From NCBI RefSeq assembly GCF_001542815.1, contig NZ_CP006992.1, positions 1,036,001 through 1,100,000 of the forward strand: a stretch of DNA of 64,000 bases. The letters are read 5' to 3'. Below, one piece after another: positions 1-64,000 of the stretch (the stretch's first letter is position 1; the number at the start of each line of letters is the position of its first letter). A program made the position numbers and the translations under genes. This DNA is from Methylobacterium sp. AMS5 (GTDB lineage: Bacteria; Pseudomonadota; Alphaproteobacteria; Rhizobiales; Beijerinckiaceae). The notes under the pieces are model-generated. The model did not search any database, had not been told where the DNA came from, and worked only from the letters and a program-made list of their open reading frames with translations.

Positions 1-580
1 GCTGATGCAGCACCGCCCACAGGGCGTAGCCCGGCTGATCGGGCGCGAGCACGAGGCCGTCGAGCGCGTTGTGCCCCAGCATGATCGCCAGGCCTACGCC
101 GATCAGCGCCGGACGCGGCAGCCAGAGCAGTGCGGCGAGCGCCATCATGCTGAGCCCGATCGCCCAGATCACCTGCAGGTAGAGGATCGGCGGTAGGAGG
201 GCACGGGTCCAGGCCAGGTTGACCAGGGTCGCTTCGAGGGCGACCAGGAAGAGTCCGCGCTTGATGAGGAAGGCGGAGGCCGCGGCGCGGCTGGCGTGCT
301 TCTGCCCGTAGAGGCTCGCCGAGAGCCCCGTCAGCAGCAGGAAGACCGGGGCGCAGACATGCGAGGCGGCCCGCGTCAGGAACAGGCCGGGTGGGGTTGC
401 CGCGAGGTTCACCGGGTCGCTCACCTGGGCGTGCAGGTAGAAGAACTCCCGCACGTGATCGACCAGCATCAGCAGCATCACGAGCCCGCGCAGGGCATCG
501 ATGGCGCCGATGCGGGTGCGTGGCGCGCCCCCCGCCCCGATGGGAGCCGGGCCGGGGGCCGCCGCCTGGCGAGCCCTCAT
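1..580 (-). CDS. DUF1624 membrane acyltransferase-like protein (C-terminus outside window)
   Basis: The reading frame starts at an ATG at 580-578 and stays open to the window edge, so only about the first 193 residues are seen. After a Pro/Ala-rich start it reads RIGAIDALRGLVMLLMLVDH, the first-helix signature of DUF1624 (heparan-alpha-glucosaminide N-acetyltransferase-like) membrane proteins. Further hydrophobic helices follow, including APVFLLLTGLSASLY. The family is thought to move acyl groups across or at the inner membrane; the substrate here is unknown. The ATG shares one base with the TGA of the TonB receptor upstream (TGATG), so the two are translationally coupled and probably under the same cobalamin riboswitch. 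Family assignment is fairly sure; role is inference. Confidence 0.8.
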   Translation of the reverse strand, partial: MRARQAAAPGPAPIGAGGAPRTRIGAIDALRGLVMLLMLVDHVREFFYLHAQVSDPVNLAATPPGLFLTRAASHVCAPVFLLLTGLSASLYGQKHASRAAASAFLIKRGLFLVALEATLVNLAWTRALLPPILYLQVIWAIGLSMMALAALLWLPRPALIGVGLAIMLGHNALDGLVLAPDQPGYALWAVLHQ

Positions 581-2778
581 CAGAACCGCACCGTCATCGT
601 TCCGGTGAAGCGGCGGGGCGCACCGGGATAGACCCGGAAGCGGTTGAGGGAGCTCTCGTAATACTCGGTGTCGAACACGTTCTCGATGTTCAGCCCGAAG
701 CGGAAGTTCTCGTAGCGGTAATAGGCGAGCGCATCGACCGCGATGTAGGCTGGCAGGGAGAAGCTGTTGACCGCATCCGCCGCCCGCTCGCCGACGCCGC
801 GCACGCCGCCGCCGAGCCCGAGCCCCTTCCACGGGCCGGCCTGCACCTCGTGGACGGCGAGCAGGCTGCCGGAATGGCGCGGCACGTTGATGAGCGGCGT
901 GCCGGCCGGCAAGGTCGGATCTTCGGTGACCACGGCCTCTGCGTAGACGTAGCCCGCCAGCAACTTGATCTCCGGCGTGATCTGGCCGGCGGCGGTCAGC
1001 TCGAAGCCCTGGCTGCGCACCCCGCCGACCGCCACGGAGAAGCCGCTGCCGTTGGCCTCCGGCGTCAGCACGTTCTGCCGGTCGATCCGGAAGGCGGTGC
1101 CGGTCAGCGCCAGCGCGCCGCCGTAGAGGTCGAGCTTGGCTCCGACCTCGTAGCCGATGCCGGTCTCCGGCGCGAACGGCCCGGAGGCGGCGACGGCGGC
1201 GGCATCGGGACCGATATTGGGGCGGAAACTCGTGCCGACATTGGCGTAGAGGGAGAGTTCGGGCAGCGGTTGGTAGACGAGGCCGGCGCGGGGCGTCGCG
1301 GCAAAGTAGGTCTGATCGACCTGGGACCGCGGGATACGCTCGCGGAACGACTGTTCGAAGAAGTCGAAGCGCACGCCGAGCAGCGCCTTCCATTCGGGGG
1401 TGAGGCTGATCTGGTCCTGCGCGTAGAGGGCGGTGTTGGTGATCCGCTCGAGGTTGTTGCGCGGGATGGTGATCGGCGGCAGCGGCTGGCCGTAGCGCGG
1501 ATCGTAGATGTCGATCGCGTAGGGGCTCGTGCGGAAGTTCGAACGCAGATAGAGCACACGGCTATCGGTGCTCTCGCGCTCGAAGCCCAGCAGCATCGTG
1601 TGACCGATGCCGGCGGTGTCGAAGCGCCCGACCACCTCCGCTTGGCCGATCGCCGTGTCCCAGCGGTAATCGCGCACGTTGCGATCGCGCGAGACGGTGC
1701 GGTTGTCGGCGGCGATGGCGCGGATCTCGGCGGATTCGCCCTCCAGCGTGCCGGTGTTGAAGTGGGTGGCCAGCCGCATCTGCCAATCGGCGTTGAAGCG
1801 GTGATCGATGCGGACCTGCATCGTGTTGTTGGTCTGATAGGTGCTCTGGCCCGGTTCGCCGAGGAAGCGCGAGATCGGCAAGAGCCCGAGCCGCCCGTTG
1901 ATGGCGATGACGCCGCGGTCGAAGACGATGCGGTTGCGCAGGAACTCCGTCTCGACGGTGATGCACGTGTCCGGCGTGATCTGCCAGCTCAGAACGGGCG
2001 CCACGAGCAGCCGGTCGCTGTCCACGAAATCGCGAAAACTGCCCTGGCGGCCGGCGGCGAGATTGAAGCGGTAGGCGAGCGTGCCCTCCTCGTTGAGCGC
2101 GCCACCGGTATCGACCGTACCGCGGAACTGCCCGAACGAGTCCCACAGCCCGCCCATCTCGACGAAGCGCTCGGCGGTCGGCTGCTTGGTGATGATGTTG
2201 ACGAGCCCGCCCGGATCGCTGCGCCCGAACAGCCCGCCGCCGGGGCCTTTGAGCACCTCGACGCGCTCGACGTTCTGGGCGTCGGGCGGGGGCGGCGTGC
2301 CGCGGTTCAAGGGAAAGCCGTTCTTGTAGATCTCGGACGTGGTCACGCCGCGGATGGCATAGCTGAACACCGACAGGCCGCCGAAATTGTTCTGCTGCGC
2401 CACGCCCGGCGTGTAGTTGAAGACGCGATCGACGCGGGTGGCGGCGAGATCCGTGATGACCTCGCGCGGCGCCACGGTGACGATCTGGGGCACGTCGCGC
2501 TGGGGCGTGTCGGTCTTGGTGCTGCTCACCGCGCGGTCGGCGCGGTAGCCCGGCGTCGGCCCGATCAGGCCGATCGTGCCGACGGCGCTGGTCCGGCCGT
2601 CCGATGCGCCATTGCCGACGCCGCGGCCGTCGCCCTCGACCGCCAGTTCCTCGAGGGTGACCGATTCCTGCGCCCGCGCCTCCGGGCCGTGCAGGCCGGC
2701 GCAGAGCAGCGCGGCGAGCATCCAAGGCGGGCGCCGGATCGAGACGTCGATGGCGTTCAGGCTCGTCCGAACTGTCAC
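580..2778 (-). CDS. TonB-dependent siderophore-type outer-membrane receptor
   Basis: About 732 residues. An N-terminal signal (hydrophobic LAALLCAGLHGPEARAQ) is followed by a plug domain (TKTDTPQRDVPQIVTVAPRE, then VERVEVLKGPGGGLFGRSDPGG, VNIITKQP) and a beta-barrel ending in an aromatic strand (RRFTGTMTVRF). This layout is that of ferric-siderophore receptors of the FhuE/FoxA/FpvA type, which import chelates with energy from TonB-ExbBD. The start is uncertain: GTG at 2778 gives a charged n-region before the hydrophobic core, while ATG at 2721 would leave too short a signal. A cobalamin riboswitch lies about 120 bases upstream, so the natural ligand may be a corrinoid or a cobalt chelate rather than iron. 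The downstream DUF1624 gene overlaps the stop codon. Family sure; substrate inferred. Confidence 0.88.
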   Translation of the reverse strand: MTVRTSLNAIDVSIRRPPWMLAALLCAGLHGPEARAQESVTLEELAVEGDGRGVGNGASDGRTSAVGTIGLIGPTPGYRADRAVSSTKTDTPQRDVPQIVTVAPREVITDLAATRVDRVFNYTPGVAQQNNFGGLSVFSYAIRGVTTSEIYKNGFPLNRGTPPPPDAQNVERVEVLKGPGGGLFGRSDPGGLVNIITKQPTAERFVEMGGLWDSFGQFRGTVDTGGALNEEGTLAYRFNLAAGRQGSFRDFVDSDRLLVAPVLSWQITPDTCITVETEFLRNRIVFDRGVIAINGRLGLLPISRFLGEPGQSTYQTNNTMQVRIDHRFNADWQMRLATHFNTGTLEGESAEIRAIAADNRTVSRDRNVRDYRWDTAIGQAEVVGRFDTAGIGHTMLLGFERESTDSRVLYLRSNFRTSPYAIDIYDPRYGQPLPPITIPRNNLERITNTALYAQDQISLTPEWKALLGVRFDFFEQSFRERIPRSQVDQTYFAATPRAGLVYQPLPELSLYANVGTSFRPNIGPDAAAVAASGPFAPETGIGYEVGAKLDLYGGALALTGTAFRIDRQNVLTPEANGSGFSVAVGGVRSQGFELTAAGQITPEIKLLAGYVYAEAVVTEDPTLPAGTPLINVPRHSGSLLAVHEVQAGPWKGLGLGGGVRGVGERAADAVNSFSLPAYIAVDALAYYRYENFRFGLNIENVFDTEYYESSLNRFRVYPGAPRRFTGTMTVRF

Positions 2779-2897
2779 AAGGCGCGCTCTGGCTGTTCGG
2801 ACGCGGGGCCCGAGCGGGTGCCCCGCCGGGAGCGCAGGGGAACGCTCTCGCCGATCAGGCACGCCGCCGGAGCACCCCGCCCGGGGGACATCGTCGC

Positions 2898-3080
2898 GCC
2901 AAGGCAGGTCTCCTGGCTCACGGGTCAGCGCCCCCGTTCCGGCCTTCCCGGTGCAGGGCACCAGTGACCTTCGACGACGGAGGCTCGCCGCTTACAGTTG
3001 CGGGGGCAGCTTCGGCCTCGCCCGGACGGGCTTACCGAATTCCCTCTTAGCCCTCGGACATGCATCCGGGGAACCTTGGC
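2898..3080 (-). promoter_or_regulatory. Cobalamin (adenosylcobalamin-type) riboswitch
   Basis: Read on the minus strand, the segment holds the conserved blocks of the cobalamin aptamer in order: GCTGCCCCCGCAACTGTAAG (complement of 2993-3012), the B12-box-like GTCACTGGTGCCC (about 2956-2968), GGGAAGGCC, and the terminal GTGAGCCAGGAGACCTGCC (complement of 2903-2921). It lies directly upstream of the TonB receptor. Such riboswitches shut down translation or transcription of the downstream genes when cobalamin is plentiful. The exact ends are approximate. Confidence 0.93.
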
Positions 3081-3130
3081 CGCAGCAACTTCGCTGCGAT
3101 GCGGCGCAGGGTCAACATGCCAACGAATGA

Positions 3131-3148
3131 AATGTAACAACATTACAC
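3131..3148. promoter_or_regulatory. Zur-like palindrome upstream of the riboswitch
   Basis: The plus strand reads AATGTAACAACATTAC, with a perfect inverted repeat TGTAA-CAACA-TTACA at 3133-3147. It sits in a short AT-rich patch where the promoter of the riboswitch transcript would be. The half-sites AATGT/ACATT resemble Fur-family Zur boxes (AATGTTATAACATT). The palindrome is seen; the regulator is inference. Confidence 0.4.
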
Positions 3149-3454
3149 AGCCTGTGGCTCGCAGAGCACAAGGCTCGGCGACGCTCGCCATGACTGCACA
3201 CCGCGCCCGTCCGGGGTGGGGGAAAGGCCGCGCCTCGTGGCGCGGCGCAGCCGTCGAGAAACAGCATCGAACGTTTTTCAAAGGACGTGACCGAGCTTTA
3301 GGCAAGATTAACCAAGATCCCGTTGAATGACGAAGGCTTAAGGTTGATCCTTCCCTAATCGGCGAAGCCATCTCGTTTTGTCATTCTGGCACAGATAGGC
3401 CGGGGATGACGGCGGGAGGCCGTGTGGGATCCGCGTTGTCGAGTACCGCCCGCA

Positions 3455-4627
3455 ATGGACATCGCCGAGCTCGTCCAGAGTCGCTCCGCCCGGCCCGTCA
3501 TCCGCCGTCGGCGCCGCCCGCCTGTCGCGGCACTCGCGCTGACCGCCCTCGGCGGTCTCGCGGTCGCCGGGATGCTGCAACCGCAGAATCGTGCCGCGCC
3601 CGCCCCCGTGGAAACCGCGCAGGTCTCGGGCGAGGCCGAAGGACCGGAGACCGTGCAGGCCGCGCCCGGCGCGTTGGCCTGGATGCTCGACCCCACCCCC
3701 GTTCTCGACACCGCGCCCCGCGGCTTCGTCCCCCGGACCCCGCAGGTGTCCGCCTTCCGGGCGCCGCCCGTGGCGGAGCCTGCCCCATCGGAGCCGGTCA
3801 CGACCCTGGCCGCCCTCCCCGCGGATCAGGCCGCCGACACCGCGCCCACCGTCACGCCGCGCCCGGCTGTGCCGACGGCCCGCCTCGCCCTTACGGTGCC
3901 GCTGCCGGTGCGGCGGCCCAACGAATTCCGCTACGAGCCGCGCATGCAGACCGCCCGGGCGGCGACGCCCCGGATCGCCACCGCATCCACGGCGCGCGCC
4001 TCCGCCGAGCCGACCCGCAGCGTGTTCAGCGCCGCGGTCACCGACAACCGCAACTTCCTCGAGAAGATGTTCGATCTGCCGGGCTCTGCCGCGCCGTCCT
4101 CGGACAGGGCGATGGCCTATGCCGGGCTCGACAGCGGGGCGGTCGATTCGGCCGCGCGGCGCCGCGTCGTGCCGGGCCCGGTCTCCGAGCCGGGGGTCGC
4201 CGTCTACGACATCAGCGCCGCCACCGTCACGCTGCCGAGCGGCGAGGTGCTGGAGGCGCATTCCGGCCTCGGCGTCGCCCAGGACAACCCGGACCACGTC
4301 CATGTCCGGATGCGCGGCGCCACCCCGCCCGGAGTCTACGACCTGCGGGAGCGCGAGGCGCTGTTCCACGGGGTGCGGGCGATCCGCCTCAACCCGGTCG
4401 GCGGCTCGGCCGCCATCCACGGGCGCGACGGCATCCTCGCCCACACCTACATGCTGGGCCCGAGCGGTGCCTCGAACGGCTGCGTCGTGTTCCGGAACTA
4501 CACCCGCTTCCTTCAGGCCTATCTGAGCGGCCAAGTCCGGCGTCTCGTCGTGGTGCCCGGTACCGCCCCCGGAATCTTCGCCAGCCGGCGCAACGCCACG
4601 CCGCGCCGCTCGGCCTCGGCGGATTAA
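3455..4627 (+). CDS. DUF2778 (Tlde1-like) domain protein with N-terminal membrane anchor
   Basis: About 390 residues. A basic stretch (RPVIRRRRRPP) and one hydrophobic segment (VAALALTALGGLAVAGML) form an N-terminal anchor. A long Pro/Ala-rich linker follows, then a C-terminal domain (last ~150 residues) with GVAVYDISAATVTLPSGEVLEAHSG, AAIHGRDGILAHTYML and SNGCVVF. That domain matches DUF2778, which is related to L,D-transpeptidases: the conserved His of the IHG segment and the Cys of SNGC fit the catalytic pair. It probably acts on peptidoglycan in the periplasm. A GTG at 3422 is an alternative start, but its purine-rich stretch is only two bases away. No partner gene is evident. Domain call is good; activity is inferred. 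Confidence 0.75.
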   Translation: MDIAELVQSRSARPVIRRRRRPPVAALALTALGGLAVAGMLQPQNRAAPAPVETAQVSGEAEGPETVQAAPGALAWMLDPTPVLDTAPRGFVPRTPQVSAFRAPPVAEPAPSEPVTTLAALPADQAADTAPTVTPRPAVPTARLALTVPLPVRRPNEFRYEPRMQTARAATPRIATASTARASAEPTRSVFSAAVTDNRNFLEKMFDLPGSAAPSSDRAMAYAGLDSGAVDSAARRRVVPGPVSEPGVAVYDISAATVTLPSGEVLEAHSGLGVAQDNPDHVHVRMRGATPPGVYDLREREALFHGVRAIRLNPVGGSAAIHGRDGILAHTYMLGPSGASNGCVVFRNYTRFLQAYLSGQVRRLVVVPGTAPGIFASRRNATPRRSASAD

Positions 4628-4634
4628 CGGGTTT

Positions 4635-4728
4635 CCAAAGGGATCATCCCTTTGGCGGGGCATCGGGGCGGCGCCCCGATCTCTTTCCAGGGCTCTGCCC
4701 TGGACCCGCGAAAGGACTTGTCCTTTCG
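4635..4728. repeat. Palindromic intergenic element of four adjacent hairpins
   Basis: Four near-perfect inverted repeats lie end to end. They are 4635-4655 (10-bp arms, 1-base centre), 4662-4680 (9-bp arms, 1-base centre), 4687-4703 (7-bp arms, TCT loop) and 4709-4728 (9-bp arms, 2-base loop). The element fills the gap between the convergent DUF2778 and SnoaL-like genes and could also end transcription from both sides. Confidence 0.85.
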
Positions 4729-4746
4729 AAACCTGCTTTGGGCCCG

Positions 4747-5115
4747 TCAGGACTTGGCGACGGGCTTGAGCTTGAGTTGGTCGATGGCCCAGCGCCACGT
4801 CCCGTCCGATTGCCGGCGGGCCGACTCGACCGAGAGTCCGCCGTTCGGCAGCCGCGCGAAGGTGAGCGCGAGGTCGCCGTTGCGGATCGCCGGCAGGGTC
4901 TCGGGTTCGGGGAAGTCCGATTTGCGCGCGAGCAGATCCGTGTAGAAGCGGCGGATCTCGTCGTGGCCGGTCGCCACGATATCGCCTGCGGCCACCACGG
5001 CCTGCGGCTCGTACAGGGCAACCAGCCCCTCGGCATCGCCGGCATTGGCCCGTTCGTGGAAGAGCCGGGCCAGATCCTCCGGCTCGCGTGCCACATCCCG
5101 CTGCGTCTCGCTCAT
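4747..5115 (-). CDS. SnoaL-like / NTF2-fold protein
   Basis: 122 residues with the pattern of small NTF2-fold proteins: an N-terminal helix with FHERANAGDAEGLVALYEPQAVV, then ATGHDEIRRFYTDLLARK and a C-terminal strand region ending DGTWRWAIDQLKLKPV. Members include ketosteroid-isomerase-like enzymes and proteins of unknown substrate, usually annotated as SnoaL-like or DUF4440-like. No catalytic residue can be assigned with confidence. The ATG at 5115 has a good ribosome-binding site (AGGGAGGA about 6 bases away). The gene lies 32 bases after the OsmC-family gene on the same strand, so they are probably one operon. Confidence 0.75.
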   Translation of the reverse strand: MSETQRDVAREPEDLARLFHERANAGDAEGLVALYEPQAVVAAGDIVATGHDEIRRFYTDLLARKSDFPEPETLPAIRNGDLALTFARLPNGGLSVESARRQSDGTWRWAIDQLKLKPVAKS

Positions 5116-5147
5116 CGCTCGTTCCTCCCTGTCTGTTTCAAGCCTGT

Positions 5148-5591
5148 CTATTTCAGACGGTTGCCCTGACCGTCCCGCACCGCGACCGCCACCGGAACGC
5201 CAGCCTTGACGCTCTCGGACACGGTGCAGAACTGCTCGAACTGAGCGAGCACCCGGTCGAGCCGGTCCATCGATTCGGCGGGCGCGCCGAGCGCGATATC
5301 AACCTCGATCCCGACGAGGCGCAGGCGGCCTTCCGCGTTGCGGGCCACGCGCCCGATCGCCTCGGCGCTCACGCCCCCGCCCTCCTGCCGGTACTTGCCG
5401 AGCGCGAAGGCGAGGCTCGCGCACAGACAGTTGCTCACGGCCGCAATCAGCACCTGCTCCGGCGAGGGCCCGGTGCCGCCACCGATCGGCTCCGGCTCGT
5501 CCGTCAGCAGCGGCACGAAGCTCTCGCCGAAATCGATCCGGAACGCATAGGCTTCGATCTGCCGGATCCGAATGCTGTGTTTGTCCGACAT
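5148..5591 (-). CDS. OsmC family peroxiredoxin-like protein
   Basis: 147 residues. The middle part GGTGPSPEQVLIAAVSNCLCASLAFALGKY carries the conserved first cysteine region of OsmC/Ohr proteins, and EQFCTVSESVKAGVPV holds the second conserved cysteine. These two cysteines reduce organic hydroperoxides in the cytoplasm in characterised members. The general OsmC/YhfA branch fits better than Ohr, because the typical Ohr N-terminus is absent. The ATG follows GAGGAGG at about 6 bases. Downstream is the SnoaL-like gene. Family call is strong; the physiological substrate is not visible. Confidence 0.85.
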   Translation of the reverse strand: MSDKHSIRIRQIEAYAFRIDFGESFVPLLTDEPEPIGGGTGPSPEQVLIAAVSNCLCASLAFALGKYRQEGGGVSAEAIGRVARNAEGRLRLVGIEVDIALGAPAESMDRLDRVLAQFEQFCTVSESVKAGVPVAVAVRDGQGNRLK

Positions 5592-5831
5592 CGTGACCTC
5601 CTCGCCTTCCTATCAACCCGCCGCTGCGCGATCTCGTTCGAGTCCGGCCGGGCGATCGCTCGAACGCGATCCCCCCGGTTTTTGGCTGGCCTCAATCGCC
5701 GGGGCCCGCCGCCGCGGACCGTGTCGGTTCCTTGCCCGGCTCCCCGGGCTTTCACGCCGCCAAGCCGCTCAAGCGGGTTCGCGCAATGCCCCTGGCCAGT
5801 CCGCACTGTGCCTTGACCTGCCATTCGCATC

Positions 5832-5848
5832 TGGTATACCAGATGCCA
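5832..5848. promoter_or_regulatory. Oxalate-regulon operator 1 (upstream of PAS-frc1)
   Basis: The sequence is TGGTAT-ACCAG-ATGCCA. It overlaps a perfect 20-bp palindrome at 5827-5846. It is one of six copies of the WGGYAT-N5-ATRCCA inverted repeat confined to the oxalate island, and is proposed as a binding site of the GntR regulator encoded at 20161-20913. Confidence 0.7.
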
Positions 5849-5923
5849 ATGACGAGCCACCGGAAAGAGTGATCTCGACCCGGAAGGCCCGAGACCCGGG
5901 AAGCCAAGGAGGCAACGCCTGCC

Positions 5924-5989
5924 ATGACCGAACGCGGCATCCTCGACAGACATCGCATCTCTCCGCTCACAGCGCGGCCTCAGGGCTAG
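5924..5989 (+). CDS. Possible 21-residue leader peptide
   Basis: A short frame, MTERGILDRHRISPLTARPQG, begins with ATG at 5924 and ends with TAG at 5987. It is preceded by the strong ribosome-binding site AAGGAGG at 5906-5912 (11-base gap). It lies between operator 1 and the PAS gene and ends 24 bases before it. It could be a leader peptide or simply position ribosomes on the transcript. No homologue is recognised; only the ribosome-binding site and position support it. Confidence 0.35.
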   Translation: MTERGILDRHRISPLTARPQG

Positions 5990-6013
5990 CCGGCGGCGGA
6001 AGGGGGGCAACGG

Positions 6014-6463
6014 ATGGCCCAATCGCAGACCTTCGACACGTCCGGGCTCGTCGCGGCGATCGGTGACGCGGTGGTGATCTCCGACGCGGACGGACGGATC
6101 GTCATCTGGAATCCGGCCGCCGAGCGGATCTTCGGCTACTCGGAAGCCGAGGCGCTTGGGCAGAGCCTCGACCTCATCACCCCGGAGCGTCACCGCCGCC
6201 GCCACTGGGATGGCTACGCCAAGACGATGCGCACGGGCGAGACCCGCTACGGCACGTCGCTGCTCAAGGTTCCGGCCCTGCACAAGGGTGGCCGGGCCCT
6301 GTCCATCGCCTTCACCGTCGCGCTGCTGCACGGCGCGGAGGGCGAAGTCACCGGCATCGCCGCGGTCATCCGCGACGAGACCGAGCGCTTTCAGGAAGAG
6401 CGCTCCCTGCGCCGCCGCGTGGCGGAGCTGGAAGAGGCTTTGGGCACCCTCGTCTGCGCCTGA
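6014..6463 (+). CDS. Stand-alone PAS domain protein
   Basis: 149 residues made almost entirely of one PAS domain: AIGDAVVISDADGRIVIWNPAAERIFGYSEAEALGQSL at the N-terminus and a PAC-like end (GEVTGIAAVIRDETERFQEERSLRRRVAELEEAL). The last part is probably a coiled coil. There is no kinase, cyclase or DNA-binding output domain, so it would have to signal by protein contact. The ATG follows a GGAAGGGGGG run. It sits between oxalate operator 1 and the formyl-CoA transferase gene (102 bases downstream), suggesting that it senses a ligand or redox state linked to oxalate use. The PAS call is sure; the role is inference. Confidence 0.85.
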   Translation: MAQSQTFDTSGLVAAIGDAVVISDADGRIVIWNPAAERIFGYSEAEALGQSLDLITPERHRRRHWDGYAKTMRTGETRYGTSLLKVPALHKGGRALSIAFTVALLHGAEGEVTGIAAVIRDETERFQEERSLRRRVAELEEALGTLVCA

Positions 6464-6487
6464 GGCGGGGCGCCCGAGCCATTCAGC

Positions 6488-6508
6488 AATATTACCGACC
6501 GTAATATT
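6488..6508. promoter_or_regulatory. AT-rich inverted repeat before frc1
   Basis: AATATTAC (6488-6495) and GTAATATT (6501-6508) form a perfect 8-bp inverted repeat around CGACC, followed by TTTT. It lies in an AT-rich patch between the PAS gene and frc1. It could be an operator, an attenuator hairpin or part of a second promoter. It is unrelated in sequence to the TGGTAT operators. Confidence 0.45.
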
Positions 6509-6565
6509 TTTCGATTTTCCAACAACGACGACCCACAACGAAGTCGAAATAGGGAGAAGACTGAG

Positions 6566-7816
6566 ATGACCCAGCCGCTCGACGGGATCAAAATCATCGA
6601 TTTCACCCACGTCCAGGCGGGTCCCGCCTGCACCCAGCTCCTCGCGTGGTTCGGGGCGGATGTGATCAAGGTCGAGCGTCCGGGCTCGGGCGACGTGACG
6701 CGCAACCAGCTTCGCCACGTCGAGGACGCGGATGCGCTCTACTTCACGATGCTCAACTCCAACAAGCGTTCGCTGACGCTGGACACCAAGAACCCGCAGG
6801 GCAAGGAAGTCCTGGAAAAGCTGATCCAGGAATCCGACGTGATGGTCGAGAATTTCGGCCCCGGCGCGCTCGATCGCATGGGCTTCACCTGGGCCCGCAT
6901 CCAGGAGCTCAACCCAGGCATGATCCTCGCCTCGGTGAAGGGCTTCTCCGACGGACACCACTACGAGGATCTGAAGGTCTACGAGAACGTGGCCCAGTGC
7001 GCCGGCGGTGCGGCCTCGACCACCGGCTTCTGGGACGGCCCGCCGACCGTGTCGGCCGCCGCGCTCGGCGACTCGAACACCGGCATGCATCTCGCCATCG
7101 GCATCCTCACGGCGCTTCACCAGAAGACCAAGACCGGCAAGGGCCAGAAGGTCGCCGTGTCGATGCAGGATTCGGTGATCAACCTCTGCCGGGTGAAGCT
7201 GCGCGACCAGCAGCGCCTCGATGCCATCGGCTACCTCGAAGAATACCCGCAATACCCGCACGGCGAGTTCTCGGACGTGGTGCCGCGTGGCGGCAACGCG
7301 GGCGGCGGCGGCCAGCCGGGCTGGGTGCTCAAGTGCAAGGGCTGGCAGACGGACCCGAACGCCTACATCTACTTCACGATCCAGGGCCATGCCTGGGCCC
7401 CGATCTGCAAGGCGCTCGGCCGCGAGGAATGGATCGACGATCCGGCCTACAACACCGCCCGCGCTCGCCAGGACAAGATCTTCGAGATCTTCGCCATCAT
7501 CGAGGATTGGCTGGCCGACAAGACCAAGTTCGAGGCCGTCGATATCCTGCGCAAGTTCGACATCCCGTGCTCGCCGGTGCTGTCGATGAAGGAGATCGCC
7601 GCCGATCCGTCGCTGCGCGCGAGCGGCACCATCGTCGAGGTGCCGCACCCCAAGCTCGGCTCGTATCTGACCGTCGGCTCCCCGATCAAGTTCTCGGACC
7701 TGAAGGTCGACATCAAGGCTTCGCCGCTTCTGGGCGAGCACACCGACGAGGTCCTCGCGGGCCTCGGCTACTCGCCCGAGCAGATCGCCGCGATGCACGA
7801 GTCGCGCGCGGTCTGA
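6566..7816 (+). CDS. frc: Formyl-CoA:oxalate CoA-transferase (paralogue 1)
   Basis: 416 residues; a class III CoA-transferase that swaps CoA from formyl-CoA to oxalate, giving oxalyl-CoA and formate in the cytoplasm. The sequence keeps the numbering of the Oxalobacter enzyme: Gln17 (HVQAGP), the catalytic Asp169 (ALGDSNTG) and a glycine loop GGGGQ at 246-250. Residue 48 is Gln, as in the E. coli homologue YfdW, where Oxalobacter Frc has Trp. The gene follows the PAS gene and is read from the operator-1 side. A good ribosome-binding site (AGGGAGAAG) precedes the ATG. A strong hairpin lies just after the stop. Product assignment is sure. Confidence 0.96.
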
Positions 7817-7824
7817 GGGGAAGC

Positions 7825-7848
7825 GGCAGCGCGGGTCTCCGCGCTGCC
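7825..7848 (+). terminator. Hairpin after frc1
   Basis: GGCAGCGCGG (7825-7834) pairs perfectly with CCGCGCTGCC (7839-7848) around a 4-base loop, nine bases after the frc1 stop codon. There is no T-run, so it may act as a terminator or as an RNA-stabilising end. Confidence 0.6.
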
Positions 7849-8226
7849 CGCACAGGATGGCCAGTCTCTTACGGCCATGATCCTCCCGGGACGGGGCATC
7901 GCCCCGGGAGCGCATGACCGGGCATGACGCCCGGGTTTCTTCCTCCTCCGATGACTTTCCCGGGCCGACTCCGTCGGTCCGGTTTTTCGGTGTCCGGGCC
8001 CCTGATACGGCATCCGTTTGATCGAACTTGCGTCACGGCGGAAGCCGAGCGTTCCCCTCTCCCCGCGGGCGGGGAGAGGGGAAATCCGCCCTCCCGCAGG
8101 GATCAACCGGATTGAGACTGTCTCACTCACAAAACTCTCGATCTCTGACCGTTCTCGCGTTGGCGAGGACGGCGCGGCGGGCGTTTTCGAGAGACACTTG
8201 AATGGAGGCGCGTTCGCCCGCGCCGC
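7849..8226. other. Intergenic region with palindromes, no gene
   Basis: This region between the convergent frc1 and hydrolase genes holds no convincing reading frame. It contains a second hairpin around 7885-7913 (CTCCCGGG/CCCGGGAG arms) and the perfect palindrome described at 8052-8083. The rest shows nothing recognisable. Confidence 0.6.
8052..8083. repeat. Dispersed palindrome (CTCTCCCCGC type), copy 1
   Basis: TTCCCCTCTCCCCGC (8052-8066) and its exact complement (8069-8083) are separated by two bases. A shorter copy of the same palindrome is found at 22221-22244. Both are intergenic. Confidence 0.85.
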
Positions 8227-8946
8227 CTAACCGAAGAAATCGCCCAGGAAGAAGTCTACGGCCTGGCTCACCACGTCGGGATGGTAGGCATGCGGACCGT
8301 CATACTCGACGTAGGTGAGGTCGTAGCCCGCCGCCCGAAGCAGCCGGGCGTGGTTGCGGGCGCTCCGGTCGATCGGAATCTGCTCGTCGCGGGTGCCGTG
8401 CGACAGGAAGATTTTGGGCGCACCCGCCTGCACCTGCACCGACATGAACCCAGCGGACGACACGATCAGGTGGCTGACCCGGTCACCGTTGGTGAGCCCG
8501 AGGGACAGCGCGTAGCTGCCGCCGTCCGAATGGCCCGCGAAGGCGAGATGGCCCGGATCGATCAGGAACCGGTCGGCCACCTCGGCGAGCGCCCGGTCGA
8601 GCCGCTCCCGGTCCGGCCCGTTGCCGGCGATCACGAGATCCCAGGTCGGGTGCAGCGATTGCGGCGCGAGCAGCAGGAAGCCGCGCTGGTCCGCATGGGC
8701 TTCCAGCATCGGCAGGATCTTTTCGGCACTGCCGCCGCCGCCGTGGAACAGGACGACGAGCGGCGTCGGCAGGCGGGGGTCGATGTGCTCGGGCACGCGG
8801 AGCATCGCGTCGCGGGTCTCGAACAGACCGAGCGCGTGGCGGCCCGGCGGCAGCGGCGGCTTGCCCGGCAGCCGCGGCAGGAAGGCGAGCCGGCCGGCGA
8901 GCCGGGGATCGAGGGCAACCATCGGATCGAAGGGGGAGGAGGACAT
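8227..8946 (-). CDS. Alpha/beta hydrolase (carboxylesterase/phospholipase type)
   Basis: 239 residues. The oxyanion-hole strand is PLVVLFHGGGGSAE, the nucleophile elbow is AFAGHSDGGSYALSLG (Ser in GHSDG), the acid is in IFLSHGTRDEQIPID, and the catalytic His is in YVEYDGPHAYHPDVV. This is the complete triad of the phospholipase/carboxylesterase branch, small cytoplasmic esterases with unknown natural substrates. The ATG at 8946 was chosen because the frame upstream of it reads through the repeat element and looks non-coding. It faces frc1 tail to tail and has no obvious operon partner. Confidence 0.82.
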   Translation of the reverse strand: MSSSPFDPMVALDPRLAGRLAFLPRLPGKPPLPPGRHALGLFETRDAMLRVPEHIDPRLPTPLVVLFHGGGGSAEKILPMLEAHADQRGFLLLAPQSLHPTWDLVIAGNGPDRERLDRALAEVADRFLIDPGHLAFAGHSDGGSYALSLGLTNGDRVSHLIVSSAGFMSVQVQAGAPKIFLSHGTRDEQIPIDRSARNHARLLRAAGYDLTYVEYDGPHAYHPDVVSQAVDFFLGDFFG

Positions 8947-8976
8947 GGGGCGTCTCGCAGGTGGAGCCCAACGCCG

Positions 8977-9126
8977 CCCCTCATGCTGAGGTGCCCGCGA
9001 CAGCGGGCCTCGAAGCACCTCGGACCGGTCCTTCCCCATGCCCGGGAGGGACATCGGAAGGCTGTCTCGGGTCGTTCGCCGCGCGTGCTTCGAGGCTTTC
9101 GCTTCGCTCCGCACCTCAGCATGAGG
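8977..9126. repeat. Long inverted repeat (CTCATGCTGAGG family)
   Basis: CCCCTCATGCTGAGGTGC at 8977-8994 and its complement GCACCTCAGCATGAGG at 9111-9126 bracket about 115 bases, so the whole element can fold into one long stem-loop. A related CTCATGCTGAGG segment recurs at 42978. It lies between the hydrolase start and the oxc stop. Confidence 0.75.
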
Positions 9127-9220
9127 GACGGAGGGGCTTGCCGGACAAAAAAGGACCGCGGCGCCCATTTCGGGCACCGCGGTCCGGCTCAGTCGAAGCG
9201 GTCGGAGGGCAGTGCCCGCC

Positions 9221-10972
9221 TCACTTCTTCTTCAGGGTGCTCTGCGGGTTGAGGCTGCCGATATTGCCGCTCTCGCTGCCGGCGGCCGGGTCGATCTCCG
9301 CATTGATGAGGGTCGGCTTACCGGAATTCATCGCCTCGTCCACGGCCCGCTTCAGCTCGTCCGGCGTGGTGACGTTCACGCCGACGCCGCCGAAGGCCTC
9401 CATCATCTTGTCGTAGCGGGAATTCTTGACGAAGACGGTGGTACCCGGATCGCGGCCGGTCGGATCGGTGTCGGTGCCGCGATAGATGCCGTTGTTGTTG
9501 AAGATGACGATGCAGACCGGCAGCTCGTAGCGGCAGATGGTCTCCACCTCCATGCCGGAGAAGCCGAAGGCCGAGTCGCCCTCGACCGCCAGCACCGGCT
9601 TGCCGGTCTCGACAGCCGCCGCGACGGCGAAGCCCATGCCGATGCCCATCACGCCCCAGGTGCCGACGTCCAGGCGCTTGCGCGGCTGGTACATGTCGAT
9701 GATGCCGCGGGCGAGATCGAGGGTGTTGGCGCCCTCGTTGACGAGGATCGCGTCGGGCCGCTCCTTGATGACGGTCCGGAGCGCCCCGAGTGCCGAGTGG
9801 AAGCACATCGGCGAGGAGTCCTTCATCAGCTTCGGGGCCATCTTGGCGATGTTGGCCTCGCGCTTGCTCCGCAGCGTCTCCAGCCAGTCGGAGGGCGCGC
9901 CCTTCCAGTCCTTGCGGATGCCGTCGAGCAGCGCTTCGACGCAGGACCCGATATCGCCCACCACCGGCGCGACGATCTCGACGTTCGAGTCCATCTCGCG
10001 CGGCTCGATGTCGATCTGGATGAAGCGCTTCGAGCCGGGCTCGCCCCAGGTCTTGCCCTTGCCGTGGGAGAGCAGCCAGTTCAGGCGGGCGCCCACCAGC
10101 AGCACCACGTCGGAATCCTTGAGCGCGGTGGAGCGGGCCGCACCGGCCGAGAGCGGGTGGGTGTCGGGCAGGAGGCCCTTGGCCATGCTCATCGGCACGT
10201 AGGGGATGCCGCTCTCCTCGACGAGCGCGCGCACCGCCTCGTCGGCCTGGGCGTAGGCCGCGCCCTTGCCGAGGATGATGAGCGGACGCTCGGCCGACTT
10301 CAGCACGTCGAGCGCCCGGGCGATGGCGGACGGGGCCGGGAGTTGGGCCGGGGCCGCGTCGATCACCTTGACCAGCGAGCGCGCGCCGAGATCGGCGTCG
10401 ATGACTTGCGAAAAGAGCTTGGCGGGCAGATCGAGATAGACGCCGCCGGGCCGGCCGGAGACGGCGGCACGGATCGCGCGCGCCACGCCGATGCCGATAT
10501 CGGCGGCGTGCAGCACGCGGAAGGCGGCCTTGCAGAGCGGCTTGGCGATGGCGAGCTGATCCATCTCCTCGTAGTCGCCCTGCTGCAGATCGACGATCTC
10601 ACGCTCGGAGGAGCCGGAGATCAGGATCATCGGGAAGCAGTTGGTGGTGGCGTTGGCCAGCGCGGTCAGGCCGTTGAGGAAGCCCGGCGCCGAGACTGTA
10701 AGGCAGATGCCCGGCTTCTTGGTGAGGAAGCCGGCGATCGCGGCGGCGTTGCCCGCGTTCTGCTCGTGGCGGAAGGAGATGACCCGCAGACCCTCGGCCT
10801 GGGCCAGACGGCCGAGATCGGTGATCGGGATACCGGGCACGTTATAGATCGTCTCGATGCCGTTGAGCTTGAGCGCGTCGATGACGAGGTGGAAGCCATC
10901 CGTCAGCTCCGGCTCCTCGTGGGGCATCGCGCCCGCGGTGATCGCGTCGATGTTCTGGGCCTGGACGGTCAT
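9221..10972 (-). CDS. oxc: Oxalyl-CoA decarboxylase
   Basis: 583 residues; a thiamine-diphosphate enzyme that turns oxalyl-CoA into formyl-CoA and CO2. Key residues can be matched to the Oxalobacter enzyme with an offset of 14: the ThDP-activating Glu70 ([11 protein letters not shown]) and Tyr134-Glu135 (QQGDYEE). The ThDP/Mg motif is [14 protein letters not shown]...FNNNGIY, with GDS in place of the usual GDG. The ATG at 10972 follows AAGGGAGA; upstream in-frame codons run through the operator region and are non-coding. The gene has its own operator copy 142 bases upstream and is convergent with nothing on its own strand. Together with frc it makes the complete oxalate-to-formate cycle. Identification is sure. 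Confidence 0.97.
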
Positions 10973-11113
10973 GCGGCGTTCTCCCTTATGGTGCGGATGC
11001 TCTTGTCCGGCGCGGGGCCCGATGGCGTCAGGCCGGGCTCGTTTCGCGCCTGCTGCTGCGCCGCGCGCAGCGTGCGGACCGGTCTCGAGTGGCCGGTCTT
11101 GTTGCGACACATC

Positions 11114-11130
11114 TGGCATACCAAATACCA
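11114..11130. promoter_or_regulatory. Oxalate-regulon operator 2 (oxc)
   Basis: The plus strand reads TGGCAT-ACCAA-ATACCA, a copy of the WGGYAT-N5-ATRCCA repeat, 142 bases upstream of the oxc start codon and inside the probable oxc promoter region. Confidence 0.7.
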
Positions 11131-11507
11131 ATGAGTCGGTCAAACGAAACACGTGGCTCTGCGTGCCCCCACGTGAGGCGCCGGAGGAGCGGTCGAAACA
11201 GGGGCTGCGGGGGTCGCCGGATCCAGGGTTTCGGGGATGACGCGTCGAGAGACAGGCCGCCCGGCATCCGGCGGCCATGGTTCCTCGAAGGGAAGTCCGA
11301 CGGCGGACTTGTCTTCAGCGTTTTCTGATCACACTCGGCACGGTCCCGAAGCGCGATCCGGCCTCGTCGTGGGTCGCCGGCCAGATTGGCTACGGGTCGA
11401 GACACCGGCCCGCTGTGACACCGCGAAAGCGTTGAAGGCATGGTTGGCGAAGGGCGGCCGAGGGGCCGGCGCGAGGAACTCCGCTGCCGGGAGTTCGGCT
11501 GGGGCGG
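11131..11507. other. Intergenic region between oxc and oxlT1, no gene seen
   Basis: The stretch upstream of oxc holds no frame with gene-like features or a ribosome-binding site. Apart from operator 2 on one side and the oxlT1 terminator on the other, nothing is recognised. Confidence 0.5.
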
Positions 11508-11540
11508 CCGCCGCCTCGACGCGAGCCGTCGAGGCGGCGG
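11508..11540 (-). terminator. Hairpin after oxlT1
   Basis: A perfect 14-bp stem (CCGCCGCCTCGACG at 11508-11521 against 11527-11540) has a 5-base loop and begins 17 bases after the oxlT1 stop on the minus strand. It lacks a T-run. Confidence 0.65.
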
Positions 11541-11557
11541 ACCATCATTCGAGGCCC

Positions 11558-12883
11558 TCAGGCCAGCGTCACGGCGCGAGCTTCCGCCGCGTCGGCGATC
11601 TCAGCCTCCGCCGCGAGGTAGCGCCGCCGCATCGGCTTCAGCACGAAGACCGCCAGCGCCGCGGCCAGGATGTTCAGCCCGATGATGAGGCCGAACACCG
11701 CCGACCAGCCGTAGGACGCCGACAGCACGCTGGCGAAGGGGACGAGGAAGGCCGCCGTACCCTTGGCCGTATAGAGGAGGCCGGCGTTGCTGGCGGCGTA
11801 GTTCGAGCCGAACGTGTCGCCGCAGGTGGCTGGGAACAGCGAGTAGATCTCCCCGAACACGCCGAAATACATCGCCGTACACAGAACGAAGACGACCGGA
11901 TTACGCCCGTAGCCGAGGAGCAGAATGCAGGCCGTCGCCGCAATCACGAAGGCAATGAACATCGTGTTCTCGCGGCCGATGTTGTCGGACACCCAGCCGA
12001 AGAAGGGCCGGCCGAACCCGTCGAAGATGCGGTCGAGCGAGATCGCCAGGGTGAGCGCGGCCATCTGCAGGCCGAACAGGTTCATCGTCACGTCGGCGAC
12101 CTTGAAGTCGTGGGCGATCGGCGCGATCTGCGCCGCCGCCATCAGGCCGCCGGAGGCGACCATCACGAACATCGCGTACATCGTCCAGAATACGGGGGTG
12201 CGCACCGCTTCCTTCGGGCTGCGGTCGATCTTGGTCTGGGGAAGGCGCAGGTTCTTGCGCCGGATCGGCACGGCGACCGAGGGCTTGCGCAGGAAGAAGG
12301 ACAGCAGGACGACGACCGCGCCCTGGCCGAGGCCGAACACGAGGAAGGCCTGGGCATAGCCGCTGGCGGCGATCATGTTGGCGATCGGGATCACCGTGAT
12401 CGCCGCGCCCGCGCCGAAGCCCGCCGCGGTCGCGCCCGCCGCCAGCCCGCGCCGGTCCGGAAACCATTTCAGGGCGTTGCCGACGCAGGTGCCGTAGACC
12501 GAGCCCGCGCCGATGCCGCCGATCACCGCGGCGGTGTAGAGCAGGAAGAGGGAGTCGGCATAGGCGTTCAGGGCCCAGGACAGGGCGATCATGACGCCGC
12601 CGAAGCAGACCACGATCCGCGGCCCGTAGCGATCGACGAACCACGTCTCGACCGGCACGAGCCAGGTTTCGGTGGCGACGAAGATCGTGAAGGCGAACTG
12701 GATCGCCGTACGCCCCCATTGGTGCTGCGCATCGATCGGATCGACGAAGAGCGTCCAGCCATACTGAAGGTTGGCGATCATGGCCATGCAGAGCACGCCG
12801 AAGGCCAGTTGCCACCACTTGGTGGAAGGCGCATCCGAAGGCGCCTGGAGCGGCGCGTGTTGCTCTGCCGGTTGGTGTACCAT
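11558..12883 (-). CDS. Oxalate/formate antiporter-like MFS transporter 1
   Basis: 441 residues with about 12 membrane helices; OFA family of the major facilitator superfamily. The two charged residues needed by Oxalobacter OxlT can be matched: the Lys in GLLYTAKGTAAFLVP (OxlT Lys355) and the Arg in DRIFDGFGRPFFGWVSD (OxlT Arg272). It probably exchanges oxalate for formate across the inner membrane, or imports oxalate. The ATG at 12883 follows CAGGGAGAGAA. It lies downstream of a second, similar transporter on the same strand but has its own operator at 12945-12961 and its own terminator. Family sure; exchange stoichiometry not visible. Confidence 0.92.
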   Translation of the reverse strand: MVHQPAEQHAPLQAPSDAPSTKWWQLAFGVLCMAMIANLQYGWTLFVDPIDAQHQWGRTAIQFAFTIFVATETWLVPVETWFVDRYGPRIVVCFGGVMIALSWALNAYADSLFLLYTAAVIGGIGAGSVYGTCVGNALKWFPDRRGLAAGATAAGFGAGAAITVIPIANMIAASGYAQAFLVFGLGQGAVVVLLSFFLRKPSVAVPIRRKNLRLPQTKIDRSPKEAVRTPVFWTMYAMFVMVASGGLMAAAQIAPIAHDFKVADVTMNLFGLQMAALTLAISLDRIFDGFGRPFFGWVSDNIGRENTMFIAFVIAATACILLLGYGRNPVVFVLCTAMYFGVFGEIYSLFPATCGDTFGSNYAASNAGLLYTAKGTAAFLVPFASVLSASYGWSAVFGLIIGLNILAAALAVFVLKPMRRRYLAAEAEIADAAEARAVTLA

Positions 12884-12944
12884 CCGGTTCTCTCCCTGAA
12901 CGTTTCTCGTGCTCCCCTGGCGCCGCATCATGCACAATGATGCT

Positions 12945-12961
12945 AGGCATACAATATACCA
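12945..12961. promoter_or_regulatory. Oxalate-regulon operator 3 (oxlT1)
   Basis: The plus strand reads AGGCAT-ACAAT-ATACCA, one base off the best copies, 62 bases upstream of the oxlT1 start codon. It fits the WGGYAT-N5-ATRCCA pattern shared by six sites in the island. Confidence 0.65.
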
Positions 12962-13114
12962 GAGCAGAAAGTCCGTCCGCGATGCTGCGGCAACCCGGCA
13001 CACCGGGCGACGGCATCGGCGCGCGCACTTCAAAGAATGCGCGGCGTCGGGACCGGAAAACGCGTCGGCGCGCACCGGGCGTCTGAGCCCGGCACGCGCC
13101 GACATTCTTCGAAA

Positions 13115-13134
13115 GGCCGGGCGGCGGCCCGGCC
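13115..13134 (-). terminator. Hairpin after oxlT2
   Basis: GGCCGGGC and GCCCGGCC arms flank GGCG, 12 bases after the oxlT2 stop and followed on the minus strand by TTTC. A second imperfect GC-rich stem (GTCGGCGCG.../...CGCGCCGAC) lies at about 13063-13103. Confidence 0.6.
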
Positions 13135-13145
13135 TGTGCGCGGCC

Positions 13146-14441
13146 TCAGTGGGCGGAGACCGTCTCCGGCTTGGCCTCCAAGGCGGCCGACTCCCGCGTG
13201 TAGGCCTGCCGCATCGGCTTGAGGACGAAGATCGCCATCAGCGCCGCGAGGATGTTGAGCGCGGCGGCCGCCAGGAACACCGCGTGCCAGCTCCCCGTCA
13301 TCGTCGTGAGGATGCTGGTATAGGGCACGATCAGCGCCGCCGTGCCCTTGGCGGTGTAGAGCAGGCCGGCATTGGTGGCGGCGTATTTCGAGCCGAAGGT
13401 GTCGCCGCAAGTCGCTGGGAACAGCGAGTAGATCTCGCCCCAGGCGAAGAACACCAGACCGGTCAGGATCACGAACAGGATCGGGTCCTGGCCGAACTGG
13501 CTCAGCAGGTAGATGCCCACACCCTCGATGCCGAAGGAAAGGAACATCGTGTTCTCACGGCCGATATGGTCGGAGATCCAGCCGAAGAGCGGGCGCGTCA
13601 CGCCGTTGAGCACCCGGTCGATCGTGGCGGCGAAAGTCAGCGCCGGCAGGGTGATCCCCAGCAGGCTCACCGGCACGTCGGCGATATGGAAGTCCTTGGC
13701 GATGGGGCCGAGCTGGGCGGTGGCCATCAGGCCGCCGGCCGCCATCATCACGAACATCGCGTACATCACCCAGAAGATCGGGGTGCGCACCATCTCGCCG
13801 GGCGTGAAGTCGCGGCGGCTCTGGCTGACGCGGGCGATCTCGGGCACCTGCCCCTTCTTCGGCGCCACCAGAAACAGCGCGATCAACATCACGATCAGGC
13901 CCTGGCCGATGCCGAACCAGAAGAAGGCGGCCTCGTAGCCGTAATGGTGGATCACCGCCTGGATCGGCACAACGGTGAGCGCCGAGCCCGCGCCGAAGCC
14001 CATGGCGGTGAGGCCCGCAGCCAGACCGCGCCGGTCGGGGAACCACTTCAGCGAATTGCCGACGCAGGTGCCGTAGACCGCGCCCGCACCGGTGCCGCCA
14101 ACGGCCGCCCCGACATAGAGCAGCCAGAGCGTGTCGGCGTAGGCGTTGATCACCCAGGCCAGCCCGCACAACAGGCCGCCGACGAGCGTCACGGCCCGCG
14201 GGCCGTACTTGTCGACGAACCAGCCCTCGATCGGCACCAGCCACGTCTCGGTGAGGACGAACAGGGTGAAAGCGACTTGGATCGCGGCGCGGTCCCAGCC
14301 GTGCCGTTCCTGCATCGGGTTGACGAAGAACGTCCAGCCGTACTGCATATTGGCGATCATGCACATGCAGACGATGCCGAACACCAATTGCAGCCATCGG
14401 CTCGTCGGTGGTGGAACGTATGTTGTCGTGGGTTGGGTCAT
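13146..14441 (-). CDS. Oxalate/formate antiporter-like MFS transporter 2
   Basis: 431 residues, close paralogue of the transporter at 11558-12883 with the same helix pattern. GLLYTAKGTAALIVP holds the Lys matching OxlT Lys355, and DRVLNGVTRPLFGWISD the Arg matching Arg272. The two genes are in tandem, 262 bases apart, and look like an old duplication. The ATG at 14441 follows CTGGAGATG; an in-frame ATG at 14492 would add 17 residues without a better ribosome-binding site. Unlike oxlT1 it has no close TGGTAT operator: the nearest is at 14910-14926, nearly 470 bases upstream, beside the divergent CBS gene. The upstream 80 bases are AT-rich. Family sure; specificity may differ from paralogue 1. 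Confidence 0.9.
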   Translation of the reverse strand: MTQPTTTYVPPPTSRWLQLVFGIVCMCMIANMQYGWTFFVNPMQERHGWDRAAIQVAFTLFVLTETWLVPIEGWFVDKYGPRAVTLVGGLLCGLAWVINAYADTLWLLYVGAAVGGTGAGAVYGTCVGNSLKWFPDRRGLAAGLTAMGFGAGSALTVVPIQAVIHHYGYEAAFFWFGIGQGLIVMLIALFLVAPKKGQVPEIARVSQSRRDFTPGEMVRTPIFWVMYAMFVMMAAGGLMATAQLGPIAKDFHIADVPVSLLGITLPALTFAATIDRVLNGVTRPLFGWISDHIGRENTMFLSFGIEGVGIYLLSQFGQDPILFVILTGLVFFAWGEIYSLFPATCGDTFGSKYAATNAGLLYTAKGTAALIVPYTSILTTMTGSWHAVFLAAAALNILAALMAIFVLKPMRQAYTRESAALEAKPETVSAH

Positions 14442-14909
14442 GGACGCATCTCCAGTGTACGCTCGATTTTTCCGAGCTTTTTGGCCGCTCAATTTCTCGA
14501 TTATTTTTCGAATATGACTTTAAATATTCTCTGACGCGAAATGACTGCCTGAGCAGACCATCGCGTTCTTCCGGTCGATTCTTGGGGCCGCATCCCACTC
14601 GATCACATCGGATCGGCGGATCCGGACCATCGTTTCAACGCGCCCTCTTTCGACGAACCGGCAGCTACCTCGTCGGAATGCGCTCACGAAGCCGAAGGCA
14701 CCGCCCCGGACGAACTCTCCCGGTTCCCGGGGACACCCTGCGAGGACGACGGCAAGGCTTTCGCGCAGCCCTGGATCAGGGGCAGGACATGCCTCGGATC
14801 ATGCCGCACCGGCCTAACGGAGGACGTCCAAGCAGGTCGATTTGGCGGGTCGATCTTGCCAATCCCGCCCGGACGCCGGCACCATAATTCAAAACGCAGG
14901 ATTGACAAT
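14442..14909. other. Intergenic region upstream of oxlT2 and the CBS gene
   Basis: No gene is seen in this stretch. The oxlT2-proximal part (about 14465-14530) is AT-rich with short runs of T and A and probably carries the oxlT2 promoter. The rest has normal GC content and no recognised signal. Confidence 0.5.
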
Positions 14910-14926
14910 AGGTATGCTGTATACCA
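14910..14926. promoter_or_regulatory. Oxalate-regulon operator 4 (CBS-unknown-P-loop genes)
   Basis: The sequence is AGGTAT-GCTGT-ATACCA. A TTGACA that could serve as a -35 box lies just before it at 14902-14907, so a bound repressor would cover the promoter. It is 53 bases upstream of the GTG start of the CBS gene. Confidence 0.65.
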
Positions 14927-14978
14927 GCCTGCGTTCAAAGGCGGCCCCGTTCGAGAGGCATGCCGATGGAGGAGCGCC

Positions 14979-15443
14979 GTGTTTGGAACGATGCGCCGTG
15001 AGCCGGATGCCGCGGGCGTCCGCACCATCCACCGGGACCGATCCGTGGCCGAGGCAGCGCAACTCCTCGCCCAGCCGGGAACGGGCGCGCTCGTCGTCGT
15101 CGAGGGCGATGCCGACGCAACGGTGACGGGTCTGCTGACCCAGCGCGACATCTTCCGCGCGGTGGCGGCCGAGGGCCCCGAGATCTACAGCCGCAGCGTC
15201 TGGCTCATCACCGATCACGACTTTCCCGCGGTCGATGTCGGCGCTTCGGCGCAGGAGCGGCTGAAGACCTTCTGCGAGCGGAAGGTCGATCACATCGCCC
15301 TGATGGATTCCTGCCGCATCAGCGCGATCCTGAGCATCTGGGACTGCGCTGGCCAAGGGGTCGGTCAAGGGGTCGGTCAAGATCGTAGCCGAGATCTTGG
15401 CCAAGCACCGGCGACAAACCCGCCGGCATTGCCGCATACGTGA
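14979..15443 (+). CDS. CBS-pair (Bateman) domain protein
   Basis: 154 residues. Two CBS repeats can be seen: VRTIHRDRSVAEAAQLLAQPGTGALVVVE..TVTGLLTQRDIFRAVA, and then VDVGASAQERLKTFCERKVDHIALMDSCRISAILSIWD. CBS pairs bind adenosyl ligands such as AMP, ATP or SAM and usually regulate a partner. The GTG at 14979 was chosen because GGAGG lies 6 bases upstream. The tail after the second CBS (GQGVGQGVGQDRSRDLG...) comes from a 12-base direct repeat and has low complexity, so the C-terminus may be altered by slippage. It is the first gene behind oxalate operator 4. Confidence 0.75.
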   Translation: MFGTMRREPDAAGVRTIHRDRSVAEAAQLLAQPGTGALVVVEGDADATVTGLLTQRDIFRAVAAEGPEIYSRSVWLITDHDFPAVDVGASAQERLKTFCERKVDHIALMDSCRISAILSIWDCAGQGVGQGVGQDRSRDLGQAPATNPPALPHT

Positions 15444-15597
15444 AGGCGCACGGCTCACAGTGAGCGCAAATGGAGCGCCGGACACGACGCATCTCGTTAT
15501 GGATTCATGCCTGCCGGGAGCAGGCACCGTTTACCGAGCGTTGTGCGAGAACGATCCGGAACAGGTTGGAAGACGAGTCCGAGAAAAGGCGTCAGCC

Positions 15598-15891
15598 ATG
15601 GAAAACCCGATGAAATATCTGACCGTCGTCGAATGCCCGATCGTCTTTCCGGGCGAGAACGAATTCGGTGCGTCGAGCATCGATATGCTTCCCCGTCTCG
15701 GCATCGCCGGCGGGCTGGAGAGCCGCCACATCCGCGTTCTGGACGAGCGCATCATCGCGGTGTGCATCTGGCGCAGCTCGTTCTGCGCCAAGCTGTTCTT
15801 CGACACCGCGTGGCACGAGCGGGCGGCGAGCCTGTGGGGCGAGGCCTACCAGATCCGGTTCGAGGCGATCGAGAACGCCTCCGCCGCCTGA
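15598..15891 (+). CDS. Uncharacterised 97-residue protein
   Basis: 97 residues (MENPMKYLTVVECPIVFPG at the start, WGEAYQIRFEAIENASAA at the end). The alternation of short strands and helices is reminiscent of small ferredoxin-like or dimeric alpha-beta barrel proteins, but no motif proves it. It contains three cysteines (one near the N-terminus, two in the middle). It follows the CBS gene by 154 bases and precedes the P-loop gene by 22 bases, so it is probably cotranscribed with the latter. No function is claimed; its position behind oxalate operator 4 is the only clue. Confidence 0.6.
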   Translation: MENPMKYLTVVECPIVFPGENEFGASSIDMLPRLGIAGGLESRHIRVLDERIIAVCIWRSSFCAKLFFDTAWHERAASLWGEAYQIRFEAIENASAA

Positions 15892-15913
15892 TCGAAACCG
15901 GGAGGGGCGAGCG

Positions 15914-17788
15914 ATGACCGACGCCGCGCCGCCCCTCTCCGACAGGTTTGCAGACGAAACCGCCGGCACCGCCCTCGCGGACGAGCCGGCCTTCCACGCC
16001 TGGAATCCCGGCCTCGAACCCGGCCTGCCGCGGGCGATGCGCCCGCTCGCGACGGTGTTCCGGCCCGAGAACGTCCGCCTGCCCTTTTCCGAAATCCTCG
16101 AACTGTCCGATTTCAGCGGCCTGCCCCCGACGCAGCTCGCCCTCTTCCGGCCTGAGCGCCTCGCGGTCCACGAGGTGCTGATCCGGGTCATGGCCGATAT
16201 CTCGGTCCCCGTCGGCGAAGTCTACGCCGATCTCGGACTGAACTTCCGGCGCATCGTCGGTACGCTGCTGCGCGAGGGCGTGATGCACCGCCTGGACGCG
16301 GTCGCGGCCATCCTCGACGCGGTCCGCGCCGAGGCCGATGCGGCGCTGGAGTGCGAGCTGTCGGCCCTGTTCGACGAGGCGCCCGCGCCGCCGCCCGAAC
16401 CGGTCTCCGCCTGGGCCGGGTGGCTCCGCCGCCTCGGCCCACGCGAGCCGCCCTCCCCTTGCCCGTCCCCTGCCCCATCGCCTTCTCTGGCCGGCGACGG
16501 GCAGGCTCGCATCCTCGCCCGCCTCGACGAACGATGCGCGGCCGCGAGCGAAGCCGAGAGTATGGAGAGCGCCGCCCGCGAGGCCCTGCGCACGGTGTTC
16601 GGCCATGTCATCGCCCGCCAGGGCATGCTGATCCGCGACCGCACGCTGCTGCGGCGGCTCGCCGGCATCCTCGTCACCAACCGTTGCGGCAGCGACCGGA
16701 TCGGCGCGCTGATCGCGCCCTGGATCGAGTCGGTCGCCGCGGCGCAGGGCTACCATCGGCCCGCACCGCAAGCGCAGCCGGTGGTGATGACCGTCAAAGG
16801 TGCCTCGGCCTCGGGCAAGAGCACGATCCGGCCCTATCAGCGCGACCTCGCCGGACGGATCGGCGCACAATGGCAGGACTTCGCCGTCATCACGCCCGAC
16901 GTCTGGCGCAAGTTCCTGCTGGACTATGACAGCTTGGGCGAAGCGCGCCGCTATGCCGGGCCGCTGACAGGCCACGAAGTCGAGATCATCGATGCCAAGC
17001 TCGACCGCTACATCACCCGCAAGGCGGCCGGCGGCCGCCTCTCGCACCTGCTGATCGACCGATTCCGCTTCGACAGCTTCTCGACGGAGGCCGGCAGCGA
17101 CGGCGCTGGCCAGCTCCTCACCCGGTTCGGCCAGCGCGTCTATCTGCAATTCATGATCACTCCGCCCGAGGAAACCGTGGAGCGGGCCTGGAAGCGGGGC
17201 GAGGAGTTCGGACGCTACAAGGCGGTCGAGGATCTGCTCGCGCACAACGTCGAGGCCTTTACCGGCATGCCGCGGCTGTTCTTCACCTGGGCGCTGCGCC
17301 GGGACCGTCCGGTCACTTACGAATTTCTCGACAACAGCGTGCCAAAGGGCGCGCGTCCGCTCACCATCGCCTTCGGCACGAACGACGCGATGACGATCCT
17401 CGACGCCAAAGCCCTGCTGGCGATCGAGCGTTATCGGCGGATCGATATCCGCGCCCGCGCGGCGGCCGACGTCTATCGCGGCGTCGCCGACGCGCCGGAG
17501 GCCGAGGCGCGTTTTCTGCGGGAGGCCTTGCGGCAAGTGTCCGTGGTGCGCTTTGCCGATCGGGAGTCGGGGCGGGTCTTCGCGCGCTTCGAGAACGGTC
17601 GTCTCGTCGGCCTCGACCCGGTGGGTCTCGCCGCCGCATGCCGGGAGGCCGGGACCGCGCGGGCGCTCTCAGCGACGGGCCTGACGAAGCACACCGCGGG
17701 CGTCGCCCCGCTCGACGAGGTTCTCTGCCCGGACGAAACCTCGACCCTCGGCGCATGGGGTCCGAAGGCAGGCCGAGCGACCTCCTGA
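15914..17788 (+). CDS. Uncharacterised P-loop NTPase/kinase-like protein
   Basis: 624 residues. The N-terminal half is Ala/Pro-rich with helical stretches (about residues 40-160), followed by a Pro/Ser linker. Near residue 300 a Walker A motif appears in VVMTVKGASASGKSTIRPYQRDLAG, followed by features of nucleotide kinases (FAVITPDVWRKFLLDYDSLG, LSHLLIDRFRFDSFS, VYLQFMITPPEETVERAWKRGEEFGRYKAVEDLL). The layout recalls zeta-toxin-like or other small-molecule kinases fused to an extra N-terminal domain; this is inference. The start follows GGGAGGGG closely. Located after the CBS and 97-residue genes, it completes a set of poorly known genes under oxalate operator 4. Product and substrate are unknown. 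Confidence 0.7.
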   Translation: MTDAAPPLSDRFADETAGTALADEPAFHAWNPGLEPGLPRAMRPLATVFRPENVRLPFSEILELSDFSGLPPTQLALFRPERLAVHEVLIRVMADISVPVGEVYADLGLNFRRIVGTLLREGVMHRLDAVAAILDAVRAEADAALECELSALFDEAPAPPPEPVSAWAGWLRRLGPREPPSPCPSPAPSPSLAGDGQARILARLDERCAAASEAESMESAAREALRTVFGHVIARQGMLIRDRTLLRRLAGILVTNRCGSDRIGALIAPWIESVAAAQGYHRPAPQAQPVVMTVKGASASGKSTIRPYQRDLAGRIGAQWQDFAVITPDVWRKFLLDYDSLGEARRYAGPLTGHEVEIIDAKLDRYITRKAAGGRLSHLLIDRFRFDSFSTEAGSDGAGQLLTRFGQRVYLQFMITPPEETVERAWKRGEEFGRYKAVEDLLAHNVEAFTGMPRLFFTWALRRDRPVTYEFLDNSVPKGARPLTIAFGTNDAMTILDAKALLAIERYRRIDIRARAAADVYRGVADAPEAEARFLREALRQVSVVRFADRESGRVFARFENGRLVGLDPVGLAAACREAGTARALSATGLTKHTAGVAPLDEVLCPDETSTLGAWGPKAGRATS

Positions 17789-18007
17789 ACCGCTGCCATG
17801 CTGCGGTGCGACATCGGCAGGCGTCTGTCACGCCGTCGCCAGCGGCAGGGATTGCCGCCGGATTCGCGCGCCGTCAGATCAAGGCACAACATTCACATGC
17901 ACGTGACGCATGCATGTGTCTGGTATTTTGTACTTCATATCCCAAAGCGAGCGGCTTATCCGGGATTCGTTCGCACCGCACCATAGCCCGTACCGACGGA
18001 GACTATC

Positions 18008-18175
18008 ATGCTCGCCACTTGGCTCGCCGCGCTTGTTTTCCTCGTCGCCGTTCAGGCTCTGTTCGTCGTGAAGCTGGCCGACCGGTTGACCGTCTCGAGC
18101 GCTGCCCAGGATGTCCCGACGGGCCGCGGCATTGAGGCGCCGCAGACTTCCGGGCGCTACGCCCGCGCCGCCTGA
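18008..18175 (+). CDS. Small single-span membrane protein
   Basis: 55 residues, ATG at 18008 to TGA at 18173-18175, too short for most gene callers. The N-terminal 25 residues (MLATWLAALVFLVAVQALF) form one hydrophobic helix, followed by a hydrophilic tail (RGIEAPQTSGRYARAA). A purine-rich CGGAGA lies before the ATG. A TGGTAT half-site occurs at 17921-17926 upstream, with a poor second half. Its last 19 bases overlap the end of the opposite-strand small gene. Function unknown. Confidence 0.5.
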   Translation: MLATWLAALVFLVAVQALFVVKLADRLTVSSAAQDVPTGRGIEAPQTSGRYARAA

Positions 18176-18384
18176 ACCGCGACCTCACGTCCGGCGAATC
18201 GCGCGGCAGCCAACCATTCGGGTCCGGCCGGTTTGGCGGGCGAGACTGCGCAGCCCATCTCGGCCACGGACGGCGTTGCATCGAGAAAAGCCTGCATCTC
18301 GGCATCGGAGTAGTGACCGAACGCGTCCACGAGATCCGCCAGAGCGCGGTCCGCGGCGTGGTCTGGGACGTTTTCGGCCATCAC
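18157..18384 (-). CDS. Uncharacterised 74/75-residue acidic protein behind an oxalate operator
   Basis: 75 residues from GTG 18384, or 74 from the ATG at 18381 (MAENVPDHAADRALADLVDA...). GGAGG lies 5 and 8 bases upstream of the two starts. The N-terminal half is acidic and helical (DAEMQAFLDATPSVAEM); the C-terminal half is rich in Ala and Arg. No domain is recognised. It has its own copy of the oxalate operator (18449-18465), 65 bases upstream, which separates it from frc2 transcription. That a regulon operator is placed only before this gene suggests a real product related to oxalate metabolism. Confidence 0.6.
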   Translation of the reverse strand: MMAENVPDHAADRALADLVDAFGHYSDAEMQAFLDATPSVAEMGCAVSPAKPAGPEWLAAARFAGREVAVQAARA

Positions 18385-18448
18385 CGTATCCTCCGGTCGC
18401 CGGCCCGAACGGTGCGCAACGCCGCCGTCTCGGGTCTCGCTTTCTCAT

Positions 18449-18465
18449 TGGTATCTGGCATACCA
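18449..18465. promoter_or_regulatory. Oxalate-regulon operator 5 (small gene)
   Basis: The sequence is TGGTAT-CTGGC-ATACCA, with perfectly symmetric 6-bp arms, the best-formed copy together with operator 6. It lies between the frc2 stop and the start of the 74/75-residue gene. Confidence 0.72.
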
Positions 18466-18520
18466 GACGCGGGAAATCAAGTTCCGAAGGCTTCGGTATT
18501 CGGCAGGATAGTGCCGCGCG

Positions 18521-19810
18521 CTACTCCGCAGCGATGCGGTGGACGCCGCCTACCGCACCCGAGCCGAGGATGTCGCCGATCTCGGCATCCGTGCAGCCCA
18601 GCACCTCGCGCAGGATCTCGTCGGTATGCTCGCCGAGCAGCGGCGCGCGGGTGATCTCGGTCGGGCTCGCCGACAGCTTGATCGGGTTGCCCACCGTCAG
18701 GTAGGTGCCGCGGGTCGGGTGCTCGACCTCGACCACAGTGCCGTTCGCCCGCAGCGTCGGATCCTCGGCGATCTCCCGCATCGACAGGATCGGTCCGCAC
18801 GGGATCTCGTAGGCGTTGAGGATCTCCATCGCCTCGAGCTTGTCGTGCTTCATCGTCCACGCTTCGATGCGCGTGAAGATCTCGTTGAGATGCGGCAGGC
18901 GGGCCTTCGGCGTCGCGTAGGCCGGATCGGTCTTCCAGTCCGGCTCGCCGATGATGTCGCAGATCGGTCCCCAGACCGCGCCCTGCGTGATGAAGTAGAT
19001 GTAGGCGTTGGGATCCTGCTCCCAGCCCTTGCACTTCAGGATGCGGCCGGGCTGCCCCCCGCCGGAATCGTTGCCGGCCCGCGGCACCGCCTCACCGAAG
19101 GGGACGCCTTCGCCGTACTGGCTGTATTCCATCAGCGGGCCGTGGGCGAGACGCTGCTGGTCGCGCAGCTTCACCCGGCAGAGGTTGAGCACTCCGTCCT
19201 GCATGGCACAATCGACGCGCTGGCCCTGCCCCGTCTGGGTGCGCTGGTAGAGGGCGGTGACGATGCCGAGTGCGAGGTGCAGGCCCGTGCCGGAATCGCC
19301 GATCTGCGCGCCCGACACCATCGGCACGCCGTCGCGCCAGCCGGTGGTGGAGGCCGCGCCGCCGACGCATTGGGCGACGTTCTCGTAGACCTTGCAATCC
19401 TGGTAGCGGCCGGGCCCGAACCCCTTCACCGAGGCCAGGATCAGGCCCGGATTGGCGGCCTGCAATTTCTCCCAGGTCAGCCCCATGCGATCGAGCGCAC
19501 CGGGTGCGAAATTCTCGACCAGCACGTCGCACTCGGCGATGAGCCGCCAGAGGATCGCGTTGCCCTTGGGGTTCTTGCCGTCGAGCGTGATCGAACGCTT
19601 GTTGTGGTTCAGCATCGTGAAATAGAGGCTGTCCACGCCGGGAAGGTCTTGAAGCTGCTGGCGCGTCGCATCGCCCGCGCCCGGCCGCTCGACCTTGATC
19701 ACGTCGGCCCCGAACCACGCGAGCAGTTGCGTGCAGGTCGGCCCCGATTGAACATGGGTGAAATCGAGGATGCGAACGCCCTCGAGTGCCTTGCCCGGTG
19801 CCTTGCTCAT
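18521..19810 (-). CDS. Formyl-CoA:oxalate CoA-transferase-like protein (paralogue 2)
   Basis: 429 residues, class III CoA-transferase closely similar to frc1 along its whole length. The N-terminus is four residues longer, so Gln21 (HVQSGP) matches Gln17 and Gln52 matches Gln48; the catalytic Asp is in [12 protein letters not shown]. The glycine loop reads SGGGQ rather than GGGGQ, the clearest active-site difference. The ATG at 19810 follows GGAGGAGACC; upstream codons in the frame are non-coding. It is divergent from gntR with operator 6 in between. It may be a second oxalate enzyme or use another acid such as a different dicarboxylate. Family sure, substrate less so. Confidence 0.9.
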
Positions 19811-20029
19811 CGCAGGTCTCCTCCCCAGGAGAGTGGCATGTTGCCGGGCGCTGATCGGCCGATGGCGTCGGCCGTGTGCGCCCGCGGGGTTCCGTGCCGG
19901 TCTGGTTCCGTACCGGTCTTGGGCTCCGGCATGGCTGGCGTGCGCGACTTGAGTGCGGCTCAGGGCATCATCAGCGAGGCTGCCCTGCACCCGGCGAATG
20001 CCGCCGACATCGACTCCCCGGCTTTCTTC

Positions 20030-20046
20030 TGGCATACCAGATGCCA
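20030..20046. promoter_or_regulatory. Oxalate-regulon operator 6 (gntR/frc2 divergent region)
   Basis: The sequence is TGGCAT-ACCAG-ATGCCA with perfectly symmetric arms, between the divergent frc2 and gntR genes. Its place predicts that the regulator controls itself and frc2. Confidence 0.75.
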
Positions 20047-20160
20047 GAGGTCAACATTTCGGCTCGGAGACCGGAGATCCGCACAGTCTCGTGCGGATTC
20101 CGCGGGGAGAGCCGGGACGCCGGAGTGCGGGCTGCCTTGTCTTCCGAAGGATGAGACGCC

Positions 20161-20913
20161 ATGCTCCCGCCGCTCGATGTTTCCACTCCGGACCCGCAAC
20201 CCCATCGGCATCAAGGTCGATCCGAAGTGATGGAAAATCTCTCGATCAAGCCAATCGTTCCGGCGACGAGCCTGCGGACGCTGGCCTACGAGGCGCTGAA
20301 ATCCGCCATCACCAACATGGACATCTACGGCCAGACCGGAGATGTGCGGCTCGATGAGCGCGGCTTGTCGCAGACGCTCGGCGTGAGCCGCACGCCGATC
20401 CGCGAGGCGCTGACGGTGCTGGAGCAGGAAGGCTTCGTGCGCAACGAGCCCCGACGCGGCGTGTTCGTGGTCAAGAAGACGAAACGCGAGATCGTCGGCA
20501 TGATCCAGGCCTGGGCGGCTTTGGAGAGCATGGCGGCGCGGCTCGCCTGCACCGCCGCCTCGGACGAGGATCTGGCCTGCCTGCGCCGCTCCTTCCCGGA
20601 GTTCTTCGACGGGCAGCCCTACGAGCATCTCGACGAGTACTCGGAAGCCAATATCCGCTTCCACCAGAAGATCATTGCGCTCGGCCACAGCGCGGTGATC
20701 ACGGACCTGACCAGCAACCTGCTGATGCATGTGCGCGGCATCCGCAACACGGCGCTCCGCCAGGGCGATCGCGCCTCGAAGTCGATCGAGGAGCACGTGC
20801 GGATCATCGAGGCGCTGGAGGCCCGCGACGCGGAGCGCGCCGAGCGCCTCGTGCGCGACCACGGCCTCGGCCTCGCCGACCACGTCCAGCGCTACGGCGA
20901 CCACCTCGACTGA
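20161..20913 (+). CDS. GntR-family (FCD subfamily) transcriptional regulator
   Basis: 250 residues from ATG 20161 (AAGGA about 10 bases upstream); 227 from the ATG at 20230, whose ribosome-binding site is weak. A winged helix-turn-helix (about residues 40-105) contains RLDERGLSQTLGVSRTPIREALTVLEQEGFV, diagnostic of GntR regulators. The C-terminal FCD domain binds small acids through His/Asp/Asn residues, seen in FHQKIIALGHSAVI and EEHVRIIEALEARDAERAERLV. It ends the oxalate island and is divergent from frc2. The WGGYAT-N5-ATRCCA palindromes have the TGGT/ACCA half-sites usual for FCD members, so it is the best candidate for their binder; the ligand could be oxalate, oxalyl-CoA or glyoxylate. 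Confidence 0.9.
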   Translation: MLPPLDVSTPDPQPHRHQGRSEVMENLSIKPIVPATSLRTLAYEALKSAITNMDIYGQTGDVRLDERGLSQTLGVSRTPIREALTVLEQEGFVRNEPRRGVFVVKKTKREIVGMIQAWAALESMAARLACTAASDEDLACLRRSFPEFFDGQPYEHLDEYSEANIRFHQKIIALGHSAVITDLTSNLLMHVRGIRNTALRQGDRASKSIEEHVRIIEALEARDAERAERLVRDHGLGLADHVQRYGDHLD

Positions 20914-21081
20914 TCGGCCCAGGACAAAGCGGCGCCGACGACCGTCTCCGCTCCCGGCCTGCTTCGTCTCAGGGCGTGCCATGAGGGTGCTTTAGGCTCT
21001 CGTTTTCGCATCATCTTTTTTCCGAAAGTCGGGAACCGCCTTCCGGGATGATGCTCTAGCCGGGACGAGTAACGCCGCCCG

Positions 21082-22182
21082 CTATCCCCCCGGGATCGCC
21101 AGCGGATTGTCGGTGAGCGCCGCCCGGTCCGGCGTGTCCAGGGCGGGTTTGCCGAGGAAGGCGTCCCAGATCCGGCGGACGAAGGCCGGGTCGAGGTCGC
21201 GCACGATCAGTACGAGCCGCGAACGGCGATCCGCGTCGGGCCAGGCCGGCAGCGTCACGGGCGCGTGGACGACGTGCTGCACCCCGTGCACCACGACCGG
21301 CCGCTCGGGATCGTCGGCGAGCGCCACGAGACCCTTGAGGCGCAGGAGCTTCGGCCCGTGCGCCGAACGCAGGAGATCCAGGAACATCTCGAAGGCCGGG
21401 CGCGGCACCGGTTCGTCGCTGGTGAGGTGAAAGGCGCGGATCGCCGCGTCGTGCCGGTTCACATCGTGATGATGGTGGCCGTGATCGTGGTGATGGCCGT
21501 GCGCGCGCTCTTCCGCGCCGAGCCAGGCACGCACGTCGTCCCCCTTGCCGTCGAGGCCGAACAGGCCGCCGAGCAGGCACTCGGCCGGCACGTCGGGCCC
21601 GTGGATCCGAGCCCCCGGATTGAGGGCGGCGAGCCGCTGGGTCAGCGCCTCTGCCCCGGCGCCGGGCAGGTCGCCCTTGGTCACCACGAGATGGTCGGCG
21701 ACCGCCGCCTGTCGCAGGGCCTCGCCGTGCGCGTCGAGGGTGTCGGCGCCGTTGACCGCATCGATCACGGTCACCACGCCCTGCAACTGAAAGCGGATCG
21801 CGAGATAGGGGTGGTAGATCAGGGCGTGGAGGATCGGCGCCGGGTCGGCGAGCCCGGTGGTCTCGATCACCACCCGGCGGAACGGGTTGATGCGGCCGTT
21901 GTCGCGGCGGCGCAGAAGGTCTTCCAACGTCGAGATCAGGTCGCCGCGCACGGTGCAGCACAGGCAGCCGGCGCCGAGCAGGATCATCCCCTCATCGACC
22001 GTCTCGATCAGCAGGTGATCGAGTCCGATCTCGCCGAACTCGTTGACGATCACCACCGTGTCGGCGAGCGCCGGATCGCCGAGCAGGCGGTTCAGCAGCG
22101 TGGTCTTGCCCGCGCCGAGGAAGCCCGTGAGCACGGTGAGCGGGATCGGCGCGGGGCGGCCGGGTCGTTCGGAGGAGGACAT
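21082..22182 (-). CDS. CobW/COG0523-type GTPase metallochaperone
   Basis: 366 residues. The P-loop is LTGFLGAGKTTLLNRLL, followed by VIVNEFGEIGLD, the metal-binding GCLCCTVRGDL (CxCC) and the GTP-specificity motif VVTKGDL. A His-rich linker (HGHHHDHGHHHHDVNRHD) separates the GTPase from the C-terminal CobW_C domain. COG0523 proteins hand metals, often zinc or cobalt, to target enzymes. No Zur box was found close by, and the gene stands alone. The ATG at 22182 was preferred over one at 22218. Which metal and client it serves cannot be told. Confidence 0.88.
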   Translation of the reverse strand: MSSSERPGRPAPIPLTVLTGFLGAGKTTLLNRLLGDPALADTVVIVNEFGEIGLDHLLIETVDEGMILLGAGCLCCTVRGDLISTLEDLLRRRDNGRINPFRRVVIETTGLADPAPILHALIYHPYLAIRFQLQGVVTVIDAVNGADTLDAHGEALRQAAVADHLVVTKGDLPGAGAEALTQRLAALNPGARIHGPDVPAECLLGGLFGLDGKGDDVRAWLGAEERAHGHHHDHGHHHHDVNRHDAAIRAFHLTSDEPVPRPAFEMFLDLLRSAHGPKLLRLKGLVALADDPERPVVVHGVQHVVHAPVTLPAWPDADRRSRLVLIVRDLDPAFVRRIWDAFLGKPALDTPDRAALTDNPLAIPGG

Positions 22183-22220
22183 GGTTGGACGGCCTTCGAA
22201 GTCTGATCCGCCGCACATTT

Positions 22221-22244
22221 CCTCTCCCCGCCCGCGGGGAGAGG
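22221..22244. repeat. Dispersed palindrome (CTCTCCCCGC type), copy 2
   Basis: CCTCTCCCCGC (22221-22231) pairs with 22234-22244 around CC. It shares the core of the longer palindrome at 8052-8083. Confidence 0.8.
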
Positions 22245-22331
22245 CCGGTCTGCACCCTGTCGTTCAGGCCGGAAGCGGAGGTGAAGCCGAAGCGGCGATG
22301 AGGGGGCGGTGCCGGGGCCTTCGAAAACCCC

Positions 22332-23822
22332 TTACGACTCGTCGTTCTTCGCCTTGGCGGGCTTCTTGTCCGCTTTCTTGGCGGCAGGCTTGGCCGCTTC
22401 GGGCTTTTTGGCGGCCGGCTTGTGCGCCGGCTTCACGGCCGCCTTCGGAGCGGGCTCCACCGCCGTGTAGGCGCTGGTCGTGGCCGGCACGCCCTTGTCC
22501 CGCCCGGCGGCGGTCTTCGTGGCGGGCTTGGGCGCGGTCACGGCGGCGGCGCGAGCCTTGGCGGCCTTCTCCGAGGCGGCCTGCTTGGCGGCCTCACGGG
22601 CCGCGTCCTTGGTAGCCTTGGCTTCCGCACGCTTGCGCTGGGCAGCCTCCTGCGCGGCCTGCCGGGCCGCCTGTTTGGAAGCCTGCGCCTCCTGTTCCTC
22701 GCGGGCCAGCGCCATCGCACCTTCCGTGGGACTGCTGCCGATCCAGACCGGGATCGGCTGGAGCGGCGCCCGCGGCGGCAGGGTGCGGCCGCGGACGTTG
22801 GCGCTGCTGAGCGCGGCGAAGGCGAGGTTGGTGGCGTCCGGGGTCGCCGAGCCGAGGAGCTGCGTCGTCGCGCTGTCGGCGCCGGGACCGCTCGCGGTCA
22901 GCGCGCCGGGGCCTTCGTCCACCGGCATCGGCTTGCGCTTGTCGCAGATGTAGGGCCGCATGTCCGGCGGGGCGGCGACGTTGGAGGGCGGCAGTGATTC
23001 CAGAGTCGGCGCGGTCCAGCCCGCCGACTGGCCGAAGCCGTAATCGAACAGGTCGGCAGCCTTGATGTCGCGCTCGCGCGCGCTCGGCTGGCCCATCACC
23101 ACGGTGATGATGCGCCGCCCTCCGCGGGTCGCAGTCGCCACCACGTTGAAGCCGCCCGAGCAGATGAAGCCGGTCTTCATGCCGTCGGCGCCGGGATAGC
23201 GCCCGAGCAGGCCGTTATGGTTGGCCATCACCGACTTGCCGAACTGGATCGCCGAGATCGAGAACAGGTTCTGCTGGTTGGGGAAGTCGCGCATCAGCGC
23301 GCGGGCCAGGATCGCCATGTCGCGGGCGCTCGTCCATTGCCGCGGCTCGGGCAGGCCGTTGGGGTTGTACCAGCGGCTCTCGCGCATGCCGATCCGGTGC
23401 GCGGTCTCGTTCATCATGTCGGCGAAGCCCTCGACGGAGCCGCCGAGCCCCTCGCCGATCACCCAGGACACGTCGTTGGCCGACTTGACCATGATGATCT
23501 TGAGGGCGTTGTCGAGGGTGATCTGCGTGCCGGGCTTGAAGCCCATCTTCGAGGGCGGCTCGGCGGCGGCGGCGGGCGAGACCGTCAGCAGCGTGTCGAG
23601 CGAGACCTTGCCCTGGCGCACCATGTCGAGGGCGACGTAGGTGGTCATCAGCTTGGTGATCGAGGCCGGATACCAGGGGTCGGTCGCGCCCTGGCTGTAG
23701 AGCACCTTGCCGGACTCGGCATCGACGACGAGGATCGGTGCCGTCACCGCCGAGGCCGCCCCCGCCATCAGGCCGAGGGCGGTGAGCGAGCCGATCAGCC
23801 GTCCCCAAACACGGTTCACCAT
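22332..23822 (-). CDS. D-alanyl-D-alanine carboxypeptidase with Lys/Ala-rich tail
   Basis: 496 residues. A signal peptide (GRLIGSLTALGLMAGAASA) precedes a peptidase S11 domain with the three penicillin-binding motifs: S54-I-T-K57, S114-A-N116 and K216-T-G. It trims the terminal D-Ala from peptidoglycan stem peptides in the periplasm. Beyond about residue 390 the protein becomes very rich in Ala, Lys, Gln and Glu, ending KPAAKKADKKPAKAKNDES, a basic, probably disordered or coiled tail that ordinary PBP5/6 enzymes lack. The ATG at 23822 gives a proper signal peptide; the frame upstream is non-coding. It stands alone. Confidence 0.92.
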   Translation of the reverse strand: MVNRVWGRLIGSLTALGLMAGAASAVTAPILVVDAESGKVLYSQGATDPWYPASITKLMTTYVALDMVRQGKVSLDTLLTVSPAAAAEPPSKMGFKPGTQITLDNALKIIMVKSANDVSWVIGEGLGGSVEGFADMMNETAHRIGMRESRWYNPNGLPEPRQWTSARDMAILARALMRDFPNQQNLFSISAIQFGKSVMANHNGLLGRYPGADGMKTGFICSGGFNVVATATRGGRRIITVVMGQPSARERDIKAADLFDYGFGQSAGWTAPTLESLPPSNVAAPPDMRPYICDKRKPMPVDEGPGALTASGPGADSATTQLLGSATPDATNLAFAALSSANVRGRTLPPRAPLQPIPVWIGSSPTEGAMALAREEQEAQASKQAARQAAQEAAQRKRAEAKATKDAAREAAKQAASEKAAKARAAAVTAPKPATKTAAGRDKGVPATTSAYTAVEPAPKAAVKPAHKPAAKKPEAAKPAAKKADKKPAKAKNDES

Positions 23823-24093
23823 CGGGCCAATCTCGAAAGGGTGGGAGGGCGCGGGACGCCGCGGAGCAGGAATTCCGTTGCCGGCTCCGGGGCTTCGTGA
23901 AGAAAGCGCCCGGAAAGGGTCGGATCGAGAGTACCCGTTCATCAACGTGCCCTCCGTGGCGAGAGCATGGCAGAGCCCGGCGTTTTGCCCAACGGTACGC
24001 TGCCGATCAGGGTTGCGCTCCGCGAAATCGTACACCGCTTGGTCTTCCGCGCCTCCCGGGGGTATGGGCAAGCCCTGGCAGAAAAGCGCAACG

Positions 24094-24726
24094 ATGTCCT
24101 ACGCGGTCAAGGAACTCTTCCACACACTTCAGGGTGAGGGCGCCCAGGCCGGGCGCGCGGCGGTGTTCTGCCGGTTTTCCGGCTGCAATCTCTGGTCGGG
24201 CCGCGAGGAGGACCGGGCGGGCGCCGCCTGCCGCTTCTGCGACACCGATTTCGTCGGGATGGACGGAGAGGGCGGCGGGCGCTTCGCCTCCGCCGAGATC
24301 CTGGCGGACGCCGTCGCCGCGACCTGGGCCGGGGGGGCGGCCAACCGCTACGTCGTGTTCACCGGCGGCGAGCCGCTGCTGCAACTCGACGAGGCGTTGA
24401 TCGCCGCCGTTCATGCCCGCGGCTTCGAGGTCGCGGTGGAGACCAACGGGACGCTTCCCGCGCCGCCCGGCATCGACTGGATCTGCGTGAGCCCCAAGGC
24501 CGGCAACCCGCTGGTCCAGACCTCAGGCGACGAGTTGAAGCTCGTCTTCCCGCAGGCCGAGGCCGCGCCGGAGCGTTTTTCGGATTTGCCCTTTCGACAT
24601 CATTTCCTGCAGCCGATGGACGGTCCGGAGGCCGCCGCCCACACCGCCGCGGCGGTGGCCTATTGCCGCTCGAACGCCCGCTGGCGGCTCTCGCTCCAGA
24701 CGCACAAGATCATCGGGATTCCGTGA
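24094..24726 (+). CDS. queE: 7-carboxy-7-deazaguanine synthase
   Basis: 210 residues. This radical-SAM enzyme closes the ring of carboxytetrahydropterin to CDG in queuosine precursor synthesis. The N-terminus SYAVKELFHTLQGEGAQAGR is typical, and the cluster-binding cysteines lie in CRFSGCNLWSGREEDRAGA followed by ACRFCDTDF, with the long first spacing characteristic of QueE. VVFTGGEPLLQLD is the SAM-binding glycine-rich strand. An in-frame ATG at 24064 with GGGGG three bases before it would add ten residues. queD and queC lie 3.2 kb downstream on the same strand, separated by unrelated genes. Confidence 0.93.
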   Translation: MSYAVKELFHTLQGEGAQAGRAAVFCRFSGCNLWSGREEDRAGAACRFCDTDFVGMDGEGGGRFASAEILADAVAATWAGGAANRYVVFTGGEPLLQLDEALIAAVHARGFEVAVETNGTLPAPPGIDWICVSPKAGNPLVQTSGDELKLVFPQAEAAPERFSDLPFRHHFLQPMDGPEAAAHTAAAVAYCRSNARWRLSLQTHKIIGIP

Positions 24727-24889
24727 GGGCATCGTCCCGAAGGACGGCTTTCGGCTTCGGCTGACAGCGATGCGTGGGCAGGTGGGTGGGCAGGCGGAAC
24801 AGGTGCGGCCGGCGGTTGCATCCGCCGTCAACCTCGACCACCTTCGCGCGCAACCGCGGCCGGCCTGCGCATGGCCGAGAGGATGCCCG

Positions 24890-25357
24890 ATGACGCCCGA
24901 TTCCACCACGCCGGACGCCACGCTCAAGCTCGATCACTCCTCCGTCGCGGAACTCAACCTCGCCCTGCGCCACTACCGGCGCCTGATGATCCGCCTGCCC
25001 CTGATCCTCGTCCTCGGCTTCGCAGCAGCGATCGGCCTGTCGTATCTCGGCACCGCGCTGTCGCCACCCTACGGCGTGTACATCCTCGGCTGGGATCTCA
25101 TGACCTGGGGGCTGCTCGGGGTCCTCGCCGTTCTCTTCGCCGAACTCTGGTGGGAGGGGCGTCAGATCGGGCGCGCCCTCAACAGTGTCGAGATGCAGTC
25201 CGCGCCGATCGCCTCACTCTTGGGCGGACAGGCGCTGATCGGGGAGCGCGCCCGCGAACACGGCATGAAGCCGGGCCCCTTCAACGGTCCGCTCCGGCCG
25301 ATCCATAAACACCAGCCTCCGAGCGCCAGCCGGGCTGACGAGCGACCGAGGATTTAG
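24890..25357 (+). CDS. Uncharacterised membrane protein, two helices
   Basis: 155 residues. Two hydrophobic segments are clear: LMIRLPLILVLGFAAAIGL and WDLMTWGLLGVLAVLFAELW. Both termini are hydrophilic; the C-terminal tail (PLRPIHKHQPPSASRADERPRI) is basic and Pro-rich. The ATG at 24890 follows GAGAGGA at 6 bases. No family is recognised. It lies between queE and queD without a functional link. Confidence 0.6.
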   Translation: MTPDSTTPDATLKLDHSSVAELNLALRHYRRLMIRLPLILVLGFAAAIGLSYLGTALSPPYGVYILGWDLMTWGLLGVLAVLFAELWWEGRQIGRALNSVEMQSAPIASLLGGQALIGERAREHGMKPGPFNGPLRPIHKHQPPSASRADERPRI

Positions 25358-25430
25358 GTCGAGGCGACCGAACGGTCTGACCTGGTCCAGCGTTAAGGGT
25401 CCCCAGGTCTGAGGATCCGAGGATTGATCG

Positions 25431-25715
25431 ATGTGGAGCTGGCGGATCATGGATCGGGCGCCCCGTGATGGCCGCTGGATCATCGCCATCAACCGGGGCG
25501 AGCCGGACCGCCGAGCCGTCATTCGCTGGGATCCGCGCCGTTTCGGTGACAGCGAGCCCTGGCGGGTCGCTTCGTGCGACCACGGCTACGCATCGGACGC
25601 GTTCACGGACTGGATGCCTTTTCCACCCTGGCCAGTTCAAGGCGACGAAGCAGACGCGAGTCAGGGCGAGACTCCGGCAGCGCGAGGCGGTGAGACGGTG
25701 CCGAACGGGCTGTGA
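25431..25715 (+). CDS. Small Trp-rich protein (DUF551-like)
   Basis: 94 residues. The pattern of MDRAPRDGRWIIAIN, RRAVIRWDPRRFG, and a closing FTDWMPFPPWP recalls the short 'APRDGT...W...WMPLP' proteins common in alphaproteobacteria and their phages (DUF551-like). Function unknown. Its last part (DASQGETPAARGGETVP) is low complexity. The N-terminal MWSWRI could instead start at the second methionine (residue 7). Confidence 0.5.
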   Translation: MWSWRIMDRAPRDGRWIIAINRGEPDRRAVIRWDPRRFGDSEPWRVASCDHGYASDAFTDWMPFPPWPVQGDEADASQGETPAARGGETVPNGL

Positions 25716-25824
25716 GGCCTCGAAGGCTCAGCACGACGCGGGTGCCCTCGCCGACTTTGGTGTCGATCCGAATCCAGCGGCTCGACGGATGAGCCGTACT
25801 CAGCCCGCTCCGGCGCTGCCAGCA

Positions 25825-27066
25825 TCAATGGCGGGGGGTTCCCGGTTCGGCTCCGGCGATGCCGCGATTGGCTTTTGATCCGAACGGGTGCGCGGGTCCG
25901 CCGATCCGAGCGAGAGGTGAGGCCGGGCGACCCCTCAGTTTGGTTAATTGACCACGTAAATACAGGTATGGTCTCGCAGGCATCCGCTTCAGCAGACGAG
26001 AGCGTCTCGCGAGCAGGAGCCTGAAGAAGGTGGGTGCGTTGTAGCGGATGTAGCGTGGAAGGTTCTCGAACCATTCCGCACTCAGCCGCGCATCGCGTTG
26101 CACGCGAGCGAGGGCGCGGCGGCGTCGATGGTCGAACGCGTCGAGGGCGCGGGGAAGGCTGTCGTGCTCGCCCAAGGCCGAGGCGAGCGCGATCGCGTCG
26201 TCGATGGCCAGACGCGTTCCCGAACCGATCGTGAAATGTGTCGTATGCGCGGCGTCGCCGATCAGCACCAAGTTGTCCGCGTGCCACTTTCGGTTGGCCA
26301 ACCTGCGGAAGCTCGACCATGGCAGCGTGTGGCCATGGCCATCGCGGCTGATCAGTTCGTGACCGTCGAGATACTTGGCAAAGATACTTTCCAGCACCCG
26401 CAATTCGGCATCCGCGAGCATCGTGCCAAGACCGAGCCCATTCCACGTCTCCGGCGCGCATTCCACGATGAACGTACTCATTCCCTCCTTGAAGGAGTAG
26501 GCGTGAAACCACACCCATCCGGCGCTGGTCGGAACGAATCCGAACGTGAAGGAAGGGAATCGCTGTGTCGTTGCGAGCCAGATGTATTTGTTGCGGCCGG
26601 CTTCGATCTGCGGCCTGAACTGATCCGCGCGGTGCCGACGCAACTGACTCGCGACACCGTCGGCCGCCACGATGAGGTCGGCGTCGGCGACCTGACTCAG
26701 ATCACTGATCTCGCTCTCGAACCGCACGTCGACGCCGAGCGCGAGCGCCCGCTCGATGAGGATCTGCAGGAGGCGACGACGGCATAGGCCGTAGCCCCCG
26801 CCTCCGTAGCGAAGCGGCGGTTGCCCCTCGACGTCGACCACTTGCCCGGACCAGGGAACCGCCTGATCCGCGATCGCCTGCGCGCTGTCCGGATCGTTGG
26901 TCCGCAGGGTGGCAAGCAGATCCTCCCAGAAGACGACACCCCACCCATGTGTCGTTCCCGCTGGGTTTCGCTCGTGGACGACGATCTCATGGTTCGGGTT
27001 GCGCCGCTTCATCACGATCGCGAAATACAATCCGGCAGGCCCCGCACCGACGCATGAGATCTTCAT
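25825..27066 (-). CDS. FAD-dependent aromatic monooxygenase-like protein
   Basis: 413 residues with the three motifs of class A flavoprotein hydroxylases: GAGPAGLYFAIVMKRRNP at the N-terminus, the DG motif VAADGVASQLRRHRA, and the GD motif LIGDAAHTTHFTIGSGTRLAIDDA. THGWGVVFWEDLL near residue 40 is typical of salicylyl-CoA 5-hydroxylase and the N-terminal half of anthraniloyl-CoA monooxygenase. A substrate carried on CoA or a similar aromatic is likely, though unproven. Codon choice is less GC-biased than in the neighbours, and it interrupts the queE...queDC set, so recent acquisition is plausible. The ATG at 27066 follows GGAGAG. Confidence 0.82.
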   Translation of the reverse strand: MKISCVGAGPAGLYFAIVMKRRNPNHEIVVHERNPAGTTHGWGVVFWEDLLATLRTNDPDSAQAIADQAVPWSGQVVDVEGQPPLRYGGGGYGLCRRRLLQILIERALALGVDVRFESEISDLSQVADADLIVAADGVASQLRRHRADQFRPQIEAGRNKYIWLATTQRFPSFTFGFVPTSAGWVWFHAYSFKEGMSTFIVECAPETWNGLGLGTMLADAELRVLESIFAKYLDGHELISRDGHGHTLPWSSFRRLANRKWHADNLVLIGDAAHTTHFTIGSGTRLAIDDAIALASALGEHDSLPRALDAFDHRRRRALARVQRDARLSAEWFENLPRYIRYNAPTFFRLLLARRSRLLKRMPARPYLYLRGQLTKLRGRPASPLARIGGPAHPFGSKANRGIAGAEPGTPRH

Positions 27067-27896
27067 CAAGACTCTCCATCTCGCCTGATGCTTCCTGCAT
27101 CATGACATGAGACAACTCGGCCAGACCGCATTCCGAAGGAGCGGCCACCGGTTCGTCGAAAGACTACGCATCAAAACAAAGACCGAGAGCCGCCAGCCTG
27201 ATGCAATCAGGTCGGATACGGCTCCAGGCCATGATTTTATGTGCAATTTGGCTGCCGCACTCGCGACGACAGGAGTTCTTTCTGCATGCAGCGCGAGCAC
27301 CGGCGGCTTTTGAAGGGTGCAGGAATGCTGACGAGCATCCTGCGCGACAGTTCAGTCGTGGCAGTGCGACGAAAGCTGGCGACGAGAGCTTGAGATGAAC
27401 AACCAACGCGCGCAACGTCGATTATGGATGGTGGCCGTAACCCCAACGGGCCACGATCGCTGCTTCGTGCGCCGGGATGGGCGTGACATCTCTCCCCAGC
27501 CCGCTTGGGCGTCGGAGCCGCCTCCGGCCGACCGTCGCACCCGCGTTCGTTGATCGACGCTCACCCCAGGGCCGGGCCGCCAGCGCTGCGTGCGCCGACC
27601 GGTGACGATCGTGCCTCCACGCGCGATCGGGTCCGAACGCCCTCCGCAGTCTCCCCTTGAACCCGAGCCCGATCTCGAACGAAGCGTCCGAGCGGTCCCA
27701 GGCGACGAGGCAGGCTCGGTTCGAGGGGCCGCGCCGGTCGATCACCCCACGCGGCCTCGCGGCCGCAAAGACCGGATAGAGGGTGCATTTCGGCCGATGT
27801 GGTGACATATCCACGATCTCGGTGCGCCGGCCGGCCGCCGTCAACCCGCTGCGCTGTCCGCGGCGGGACCGTTCCGGACCTCGTGAAGATCCCGCG
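27067..27896. other. Gene-poor region upstream of queD
   Basis: About 830 bases contain no gene that can be supported. The first 350 bases are noticeably less GC-rich than the surroundings, like the flavoprotein gene beside them. A 52-codon frame (27395-27553) exists but shows no family features. No preQ1 riboswitch was recognised before queD. This may be the decayed edge of the inserted segment. Confidence 0.45.
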
Positions 27897-28253
27897 ATGA
27901 AGATCACCCAGGCCTTCACCTTCGAGGCGGCCCACCGCCTGCCGAACGTGCCGCAGACCCATCGCTGCCACCGCATGCACGGGCATTCCTACCGCGTGGA
28001 GCTGACGGTCTCCGGCGCAGTCGATCCGACGAGCGGTTGGGTGGTCGATTTCTACGACATCGAGAGCGCCTTCGCCCCACTCCTGGAGCGGCTCGACCAC
28101 CATTGCCTCAACGAGATCGAGGGGCTGGAGAATCCCACCGCCGAGCATATCGCGGCCTGGATCTGGCATCGCGCCAAGCCGGCGATTCCGGGGCTTTCCA
28201 GCGTGCGGATCTTCGAGACGCCCTATTCCTGGGCCGAGTACGAGGGCGACTGA
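27897..28253 (+). CDS. queD: 6-carboxy-5,6,7,8-tetrahydropterin synthase
   Basis: 118 residues, the usual QueD length. Zinc ligands are His13 (FEAAHRL), His28 and His30 (MHGHSY); Cys24 is the catalytic cysteine. [26 protein letters not shown] supplies the conserved Asp/His relay. It converts dihydroneopterin triphosphate to carboxytetrahydropterin in queuosine precursor synthesis. The stop lies only two bases before the queC start, so these two are one operon. Confidence 0.95.
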
Positions 28254-28255
28254 CC

Positions 28256-28987
28256 ATGCCGGAGGACGCGGCCGTGGCGAATGGTGAGGCCGGGGCGCTG
28301 GTGCTGTTCTCCGGCGGCCAGGATTCGGCGACCTGCCTCGCCTGGGCGCTCGACCGCTTCGCGCATGTGGAGACGCTCGGCTTCGATTACGGCCAGCGCC
28401 ACCGGGTCGAACTCGATCGGCGCGCGGCTTTGCGGCAGGGCCTGACCGCCCTCGATCCGGCCTGGGGCCGCCGGCTCGGGCCGGATCACACGCTGGCGCT
28501 CGCCGCGCTCGGCGAAATCTCCGACACGGCGCTGACCCGCGACAGCGCGATCGCGTTTGCGCGCGACGGCCTGCCCAACACCTTCGTGCCCGGCCGCAAC
28601 CTCGCCTTCCTCACCTTCGCCGCCGCGCTCGCCTACCGCCGCGGCCTGCGCCACATCGTCGGCGGCATGTGCGAGACCGACTATTCCGGCTATCCCGATT
28701 GCCGCGACGACACGATCAAGGCGCTGCAGGTCGCGCTCAACCTCGGCATGGAGCGCCGCTTCGTGCTGCACACGCCCCTGATGTGGATCGACAAGGCGCA
28801 GACCTGGGCGCTCGCGGAAAGCTTGGGCGGACGCGCCCTCGTGGATCTCGTCGTCGAGGAGAGCCATACCTGCTATCTCGGCGAGCGCGGGGCGCGCCAC
28901 GCCTGGGGCTACGGCTGCGGCACCTGCCCGGCCTGTGACCTGCGCGCCAAGGGGTTTTCGCGTTATCTCGCCGCGCGAGCGGAATAG
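28256..28987 (+). CDS. queC: 7-cyano-7-deazaguanine synthase
   Basis: 243 residues; ATP-dependent conversion of CDG to preQ0. The PP-loop is [16 protein letters not shown]; the zinc site is made of CYLGERG...[17 protein letters not shown] with four cysteines. [28 protein letters not shown] is the characteristic QueC middle. It follows queD by two bases and precedes the PIG-L deacetylase gene by ten bases. Confidence 0.95.
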
Positions 28988-28997
28988 GAGGCTTCCC

Positions 28998-29735
28998 ATG
29001 CGTGCCGACGCCTTCCTCGAGGCCGTGAAGGCCCTGCCCATCGCCCCTCTCGCCACTCTGGTGCCGGACGGGGGCGGCCTCGTCGTGGTCGCGCCCCACC
29101 CCGACGACGAGAGCCTCGGCTGCGGCGGGCTGATCGCGCAGGCCGTGCGAGAGGGCCGAACTGTCCGCGTCGTCATCGTCAGCAACGGCTGCGGCTCGCA
29201 CCCGAATTCCAAGGCCTATCCGCACGACCGCCTGCGGGACTTGCGCGAGGCGGAGACCGTGGCGGCGATGGCCGAACTCGGGCTGAGCTCCGAGCATGTC
29301 CATTTCCTGCGCCTGCCCGATGGCGGCGTGCCGAGCGAGGGCGCAGGCGCGGAGGCGGCGGCGGACCGGATCGCCGACATCGCCCGAGAGGCCGGGGCGA
29401 GCGCCCTGTTCGTGACCTGGCGGCACGATCCCCATTGCGACCACACCGCCTCCGCCGCCATCGTCGATCTCGCGAAGGCGCGGCTTCCCGATATCGCGGC
29501 CTATGCCTACCCGGTCTGGGGCTGGACCCTGCCGCCCGAGCGCGAGGTCGGACCGCCCCCCGAAGGCTATCGCCTTACGGTGGAGGACGAGCGCGCGGCC
29601 AAGCGCCGGGCGGTGGAGGCGCATGCCTCGCAGGTCTCCGGGCTGATCACGGACGATCCGTCCGGCTTCCAGTTGCAGCCGGCGATGATCGACCGGCTCT
29701 GCGGCCCGCACGAGTGGTACATCGCGCTGCGCTGA
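28998..29735 (+). CDS. PIG-L family N-acetylglucosamine deacetylase
   Basis: 245 residues. The zinc-site signature VVVAPHPDDESLGCGGL and the second metal motif HDPHCDHTAS are both present; RLRDLREAETVAAMAELGL is typical of the family. PIG-L enzymes remove the acetyl group from N-acetylhexosamines in glycolipids or small glycosides. TAGGAGG lies 7 bases before the ATG at 28998. It is close behind queC but more likely belongs with the following glycosyltransferase and the three glycosyltransferases at 32-35 kb. Confidence 0.88.
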   Translation: MRADAFLEAVKALPIAPLATLVPDGGGLVVVAPHPDDESLGCGGLIAQAVREGRTVRVVIVSNGCGSHPNSKAYPHDRLRDLREAETVAAMAELGLSSEHVHFLRLPDGGVPSEGAGAEAAADRIADIAREAGASALFVTWRHDPHCDHTASAAIVDLAKARLPDIAAYAYPVWGWTLPPEREVGPPPEGYRLTVEDERAAKRRAVEAHASQVSGLITDDPSGFQLQPAMIDRLCGPHEWYIALR

Positions 29736-29825
29736 TCCCCTTTCGCTGCCCCTCTTCATTTGGGTTTCAGGTTGGGGCTGGCAGGACGGGTACGACCGTA
29801 AAGCTTGGCCCGAACCGGAATCTCC

Positions 29826-30677
29826 GTGAGCACCATCAGCGTCGTCACGCTCAACAAGGGGCGCGACGCCCATCTCGCCCGACTGATCGAGGGGCTCGCC
29901 CGCGGGCCTGCTCCCGCCGAATGCGTCGTCGTCCAGATGGGCCCCGCCCCCGAGCCGCTGCCCGCAACGCCGTTCCCGCTGCGGCCGATTGCCTTCCCGA
30001 GCGCCGGCCTGCCGCTCGCCGCCGCGCGCAATGCCGGCCGGGCGGCGGCCTCCGGCGACATCCTCGTCTTCCTCGACGTCGATTGCATCCCCTCCGCCGG
30101 CCTTGTGCCGGCGCTGGCTGCGGCGGCGGCCGCGCATGACGGCCTCGTCTGCGGGCCGATCCGCTACCTGCCCGCGGGCGCGGTGCAGGACGGCTGGCAG
30201 GAGGCCGACCTCCTGCGGGCCGGACTCCTCCACCCGGCCCGGACTTTCCCGAATGGCGGCGTGGCGGAAACGCAGAATCCCGGCCTGTTCTGGTCGCTCG
30301 CCTTCGCGGTGCGCGCCTCGACCTACGACCGGCTCGGCGGGTTCGACGAGGGCTATGACGGCTACGGCGCCGAGGATACCGATCTCGCCTTCCGCGCGGC
30401 CGAAATCGGCGTGCCGGTTCTGCTGGCGGGCGCCCCGCCGGCCTTCCACCAGCATCACCTCTCCTGCGACCCGCCGCTCCAGCACTTCGCCGACATCGTC
30501 CGCAACGCCCGCCGCTTCCGCGCCCGGCACGGGCTCTGGCCGATGGACGGCTGGCTCGATGCCTTCGCCCGGCTCGGCCTGATCGGCGAAAGCCGCGAGC
30601 CCGACATCACCCTCCTGCGCGGCCCGAGCCCGGAGGAGATCGCCGCCGCGCGCGTGCCACCCGAGCGGCCGTTCTGA
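29826..30677 (+). CDS. Family 2 glycosyltransferase
   Basis: 283 residues. GT-A fold: VVTLNKGRDAHLARLIEGL at the N-terminus, AARNAGRAAASGDILVFLDVDCIPSAG containing the metal-binding DVD, and FDEGYDGYGAEDTDLAFRAAEIG with the catalytic ED acid region. The GTG at 29826 was chosen by comparison with the usual GT2 start; a TTG at 29805 is an alternative. It follows the PIG-L gene by 90 bases. Acceptor and sugar unknown. Confidence 0.85.
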   Translation: MSTISVVTLNKGRDAHLARLIEGLARGPAPAECVVVQMGPAPEPLPATPFPLRPIAFPSAGLPLAAARNAGRAAASGDILVFLDVDCIPSAGLVPALAAAAAAHDGLVCGPIRYLPAGAVQDGWQEADLLRAGLLHPARTFPNGGVAETQNPGLFWSLAFAVRASTYDRLGGFDEGYDGYGAEDTDLAFRAAEIGVPVLLAGAPPAFHQHHLSCDPPLQHFADIVRNARRFRARHGLWPMDGWLDAFARLGLIGESREPDITLLRGPSPEEIAAARVPPERPF

Positions 30678-31069
30678 GCGGTTTTTGGGGCGCGGATGCC
30701 GTCGATCCCCTTCACGACCTTACCTTGAGAGGCACAAGCGGAGCGGCGGCCTCAAAGAAGCTCCGAGCGTCACGCAGGATTTTCGCCGCCGGACGGCGGA
30801 TCGGCCTCCCATCACGGATGACGCGCCGTTACAGTTTCGGTCGCGTGGGCTCGGCCCGCCCCATGATCCTGCCAAGCAACATCCGTGGCGCAGCGTAGCA
30901 TTGACGGCTCGCACGCACGTGTAGCGCCGATCATTCCGGCCCTATCTCTTGTACTGTGGCGCGATGATCCGCCGCATCGCGTAAAAATTTTTCGGCACTC
31001 GGCGCGAACTCTTTGAGATGCGGATGGTTCTCCGGGGATCTCATCTCTCCTTTGAACCCAGGAGCCTCG
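30678..31069. other. Intergenic region before the small-protein cluster
   Basis: No gene is supported between the glycosyltransferase stop and the small proteins. The end (about 30970-31000) holds a short AT patch AAAAATTTTT that may mark a promoter. No GGAAC-type stress promoter was found here. Confidence 0.4.
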
Positions 31070-31252
31070 CTGACCGCCAAGCCCCCGCCCGTTCCGCCGG
31101 CCAGCCGCTCCGACAAGGGGCAGGGAAGCGCCCCCGAGACCGCGACCACCCAGGGCCGAACCTCGTCGCAGACGAAGGACCCGGACAAGATCGGCCAAGC
31201 GGGCAACTCGAAGATCAACACCACCCATCAGGGTCATCAGCAGGATCGCTGA
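31070..31252 (+). CDS. Small disordered protein (KPPPVPPA...INTTHQGHQQDR type), CTG start
   Basis: 60 residues. It reads TAKPPPVPPASRSDKGQG at the N-terminus and GQAGNSKINTTHQGHQQDR at the C-terminus, matching a widespread alphaproteobacterial small protein whose members begin a few residues before KPPPVPP. There is no ATG or GTG in frame; the CTG at 31070 is preceded by AGGAG with a 5-base gap and lies where homologues have Met. TTG codons at 31013 and 31052 are alternatives. It is rich in Gln, Thr, Pro and Ser, with no fold predicted. Function unknown. Confidence 0.6.
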   Translation: MTAKPPPVPPASRSDKGQGSAPETATTQGRTSSQTKDPDKIGQAGNSKINTTHQGHQQDR

Positions 31253-31480
31253 ATGAGCACCTCCAGCACGCATCCCAACGCCGTCCGTCACCATGGCGGG
31301 CCGGGCAGCAGCCATCAGGACCGGTCGAAGCCCTCTGCCGAGCCGGATCACGGGCCGACACCGGGCAGCCCGACGAATGGCTCCAAGTCCGGCGTGTCCG
31401 GAGGCGGTGGCGAGCGCGACGCACACCACGCCCATCGCGGTCCGGGCCATGCCCCCGACCGCACCGACCGCTCTCATTAA
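31253..31480 (+). CDS. Small His/Gly/Ser-rich protein
   Basis: 75 residues, beginning directly after the stop of the preceding small gene (TGA then ATG). Composition is extreme: His, Gly, Ser, Pro and Asp (GGGGERDAHHAHRGPGHAPDR), with almost no hydrophobic residues, so it should be disordered. Close spacing suggests cotranscription. No family recognised; the reading is supported by position more than sequence. Confidence 0.5.
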   Translation: MSTSSTHPNAVRHHGGPGSSHQDRSKPSAEPDHGPTPGSPTNGSKSGVSGGGGERDAHHAHRGPGHAPDRTDRSH

Positions 31481-31539
31481 CGGCAGCGCACTGCACCGAC
31501 ATCGAGCGGAACGATCCGCTCCGCATCAGGAGAACCGCT

Positions 31540-31833
31540 ATGGACGAGAGCCGCAAGCACGATTCCCTGCGCGACTTCAACGCGAATGCCGACCGTAACG
31601 GGCAGGATTTCGGGCAGGACCGTCCCCTCGACGTCGCCCGCCCCGCCGATCTCCAGCGCGCCCTCCAGGAGGATCCGGGCGGGGAGGCCCAGGTGGCGCG
31701 CACGGCCTCCGACTTCGACCGGCGTGATTCGATCGCGGGCGGCAGCATCGAGTCGGTCGAGGCCACCGAGGCGGAGACGCCGCCGGAGAACCTGCGCCGC
31801 ATCAGCGACCCGAGCTACACGCCCAAGCGCTGA
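31540..31833 (+). CDS. Small acidic hydrophilic protein
   Basis: 97 residues; ATG at 31540 follows AGGAG at 7 bases. It is highly charged (MDESRKHDSLRDFNANADRNG, later ESVEATEAETPPENLRR), with no hydrophobic core and no cysteine. It is the third disordered small protein in a row and ends before the convergent glycosyltransferase gene. Such proteins are often stress-induced in this group; that is inference. Confidence 0.6.
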   Translation: MDESRKHDSLRDFNANADRNGQDFGQDRPLDVARPADLQRALQEDPGGEAQVARTASDFDRRDSIAGGSIESVEATEAETPPENLRRISDPSYTPKR

Positions 31834-31952
31834 TCGGCCCGGCCACGGAGCATGGAGGCGCGGCGGTTGGGTGAGTGCCCGCCGCCGCGATCCTATATCT
31901 TGCGACCCTCGCGCCCGCTCCGGCCCGGAGGGTCAACGGGCCTGAGCGCTCG

Positions 31953-33002
31953 TCAGCCCGCATCCCGGCACAGGGTCTCGATCGCGGCGGCTGTCCGTGC
32001 GAGCGCGTCGGGCTCGGCGAGGCGCCGAACCACGTCCGGATCGAGGGCGAGGCCGCGGGCGACGAGGGTGGTCCAGGCCGCGGGATCCGGCCAGCCGCGT
32101 TGGACGACGGCCGCGCCGAGCCGTTCCAGCGCCTCCGCCTTGGCTTCCTGCTCGTCATAGGCACGCGGCTCCGGCAGGCACAGGAAGCGCTTGCCGAGAC
32201 CCGCCACGGCGGTGACGAGCCCGTCGCCCGCCCCCCCGATCACGAGAGAGGCCGGGGCGAGATGCGGGCGCACATCCGTGACCCAGCCGTGAAGATGCAG
32301 GTTTTTCGGAACCGCGCCCGCGCCGGTCACCGGCCCGAGGACGTGCCAAGCCCGGTCCGGGACGGCGTCGGCCGCCTGAACGAGCCTGTCCAGACGCCCG
32401 CCCTCGCCGCCACGCCCGAACACCACGACGATGCGCCCATCCTCCTCGGAGATCGCCCCCGCCGGAGCCCCCCCGAGGAAGCCGCCATAGATGGTCTTTT
32501 CACGCATCCAGGCCGGCACATCCCCGCCGTCGAGGGCTTCGGGAAAGGGGGCCAGCAGCCGCGAGGCGGCGCGGAACGCTTCCAGGTGCGGCGGGTCCGT
32601 GCGGGTGCCGGAGAGGCGCACCACGAGGCTCGGCACCGACAGGAGCCGGACCAGCAGCGCCACCTCGGCCGAGACATCGACGACGATCAGCACCGGGTCG
32701 TTCTCCGCCGCCCAGGCGGCGATCCGGCCCATCCGCGCGCGGATGCCCGGATGGTTCAGCGGCACGTAGTGGAAGCATTCGGGCCGCTGCCCCACGCCGT
32801 CCTGCCCGTCGAAGCTCCGGTCGAGTCGGTCGTCGGGCAGGTCGAGGACGGGGCCCGGCGCGCCTGAGATGTCGAGCCCGGCAAAGCTGCCCATCAGCGT
32901 GCAGGGCCGCCCGAACGCCTCGAGCGCCCGTGCGAGCGCGATCGCCCGCTGCAGGTGCCCGGCGCCCTGATGGTGGACGTAGTAGCCGACCGGACGCGTC
33001 AT
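31953..33002 (-). CDS. MurG-like glycosyltransferase (GT28-type)
   Basis: 349 residues. The start YYVHHQGAGHLQRAIALARALEAFG is the GxGHxxR-type nucleotide-sugar loop of MurG-like enzymes; the C-terminal half has VVVFGRGGEGG and the conserved APASLVIGGAGDGLVTAVAGLGKRFLCLPEPRAYDEQEAKAEAL, the UDP-sugar binding region. It is last of three glycosyltransferase genes read on the minus strand (GT4, GT2, this one), 59 bases after the GT2. Substrates unknown. Confidence 0.8.
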   Translation of the reverse strand: MTRPVGYYVHHQGAGHLQRAIALARALEAFGRPCTLMGSFAGLDISGAPGPVLDLPDDRLDRSFDGQDGVGQRPECFHYVPLNHPGIRARMGRIAAWAAENDPVLIVVDVSAEVALLVRLLSVPSLVVRLSGTRTDPPHLEAFRAASRLLAPFPEALDGGDVPAWMREKTIYGGFLGGAPAGAISEEDGRIVVVFGRGGEGGRLDRLVQAADAVPDRAWHVLGPVTGAGAVPKNLHLHGWVTDVRPHLAPASLVIGGAGDGLVTAVAGLGKRFLCLPEPRAYDEQEAKAEALERLGAAVVQRGWPDPAAWTTLVARGLALDPDVVRRLAEPDALARTAAAIETLCRDAG

Positions 33003-33061
33003 GCGGGCTCCGAGACAAGTGCGGCGCGAGGCGGCAAGACCGCCGGGACGACAGGCCGGCG

Positions 33062-34150
33062 TCAGGCGGCTTTATCGCGCCCCAGGGCCGCGGCAAGGTT
33101 TTCGAGGGCCGCCAGCGCCTCGTCGAGGCCGCATTCCGGCGCGGGGCCGTCCCGCGCGTCCAGGCGGGCATGGGCCCGCTCCACGAAGGCGATGTCGTTG
33201 GGGCAGGCCGCCGGATCGATGGCGGCGAGGTCGTCCGCATCGAGCCCGAGCGCGTGCAGGGCGGCTGGCGCGGCGCCCTCGCGATAGGCGCGGCGCAAAG
33301 CGGCCCGGCGCAGGATGATCCGCTGCCAGTGGGCGGCCACCGGCAGCCGGTAGGCCTCGCCCTCGCGCACGACGCGGGCACGGCGCAGCATCTCGGTCGC
33401 CATGCCGCCCTCGGCCCGTCCGGCGGTGCGGGCCGAGACGAGCACCGACACGGCGGGGCAGTGGCGCAGGCGCCCGCCCGCCCGCTGAACCGCGGCGACC
33501 AGGGCGTTGTCCTCGCCGCGGGGCAGAGCCGGCAGGCCGCCGACGGCGCGGTAGAGCGAGGCCCGGAGCGCGAGACTTCCGCCGGTATGGTCGCCGTGGC
33601 GCGGCGCCGGGTCGTGGGACGGCGGATCGAGGGCGTCTTCCAGCGCGCGCACACCCGACCAGTAGCGCTCGACCCGCGCGTGGAAGACCGCGAGCGCGGG
33701 GTCGGCCCGATCCTCGTCGTCGATCACGAGCCTGCCGCCGACGATCTCGGCGTTCTCCAAGGCGCGCAGGTTCGCCGCGACCCAGCCGGAGGCGAGCCGC
33801 GCATCGGCATCGGTGGTGAGCAGCGCGCCGTCCGGCGCGCCCTCGCTCTCCAACCACGCGGCGCCCGCATCGAGGGCGCGGCGGCGGGCGGTGCCGACAT
33901 GGGCCTCGGACGGGGCGAAGGTCGCCTCGATCAGACGCAGCGCCAGGGTGTCGAGCGCGCCAGAGTTTTCGAGCGCGCGCACCGCCTCGACCGTGCCGTC
34001 GGTGCAGTTGTTGCTGACGATCACGACCTTCAGGGGGGCGGCCGCCGAGAATCCCTGCTGCGCGGCGAGCGCCCGCAGCAGGCGTGGCAGGCGCTCGGCC
34101 TCGTTGCGGGCCGGGATGCAGACGACGGCCGGGCTGGAGGGCGCGGGCAT
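33062..34150 (-). CDS. Family 2 glycosyltransferase
   Basis: 362 residues. GT-A start VVCIPARNEAERLPRLLRALAAQ, then VVIVSNNCTDGTVEAV, the metal-binding TTDADARLASGW (DAD) and GGLPALPRGEDNALVAAVQRAGG with the ED acid. The C-terminal 100 residues are helical and Arg/Ala-rich. It begins four bases after the stop of the GT4 gene, so the two are tightly coupled. It probably adds a sugar to the product of the same pathway as its neighbours. Confidence 0.85.
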   Translation of the reverse strand: MPAPSSPAVVCIPARNEAERLPRLLRALAAQQGFSAAAPLKVVIVSNNCTDGTVEAVRALENSGALDTLALRLIEATFAPSEAHVGTARRRALDAGAAWLESEGAPDGALLTTDADARLASGWVAANLRALENAEIVGGRLVIDDEDRADPALAVFHARVERYWSGVRALEDALDPPSHDPAPRHGDHTGGSLALRASLYRAVGGLPALPRGEDNALVAAVQRAGGRLRHCPAVSVLVSARTAGRAEGGMATEMLRRARVVREGEAYRLPVAAHWQRIILRRAALRRAYREGAAPAALHALGLDADDLAAIDPAACPNDIAFVERAHARLDARDGPAPECGLDEALAALENLAAALGRDKAA

Positions 34151-34154
34151 CGTG

Positions 34155-35255
34155 TCAGGCCGCCGGGCGTTCGAAGAGGGCGGCGCGGGAACTCTGGACC
34201 GGCGCCCCCGCCAACACCTCGCGGTAGAGTTCCTCGTAGCCGTCGGTCATCACCTGGGCGTCGTAGAGCGTCTCGGCCCGGCGGCGGCAGGCGCGGCGGT
34301 CGAGGCCGACGGCGCGCTGGATCGCGCGGGCCAGCGCCGCCACGTCGTCGGCGGGCGCGAGCGCGCCGGAGAAGCGATCGACGATGTCGGGGATCGCGCC
34401 GCGGCCGAAGGCGGCGACCGGGGTGCCGCAGGCCAGCGCCTCGGCGACGACGAGGCCGAACGGCTCTTCCCAGCGCGGCGAGACGATGGCCGCCCGCGCC
34501 CCGCCGAGCTGGCGGGCCAACTCCCGGTGGGAGAGGTGTCCGACATAGGCCGCATCCGCTCCGAGACGCGGGGCGATCCACTCGTTCCAATAGCGCGGGT
34601 TCGGCTGCGGGCCGGCAAAGCGCAGGGGGATCCCGGCGCGGCGCGCCGCGTCGATGGCCAGATGCGTGCCCTTCTCCGGCACGATCCGCCCGCTCCAGAA
34701 CACGTAGCCCGCCGGGTCGGCCTTGGGGCTGAAGGCGAAGGTCGAGAGGTCGATGCCGTTGCCGATGACGCGGGCATCCGGCACGAGCGGTTGCCATTCC
34801 TGCGCCAGCGACGGCGAGACGGCGGCGAAGATCATGCCGGGCTTGGCTGCGCGCACGCCCTCGGCCAGCGATTCGAAAGGCGGCGTGTGCAGCGCCGTCG
34901 TCATCGGCACCGGGAGCGTGTGGCTCGCGCGCAGCGGCAGATCGTGCAGGCTGTTGTTGTGCACGATGTCGAAGCCGCCGCGCGCGACCGCTTCCATGAT
35001 CCGCTCGTAGGCCACGAGTTCGGCGCGCTCGATCCGCTCGCAGGCCACGGGATCGCCCAGGGCGTCGCCGGTCGGCGGGCAGACGGGGTTCGGCACCAGC
35101 GCCGGATCGGAGCCCTCCGAGGCGAAGAGCGTGACCCGGTGCCCCCGCGCCCGCAGCGCGCCGGCCAAGTGATGCGTGTGCATCTCGAGGCCGCCCAGAT
35201 AGGGCTGTCCGATCGGGAACTTGAGATGGGCGATGACGGCGATCTTCAAGGGCAT
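34155..35255 (-). CDS. Family 4 glycosyltransferase
   Basis: 366 residues, GT-B fold. GGLEMHTHHLAGALRARGHRVTLFAS is the N-terminal acceptor-domain signature, YVFWSGRIVPEKGTHLAIDAARRAG the hinge, and VSPRWEEPFGLVVAEALACGTPVAAFGRGAIPDIV the donor site with the E-x7-E motif. First gene of the three-gene minus-strand run. ATG at 35255 was chosen because the sequence before it has no gene character. Confidence 0.87.
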   Translation of the reverse strand: MPLKIAVIAHLKFPIGQPYLGGLEMHTHHLAGALRARGHRVTLFASEGSDPALVPNPVCPPTGDALGDPVACERIERAELVAYERIMEAVARGGFDIVHNNSLHDLPLRASHTLPVPMTTALHTPPFESLAEGVRAAKPGMIFAAVSPSLAQEWQPLVPDARVIGNGIDLSTFAFSPKADPAGYVFWSGRIVPEKGTHLAIDAARRAGIPLRFAGPQPNPRYWNEWIAPRLGADAAYVGHLSHRELARQLGGARAAIVSPRWEEPFGLVVAEALACGTPVAAFGRGAIPDIVDRFSGALAPADDVAALARAIQRAVGLDRRACRRRAETLYDAQVMTDGYEELYREVLAGAPVQSSRAALFERPAA

Positions 35256-35764
35256 TGTCCGACGTCGGTGGCGGGAAGGACTCTGGGATGAGTCCAACGG
35301 CCAGGCTTCCAGCCGCACCATCGCCGTTCGTCTAGGAACGCCCGATGAACGAACCCTTCAGGAAATGGAGAGCTTGGGGAATAAAAGTGCCGCAGGTTGC
35401 CGACGGGTCCCAAATTCGTGTGTGACGCCGCCAAGCACCGCGCCAACCGCGTTCGGGCAGTAACCTGCGCGCGGATTGTGCCCGGAAACGCTATGGCCCG
35501 AGGCGCGATCGACGCGGCGACCTGTCGTCGACATCACGGCCCGTGCCGCGATGGGACGCTCTACATGGGTGTCAGCTCTAACCGTCCGCGCCGTGCCTCA
35601 GCGCGTCGGGAAGGATTGATGGACGACTTCACCACCTGCGACGGCGCGAGCGGCTGGTCTGGCGCGAACCATACGAGGCGATGAAGCGACACCATCGCTC
35701 GCAAGCACGAGCGGCGCCGTCGCGCCCAGGATCGCCTTGCCGCGCGAGACGAAGCGGCTGAGGA
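35256..35764. other. Intergenic region with no supported gene
   Basis: About 500 bases between the GT4 start and the HPr stop. Short frames exist on both strands, but none has a ribosome-binding site, family motif or typical codon pattern. It should hold the glycosyltransferase promoter. Confidence 0.45.
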
Positions 35765-36088
35765 CTACTCGTCCTCGCCGAACTTGTCGGCGAGCAGCGC
35801 CTCGATCGCGTCGAGGGCAGCTTGCCCGTCGTCGCCGACGGCGACCACGGCGATGGAAGTGCCCTTGGCGGCCCCCAGCGTCAGCAGACCCATGATCGAG
35901 CGCCCGCCGACGGTCTCGCCGCCGCGGGTCACCGTCACGGCGGCGGTGAAGCGCTCCACCGTCTGCACGAACTTGGCCGAGGCGCGGGCATGCAGGCCGC
36001 GGCGGTTGATGATCGGCAAGATCCGGACGAGGCCACCCTCGGGCACCTCCGGCTGCGGCTCGACCTCGCCGTCCACGCTCTCTCCCAT
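35765..36088 (-). CDS. ptsH: HPr phosphocarrier protein
   Basis: 107 residues from ATG 36088. PIINRRGLHARASAKFVQTVERF holds the phosphorylated His (GLHARA), and GGRSIMGLLTLGAAKGTSI holds the regulatory Ser that HPr kinase modifies. N-terminal extension of about 20 acidic residues compared with typical HPr. With EIIA and HPr kinase upstream it forms the sugar-independent alphaproteobacterial PTS, which regulates rather than imports. Last gene in the run. Confidence 0.92.
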   Translation of the reverse strand: MGESVDGEVEPQPEVPEGGLVRILPIINRRGLHARASAKFVQTVERFTAAVTVTRGGETVGGRSIMGLLTLGAAKGTSIAVVAVGDDGQAALDAIEALLADKFGEDE

Positions 36089-36221
36089 CGCCCCTGGCAC
36101 TCCCTCCCCCGCCGCTTCGGTGCGGACCGGCGACGCGTCGAGGCGCGCCGTTCCGGATGCGGGACGATGTGGTTAAGCCGGGAGCGGGGCGAAGAAAAGG
36201 CCGTGCGGGGGTGAGACCGGG

Positions 36222-36623
36222 CTACTTGCCCGCAAGAACCCGCGAGGCGACGTTGATGTACTTGCGGCCCGCCTCCTGCGCATGGAGCACGGCGTCGCCC
36301 AGGCTCTCGGCCTCGCGCACGCTGGCGAGCTTGATCAGCATCGGCAGGTTGATCCCGGCGACCACCTCGACCTGGCCGCCGTTCATGCACGACAAGGCGA
36401 GGTTCGACGGCGTGCCGCCGAACATGTCGGTGAGAACCACGACGCCCTGACCGGAGTTGACCCGACCGACGGCGGACATGATGTCGCCGCGGCGCAGCTC
36501 CATGTCGTCCTCCGGGCCGATCGTAATCGTCTCGACCTGCTTTTGAGGGCCGACGACATGCTCCAGGGCGGCCTTGAACTCGGTCGCTAACAGCCCGTGT
36601 GTGACGAGCACCATTCCAATCAT
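36222..36623 (-). CDS. PTS EIIA component, mannose/fructose type
   Basis: 133 residues. MIGMVLVTHGLLATEFKAALEHVVG has the phosphoryl-accepting His9, and VVLTDMFGGTPSNLALSCM is the EIIA-Man signature. No membrane EIIC/EIID genes follow, so it is a regulatory rather than transport protein. It lies between hprK and the HPr gene. ATG 36623 is the standard family start; upstream in-frame codons are non-coding. Confidence 0.92.
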   Translation of the reverse strand: MIGMVLVTHGLLATEFKAALEHVVGPQKQVETITIGPEDDMELRRGDIMSAVGRVNSGQGVVVLTDMFGGTPSNLALSCMNGGQVEVVAGINLPMLIKLASVREAESLGDAVLHAQEAGRKYINVASRVLAGK

Positions 36624-36748
36624 CGAAGCGTGTTCCAACGCCCTGTGAGCGGAGACGCCATCTTGTGCAGCGCAAGGTGAAGCGCAAGCGGGTCGCGTCG
36701 TTTTGCGCGACACAACGGGCTCACCATGACACGGCCGCGGCAGCCGCG

Positions 36749-37261
36749 CTACACATCGTGGACACCGCCGGGCACAAGAGCCGCCGGGTGCGTCCGCATT
36801 GCCACGCCGGCTCGAAGCGCCTCACGGATCAGGTATTCGCGGGGATGGCGCGGTTCAAGGGCGAGGCGGGGCAGCTCGACCCCGAGAAGCATGGCGGTCG
36901 CGGCGTTATCGGGAAGGCGCTCGGCCTCCACCACGAGATCGACCACGAGGCGCAGCACCGCGGCCGGTGCATGCGCCGCCAGACGGCGAAGGCCGAGGCC
37001 GCGGATCTCGATCAGGCCGGCGAGCGCCGGATGGGGCCGGGCCACGACGCGGCCGTGATGGACCTCCAGCCGGATGCGGTCATCGCCGACGAGGCGGGCA
37101 TGGCGCCCTTCCAGGAAGAAGCGGTCGAGCAGAGCGAGGCAGAGCGCCGACTTGCCCGAGCCGGACGGCCCCCGGATCAGCAGGCCGGCCTCGTCGAGGA
37201 GGACGCAGCTCGCATGCACCGTCTCCCGGGGTCGCCCCGGCGCGGCGCCCTCCCCGCTCAT
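36749..37261 (-). CDS. hprK: HPr kinase/phosphorylase (short alphaproteobacterial form)
   Basis: 170 residues, only the C-terminal catalytic domain of the family. ETVHASCVLLDEAGLLIRGPSGSGKSALCLALLDR contains the Walker A loop; LVGDDRIRLE is the conserved acid motif and IEIRGLGLRRLA the family signature. It phosphorylates HPr on serine. Its ATG overlaps the stop of chvG by four bases (ATGA), so translation is coupled. Confidence 0.92.
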   Translation of the reverse strand: MSGEGAAPGRPRETVHASCVLLDEAGLLIRGPSGSGKSALCLALLDRFFLEGRHARLVGDDRIRLEVHHGRVVARPHPALAGLIEIRGLGLRRLAAHAPAAVLRLVVDLVVEAERLPDNAATAMLLGVELPRLALEPRHPREYLIREALRAGVAMRTHPAALVPGGVHDV

Positions 37262-39108
37262 GCCGCGAGGTCGTCGTCGCCGTAGCGGTCGGCCCGGGGG
37301 GCTACGGGCAGGCGCACGATGAAGCGGGCGCCCCGCACCGTCGGGTGCCCCTCCTCGTCGGCCGGGCCGGGCCGGTTCTCGGCGCGGATCGAGCCGTGAT
37401 GGGCCTGGATGATCTGCCGCGAGATCGACAGGCCGAGCCCGGAATTCTGGCCGAAACCCTGTTCGGGCCGGTCGGTGTAGAAGCGCTCGAAGATCCGCTC
37501 CAGGGCGTGTTCGGGGATGCCCGGCCCCTCGTCCTCGACCACGAACTCGACCTCGTTCTTGAGGCGGCGCAAAGCCACCCGCACCTTGGCGCCGGGCGGG
37601 GAGAACGAGCGGGCGTTGTCGAGCAGGTTGTTGACGACCTGCCCGAGGCGGCTGTCGTGGCCGATGATGAGGAACGGGTCCTCGATCTCGCCGCTCGGCC
37701 GCTCGATGTCGAACTGGATCACCGCCGCCTTGGCGCGGCGCCGCTCGTTCGCCACCGATGTCACGGTGGTCAGGAGCTTGCCGAGATCGACCCGGCGCGC
37801 CTCCGCGCGGGCGAGCTCCGCGTCGAGGCGGGAGGCGTCGGAGATGTCGGAGATGAGCCGGTCGAGGCGCTTCACGTCGTGCTGGATGATCTGCATCAGA
37901 CGGCCGCGCGATTCGTCGGTCTTGGCCAGCGGCAGGGTCTCGACGGCGCTGCGGAGCGAGGTCAGCGGGTTCTTCAGCTCGTGGCTGACATCGGCCGCAA
38001 AGCTCTCGATGGCGTCGAGCCGCCGGTAGAGCGCCTGCGTCATGTCGCGCAGCGCACCCGAGAGGTGGCCGATCTCGTCGGTGCGGCTCGTGAAGTCGGG
38101 AATCTCCTGGCGCGACTTGATGCCCCGGCGCACCCGCTCGGCGGCGTCGGCCAAGCGCCGCACCGGCCCGGCGATGGCGCCCGCGAGCAGGATCGACAGC
38201 ACCAGCATCACGGCGGCCGCGACGAGGAACACCTGGAGCAGGCCGAATCGCTCGGAGGCGATCACCCGGTCGATGTCGCCGCCTTGCGTCGAGACCATCA
38301 GCACGCCGCGCACCGAGCCCGCGCGCTGGATCGGCACCGCCACCGAGACGATGGTCTCGCCGCGCTCGTTGCGCCGGGAGATCGTGCCGCGCGAGCCCTT
38401 GAGCGCCGCCTGGACCTCGCGGAAGGCGCGCCCGTCCTGCGGCCCCGCCTCCTCCTGGGCCGAGCGCTCGCTGATGACGAGGCCGAGAATGCGGGTGCCG
38501 ACGAAATCCCAGATCCGCTCCAGCACGTTGGGCTTGGGCGGCTTCACCACGGTCTCGCTGCGGCCGATATCGCCGCGGGCGTAGAGCGTGCGGGTGTCGA
38601 ACAGCAGGCTCCCCTCGCTGTCGTAGACCCGGGCGCGGTTGCCCGTCGGGGTCACGAGGCGTCGCAGAAGCGGCGCGACCTTCTCGGGATTGAGCGAGAA
38701 GGCGAGCGAGGCGGGATCGTCGTCGAATTCCCGGCCCTCGCCGGCCTGCTGCTGCAGGAGCTTGTCCGGATCGACGCGGATCGTGTCGGTGTCGACGGAG
38801 GCCTGGGCGGCGATGGCGCCGGCGATGATGTCGCCCTGGATCAGCAGGCTCTGCACGCGCGCCTGGATCAGCCCCTGGCGGAACTGGTTCAGGTAGAGGA
38901 AACCGAACAGGAGGACGATCAGCCCGACGAGGTTGAGCACCACGATGCGGCGCGTCAGGCTCGACGAGGCGCGCTGGCCGACCGCGTTCCAGAGGTCGCG
39001 CGGCCAAGTCAGGGGCGGGCGGGTGAGGGAGCCGACGAGCCGCGCGAGGACGCCGCGGCGCGCGTGGGCCTCATCGGAATCGGGCTGGCGGGACAGGGGG
39101 GCGAGCAT
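37258..39108 (-). CDS. chvG: ChvG/ExoS-type sensor histidine kinase
   Basis: 616 residues. Two membrane helices (IVVLNLVGLIVLLFGFLYL near 55-75 and a second near 285-310) enclose a periplasmic sensor; HAMP, then the phospho-acceptor His376 in FAADVSHELKNPLTSLRSAVETL; then N, G1 and G2 boxes (NLLDNARSFSP, VEDEGPGIP, GLGLSISRQI). With ChvI it controls envelope and acid responses in alphaproteobacteria. It follows chvI by 28 bases and is coupled to hprK. Confidence 0.94.
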   Translation of the reverse strand: MLAPLSRQPDSDEAHARRGVLARLVGSLTRPPLTWPRDLWNAVGQRASSSLTRRIVVLNLVGLIVLLFGFLYLNQFRQGLIQARVQSLLIQGDIIAGAIAAQASVDTDTIRVDPDKLLQQQAGEGREFDDDPASLAFSLNPEKVAPLLRRLVTPTGNRARVYDSEGSLLFDTRTLYARGDIGRSETVVKPPKPNVLERIWDFVGTRILGLVISERSAQEEAGPQDGRAFREVQAALKGSRGTISRRNERGETIVSVAVPIQRAGSVRGVLMVSTQGGDIDRVIASERFGLLQVFLVAAAVMLVLSILLAGAIAGPVRRLADAAERVRRGIKSRQEIPDFTSRTDEIGHLSGALRDMTQALYRRLDAIESFAADVSHELKNPLTSLRSAVETLPLAKTDESRGRLMQIIQHDVKRLDRLISDISDASRLDAELARAEARRVDLGKLLTTVTSVANERRRAKAAVIQFDIERPSGEIEDPFLIIGHDSRLGQVVNNLLDNARSFSPPGAKVRVALRRLKNEVEFVVEDEGPGIPEHALERIFERFYTDRPEQGFGQNSGLGLSISRQIIQAHHGSIRAENRPGPADEEGHPTVRGARFIVRLPVAPRADRYGDDDLAA

Positions 39109-39136
39109 CGACGGACGGGACCGCGGGGGAATCGCC

Positions 39137-39850
39137 TCAACCCTCCTTGAAGCGGTAGCCGACGCCGTAGAGCGTCTCGATCATGTCGAAGCTCTGGTCC
39201 GTCACCTTGAACTTCTTGCGCAGCCGCTTGATGTGGCTGTCGATGGTGCGGTCGTCGACATAGACCTGATCGTCGTAGGCCGCGTCCATCAGGGCGTTGC
39301 GGCTCTTCACGACGCCGGGGCGCTGGGCCAGCGCCTGGAGGATCAGGAACTCGGTGACGGTCAGCGTCACCGGCTCGCCCTTCCAGGTGCAGGTATGGCG
39401 CTCGGGGTCCATCATCAGCTGGCCGCGCTCGAGCGAGCGGGCGGCGGCCTCGGCGTCGCGGGCGGCCGCGCCCGGAGTGGCGTCCTTGGGGGCGAAGCGG
39501 CGCAGCACCGCCTTCACCCGCTCGACCAGCAGGCGCTGGGAGAACGGCTTATGGATGAAGTCGTCCGCGCCCATCTTGAGGCCGAACAGCTCGTCGATCT
39601 CCTCGTCCTTCGACGTCAGAAAGATCACGGGAAGGTCCGATTTCTGCCGCAGGCGCCTGAGAAGCTCCATTCCGTCCATGCGCGGCATCTTGATGTCGAA
39701 GATGGCGAGATCGGGCGGGGAGTGACGCAGACCGTCCAGCGCCGAGGCGCCGTCGGTGTAGGTCTGGATGCGGTAACCCTCGGTCTCCAGCGCGATCGAG
39801 ACGGAGGTCAGGATGTTGCGGTCGTCGTCGACGAGGGCGATCGTGGGCAT
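39137..39850 (-). CDS. chvI: ChvI-type response regulator
   Basis: 237 residues, OmpR/PhoB class. The acidic pocket is ALVDDDRN, the phosphorylation site Asp52 in [13 protein letters not shown] and the conserved Lys in IHKPFSQR. The C-terminal winged helix includes [18 protein letters not shown] and [13 protein letters not shown]. First gene of the chvI-chvG-hprK-EIIA-HPr series. ATG at 39850 gives the normal family start. Confidence 0.95.
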
Positions 39851-40155
39851 GCAGTTTCCCTGACTTGACGGCGCGCGCGCCGCCCCTGGCGCGTCCTTGG
39901 CGGGGCCCGCAACGGCGAGGCTCGGTACCCGCAAATCGGGGACCGCCAGCCGTGCGGAGGGTCTCGTCCTTTACGACCATCGTTCGAAAAAAGCGAGCGG
40001 CAGTCTAAGCTTGGCCGTGTCGGCCGGCTTGGATAAGAGCGTTGGGATGGGGAAAAAGGGCGGACAACGCGCCGCGCCCAGCGCCGGCATCGCCCCTCGT
40101 GCGGAGCGCTCGCGCCGCGCTATGCTCCAGCCCGAAACCGGGAAGGAATGCTTTC
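39851..40155. other. Divergent promoter region, chvI / HugZ-like
   Basis: No gene is seen in these 305 bases. They carry the promoters of two divergent genes. A short palindrome-like GGCCGTGTCGGCCGG occurs near 40013. Confidence 0.4.
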
Positions 40156-40971
40156 ATGGCCAACGACGCGATGCCGCCTGCGGGGGAACGGCGCCGGCCG
40201 GCCGAACCACTGCCCGCCTCGGAAGCCCCGTTCGATGCGATCGGGCTTGCCCGGCATCTTCTGCGCAGCGTGCGATCGGGCGCGCTCGCCACGATCGACG
40301 CGGCCGACGGCACGCCTTTCGCCTCCCTCGTCACCCTCGCCACCGACAACGACGGCACGCCGGTGATGCTGCTCTCGCGTCTCTCGGCGCACACGCGCAA
40401 CCTCGATCACGACCCGCGCGCCTCGCTGCTGTTCTCGGTGGGCGGCAAGGGCGATCCGCTCGCCCATCCGCGCCTGACGGTGACGGGCCGCGCCGCGCGC
40501 TCCGACGAGCCGCGGATCCGCGAGCGCTTCCTGGCCCGCCACCCGAAGGCGAAGCTCTACGCCGACTTCCCCGATTTCGGCTTCTTCACCCTCGCTCCCA
40601 CGGCCGGCCACCTCAACGGCGGCTTTGCCAAAGCGGCGACCCTGACGCCGCAGGAACTGCTCCTCGACATGGCCGGCGCCGAGACGGTCGTCGCGGGCGA
40701 GCGCGGCGCCGTCGAGCACATGAACGCGGATCACGCCGACGCGCTCGCCCTCTACGCCGCGGGCGCCGGCGAGCCCGGCAGCGGCTGGCGGCTCACCGGG
40801 CTCGATCCGGAGGGGCTCGACCTGATGGCCGGCGACCGCACGGCGCGGGTGCCCTACCCCGAGCCGGTGCGCGACATGGGCGCCTTGCGCAAGAGCCTCG
40901 TGGCGATGGCGGCCGCAGCGCGGGCCGGCTCCGCGGCCGAGGCCGCCCCTAAGCCCGACGGGCCGGCCTGA
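40156..40971 (+). CDS. HugZ-like pyridoxamine-5'-phosphate-oxidase-fold protein (heme utilisation type)
   Basis: 271 residues. A split-barrel flavin/heme-binding domain occupies the first half ([58 protein letters not shown]), followed by a C-terminal DUF2470-like domain ([20 protein letters not shown]). This two-part layout is that of HugZ-family heme oxygenases and related proteins. GGAAGGA lies 8 bases upstream of the ATG. No heme uptake genes are adjacent, so the role is tentative. Confidence 0.82.
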
Positions 40972-41132
40972 GCCCGTTCGGCAGGCACGCCGCGCAAACA
41001 AGGCAAGCGCCCGCGGCGCCCCCCCGCCTTGGCGTGCGTGCCCGCCGCTGCTATCTCCGCCCCGGACAATCCCGACAAACCTGCCGTGCGCCGCGTCAGC
41101 CCCGCGACGGGACCGCCGTGCCGGAGACCCCG

Positions 41133-42938
<1,806 letters not shown>

Positions 42939-43280
42939 GAACTGGTTCAACGGAGTTGCTTGGCAATCTCGGCGCTCCTCATGCTGAGGCGCCGAGCGGA
43001 AGCTCGGCATGAGAGCGTCACAGAAGTCGGAGAAGGCACTGGCAAGGCCGCGGCGACGAAGCCGCACGAGCAACAATCGAAAAAAATCCCTCCCGCGTGT
43101 CGAATCGGCGTCCTTCTTTCATTTGTAAGAAACCGGTCGCGTCATACCCCCGTCAAGCCGCCACGGTAACGGCGTAATTCGGGAGCTTCGGTTGCGCGCA
43201 AGCGAAAGCCGAATCATCCGGCATGCGGCGCGCCGTTCGGTGGCATCGAGGCGCCGGGTCGAAACGGGATCAAGACGCAA
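42939..43280. other. Intergenic region with a hairpin repeat
   Basis: After lepA, 42978-43014 holds CTCATGCTGAGG...CATGAG with an inner CCGAGC-ggaa-GCTCGG stem, a relative of the repeat at 8977. The remainder, including a TTTCATTTGTAAG patch near 43118, should contain the efflux promoter. No gene seen. Confidence 0.5.
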
Positions 43281-44534
43281 ATGGGCGGGGCGCACGAGGA
43301 AGATCTGACGCCGCGGGCGGTGCGGCTGCGGACGCAGTTGCTCGTTGCCTGCGTGCTGGGGGCCGGCGCGGCCGCCGCCCTCTGGTACGGCCGCCCGAAG
43401 GAAGTCGATGCCGCCGTGCCGATGCCGGCCGCCGTGACGGCCGCCGCACCGGGGCGCTTCGTGCTCACCGAGAGCCAACTTGCCACCGTCACCACCGTGG
43501 CGGTCGAGCAGCGGCTGTTCTACGAGGACATCGCCACAGAGGGGAAGATCAGCGTCGACGAGTACCGCGCGACGCCCGTCTTCTCGCCCTATGCGGGCCG
43601 GGTCATCACCATCTTCGCCCGCTCCGGCGAACAGGTGAAGCAGGGCGACAAGCTGTTCTCGCTCCAGGCCAACGAGATGGTCCAGGCGCAGAACGATTTC
43701 CTCGCGGCGCTGAACGTGCTCAACAAGACGCGCTCGCAGCTCTCCTACGCCACCAACACCGAGAAGCGCCTGCACGACCTCTACGATTCCCGCGTGACCA
43801 CGCTGAAGGAATTGCAGACCGCGCAGAACGACCTCACGACGGCGCAGAACGACGCCAAGACGGCGGAGGTCGGCCTGGAGGCGGTGCGCAACCGCCTGCG
43901 CATCCTCGGGCTCGCCGACGACGACATGAAGGCGCTCCAGACCAAGGGCGCGATCAACCCCGAGACGACGATCAATGCGCCGCTCTCCGGCACCGTGATC
44001 CAGCGCAAGATCGGCCCGGGCCAGTATATCAACACCGGCGGCTCCGACCCCTCCTACCTCATCGGCGATCTCGGCCGGGTCTGGATCGTCGCGCAGTTGC
44101 GCGAGACCGACGCGGCCAAGGTCGATCTCGGCGAGCGCATCCGCTTCCGAACCCTCGCCTACCCGAACCAGACCTTCGAGAGCCGGATCAACTACATCGG
44201 CGCCTCGGTCGATCCCGCCACCCGCCGCATCGTCGTGCGCGCCGAGGTCGATAATCCGAAGGGGCTCCTGAAGCCCGAGATGTATGCCAGCGTCCACATC
44301 ATCAACGAGCGCGAGACCGTCTCCCGCGCCGTGCCGCGCCAAGCGGTGATCTTCGAGGGCGACAAGGCGCGGGTCTGGGTGCTCGGCGCCGGCAACACCG
44401 TCGAGAGCCGCGCGGTGAAAACCGGGTTCCTCGACGGCAACGACATCGAGGTCACGGAAGGGCTCGCGCTCGGCGAGCGGGTGATCTCGAAGGGCGCCCT
44501 GTTCATCGACGGCATGACCGACCAGCCCGGCTGA
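43281..44534 (+). CDS. RND efflux periplasmic adaptor (CusB/CzcB-like)
   Basis: 417 residues. N-terminal anchor (LLVACVLGAGAAAALWYG), then the barrel-sandwich hybrid with a long coiled-coil hairpin (about residues 145-205: NEMVQAQNDFLAALNVLNKTRSQLS...LQTAQNDLTTAQND) and the beta-barrel and membrane-proximal domains. It links the inner-membrane pump to an outer-membrane channel. The pump gene follows 95 bases downstream. No outer-membrane factor gene is adjacent. Metal specificity cannot be read here. Confidence 0.9.
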   Translation: MGGAHEEDLTPRAVRLRTQLLVACVLGAGAAAALWYGRPKEVDAAVPMPAAVTAAAPGRFVLTESQLATVTTVAVEQRLFYEDIATEGKISVDEYRATPVFSPYAGRVITIFARSGEQVKQGDKLFSLQANEMVQAQNDFLAALNVLNKTRSQLSYATNTEKRLHDLYDSRVTTLKELQTAQNDLTTAQNDAKTAEVGLEAVRNRLRILGLADDDMKALQTKGAINPETTINAPLSGTVIQRKIGPGQYINTGGSDPSYLIGDLGRVWIVAQLRETDAAKVDLGERIRFRTLAYPNQTFESRINYIGASVDPATRRIVVRAEVDNPKGLLKPEMYASVHIINERETVSRAVPRQAVIFEGDKARVWVLGAGNTVESRAVKTGFLDGNDIEVTEGLALGERVISKGALFIDGMTDQPG

Positions 44535-44629
44535 GGAAGCCCGGCCCACCGTTTCTTCCGCGAACACAAGCATTCCGAGCCGGGGCCGTCCCCGGCCGCG
44601 CCCGACGGCGCGAGGTTGGAACCGCCCCC

Positions 44630-47600
44630 ATGAACGGCATCGTCGCGCTCGCGCTCCGGCAACGGCCCCTCGTCATCCTCGCCTTCGTGCTGTTCGTGGT
44701 CGGCGGCTTGGCCGCCTTCCAGAACCTCAACATCGAGGCCTATCCCGACCCGACCCCGCCGATGGTCGATGTCGTGACCCAGACCGACGGCCTCTCGGCC
44801 GAGGAGATCGAGCGCTACGTCACGATCCCGATCGAGCGGATCACCTCGGGCATGCCGAACCTCAAACAGGTGCGGACGATCTCGCTCTACGGCCTGTCCG
44901 ACGTGAAGCTGCAGTTCGGCTTCGAGTTCGATTACCTCCAGGCCGAGCAGCAGGTGCTGAACCGCCTGCAGCAGCTCGATCCGCTGCCCGCCGGTGCGAA
45001 GCCCACCATCTCGCCGATCAGCCCGATCGGCGAGATCTTCCGCTACAAGCTCACGGCGCCGCCAGGCTACAGCGTGCTCGACCTGCGCACGCTCCAGGAA
45101 TGGGTGCTGAAGAAGCGCTTCCGCGCGGTGCCTGGCGTGATCGATGCCATCGGCTGGGGCGGCAAGACCAAGACCATCGAGCTCTCGGTCGATCTCGACC
45201 GGCTGATGGCCTACGGCCTCTCCCTCGCCAACGTGGTCAAGACCCTCAACGACAGCAACCTCAATGTCGGCGGCAACCGCGTCGCCATCGGCGGCCAGTC
45301 GGCGGTGGTGCGCGCGGTCGGCCTGATCCGCGACATCGACGACATCAACGGCACGGTGCTGACCCAGGTCGGCGGCGCGCCGGTGCTGGTCAAGGATGTG
45401 GCCACCGTCACGATCGGCCACCAGCCGCGGCTCGGCATCGCCGGGATGAACGACGAGGACGACATCGTCCAGGGCATCGTCCTGATGCGCCGCGGCGAGA
45501 AGAGCACGCCCTCGATCGAGGCGGTGAAGGCGGAGGTCGCCAAGATCGAGGCCGCCGGCATCCTGCCGCCGGGCGTCACGATCGAGCGCATCTACGACCG
45601 CGCCGACCTGATCGCGGTCACCACCCACACCGTGCTGCACAACATGGTGGTGGGCATTCTGCTGATCCTCGCGATCCAGTGGCTGTTCCTCGGCAACCTG
45701 CGCTCGGCCTTGATCGTCGTGGCGACGATTCCCTTCGCCCTGTTCTTTGCCGTCGTCATCCTCGTGGCGCGCGATGAATCCGCCAACCTGCTCTCGGTCG
45801 GCGCGCTCGATTTCGGCCTCATCGTCGATGGCACCGTCATCATGGTCGAGGCGATCTTCCGGCGCCTGTCGGGCCACGGCATCCCCGGCTACCCGCCGCC
45901 GGGACTCGACGCGAAATCGGGGCGGATCGCGCTCGCGGCCGGCGATGTCAGCCGCTCGATCTTCTTTGCCGCGGCGATCATCGTCACCGGCTTCCTGCCG
46001 CTCTTCACGCTCACCGGCGTCGAGGGCCACATCTTCGGGCCGATGGCGACGACCTATGCCTACGCCTTGCTCGGCGGCCTCATCGCCACCTTCACCGTCA
46101 CGCCCGCGCTCGCCGCCTACCTTCTCCCCGCCCATATCGAGGAGAAGGAGACGATCCTCGTGCGCGCCCTCGACCGGATGTACCGCCCGGCGGTGCGCGC
46201 GGCGCTCGGCGCCCGGCTCGTCACGGTGGCCTGCGTGGCGCTGATCGCGGTCGGCGTGGGACTGGCCGCGCGCAACCTCGGCTCGGAATTCCTGCCGAAG
46301 TTGGAGGAGGGCAATCTCTGGGTCCGCGCCACCATGCCGGCGACGATCTCGCTGCGTGAGAGCAACGGCTACGTCAACGAGATGCGCAAGATCATCGCCT
46401 CTCTGCCCGAGGTCGAGCGCGTGGTCTCGCAGCACGGGCGCCCGGACGACGGCACCGACGCGGCCGGCTTCTTCAACGCCGAGTTCTTTGCGCCGATGAA
46501 GCCGCTCGAACAGTGGCGCCCCGGCGTGGACAAGGAGAAACTCACCGAGGAGATGCTGCACAAGCTCCAGACCGCCTTCCCCGGCGTCGATTTCAACCTG
46601 TCGCAGTACCTTCAGGACAACGTCGCCGAGGCGGTCTCCGGCATCAAGGGCGAGAACTCGTTCAAGATCTTCGGCAACGATCTGCAGAAACTCACCGACA
46701 GCGCGAAAAGCGTGATGAAGGTGCTCTCCACGGTCCGAGGCGTCGAGGATCTGGCGGTCTTCCAGTCACTCGGCCAGCCGACCATCGAGATCGACGTGGA
46801 CCGGGTGCGCGCCGCCCGCTACGGCCTGACGCCGGGCGACATCAACACCACGGTGCGCACCGCCATCGGCGGCGACTCGGCCGGCGATCTCTACGATCCC
46901 GGCTCCGAGCGGCACTACCCGATCATGGTGCGGCTTGCGCCGCAATTCCGCCAGAGCATCGAGGCGATCGCCAACCTGCGCATCACCGGCCAGAGCCCGG
47001 CCAACGGCGCGCCCGTGCAGTTCCCCCTGAGTGCGGTGGCGCGGGTCGAGCTCGTCTCCGGCCCCGCCTACATCTACCGCGAGGCGCAGGAGCGCTACCT
47101 GCCGGTGAAGTTCTCCGTGCGCGGACGCGACCTCGGCAGCACCATCGAGGAAGCGCGCGCCCGCGTCGCCAACGAGGTGACGCTTCCGCCGGGCTATCGG
47201 CTGGAGTTGGTCGGCGAGTTCAACAACATGAAGGGCGCGATCGCCCGCCTCTCCGTGACCGTGCCGATCGCGATCGGCATCATCGCGATCCTGCTGTTCA
47301 TGAACTTCTCGTCTGTGGTGGACTCGCTGCTCGCGCTCAGCGTGATCCCGATGGCGATGGCCGGCGGTATCCTGGCGCTCTCGCTGACCGGCACCTCGTT
47401 CAGCGTCTCGGCGGCGATCGGCTTCATCGCGCTGCTCGGCATCGCGGTGATGGACGGCATCATCGTGCTGTCCTTCTACAACGACCTCCTCGCCGCGGGC
47501 GTGCAGCGCGTGCCGGCGATGCTGCGCACCTGCTACACGCAGATGCGCCCCGTGGTGATGACCTGCGTCGTGGCCGGCGTCGGCCTGCTGCCCGCAGCCT

Positions 47601-47797
47601 TCTCCACCGGGGTCGGCTCGCAGGTACAGAAGCCGCTGGCGCTGGTGGTGGTGGGCGGCATGGCGCTGGCACCTCTTCTGATCCTGCTCGTGCTGCCGGT
47701 GCTGATCCTTACCTTCTCGCGCCGTAAGCCCGCCGTGCATTCCGAGGCCTCGGACCGGGTCGCGGCCGCGCAGGCTTCCCACGCCGGAGCGCATTGA
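44630..47797 (+). CDS. Heavy-metal RND efflux pump (CzcA/CusA family)
   Basis: 1055 residues, full RND architecture of 12 helices and two periplasmic loops. The proton-relay segment in the fourth helix reads LDFGLIVDGTVIMVEAIFRR, with the Asp-Asp-Glu pattern of CzcA-like metal pumps. The N-terminal EAYPDPTPPMVDVVTQ and the YVTIPIERITSGMPNLK motif are standard. It probably exports divalent or monovalent metal ions with the adaptor upstream. A good GAGGTTGGAACC sequence lies before the ATG. Metal identity unknown. Confidence 0.93.
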   Translation: MNGIVALALRQRPLVILAFVLFVVGGLAAFQNLNIEAYPDPTPPMVDVVTQTDGLSAEEIERYVTIPIERITSGMPNLKQVRTISLYGLSDVKLQFGFEFDYLQAEQQVLNRLQQLDPLPAGAKPTISPISPIGEIFRYKLTAPPGYSVLDLRTLQEWVLKKRFRAVPGVIDAIGWGGKTKTIELSVDLDRLMAYGLSLANVVKTLNDSNLNVGGNRVAIGGQSAVVRAVGLIRDIDDINGTVLTQVGGAPVLVKDVATVTIGHQPRLGIAGMNDEDDIVQGIVLMRRGEKSTPSIEAVKAEVAKIEAAGILPPGVTIERIYDRADLIAVTTHTVLHNMVVGILLILAIQWLFLGNLRSALIVVATIPFALFFAVVILVARDESANLLSVGALDFGLIVDGTVIMVEAIFRRLSGHGIPGYPPPGLDAKSGRIALAAGDVSRSIFFAAAIIVTGFLPLFTLTGVEGHIFGPMATTYAYALLGGLIATFTVTPALAAYLLPAHIEEKETILVRALDRMYRPAVRAALGARLVTVACVALIAVGVGLAARNLGSEFLPKLEEGNLWVRATMPATISLRESNGYVNEMRKIIASLPEVERVVSQHGRPDDGTDAAGFFNAEFFAPMKPLEQWRPGVDKEKLTEEMLHKLQTAFPGVDFNLSQYLQDNVAEAVSGIKGENSFKIFGNDLQKLTDSAKSVMKVLSTVRGVEDLAVFQSLGQPTIEIDVDRVRAARYGLTPGDINTTVRTAIGGDSAGDLYDPGSERHYPIMVRLAPQFRQSIEAIANLRITGQSPANGAPVQFPLSAVARVELVSGPAYIYREAQERYLPVKFSVRGRDLGSTIEEARARVANEVTLPPGYRLELVGEFNNMKGAIARLSVTVPIAIGIIAILLFMNFSSVVDSLLALSVIPMAMAGGILALSLTGTSFSVSAAIGFIALLGIAVMDGIIVLSFYNDLLAAGVQRVPAMLRTCYTQMRPVVMTCVVAGVGLLPAAFSTGVGSQVQKPLALVVVGGMALAPLLILLVLPVLILTFSRRKPAVHSEASDRVAAAQASHAGAH

Positions 47798-47921
47798 GGG
47801 GCGTCAGCGCCCCGCGTACGAAATCCGGCGCGTTGCTTCGCACAGTGAATTTTCGTCTGTCGCTCGGGCGCCCGCGCGGGCTTGCTGAGACAGTCACCGC
47901 TCGAATCAAACGGGGACTGTA

Positions 47922-48947
47922 TCACCCCCGCCGCGTCGAGCCCCGCAACACCGCCCGCCCGCTCAGCGTCACCTTGCGCACCGGCTGGCCCGGATGCTCG
48001 ATCCGCTCGAACAGGAGGCGCATCGCTTGGGTGCCGATTTCGGCCACGGGCTGCTCGATCACGGTCAGGCCGGGCTCGACCAGATCGGTCCAGGGCTCGT
48101 TGTCGAAGCCCGCGAGCGCGAGATCCTTCGGCACGGCGAGCCCGAGGGTCCGGGCCGCGCGCACCGCCCCCATCAGCGTCAGACCGTTGGAGAGGATCAG
48201 CGCCTCGGGCCGGTCGGGCTGTGACAGCCAGCGCGCCGCCTCCGCTTCCGCGGCCGCCGCGTTCGGCGCCACGGTGCGGGCGAGCGGCGCGAGGCCGGAG
48301 CGGGCCATAGCGGTCTCGTAGCCGGCCTGACGCTCCCGCGCGGTCGAGCTGGTGGAGCCGAACAGGCCACCGATGCACCGGAAGCCCTGCGCCACGAGGT
48401 GATCGACCAGGGCCGAGGCGGCGGCGGCATTGTCGAGCACCACGCTGTCATGGGCACCGGGCAGGCCCGAGCGGTCGATGAACACCGTCGGGAAGGACAG
48501 GCTGTTCGCCGTCAGCCCCTCCGCCGTGGTGCGGGTGGGCGCGAAGATCACGCCGGTGACGCGCTCCTCCTCCATCAGGCGGAGGTACATCGCTTCGCGG
48601 GCCGGATCCTCGTCGGTGTTGCACAGGATTACCCGCATCCCGGCAGCGTAGGCCGCATCCTCCACCGCCCGGCTCACCGCCGTGAAGAACGGGTTGCGGA
48701 TGTCGGCGACGATCAGGCCGATGGTCTGCGCCGCCTTCGAGCGCAGGCGCCGTGCCGAGAGGTTCGGCCGGTAGCTGGTGGCTCGCACCGCTGCCTCGAC
48801 CTGTTCGCGCAGGGCGGCGCTCACCGGCCCACGCCCCAGCGCGCGCGACACCGTCGCCGTCGAGACACCCGCCATGCGGGCCACGTCGCGGATTCCGACG
48901 CTCAGCGAATGGAAAACGTTTTCACCGGCATGAAAAAGTTCTGCCAT
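47922..48947 (-). CDS. LacI-family transcriptional regulator
   Basis: 341 residues. The helix-turn-helix VGIRDVARMAGVSTATVSRALGRG lies unusually far in, after 16 extra residues; the hinge helix is SARRLRSKAAQTIGLIVADIRNPFF. A type-1 periplasmic-binding-protein fold follows for ligand binding. The codons for residues 9-12 (ENVF) are themselves a perfect GAAAACGTTTTC palindrome, so the gene seems to carry its own operator. No ATG or GTG exists between that palindrome and the helix-turn-helix, which supports the ATG at 48947. No sugar-pathway gene is beside it. Confidence 0.88.
   Translation of the reverse strand: MAELFHAGENVFHSLSVGIRDVARMAGVSTATVSRALGRGPVSAALREQVEAAVRATSYRPNLSARRLRSKAAQTIGLIVADIRNPFFTAVSRAVEDAAYAAGMRVILCNTDEDPAREAMYLRLMEEERVTGVIFAPTRTTAEGLTANSLSFPTVFIDRSGLPGAHDSVVLDNAAAASALVDHLVAQGFRCIGGLFGSTSSTARERQAGYETAMARSGLAPLARTVAPNAAAAEAEAARWLSQPDRPEALILSNGLTLMGAVRAARTLGLAVPKDLALAGFDNEPWTDLVEPGLTVIEQPVAEIGTQAMRLLFERIEHPGQPVRKVTLSGRAVLRGSTRRG
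48912..48923. promoter_or_regulatory. LacI-type operator inside the regulator's own reading frame
   Basis: GAAAACGTTTTC is a perfect 12-bp palindrome with the central CG typical of LacI-family operators. It encodes residues 9-12 of the regulator. A second, near-identical site is 103 bases upstream. Confidence 0.65.
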
Positions 48948-49013
48948 CCCGCAACAAGGCGAGCAAGCATTAGCCTGTACTTTGATCCAAACCCTTTCCG
49001 GACACCTTTCAGT

Positions 49014-49026
49014 AGAACGTTTTCAC
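49014..49026. promoter_or_regulatory. Second LacI-type operator
   Basis: AGAACGTTTTCAC matches 10 of the 12 palindrome positions of the site at 48912-48923 and lies in the promoter region of the lacI-type gene. Confidence 0.5.
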
Positions 49027-49679
49027 TAAGAACAACAGATCAGACCCAAACGCCGACGAAGACCAATGCTCCCGGCAAAGCCAGACGGGGCAGGTCTTAG
49101 GTTGAGCGCGCGCCATGCCCGCGCTGACGCCGCCGGCTGTATCGACGGCGCTTACGGTGCCAGCAAGCCGCGCCGCGAGGGAATAGCGGATACCTGTCTC
49201 GGCCACGGCGTCGTCATCCCGTGCGGCATGGTCGATGACTGCCCTCTGGTGCGTGAGAACGGACTCGCCCTCTTCCAGATCCCCGGCGGCATCGAAGGGC
49301 CCGACGGTCCAGTCGCCCATCTCGTGGTCGCCCGCGCTGCGCAGTCGAACACCCAAACCACCGTGCTGAGCTGCCTCACCCGTCGGATTCAGGACGAGGC
49401 CGTCGCCATCGCACCGTGGCGTTGCGAGACGAACCGGCCGACCAGCTCACGCCTTCAATGGATGGCGCCAAGCATCAGATTTCACCGGCGAGCAGAACGG
49501 GGGATCAGCCCAACAAAAAGCGGCGCGCCTATGGGGCGCGCCGGATGAGGTAACTCGCGGTCTCAGGAACGAGTCGTTGTACTTTATCCAGTATACCAGC
49601 GCGTGTCTGTGCCCTTCCGGTTACAGACCCCTTCCTGCTCACACTTTTGTGAGAAACAGGTGACACGGGCGGATGTGCG
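49027..49679. other. Gene-poor region beyond the LacI operators
   Basis: Over 600 bases contain no supportable gene. Frames on both strands lack ribosome-binding sites and motifs. A half-site of the oxalate operator (ATACCA at 49593-49598) and a small stem CTCACA-CTTT-TGTGAG (49638-49653) are the only structures noticed. The expected divergent target of the LacI regulator is missing. Confidence 0.45.
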
Positions 49680-50753
49680 CTACCGCTTCGCCAGGGCGTC
49701 GGCGAAGGCGACGATGCGGTTGCGGGCGTAGGTCGGCACGCCGGCGCTGATCGAGGTGCCGGTGTTGAACGAGGAATTGCCCATCAGCACCTGCACCGGC
49801 AGCAGGTTTTTCAGCACCGGCACGCGGGCATATTCCTGCTTGCGCTCCAGCACGTCGGCCTTGATGGCGAGGGCCATGTAGGTCGTCACCACGGTCCGGT
49901 TCGGATCGTCGGGGGCCGGCTGCATCACCGCCAGGAACTTGCCGAAGCGCAGGATCTGATTGACCCAGAAGATCGTCTGTTCGAGCCCGCCCGCCACGGG
50001 CGTGTCGATCTTCGTGAGCGCCGCGAGACCCGCGGCCTCGGCCGGCGGCAGCACCCGTAACTCGCTCTGGAACGAGACGAACTCCGCGACCTTCTTCGAG
50101 CTGCCGAGTTCGAGCTTGTTGGCGAGCTTCACGCCGAGCGGCAGCTTGCCCTCGAGATCGTAGCGCGACTCGATGCACACGCCGCCCGCCCCGCACCAGG
50201 GCCGGTCGGGGCGCTTGGCAAAGGCGGCAGCCGGGTCCTTGGTCGGGGTCACCTCCGCCGGTTCGAGCCGCTTGTGGCGGATCACCGGGTCCATCTTGGC
50301 CAGGAAGTCGAGATTGGCGAAAGCCGACAGGTCGATGGCGGAGGGTGGCTTGGCCACGACGAAGCGGCCTTCCGCAACGTAGACCTTCAGGGTCTCGTGG
50401 CGCGGCTTGGCGACGCCGTTCACCGTCTGGGAGTAGTCGGGCTCGACGTAGCCGGGCCAGGGGCTCAGCGCGGCGGCCTCCGCGGCCCGCGCCTTCCGCC
50501 ACGCATCGAAAGCGATCAGCCCGCTCTCCGGATTGGCCGAGGCGGCCTCGCGGTGGTCGGTGAACAGCACCGTGCCGGGCTTGAGGCTCGTGGCGTCGCC
50601 GGGCGTGAGGGCCGGCACGTCCTTGACCCGGTCGGAGACCAGGGCGGCGGGCTTCGGGAGATCCTTGGGGAAATCTTTCGCCGCCTCTTGCGCGCGGGCG
50701 GGCACCGCCAGCGCGAGCGCGACGACAAGGGCGGCCGGAAACTGCCTGGGCAA
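49680..50753 (-). CDS. Uncharacterised secreted protein
   Basis: 357 residues. A clear signal peptide (MPRQFPAALVVALALAVPARAQ) precedes a Pro/Lys-rich stretch and a soluble domain (KVYVAEGRFVVAKPPSAIDLSAFANLDFLAKMD; RPWCGAGGVCIESRYDLEGKLPLGVKLANKLE). Two cysteines in CGAGGVC may form a disulphide. The C-terminal part (SSFNTGTSISAGVPTYARNRIVAFADALAK) has no known motif. It lies 48 bases after the PBP gene on the same strand, so a periplasmic or envelope role is suggested by position only. Confidence 0.7.
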   Translation of the reverse strand: MPRQFPAALVVALALAVPARAQEAAKDFPKDLPKPAALVSDRVKDVPALTPGDATSLKPGTVLFTDHREAASANPESGLIAFDAWRKARAAEAAALSPWPGYVEPDYSQTVNGVAKPRHETLKVYVAEGRFVVAKPPSAIDLSAFANLDFLAKMDPVIRHKRLEPAEVTPTKDPAAAFAKRPDRPWCGAGGVCIESRYDLEGKLPLGVKLANKLELGSSKKVAEFVSFQSELRVLPPAEAAGLAALTKIDTPVAGGLEQTIFWVNQILRFGKFLAVMQPAPDDPNRTVVTTYMALAIKADVLERKQEYARVPVLKNLLPVQVLMGNSSFNTGTSISAGVPTYARNRIVAFADALAKR

Positions 50754-50801
50754 AGCGGACCTCGGAGGAGTCGATGAGGGAGGGCGTCGGAGGGCGCAGG
50801 C

Positions 50802-53800
50802 TCAGTAGCCCGGGTCGTCGCCGAACGGGTAATCGGGATCGCGGCGGCGCGGGCGCGTGCGGGTGTCGCCATCGTCGTCGAAGGGCGAGCCGAACGGAAC
50901 CGGGTTGACCTGCCCGTAGCGGTCGCGGCCGGGCCAAGCCTGCGGCTCCTCCCGGCGATCGCGGCGCAGCCCCCAAGGGTCGGCCGTCCGGTCGGAATCG
51001 GTCTCGGCGCTGCGCCGCTGCGCGAACGGGTCTTCGGTGTTCCGGCGCCCGCCCGGCAGGTTGCCGAAGAGGTCGCCGGCGACGTCCGCCCCGTCCTCGG
51101 CGTTGGCGTAATCGCCGTCCTCCGCATCGGGACGCATGGCGTAGAGCGTGTCGCGGGGCACCAGCACGTATTGCGTGTCGGCCACTTGCCCCCCCTTGAG
51201 GCGGAAATGCTCGACGACGCCGCCACTCGCGACGCGCTGGCCGCTCCTCGGCTCGATCGGCAGGTCGGCGATCAACGCCTTCGCCTCCGGAGAGGGCGGC
51301 GCCAGCGGCGTGCGGGCCACGCCGTGGGCCCAGGCCGCCTGGAAGATCGCCCGCGCGATCGGCACCGAGACGTGGCCGCCGGTCTGGCCGCGGCCGAGCG
51401 TGCGGCGCACGCCGTCGGCATTGTCGTAGCCGGCCCAGACCACCACGGTGATCTCGTTCGAGAAGCCGGCAAACCATGCGTCGTTCTCGTTCTCCGAGGT
51501 GCCGGTCTTGCCGGCGACGTAGGCCGATATGCCCGAGAGCGCGGCGGCGGTGCCGTGCTGGGTCACGCCCTGGAGCATGGTCTTGAGCTGGTAGAACGCC
51601 ACCCGGTCCGCCGAGCCGATCCGCACCGGCGCCTTGTCGGGATGGCGGTAGACCGGTTTGCCGTCGCGCTCGACCGCTTCCAGGGCGTAGGCGCTCGGAC
51701 GCGCACCCTCGTTGGCGATGGCGGCGTAGAAGCTCGCCAGATCGATCATCCGCACCGGCTGGGCGCCGAGCACGAAGGGATAGTAGCGCTCGCACTCGGC
51801 ATAGAGCTGGGCCTCCAGCGCGATGTCGCAGACCCGCTGCAGGCTGTCGGGCGCCTTGGGCGCGATGCCGCCCTGGAGCAGGCGAGCGGTGACGAGGTTC
51901 TTGGAGAATTCGAGCCCGCGCCGGATCGTCGTCGCGCCGGAGCCGCCGCCGTCGTAGTTCTTGGGCGACCACGAATCGCCGACTCCGCCGATCGGCGGCA
52001 GGGTCACGGCGGAATCCATCACCAGGGTGTTGGGCTGAAGCCCCGCATTCAATGCGGCGAGGTAGGTCAGCGGCTTCAGGGTCGAGCCCGGCTGGCGCAC
52101 GGCCTGCGTCACGCGGTTGAGCTGGCTCAGCGGATAGGAGAAGCCCCCGCTCATCGCCAGAATCCTGCCCGTGCGGTTCTCCAGCACGATAGCGGCCCCC
52201 TGGACGGTGGGGCGCACGCGCAGGTCGGCGCGGAGGCTGCCCTTGCCCTCGCGCAAGCGCACCCGGACGGCATCGTACACTTGAAGCTTTCCGCGCGCGG
52301 GGCCGGGCTCCAGGCTCGCGACCCGTCCGTCGGGCAGGCCGATCCTGGTGCCGTTCTTGCCCGTCTGGAGCACCACCGCGAGCGGCCAGCGCACGTCGTA
52401 GAGCGGCGGCCGGGCGGAGACGAGCGCGCGCTGCCAAGCCGGCTGGACGGTGGGCTGGGCCGGCGCCTTCGCGGCCGCCTTGCCCACCCCCTTACCCACC
52501 CCTGTCTTGGGCCCCCTCTTCGTCTCGGGCGCGGGGGCCGGCTCGACCGCCGGCGCGGGCGCCGCGGCCTCGATGCGCTTGATCGCCTCGGACAGGTTCA
52601 GTTCCGGTCCCTCGTAGCGGGCGCGGCCGGTGCCGCGCTCGTAGGTCGCCAGCCCCTCCTGCAGCGCCGCTTCGAGCGCGCTTTGCAGGCCGGCATTCAC
52701 CGTGGCACGCACGGTGTAGCTCGCGTTGGTGAGCGTTTCGAGCCCGGCGAAGGTGCGCGTCTCGCGCGCCACGTGATCGACGAGGTAGAAACCGGAATCC
52801 TGGCGCGTGGCATCCGGCGGCTTGATCCCGAGATCGGAGGCCAGCGCCGCATTCATCTGCGCCTCGGTGATCGTGCCCTCTTCCTTCATCCGGCTCAGCA
52901 CGTAGGCGCGCCGCTCCCGCGCCCGCTCCGGGTATTTGTCGGGGCTGTAGTAGTTCGGGCCCTTCGGCAGGCCGGCGAGCAGGGCGGCCTCGGGCAGCGT
53001 CAGCGCGCCGACCGACTTCCCGAACCACGAGCGCGCGGCCATCTCGATGCCGTAGGCGCCGCGGCCGAGATAGATCCCGTTGAGGTAGAGCCCGAGGATC
53101 TGCGGCTTGGTCTGGAGCCGCTCCAGGCGCGAAGCCACGATCATCTCGCGGATCTTGCGCTCGTAGGTGACGTCGTCGCCCACCGACAGGTTTTTCACCA
53201 CCTGCTGCGTGATGGTCGAGCCGCCGGCCGGGCGCCCCGGCGAGGCGAGGTTGCCGACGAAGGCGCGGATCACCCCGCGCTCGTCGATGCCGTGGTGCTG
53301 GTAGAAACGCTTGTCCTCGGCCGCGACGAAGGCCTTTTGCACGAGGTCGGGCACGCCTTCGATCGGCACGACGAGGCGGCGCCCATGCGTCTCGAAGGTT
53401 TCGGAATAGGGCTTGCCCGCCGCATCCAGGATGACGCTGGCACTGGGAAGCTTGATGTCGCGCAGGGCCTCAGCCGAGGGCAGATCCTTCACGGCGTTGT
53501 TGTAGAAGGCGATCACCGCCGCCGCCTCGAAGGGGGAGTTGGCAGGGTTCTCGCCCTTGCAGAATTGCTTGTAGCTCGTGTTCAGCTCGGCGATGTCGAG
53601 CCCGTGCAGGATCTTGGGCGCGTTGTCGCCCGCCACCGCGCTCGGATCCTCCATGGCGGTGGAGATCAGCTCATCGAGATTGATGTCCTCGATGTCGAAG
53701 GACTTGCGCATGTGGGCGCAGCCGTCGCGCAGGATCGCCACGACCTGCCCGCCATCCTTGGCCGGGTCGAACTGGGTCCGCACCGCGTCGGGCCGCGTCG

Positions 53801-53855
53801 TGACCTGGGACAGGGTCAGAGCGGTCGCGAACAGCTTGATCAGGATGGCGTTCAT
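50802..53855 (-). CDS. Class A penicillin-binding protein (transglycosylase/transpeptidase)
   Basis: 1017 residues. The transglycosylase domain shows the catalytic Glu180 in FVAAEDKRFYQHHG, then GGSTITQQVVKNL, RKIREMIVASRLE and EAALLAGLPKGPNYYSP. The transpeptidase domain has S591-T-L-K, SKN in GLEFSKNLVTAR, and the KTGTSENENDAWFAG motif at Lys783. A Pro/Ala/Lys linker lies between them, and the C-terminus is an Arg/Asp-rich disordered tail (RPRRRDPDYPFGDDPG). The first 140 residues are an extra domain, and no strong membrane helix is visible, only a modest hydrophobic N-terminus. It polymerises and cross-links peptidoglycan. The start at 53855 is the best-looking ATG. Confidence 0.92.
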   Translation of the reverse strand: MNAILIKLFATALTLSQVTTRPDAVRTQFDPAKDGGQVVAILRDGCAHMRKSFDIEDINLDELISTAMEDPSAVAGDNAPKILHGLDIAELNTSYKQFCKGENPANSPFEAAAVIAFYNNAVKDLPSAEALRDIKLPSASVILDAAGKPYSETFETHGRRLVVPIEGVPDLVQKAFVAAEDKRFYQHHGIDERGVIRAFVGNLASPGRPAGGSTITQQVVKNLSVGDDVTYERKIREMIVASRLERLQTKPQILGLYLNGIYLGRGAYGIEMAARSWFGKSVGALTLPEAALLAGLPKGPNYYSPDKYPERARERRAYVLSRMKEEGTITEAQMNAALASDLGIKPPDATRQDSGFYLVDHVARETRTFAGLETLTNASYTVRATVNAGLQSALEAALQEGLATYERGTGRARYEGPELNLSEAIKRIEAAAPAPAVEPAPAPETKRGPKTGVGKGVGKAAAKAPAQPTVQPAWQRALVSARPPLYDVRWPLAVVLQTGKNGTRIGLPDGRVASLEPGPARGKLQVYDAVRVRLREGKGSLRADLRVRPTVQGAAIVLENRTGRILAMSGGFSYPLSQLNRVTQAVRQPGSTLKPLTYLAALNAGLQPNTLVMDSAVTLPPIGGVGDSWSPKNYDGGGSGATTIRRGLEFSKNLVTARLLQGGIAPKAPDSLQRVCDIALEAQLYAECERYYPFVLGAQPVRMIDLASFYAAIANEGARPSAYALEAVERDGKPVYRHPDKAPVRIGSADRVAFYQLKTMLQGVTQHGTAAALSGISAYVAGKTGTSENENDAWFAGFSNEITVVVWAGYDNADGVRRTLGRGQTGGHVSVPIARAIFQAAWAHGVARTPLAPPSPEAKALIADLPIEPRSGQRVASGGVVEHFRLKGGQVADTQYVLVPRDTLYAMRPDAEDGDYANAEDGADVAGDLFGNLPGGRRNTEDPFAQRRSAETDSDRTADPWGLRRDRREEPQAWPGRDRYGQVNPVPFGSPFDDDGDTRTRPRRRDPDYPFGDDPGY

Positions 53856-54072
53856 CGAGCGGTTGGGGTCCCCGGCCGGCACGCGACGGAGAGCGTACCA
53901 AGTCCGATCAAGCGGCGCACAACGCGGCTGATTTATGGACAGGCTCGCCCGGACGCCACGGGGCGGGGATGCGTCGACGGCGGGTGTGGACGCCAGCCCC
54001 TCCAACGAAAAAGGGGCGACCGCTTCGCGCGATCGCCCCCGAAACCCACCCGCCTGCGACGACCGATGCCGA

Positions 54073-55272
54073 TCAGCGCAGGAGCTGGAGGATGCCCTGC
54101 TGCGCTTGGTTGGCGAGCGACAGCGCCGAGATGCCCAGCGACTGACGGGTCGAGAGCGCCTGGGAGTTGGCTGCCTCCTCGTTGAGGTCGGCATTGGTCA
54201 GGTTCGAGGCGCCGGTATCGAGGATGTTGACGAGCCGCTTGGTGAAGTCCTGCCGGTTCTGCACCACGGAAAGATTCGAGCCGAAGGTCGAGCTCGCCGA
54301 GCGCAGGGTGTCGGAGCCTGCCGTCAGCTTGGTCAGCGTGCCCTTGATGTCGGTGTCGAGCAGGAAGTTGCCCTGGCCGTTCACTGACGTGCCCGAGTTG
54401 CCGGTGATCGAGGTCAGGAGCAGGCCGTCGGCCGTCAGATCCTGGCCTTGGATGTCGAGATTGGCGGTGTCGCGCTCGTTAAAGGCGATGTGCAGCTTGT
54501 TCGAGGGGTCACTGTTACTGATCAGATTCACGCCGTTGAAGCTCGAATCCTTGGCCAGCTGCGTGATCTGGGTCAGCAGGCTATTGTACTGCTCGGCAAG
54601 TTTGGCGCGGGTATCTACGCCTGCCACCGTTAAGTTGGTACCCGAGGTTACGACATCGTTGCCGGTGCCATACTTGGCAACCGTAGCGGCGCTGGTTGTG
54701 CCGGTGGCAAAACCCAAGGCTGACTGACCGGCCGTGGTGGCGAACTCGACCGCCGCGCTGGCGTTCAGCACGATCTTCGTCCCGGTCGTGTCCTTGGAGA
54801 ACATCGTCGAGCCGGCTGCGGTGTTGAGCGCAGTGATGGCGCCGTCGATGGTCGAGTTGGAAGCGATGCTCGCCGTCGTCGCCTGTCCGTTCACGTACAG
54901 TTTAACCGAAGTCGCGGAACTCGTAGTAGCGTAGGCAGTGCCCGCGGTACCGGTCGTCGTGATCTGCGTCGACAGCGCCTGGTTGGCGGTGGACTTGGCC
55001 GAGTCGATCAGCTTCTGGATCGAGGTGATGCCCTGGTTGGCCGCCTGGATCGTCTGGATGCCGTTCGAGATCGAGTCGAGCAGCGAATTGAGATCGCCCG
55101 ATCGACTGTTGAAGGACTGCGCGGTGAAGAAGTTCACCGGATTATCGAGGGCCGACGAGACCTTCAGTCCCGTTGCCAGCCGGTTCTGAGTGGTGGCCGT
55201 CAGAGCCGAGGTGTCCTGCAGCGAGAGCAGGTTCTGACGGGTGGCGGCGGAAAGCGTGACGCTCGAAGACAT
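54073..55272 (-). CDS. Flagellin 1
   Basis: 399 residues. The conserved N-terminus (LSAATRQNLLSLQDTSALTATTQNRLATGLKVSSALDNPVNFF) and C-terminus (DLNEEAANSQALSTRQSLGISALSLANQAQQGILQLLR) form the filament core helices; the middle is a Thr/Ser/Gly-rich exposed domain. Same length as flagellin 2, with no gaps between the genes; the middle part is almost identical in DNA sequence. ATG 55272 follows a GGGTTGTTACCC stretch. It lies downstream of flagellin 2 with a hairpin between them. Confidence 0.94.
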   Translation of the reverse strand: MSSSVTLSAATRQNLLSLQDTSALTATTQNRLATGLKVSSALDNPVNFFTAQSFNSRSGDLNSLLDSISNGIQTIQAANQGITSIQKLIDSAKSTANQALSTQITTTGTAGTAYATTSSATSVKLYVNGQATTASIASNSTIDGAITALNTAAGSTMFSKDTTGTKIVLNASAAVEFATTAGQSALGFATGTTSAATVAKYGTGNDVVTSGTNLTVAGVDTRAKLAEQYNSLLTQITQLAKDSSFNGVNLISNSDPSNKLHIAFNERDTANLDIQGQDLTADGLLLTSITGNSGTSVNGQGNFLLDTDIKGTLTKLTAGSDTLRSASSTFGSNLSVVQNRQDFTKRLVNILDTGASNLTNADLNEEAANSQALSTRQSLGISALSLANQAQQGILQLLR

Positions 55273-55391
55273 GGGTAACAACCCCGTTCAGATCGATACC
55301 GATCCGGTATTAGGGTTAATTCACCATGCCCATGGTTTCTTTAGCGTTAACGATCTTTTTTCGGCCGAATAATTTTCAATTTTGGAATGGG

Positions 55392-55422
55392 GAGACGGTC
55401 GGAACAAGGTCCCGACCGTCTC
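55392..55422 (-). terminator. Hairpin between the two flagellin genes
   Basis: GAGACGGTCGG (55392-55402) pairs perfectly with CCGACCGTCTC (55412-55422) around nine bases, 34 bases after the flagellin 2 stop. The T-run is on the plus-strand side, so on the minus strand it is a weaker terminator, perhaps allowing partial readthrough. Confidence 0.6.
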
Positions 55423-55455
55423 TTTTGCTGGTGCGATGCGTCTCAGGGAACGCGA

Positions 55456-56655
55456 TCAGCGCAGGAGCTGGAGGATGCTCTGCTGCGCCTGGTTGGCGAG
55501 CGACAGCGCCGAGATGCCCAGCGACTGACGGGTCGAGAGCGCCTGGGAGTTGGCTGCCTCCAGGTTGAGGTCGGCGTTGGTCAGGTTCGCCGCACCGGTA
55601 TCGAGCACGTTGATCAGGTTCTTCGAGAAGCTCTGACGGTTCTGCACCACGGAGAGGTTCGAGCCGAAGGTCGAGCTCGCCGTGCGCAGGGTATCGGAGC
55701 CTGAAGTCAGCTTGGTCAGCGTGCCCTTGATGTCGTCGTCGAGCAGGAAGTTGCCCTGGCCGTTCACTGACGTACCCGAGTTGCCGGTGATCGAGGTCAG
55801 GCTCAGGCCGTCGGCCGTCAGATCCTGGCCCTGGACGTCGAGGTTCGAGGTGTCCTTCTCGTTGAAGGCGATGTGCAGCTTGTTCGTAGGGTCGCCGTTG
55901 CTGATCAGGTTCGTGCCGTTGAAGCTCGAATCCTTGGCGAGCTGCGTGATCTGGGTCAGCAGGCTGTTGTACTGCTCGGCAAGTTTGGCGCGGGTATCTA
56001 CGCCTGCCACCGTTAAGTTGGTACCCGAGGTTACGACATCGTTGCCGGTGCCATACTTGGCAACCGTAGCGGCGCTGGTTGTGCCGGTGGCAAAACCCAA
56101 GGCCGTCTGACCGGCCGTGGTGGCGAACTCGACCGCCGCGCTGGCGTTCAGCACGATCTTCGTCCCGGATGTGTCCTTGGAGAACATCGTCGAGCCGGCT
56201 GCGGTGTTGAGCGCAGAGACGGCGCCGTCGATGGTCGAGTTGGAAGCGATGCTCGCCGTCGTCGCCTGTCCGTTCACGTACAGTTTAACCGAAGTCGCGG
56301 AACTCGTAGTAGCGTAGGCAGTGCCCGCGGTGCCGGTCGTCGTGATCTGCGTCGACAGCGCCTGGTTGGCGGTGGACTTGGCCGAGTCGATCAGCTTCTG
56401 GATCGAGGTGATGCCCTGGTTGGCGGCCTGGATCGCCTGGACGCCGTTCGAGATGCCGTCGAGCAGGCCACCCAGATCGGTCGAGCGGTTCGACAGGTTC
56501 TGCGCGGTGAAGAAGTTGACGGGGCTATCGAGGGCGGAGGAAACCTTGAGGCCGGTGGCAAGGCGGTTCTGGGTGGTGGCCGTCAGCGAAGAGGTGTCCT
56601 GCAGCGAGAGCAGGTTCTGACGGGTGGCGGACGAAAGCGTGATGCCGGAGGACAT
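55456..56655 (-). CDS. Flagellin 2
   Basis: 399 residues with the same core helices (TLSSATRQNLLSLQDTSSLTATTQNR; DLNLEAANSQALSTRQSLGISALSLANQAQQSILQLLR). It differs from flagellin 1 mainly in the end regions, the part that is usually best conserved, while the exposed middle is nearly identical. ATG at 56655 was chosen because upstream frame is non-coding. Divergent from flbT, which controls flagellin expression after transcription. Confidence 0.94.
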   Translation of the reverse strand: MSSGITLSSATRQNLLSLQDTSSLTATTQNRLATGLKVSSALDSPVNFFTAQNLSNRSTDLGGLLDGISNGVQAIQAANQGITSIQKLIDSAKSTANQALSTQITTTGTAGTAYATTSSATSVKLYVNGQATTASIASNSTIDGAVSALNTAAGSTMFSKDTSGTKIVLNASAAVEFATTAGQTALGFATGTTSAATVAKYGTGNDVVTSGTNLTVAGVDTRAKLAEQYNSLLTQITQLAKDSSFNGTNLISNGDPTNKLHIAFNEKDTSNLDVQGQDLTADGLSLTSITGNSGTSVNGQGNFLLDDDIKGTLTKLTSGSDTLRTASSTFGSNLSVVQNRQSFSKNLINVLDTGAANLTNADLNLEAANSQALSTRQSLGISALSLANQAQQSILQLLR

Positions 56656-56859
56656 GGGGGGCGATCCTTGTGGGTCTTGATACCGCCTTTTTGGCGACAC
56701 CCGGACCCTCCACCCCGCGCCTTGCCGAGACCTTAATCCGATCGTCCGATTCCGCCGCTTTCGCCTGTCAAACGCAAGCATCGCGCAAAGCCTTGTCATC
56801 GTGGTTAAGAGAACATCACGACCTTTGCTTCGTTTCGTCCCACCAAGGAACTGTCCACC

Positions 56860-57276
56860 ATGGCCCTGCGCATCGAGCTCAAGCCCCAGGAGCGGCTGAT
56901 CATCAACGGCGCGCTGATCCGCAACGGCGACCGCCGCTCGACCTTCGTGATCGAGAACCAGTGCAAATTCCTGCGCGAGAGCGAGATCATCACCGAGACC
57001 GAGGCGGACACCGCGGCCAAGCGCCTCTGCGTGACGCTCCAGTTCATCTATCTCGCCGACAACCCGCCGGAGGCCGAGGATCTGTTCGTGCGCCAAGCCA
57101 CGGAGATCATGAAGGCGTCGCCGAGCATGGCGCCCTACATCCTCGCGATTCAGGACGAACTCTCGGCGCGCCAGTATCACCGCGCGATCAAGCGTGGGCG
57201 CGAGTTGATCGCCTATGAGCGCCAGCTCCTCGACCATCTCGAGGCGAGCCGCGATGCGGATGCGCATCAAGGCTGA
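56860..57276 (+). CDS. flbT: Flagellin regulator FlbT
   Basis: 138 residues, typical size. ALRIELKPQERLIINGALIRNGDRRSTFVIEN at the start and ETEADTAAKRLCVTLQFIYL in the middle are diagnostic. FlbT binds the 5' leader of flagellin mRNA and lowers its stability until hook assembly is complete. AAGGA lies about ten bases before the ATG. A flaF gene, often its partner, is not seen beside it. Confidence 0.93.
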   Translation: MALRIELKPQERLIINGALIRNGDRRSTFVIENQCKFLRESEIITETEADTAAKRLCVTLQFIYLADNPPEAEDLFVRQATEIMKASPSMAPYILAIQDELSARQYHRAIKRGRELIAYERQLLDHLEASRDADAHQG

Positions 57277-57374
57277 GCGGCCGAGGCCGGCGCGGGAGCC
57301 CGAAGCCTCGTCCTGAAACGAGGATCCAGGACGACGCTTTCACTGGGCCGGGGATCGCCCCGCCCTTTGCGGCC

Positions 57375-57590
57375 TCACACGATGCCGCTCTTCTCGTAGG
57401 GCCAGGGCTTGCCGAGATGGGCGGCGACCCGGGCGGCATCGGAGCCCACCGCCTCGACCGCCGCCTGCACCTGCTCCGCCGGCACCTCGAACCGACGCGC
57501 CCAGTAGGCGCGGTCCCGCGGGGCGTCGAGAACCACCTGGGCGGGATCGCCGCTCACCGCATGTCCGACGTCGGACGCTTCCTGCACCAT
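57375..57590 (-). CDS. DUF3606 small protein
   Basis: 71 residues. DRAYWARRFEVPAEQVQAAVEAVGSDAARVAAHL is the DUF3606 core: a YW pair, a helix-turn-helix-like segment, then V..HL. Function is unknown; members are common in alphaproteobacteria. A GGAAC on the minus strand at 57664-57668 could be the -35 of a stress (EcfG) promoter, but the matching -10 is poor. Confidence 0.75.
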   Translation of the reverse strand: MVQEASDVGHAVSGDPAQVVLDAPRDRAYWARRFEVPAEQVQAAVEAVGSDAARVAAHLGKPWPYEKSGIV

Positions 57591-57684
57591 GCCCCTGTCC
57601 TCCCGATCGCGCCCGCACGAGGAAGCGGGCCAAAGGGGGCAAACCGGCGGGCGGGGCCGGATGGTTCCGCCGACGGCCGTCCGC

Positions 57685-58839
57685 TCATGCCTCCCGTGGG
57701 GCCGCCGCCGGCCGCAGGCGTGCCGGCGCGGCCGCGATGTGGAAGGCGGCCGGGCGCCGGAACAGAAAATCCAGGCGGGTGCCGCGTATCAGCCGCTCGA
57801 AGGCGAGCGGCACCGTCACCGCCGCCACGGTGACGACGAGGCTCGCGAGCCCGACGTCGAGGGCGAGATCGGGCTGTGCGTCGTTGAACCGGGCGATCAG
57901 GGTTCGGGTGAGCGCCATCGGCAGGAAGAAGCCGAGATAGATCACGATGGAGCGCTCGCCGCAGGCGCGCAGCGCCGCGGTGACGGGGCCGCCCGCACGG
58001 GTCATCAGCCCGGCAAAGGCGACGATGGCGAGCGCACCGACCGTACCGAGCGCCAGGCTGACCACCGGCAGGCGCGCGAGCGTCGGCAGCGCCTCGATCC
58101 CCGTCGGCGTGAACACGAACACGGCCTCCAGCACGGCCCACAGGGCGAGGCCTGCGACCGCGAGGCCGGCCCGCTCGCGCACCCGATCGGCGAAGCGGAA
58201 GATCCACTCGGCGAAGAGGTAGCCGCCCAGGAAGTAGACGTAGCGCTCACAGAACTCGTCCAGGAGTTCCGGCAGGCCGCTCGTCGGCAGGATCTGCAGC
58301 ACGGCCGCCGCGACGAGCAGCAGGGCCGGCGGCACCCGGCGGTGGAGCAGCTTCGTCACCACCGAGAACACCGCGAGCAGGTAGACGAACCACAGCGTCG
58401 AGTAGGGCACCACCAGCGCCTCCGCGAGGTGCAGGCCGAAGGCGGCGAGTTTCTCCGCGATCCCGTCCGCCCCGCCGACGATCGAGCCGGCCTTGAACAG
58501 CGACTGGATCACCACCCACAGCCCGTAGAAATAGGCGAAGTGGACCACGCGCCGGTCCGCGAACAGCCGCCAGTCGCGGTCGATCACCCGGCCGAGGAAG
58601 AGCCCCGAGAGCAGGAAGAAGTCGGGGATCCGGAACGGCTTGGCGAATTCGACGACCGTATGAAGGAAGCCCTCGCCGCCCAGGGCCTCGCCGGTGCCGA
58701 GCGTCGAATGCATCATCACGACGAGGATGATGCAAAGGCCCTTGGCGACATCGACCCAGGCGAGCCGGGCGGCCTCTTCGGGAAGCGGGCGGAGGGGGCG
58801 GGTGGCCGCGGTGGACGCTATGGAGGGCGCTGCGGTCAT
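57685..58839 (-). CDS. Acyltransferase family 3 membrane protein
   Basis: 384 residues with about ten membrane helices. The start of the first helix reads WVDVAKGLCIILVVMMHSTLG, with the conserved His of acyltransferase 3 enzymes, and IPDFFLLSGLFLGR gives the next conserved block. Such proteins O-acylate polysaccharides, lipids or periplasmic glucans (OpgC type). Resembles, but is not the same family as, the DUF1624 protein at the window start. ATG 58839 chosen because the upstream part is non-coding. Confidence 0.85.
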   Translation of the reverse strand: MTAAPSIASTAATRPLRPLPEEAARLAWVDVAKGLCIILVVMMHSTLGTGEALGGEGFLHTVVEFAKPFRIPDFFLLSGLFLGRVIDRDWRLFADRRVVHFAYFYGLWVVIQSLFKAGSIVGGADGIAEKLAAFGLHLAEALVVPYSTLWFVYLLAVFSVVTKLLHRRVPPALLLVAAAVLQILPTSGLPELLDEFCERYVYFLGGYLFAEWIFRFADRVRERAGLAVAGLALWAVLEAVFVFTPTGIEALPTLARLPVVSLALGTVGALAIVAFAGLMTRAGGPVTAALRACGERSIVIYLGFFLPMALTRTLIARFNDAQPDLALDVGLASLVVTVAAVTVPLAFERLIRGTRLDFLFRRPAAFHIAAAPARLRPAAAPREA

Positions 58840-59142
58840 GGCGGGCGGACCTGGTGCGGGCGGGATCGAGCCGCGATGGTGGCGCCGAAGCGTTAAGCGC
58901 CCGCGAGCACGGCCCGGCGATCTCGCCATGCGGTTAACACCGCAGCAACACGGCCGGACATTTCCCACCGGTTGCCGCGCCCTCGGCTGAAACGCCGTAT
59001 TCGCCCCTGGCAAACCTGCGGATGCAGTAACACGCAGAGTCCGTTCACCATCCGGCCGGGTCGCCGTCGCGGCGCAACGCTTTCATCAGGCTCTGCGAGC
59101 AGTGTTCCGGCCGAAGAGCAAGAGGACGGATGGGGGGAAGTC

Positions 59143-60531
59143 ATGCACATCGTGTCGGGCAGCGAGGAGGAGACCAGGACCGTCCAACTTTCGGAGATTC
59201 TCGGCGCCCTGAGCCACGCCCTCGATCTGACGGAGGGCCAACCCGTCGGGCATTGCGTGCGCGCAACCTGGATCGGCTTCCATATCGGCCGGCAGATGGG
59301 CCTGCCCGAACTGCAGCTCTGGGAACTCTACCACACCGTGATGCTGAAGGATCTCGGCTGCTCCAGCAATGCCGCGCGCATCTGTGAACTCTACCTGTCG
59401 GACGACCTGAGCTTCAAGCGTGACTTCAAGACGGTCAGCGACAGCCTGCCGAAGGTTCTGGGCTTCGTCTTTTCGCATACGGGTCTCAAGGCCGGCTTGG
59501 CGGACCGTTTCCGGGCGGTGCTCAACATCCTGCAGAACGGGGGTACGATCGTCGACGAACTGATCCAGACCCGGTGTCAGCGCGGCGCCGAGATCGCCCG
59601 GCAGTTACGCTTCCCGGCCAGCGTCTGCGAAGCCATCCACGCCCTCGACGAGCACTGGAACGGCGGCGGCCGGCCCGATCGGCTCGCCGGCCCCGCGATC
59701 CCGCTCTATGCCCGCGTGGCGCTGCTCGCCCAGGTGGTCGACGTCTTCCACGCCTCCGCCGGCCGCGCCGCAGCCCTGGCCGAGGTGCGGGCGCGCGCCG
59801 GCACGTGGTTCGATCCGCAGATCGTGGCCTGCTTCGAGGCGGCCGCGGCCGCCCCCGGCTTCTGGGAGACCCTGGCCTCCGACAGGGTCGAGGCGGCGGT
59901 GTTCGCGCTGGCGCCCCGCAGCCCGATCGTGGTGGACGAAGACTACCTCGACGACATCGCCCGCGCCTTCGCGCAGATCATCGATGCCAAGAGCCCGTTC
60001 ACCTCGGGCCATTCGGAGCGCGTCGCGGTCTATGCCGACATGGTCGCGGCCGAACTCGGCTACACGCCGGAACGCCGACGCTGGCTGAAGCGGGCCGCGC
60101 TGCTGCACGATGTCGGCAAGCTCGGGGTCTCGAACGCGATCCTCGACAAGAACGGCAAGCTGGACGAGGCCGAGTGGCAGGACATGCGCAACCACGCCTC
60201 GATGTCGGAGACGATCCTGACACGGGTGGCCGCCTTCCACGAGATCGCCCGGATCGGGGGCGGCCATCACGAGCGGCTCGACGGAAGGGGCTATCCGCGC
60301 GGGCTGAAGGGCGAGGCGATCGCGCCTGAAACACGGATCGTCTCGGTCGCCGACGTGTTCGACGCCCTAACCGCCGACCGGCCTTACCGGAAGGCCATGC
60401 CCGTGGAGAAGGCGCTCGCCATCATGCGCGGCGATGTCGGCACCGCCTTCGATCCCGACTGCTTCGCGGCGCTGGAACGGGCCATCGCCGGGCTCGACGT
60501 GGAATTGGCGCAGGCGCACGAGGCGGCATAG
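59143..60531 (+). CDS. HD-GYP phosphodiesterase with a degenerate first HD domain
   Basis: 462 residues. The C-terminal HD-GYP domain is intact: LLHDVGKLGVSNAILDKNG (His322-Asp323), then HASMSETIL, GGHHERLDGRGYPRGLKG (about residues 374-390) and SVADVFDALTADRPY. The N-terminal half resembles a second HD domain, but where His-Asp is expected it reads LKDLGCSSN, and a partial GGGRPDRLAG lies where HHExxDGxGYP would be. The enzyme probably degrades cyclic di-GMP. GGGGGGAAG precedes the ATG. No receiver or membrane domain, so the input is unclear. Confidence 0.9.
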   Translation: MHIVSGSEEETRTVQLSEILGALSHALDLTEGQPVGHCVRATWIGFHIGRQMGLPELQLWELYHTVMLKDLGCSSNAARICELYLSDDLSFKRDFKTVSDSLPKVLGFVFSHTGLKAGLADRFRAVLNILQNGGTIVDELIQTRCQRGAEIARQLRFPASVCEAIHALDEHWNGGGRPDRLAGPAIPLYARVALLAQVVDVFHASAGRAAALAEVRARAGTWFDPQIVACFEAAAAAPGFWETLASDRVEAAVFALAPRSPIVVDEDYLDDIARAFAQIIDAKSPFTSGHSERVAVYADMVAAELGYTPERRRWLKRAALLHDVGKLGVSNAILDKNGKLDEAEWQDMRNHASMSETILTRVAAFHEIARIGGGHHERLDGRGYPRGLKGEAIAPETRIVSVADVFDALTADRPYRKAMPVEKALAIMRGDVGTAFDPDCFAALERAIAGLDVELAQAHEAA

Positions 60532-60632
60532 GGCGAAACGCACGGCTCATCCGAGATCACGCGCGAGGTCACTCGGGCACCCCGCCGGAGCGTCGGAGCC
60601 GACAATGCCCGCTCGGCCGAGTGAGTCTCGCC

Positions 60633-61073
60633 CTACCGCCGCACGCCCCCGTCGCCACGCCGGTCGCGGGTCTTGCGCGTCGGGGCGTGGAAATCGTCGG
60701 GCTTGCCGCGCACCCAGTCGAGGAAGCGGGCGATCTCGGGATCGGCGCGCAGCGCCTCGACCTCGGCGAGCCGCCGGGCGATCTCGGCCTCGCTGTAGCG
60801 GGCATGGATCGCCGAGTGGCAGATCTGATGGAGCCGCACGGTCGCCCCGTGGGCGCCGCCCTTCATCTTCGGCGTGAGATGATGCAGGCTCTGGCGCGCA
60901 TGGGCTGGAATCGGCCGCTCGCAGAGGGGGCAGACCGGCGTGGCCGCCGGCTTCGGTCCGTGCGTCTCGGGATCCGCGTCGCGCCAGCGACGGGCGCGCC
61001 GCCCCACCACCCCGTGTCTCCGTTCAGCGGCCCGGTCCCGCCGGGCGCCAGGGAAACGGACGGGAAGCCGCAC
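60633..61073 (-). CDS. Small HNH-type endonuclease-like protein
   Basis: Up to 146 residues; the start is uncertain and may be later, as the first 40 residues are Arg-rich and non-descript. The core is VCPLCERPIPAHARQSLHHLTPKMKGGAHG...RLHQICHSAIHARYSEAEIARRL, with a CxxC, the HH catalytic pair and the HxxC...H zinc/active site. Many such stand-alone HNH proteins are found in alphaproteobacteria with unknown targets. No phage or restriction gene is beside it. Confidence 0.72.
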   Translation of the reverse strand: MRLPVRFPGARRDRAAERRHGVVGRRARRWRDADPETHGPKPAATPVCPLCERPIPAHARQSLHHLTPKMKGGAHGATVRLHQICHSAIHARYSEAEIARRLAEVEALRADPEIARFLDWVRGKPDDFHAPTRKTRDRRGDGGVRR

Positions 61074-61188
61074 GGCTCCCGCCGGGCCCCCGCGTCACGT
61101 CCGCCGCCTCGATCGCGCGCCTTACCTTGTTGCGGCGAAGGGTGCACGCTACGCCCGGAGCCCAAGCGGCGATACGGGGGTGGGCGGC

Positions 61189-61617
61189 ATGAAGCGGACA
61201 ACCATCGATTCGAAGCTCTCCGTGGCCGGCCAGCCGAGCCTCGCGGAGATCGAGGCGCTCGGTGCCGAGGGCGTGCGCCTCCTCATCAACAACCGCCCCG
61301 ACGACGAGGAGCCGGGCCAGCCCGGCACGGCGGCCGAGCGCGCGGCGGCGGAGGCGGCGGGCCTGGGCTACCTCGATCTGCCGGTGACCGGCCCCACCCT
61401 CACCCGCGAGGCGGTGGAGCGCTTCCACGCGGCGGTCGAGGCGGCGCCGGGCCCGGTCGTCGCCCATTGCCGCAGCGGCACGCGCTCGCTGACGCTCTGG
61501 GCGATCGGCGAAGTCCTCGCCGGACGCTTGGGCAGGGACGAGGTGGCCGCCTACGGCGCCCGCCACGGCTACGACCTCTCGGGCGCCGAGCGCTGGCTCG
61601 ACGCGAATGCGGGCTGA
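61189..61617 (+). CDS. TIGR01244/BLH-type phosphatase-like protein
   Basis: 142 residues. The active-site loop is VVAHCRSGTRSLTLWA (C-x5-R), with the family N-terminus SKLSVAGQPSLAEIEALGAEGVRLLINNRPDDEEPGQP. This is the dual-specificity-phosphatase-like domain also fused to persulfide dioxygenases (BlhR/CstB-like), so sulphur chemistry is possible. No partner dioxygenase is seen here. The ATG at 61189 gives the expected start. Confidence 0.85.
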   Translation: MKRTTIDSKLSVAGQPSLAEIEALGAEGVRLLINNRPDDEEPGQPGTAAERAAAEAAGLGYLDLPVTGPTLTREAVERFHAAVEAAPGPVVAHCRSGTRSLTLWAIGEVLAGRLGRDEVAAYGARHGYDLSGAERWLDANAG

Positions 61618-61629
61618 GCGAAGACGCCG

Positions 61630-62382
61630 CTACGGTCCTGGCATGGTCAGGATCAGCGGACCGTTGCGCGTGGCGACGACGGTGTGCTCGTACTGGACCG
61701 TGAGGGCGCGCGGCCGGCTGTAGAGGGTCCAGGGATCGTCGCCGTCCTCGGCGAAGTCCGCGCCCAGCGACAGGAACGGCTCGACGGTCAACACCATGCC
61801 GTCCCGCATGATCCGGCGCTCGGACGGATCGGGCCAGGTCGCGATCTCGGTCGGCTCCTCGTGCAGCGACAGGCCCACGCCGTGACTCGCGAGGTTGCGC
61901 ACCAGCGTGTAGCCGTTCTTGTGCGCGAAGGTGCCCACCGCCCGGCCGATGCCCGAAAGCGGCTTGCCGGCGCCGACCTGACGCAGGCCCGCCCACATCG
62001 CCCGGCGCCCGTCCTTGCACAGCCGCTCGACCGCGCGCGTCACCGGCGGCACGGCGAACGACGCGCCCGTATCGGCAAAATAGCCGTCCCGCTCCGCCGA
62101 GACGTCGATATTGACCAAGTCCCCCGGCGCGATACGGCGCTCGCCGGGGATGCCGTGGGCGATCTCCTCGTTGACGCTGATGCAGGTCGCGCCCGGAAAG
62201 GCGTAGACCGCCTCCGGCGCCGAGCGCGCGCCGGCCGCCTCCAGGAAGGCCCGCCCGACGTCATCGAGTTCGCGCGTGGTCATGCCGGGCTCGATCGCCC
62301 GGCCCATCACGGCCAGCGTATCGGCCACGATGCGGCCGATCTGCTTCAGCCCCGCCAACTCGTCGTCGTTCGACACCGTCAT
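61630..62382 (-). CDS. map: Type I methionine aminopeptidase
   Basis: 250 residues, typical size. The metal ligands are visible in LVNIDVSAERDGYFADTGASFAV (two Asp), ASHGVGLSLHEEP (His), LTVEPFLSLG (Glu) and YEHTVVAT (Glu). It removes the initiator methionine from new proteins. AAGGA lies ten bases before the ATG. Many relatives carry more than one map gene; whether this is the main copy cannot be told. Confidence 0.93.
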   Translation of the reverse strand: MTVSNDDELAGLKQIGRIVADTLAVMGRAIEPGMTTRELDDVGRAFLEAAGARSAPEAVYAFPGATCISVNEEIAHGIPGERRIAPGDLVNIDVSAERDGYFADTGASFAVPPVTRAVERLCKDGRRAMWAGLRQVGAGKPLSGIGRAVGTFAHKNGYTLVRNLASHGVGLSLHEEPTEIATWPDPSERRIMRDGMVLTVEPFLSLGADFAEDGDDPWTLYSRPRALTVQYEHTVVATRNGPLILTMPGP

Positions 62383-62879
62383 GTCGCGTCCTTTCGCAGG
62401 CTCGGGGTCCGGCATTCCCGTCCCGGCCTTCGCAGAGAGCCGTGGGCTTCTCGAGCCGAGGCGCCCGCCGGACGGTTCTGCCATCTTCGGGCGATCCCGC
62501 GAAGCCATCGGCGTGGCGCGGGCCGTGGCAATGCCTGCATGAGAGCGGGCGGTTCCTCGTCGAAATTCGAGAGGGCACGCCGCGTCGGTCGCACCGGGAC
62601 ACGCCAAGCCCTTCGATCACGCATGGGGCCGCTAGAAACGCCGCGAAAGGTTCCCGGCGCAGAATCCGAGAAACCCTCGGATGTCTCTTGCCACATCCAA
62701 ACTTGATGCCGGGGTCCGCGAGTTCAGGATCGAGCAAGCGGCATCTCGAACAGCGGATCTGCCGTAGTTGATCCCCACCGAAGCGGATCGGATACGCTTC
62801 GCCTCCGCCGGAAACCCAACCGTCCTGAGTACGGGCACTTGCGAATTGGCTTCGTCATCCGGCCCTATCGGGAGGCGGG
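62383..62879. other. Intergenic region between map and hdeD-like gene
   Basis: About 500 bases without a supportable gene. Several short frames exist, but none has a ribosome-binding site or motif. No repeat was recognised. Confidence 0.45.
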
Positions 62880-62904
62880 GGAACAGGCAGCTTTAAGTTG
62901 CGTT
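62880..62904 (+). promoter_or_regulatory. EcfG-type general stress promoter
   Basis: GGAAC (62880-62884) and CGTT (62901-62904) are separated by 16 bases, the consensus recognised by the sigma factor EcfG of the PhyR general stress response. It lies 80 bases before the hdeD-like start codon, with nothing else between. Confidence 0.72.
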
Positions 62905-62984
62905 GCACAACCGATGGGACGCGCGTGCCCGGTCCGATCCGGCCGCAGCGCCGACCTTGCCCAACCTTCCCGGAGGAGTGTGAG

Positions 62985-63644
62985 ATGGCTGGAACGTCCG
63001 AGACATCCGGTGCAACGCATCCGTCCGGCTTGCCACCGACCGGATCGGCCCGCCTCGACGCGATGAGTGCCGTCCTGGCCCGCAACTGGTGGCTCGTGGC
63101 CCTGCGCGGGGCGCTCGCCATCCTGTTCGGAGCGATCGCCTTCGTGGCGCCGGGGGCCTTCGTGCTCTCCCTGGTGCTGTTCTTCTCGGCCTACATGCTG
63201 GTCGACGGCTTCTTCGGCATCGCCGCAGCGGTGCGGGCGGCACGCCAACACGAGCGCTGGGGGTTCCTGCTACTCGAGGGGCTGCTCGACCTCGTGGTCG
63301 GCGTCGCAGCGTTTCTCGTGCCGGCCGCCGCCGTCTGGGCCTTCGTGCTTCTCGTGGCCGCCTGGGCCCTGCTCTCGGGCGGCCTGATGATCGCGGCGGC
63401 CTTCCGCCTCCACCCGCATTACGGCCGCTGGTGGCTGGGCCTCGGCGGGGTGATCTCGGTGCTGTTCGGGATCGCGCTTCTGATCAATCCCGGCATGTCG
63501 GCTTTGGTGCTGACGTGGTGGCTGGGCGCCTACGCGGTGGCCTTCGGCGTGATGCTGCTGATCCTCGGCTTTCGTCTGCGCTCCCATCACACGGGGCAGG
63601 CGCAGCCGCTCTCGGGGAGCGACCACGCCCGAACCTCGGGCTGA
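62985..63644 (+). CDS. HdeD-family membrane protein
   Basis: 219 residues with six hydrophobic segments in three pairs (LVALRGALAILFGAIAFVAPG, LVLFFSAYMLVDGFFGIAAAV, LLLEGLLDLVVGVAAFLVPAAA, FVLLVAAWALLSGGLMIAAAF and so on), the HdeD pattern. HdeD proteins are linked to acid and general stress tolerance, though their mechanism is unclear. GGAGGAG lies 6 bases upstream of the ATG. The EcfG-type promoter upstream fits stress induction. A terminator hairpin follows at 63652-63674. Confidence 0.85.
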   Translation: MAGTSETSGATHPSGLPPTGSARLDAMSAVLARNWWLVALRGALAILFGAIAFVAPGAFVLSLVLFFSAYMLVDGFFGIAAAVRAARQHERWGFLLLEGLLDLVVGVAAFLVPAAAVWAFVLLVAAWALLSGGLMIAAAFRLHPHYGRWWLGLGGVISVLFGIALLINPGMSALVLTWWLGAYAVAFGVMLLILGFRLRSHHTGQAQPLSGSDHARTSG

Positions 63645-63651
63645 ACGCTGC

Positions 63652-63674
63652 CCGGCCCGCCTGAGGCGGGCCGG
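63652..63674. terminator. Bidirectional hairpin between convergent genes
   Basis: CCGGCCCGCC (63652-63661), TGA, GGCGGGCCGG (63665-63674): a perfect 10-bp stem between the HdeD-like gene and the convergent outer-membrane gene. Confidence 0.7.
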
Positions 63675-63678
63675 TTCG

Positions 63679-64000
63679 TCACTCGCCGCCCCCCCCCGGC
63701 CCCGCGGCGCTGTTGCGCCGAACGAGGACGCGGTTCGGAACCTGATCTGCCTTCTCCGGCCGCCAGAGCGGCACGAGGAAGCGCAGCCAAGCGCGTGTCT
63801 CTTCGCCGCCCAGGTTGCGCTGTGCGATGTCGCGGGTGACGAAGGACTGGACCGTGAACGTATCGAACGCGTAGGCGACGAGGGGACCCATGGCGACCTG
63901 TCCGACAGGCCGGTAGCCCTGCCGGTTCGTCGGCAGGTCGGTCGAGCCGAAGGCGACGGCACCGAACGACCATTTGCCGAACCGCTTGGTCGCGGTCAGG
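63679..64000 (-). CDS. Outer-membrane transporter-like protein, C-terminal part (Phenol_MetA_deg type)
   Basis: Only the last 106 residues lie in the window; the frame is open at the edge. It shows alternating beta strands such as WSFGAVAFGSTDLPTN, VGQVAMGPLVAYAFDTFTVQSFVTRDIAQRN and TRAWLRFLVPLW, characteristic of the Phenol_MetA_deg/'transporter' outer-membrane beta-barrel family, thought to aid uptake of aromatics. A Gly-rich tail (AAGPGGGGE) ends it. The family is fairly clear, the substrate is not. Confidence 0.65.
   Translation of the reverse strand, partial: LTATKRFGKWSFGAVAFGSTDLPTNRQGYRPVGQVAMGPLVAYAFDTFTVQSFVTRDIAQRNLGGEETRAWLRFLVPLWRPEKADQVPNRVLVRRNSAAGPGGGGE

Follow-up and report, generated by a model that had tools for sequence, protein, structure and literature searches.

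A phased operator and a candidate FCD-type GntR repressor mark a predicted oxalate regulon in Methylobacterium sp. AMS5

Six copies of one operator in the oxalate island of Methylobacterium sp. AMS5 are well supported by sequence comparison as an oxalate regulon, with the product of the adjacent FCD-type GntR gene (gntR) as the candidate binder. All six lie in the window, the 64-kb stretch of DNA that was analyzed. We put the probability that this protein is a repressor of oxalate catabolism, releasing its operators on oxalate or a product of it, at roughly 75%. In the proposed mechanism, a GntR dimer would bind the 10-bp palindrome TGGYATRCCA (GT-N2-AC class, FadR subfamily), and a second dimer would probably be recruited by additional TGGYAT half-sites, one or several, spaced at 7 bp. 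With the operator directly downstream of the -35 box, bound GntR would block RNA polymerase at the promoters of oxc, frc1, frc2, the CBS gene and the antiporters, and perhaps at that of gntR itself via the divergent site. The candidate effector, oxalate or a product (oxalyl-CoA, formyl-CoA, glyoxylate, formate), would fill the FCD pocket, upon which GntR would leave the DNA and the uptake and catabolic genes would be induced.

Plants commonly contain oxalate, and leaves are a habitat of Methylobacterium; growth of M. extorquens on oxalate has reportedly been the subject of earlier work. The outcome of the present analysis is a regulator, an exact operator, a target list open to testing in a genus that is tractable and non-pathogenic, and a candidate oxalate sensor. 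Relatives of the regulator assign the organism to Methylorubrum/Methylobacterium.

The oxalate island and its operator sites

The island enzymes and antiporters were called with NCBIfam equivalog models, all five scoring above the cut-off: two formyl-CoA:oxalate CoA-transferases, one oxalyl-CoA decarboxylase and two oxalate/formate antiporters, with a CBS protein and two very small ORFs interspersed among them. At the left end, a 24-bp near-palindrome, TCGCATCTGGTATACCAGATGCCA (5825 to 5848, of which 5832 to 5848 is the 17-mer recognized earlier), precedes the gene of a 149-residue PAS-domain protein (6014 to 6463, + strand; Pfam PF00989) ahead of frc1, a formyl-CoA:oxalate CoA-transferase gene (6566 to 7816, +; TIGR03253, 720 bits). 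The oxalyl-CoA decarboxylase gene oxc (9221 to 10972, -; TIGR03254, 1017 bits) has its start codon behind a GGGAG box and its operator at 11114 to 11130, with a TTGAC that starts 13 bp before the operator on the oxc strand. The antiporter gene OxlT1 (11558 to 12883, -; TIGR04259, 672 bits) has its operator 61 bp upstream, at 12945 to 12961. Another (14910 to 14926) lies between the second antiporter gene, OxlT2 (13146 to 14441, -; TIGR04259, 715 bits, cut-off 335), and the CBS-domain gene (14979 to 15443, +; Pfam PF00571), with TTGACA directly upstream on the CBS strand. The fifth (18449 to 18465) stands 67 bp upstream of a small ORF (18157 to 18381, -), whose 74-residue protein has no Pfam match and relatives in 11 loci. 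The last (20030 to 20046), with core TGGCATACCA plus a half-site, separates the divergent genes frc2 (formyl-CoA:oxalate CoA-transferase; 18521 to 19810, -; TIGR03253, 695 bits, cut-off 504) and gntR, encoding the proposed repressor (20161 to 20913, +).

The six copies of WGGYAT-N5-ATRCCW described in the first-pass annotation are exact at 5832, 11114, 12945, 14910, 18449 and 20030, and a pattern scan of the window recovered no seventh exact 17-mer, in agreement with that annotation. One-mismatch copies occur at 45133 and at 5825, the latter overlapping the first site. The annotation had also placed every copy between genes and upstream of an oxalate-island gene. The intergenic position holds for 6/6 once the start codons of oxc (10972) and OxlT1 (12883) are placed; the second part fails at 18449, where the target is the 74-residue ORF and no recognized oxalate gene. 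A reading of 18449 as an frc2 element was rejected: in L009, L011 and L012 the site stands 70 to 71 bp from the small ORF, and frc2 ends 536 to 782 bp off. The exact site before this ORF is kept in 11 of the 12 sequences that have the ORF, L043 being the one where it is missing.

In 100 Markov-1 sequences derived from the window, exact copies numbered 0.03 on average and 1 at most, against the 6 observed. The whole 5.6-Mb genome (G000, in which the window is C1:1036001-1100000) holds nine exact copies, six within 14.2 kb here and three elsewhere, a clustering in the island with P ~1e-11, and no copy of a reversed-pattern control. Short palindromes can, as is generally known, be repetitive extragenic elements, but so few copies in so large a genome, the unrelated flanks from site to site and the dependence of the refined motif on gntR (below) make mobile or structural repeats, or chance, an extremely improbable explanation of the sites.

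Linkage of the sites to the regulator

In a family sample of 119 genomes (gntR orthologue, E <= 1e-40; oxc, E <= 1e-150), gntR was found in 24, oxc in 22 and both in 21. The loose WGGYAT-N5-ATRCCW pattern is present at least once in 92 of the 119 genomes and is thus not specific by itself, so that it cannot carry the argument for a link to gntR. The refined 17-mer, TGGYATRCCANATRCCA, yielded 43 sites, in 19 of the 24 gntR-bearing genomes (Fisher p 9e-18; this p-value, like that for the genus below, overstates independence because the genomes share ancestry) and in none of the 95 family genomes that lack gntR; a control pattern was absent from all 119. It had been proposed that such sites would be specific to the regulon and conserved in relatives. 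Once the motif was refined, 40 of the 43 family-sample sites proved to have gntR or oxc on the same contig at a distance of up to ~15 kb, not to be spread genome-wide, and sites upstream of oxc and frc are indeed kept in relatives. The three remaining sites precede nuoA, an HD-domain gene and PAS-frc1, the last in another genome, on a contig apart from the gntR contig (L115).

The exact refined site is absent from five of the 24 gntR-bearing genomes (G043, G079, G106, G059 and G104), all of which keep the core; the first three belong to one genus, in which the place of oxc holds only a 27%-identical TPP enzyme. Conversely, G114 carries oxc-frc without gntR (L116) and has no exact site or core at that locus. 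In more distant genera, gntR is immediately followed by oxc and mostly then by frc, with a site or core upstream (L049-L051, L065, L066, L072-L078, L080) and 52 to 58% regulator identity. The exact 17-mer or core occurs within 450 bp upstream of gntR at 41/46 loci (L001-L046), or 45/53 when L047-L053 are added and two weak loci (L054, L055) are left out; neither occurs in that interval at the other eight (L018, L034, L036, L040, L042, L047, L052 and L053).

A genus sample of 59 genomes (gntR, E <= 1e-60; antiporter, E <= 1e-100) gives a similar picture. The seven genomes missing gntR are the same seven without an antiporter homologue. The core averages 11.7 copies in the 52 gntR carriers (control 5.1) versus 2.6 in the seven others (control 4.1; Mann-Whitney p 1.4e-5), with ranges that touch (4 to 32 with gntR, 0 to 5 without). 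In some carriers the core count does not exceed that of the control (for example G130, 4 versus 6; G151, 6 versus 10; G157, 7 versus 11).

The protein combines an N-terminal GntR winged helix-turn-helix (PF00392, 41.7 bits, cut-off 27) with a C-terminal all-helical FCD domain (PF07729, 83.7 bits, cut-off 24.3). Its predicted structure (mean pLDDT 82.4) matches the fold of PmiR, TM0439 and Atu1419 by alignment. Residues 4 to 30 have pLDDT <50 and the first 23 residues may be untranslated; translation may start at 20230 instead. It is an N-terminal extension that mediates cooperative assembly in NanR-type repressors. Invariant in 27/27 sequences are the helix-turn-helix residues G74, V75, S76, R77, T78, P79, R81, E82 and A83 and the FCD pocket residues N164, H168, H212 and H234. 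The metal site of the FCD family consists of Asp/Asn-x3-His and two more His. Since the invariant N164, H168, H212 and H234 align with the D..FH, H, H pattern of 7xp0, the ligand is likely a metal-bound carboxylate.

The first-pass annotation had the GntR protein encoded at 20161-20913 binding all six sites. Co-occurrence, synteny and site conservation make it by far the best candidate binder; the accompanying set of six island sites is probably incomplete as a description of the regulon (see below). Binding by a different FCD regulator is conceivable in that TKGT/ACMA boxes are common to FadR-subfamily regulators (PMC4494728), and a second GntR paralogue, 49 to 58% identical, occurs in 8 of the 59 genus genomes. 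The empty record of the 95 gntR-lacking family genomes and the reappearance of sites beside gntR after rearrangement argue against it. So does a third antiporter gene: where a paralogue adjoins it (G120, G136 and G143), the antiporter promoter is without the exact core, although some of these promoters that have no paralogue next to them are likewise without it. We regard this explanation as very improbable, and the product of gntR is retained as the candidate binder.

Operator architecture and promoter geometry

The original description of the operator, two inverted half-sites around an arbitrary spacer (N5), has to be replaced. Letters 8 to 11 of the 17-mer do not vary freely; they supply the second half of a 10-bp palindrome of FCD type, TGGYATRCCA, and the operator consists of this palindrome and another half-site at a distance of exactly 7 bp. 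Among 39 distinct 17-mers from 161 assigned sites (a total slightly inflated by two loci counted twice, L015 = L120 and L035 = L121), 37 have G at position 10, 35 have T or C at position 8 and 37 have G or T at position 9. A perfect TGGYATRCCA is present in 15/39, versus 1.7% with spacers drawn randomly from the window under the same orientation rule. The core resembles TKGYATRCCA and contains the TKGT/ACMA boxes of FadR-subfamily operators.

For half-site spacing, the 10-bp core was the only selection criterion, giving 127 distinct sites in 254 orientations; TGGYAT with at least 5/6 letters counted as a half-site. An extra half-site stands at exactly 7 bp in 120 of the 254 orientations, and none stands at 6 or 8 bp. 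At 14 bp there are 11/254, compared with 6 at 15 bp and 7 at 16 bp, so that the second step is weak in the 127-site set. It is clearer at sites of a small membrane-protein family (6/32) and of the third antiporter (9/34), both with 0 at 13, 15 and 16 bp; the 7-bp half-site is rarer at the third-antiporter sites (4/34). Three near-tandem TGGYAT steps can be read in five small membrane-protein loci (L171, L173, L174, L175 and L176), and several distant loci have the core without the remainder (L068, L069, L070 and L079). From the constrained spacer and the counts of 7-bp half-sites, the operator is assigned as a GT-N2-AC palindrome of the FadR subfamily with phased half-sites.

Each operator was read toward its target gene, and TTGAC was sought within 30 bp upstream and 30 bp downstream. 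It occurs upstream at 31/36 oxc, 22/24 frc2, 20/27 CBS and 6/6 PAS-frc1 sites, and less often at OxlT2 (19/48), small-ORF (3/11) and OxlT1 (0/15) sites, tallies that are slightly inflated by the same two double-counted loci; the background rate is 277 in 20000 random 30-bp windows. Downstream, TTGAC was found at none of the sites of these seven targets. On the gntR side it is upstream in 24/76 and downstream in 1, a mixed set, as sites are common to divergent genes. Good -10 boxes were hard to place at the operator promoters.

This position directly behind the -35 box suits a steric repressor, and since TTGAC lies upstream and never downstream at most oxc, frc2, PAS-frc1 and CBS sites, repression is the likely mode of regulation. 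The same GntR could instead bind as an activator, at all or some promoters, and be required for growth on oxalate. GlcC, of the FadR subfamily, does activate (PMC11323563). The promoter of the first small membrane-protein paralogue would also suit an activator: a conserved GATATA box follows the end of the core after ~18 bp, and no good -35 was seen. The location of TTGAC at the oxc, frc2, CBS and PAS sites, upstream and not downstream, implies that the operator overlaps the core promoter, which speaks against activation and leaves it an unlikely reading relative to repression.

Targets beyond the island and relation to known systems

The regulon is probably larger than the island: sites are also found ahead of the genes for a third antiporter, for an HPP-CBS protein and for members of a family of ~70-residue membrane proteins and, in 5/30 loci, ahead of nuoA. 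The third antiporter gene (C1 1979208-1980518) has a core at -149; its 30 orthologue loci comprise 14 with an exact core, 7 with one mismatch and 9 with none (L152, on a short contig, may be misplaced). The promoter of the gene for a 67-residue membrane protein (1447047-1447247) carries a perfect palindrome of 24 bp. Homologues of this protein occur in 12 of the 59 genus genomes, with an exact core 69 to 84 bp upstream of the match in 16/16 loci, of which 15 are the actual test because the query was chosen for its site. Nine homologous proteins in a large protein database are labelled hypothetical where named. Off-island targets, chiefly this family, give uncharacterized genes a physiological context.

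Upstream of nuoA, the exact 17-mer stands at ~300 bp in G000, G126 and G135, and in two further genomes an exact core stands elsewhere in the upstream region; G123, a close relative, has no site there. The nuoA site is flanked on its other side by a tRNA-Asp gene, so nuo is not its sole possible target. The HPP-CBS gene has a core upstream, and its homologues (39 to 47%) adjoin frc1 in three relatives (L017, L115, L120). G049 has an exact site ahead of an HD-domain gene, homologues of which (37 to 47%) are present in ten gntR loci of relatives. Cores also lie upstream of an alginate-export-like porin (4247630) and a cyclase (4703975), for neither of which a homologue was found in the relatives' oxalate loci examined.

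Several candidates were set aside. The exact loose sites at 1629957 and 2549878, apparently inside ORFs and with unrelated N5, were taken as chance, and the off-island cores at 124519, 1329699 and 2792077 (all TGGCATGCCA) are probably chance as well, judged on a crude ORF list. The shared Ala-Ala C-termini of the small proteins were dismissed as a degradation signal, as 4 of 40 crude gene calls in the window end likewise.

A broader role, in which the oxalate repressor would be a wider switch directly controlling complex I (nuo), HPP-CBS, the HD-domain signalling gene of relatives and the paralogous family of ~70-residue single-pass membrane proteins via 7-bp-phased arrays, is a tentative proposal that we think somewhat doubtful. 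Such arrays would have up to three half-sites in tandem, and their length would set the number of dimers assembled. If true, respiration and the membrane would be coupled to the burden of formate and protons that oxalate use brings.

Provisionally, the oxalate regulon is new and its regulator of a known kind: no GntR regulator of bacterial oxc/frc was found in titles and abstract openings among the matches listed, with few subscription papers covered. PmiR of P. aeruginosa, TM0439 and Atu1419/VanR are FCD-type GntR proteins with solved structures and the fold predicted here; their targets and core letters differ from TGGYATRCCA and its genes, and identity is 25 to 29% in the three alignments with them. 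In FadR-subfamily operators, built of TKGT/ACMA boxes, GT and AC are 2 nt apart in some groups, and weaker extra boxes lie 7 to 12 nt from the site centre (PMC4494728, whose main text contains neither "oxalate" nor "Methylobacter"). In contrast, the extra half-site described here is nearly as conserved as the core. NanR of E. coli, also FCD-type and with the half-site TGGTAT, has the operator (GGTATA)3, whose direct repeats follow one another within less than half a helical turn and bind three dimers (PMC8012715). The three near-tandem steps recall these three repeats, whereas the core here is an inverted pair, supplemented by direct half-sites at a spacing of exactly 7 bp, and cooperativity is putative. 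Finally, GlcR of Paracoccus denitrificans is a GntR-family repressor of a two-carbon acid pathway that glycolate releases from DNA (PMC11323563); the candidate regulator resembles it as an alphaproteobacterial GntR-family regulator of such a pathway, and differs in substrate and target genes.

Operators outside the oxalate island

In the genome of strain AMS5, an exact operator lies about 290 bp upstream of nuoA (contig C1, 918125-918141). This site is retained in two relatives, where its flanks have diverged. Across the nuoA upstream regions of 30 loci, two further loci carry the core, at positions differing from that of the AMS5 site. An operator is also present at each member of a paralogous family of single-pass membrane proteins of approximately 70 residues, including those at C1:1447047-1447323 of AMS5 and at locus L127:1379-1663. 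At some promoters of this family, three TGGYAT steps of 7 bp are arranged near-tandem.

The GntR regulator and its second paralogue

The N-terminal 23 residues encoded by the GntR frame (20161-20232) show low conservation and a low-quality structure prediction, and many homologue matches begin around residue 24 to 26. This hints at the ATG at 20230 as the possible true translation start. A second GntR paralogue, 49 to 52% identical, immediately adjoins the third, off-island antiporter gene in four compared genomes (G120:C6, G136:C1, G143:C1, and G124:C101). The third-antiporter promoters examined in G120, G136, and G143 (L139, L138, and L141, respectively) lack an exact core.

Neighboring open reading frames

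The element CTGGTATTTTGTACTTCATAT is located at 17920-17940, 5' of an ORF for a membrane-type protein of 55 residues (18008-18175, + strand). It looks like a degenerate operator but matches the consensus poorly. Of the 12 sequences compared (the window and 11 loci), 9 carry the element unchanged; it differs by one base in L014 and L043 and is more strongly diverged in L006. An ORF of 706 residues (15668-17788), with a weak zeta-toxin/P-loop match under the Pfam cutoff, neighbors the CBS-domain protein gene (14979-15443, + strand) in the oxalate loci of many relatives.
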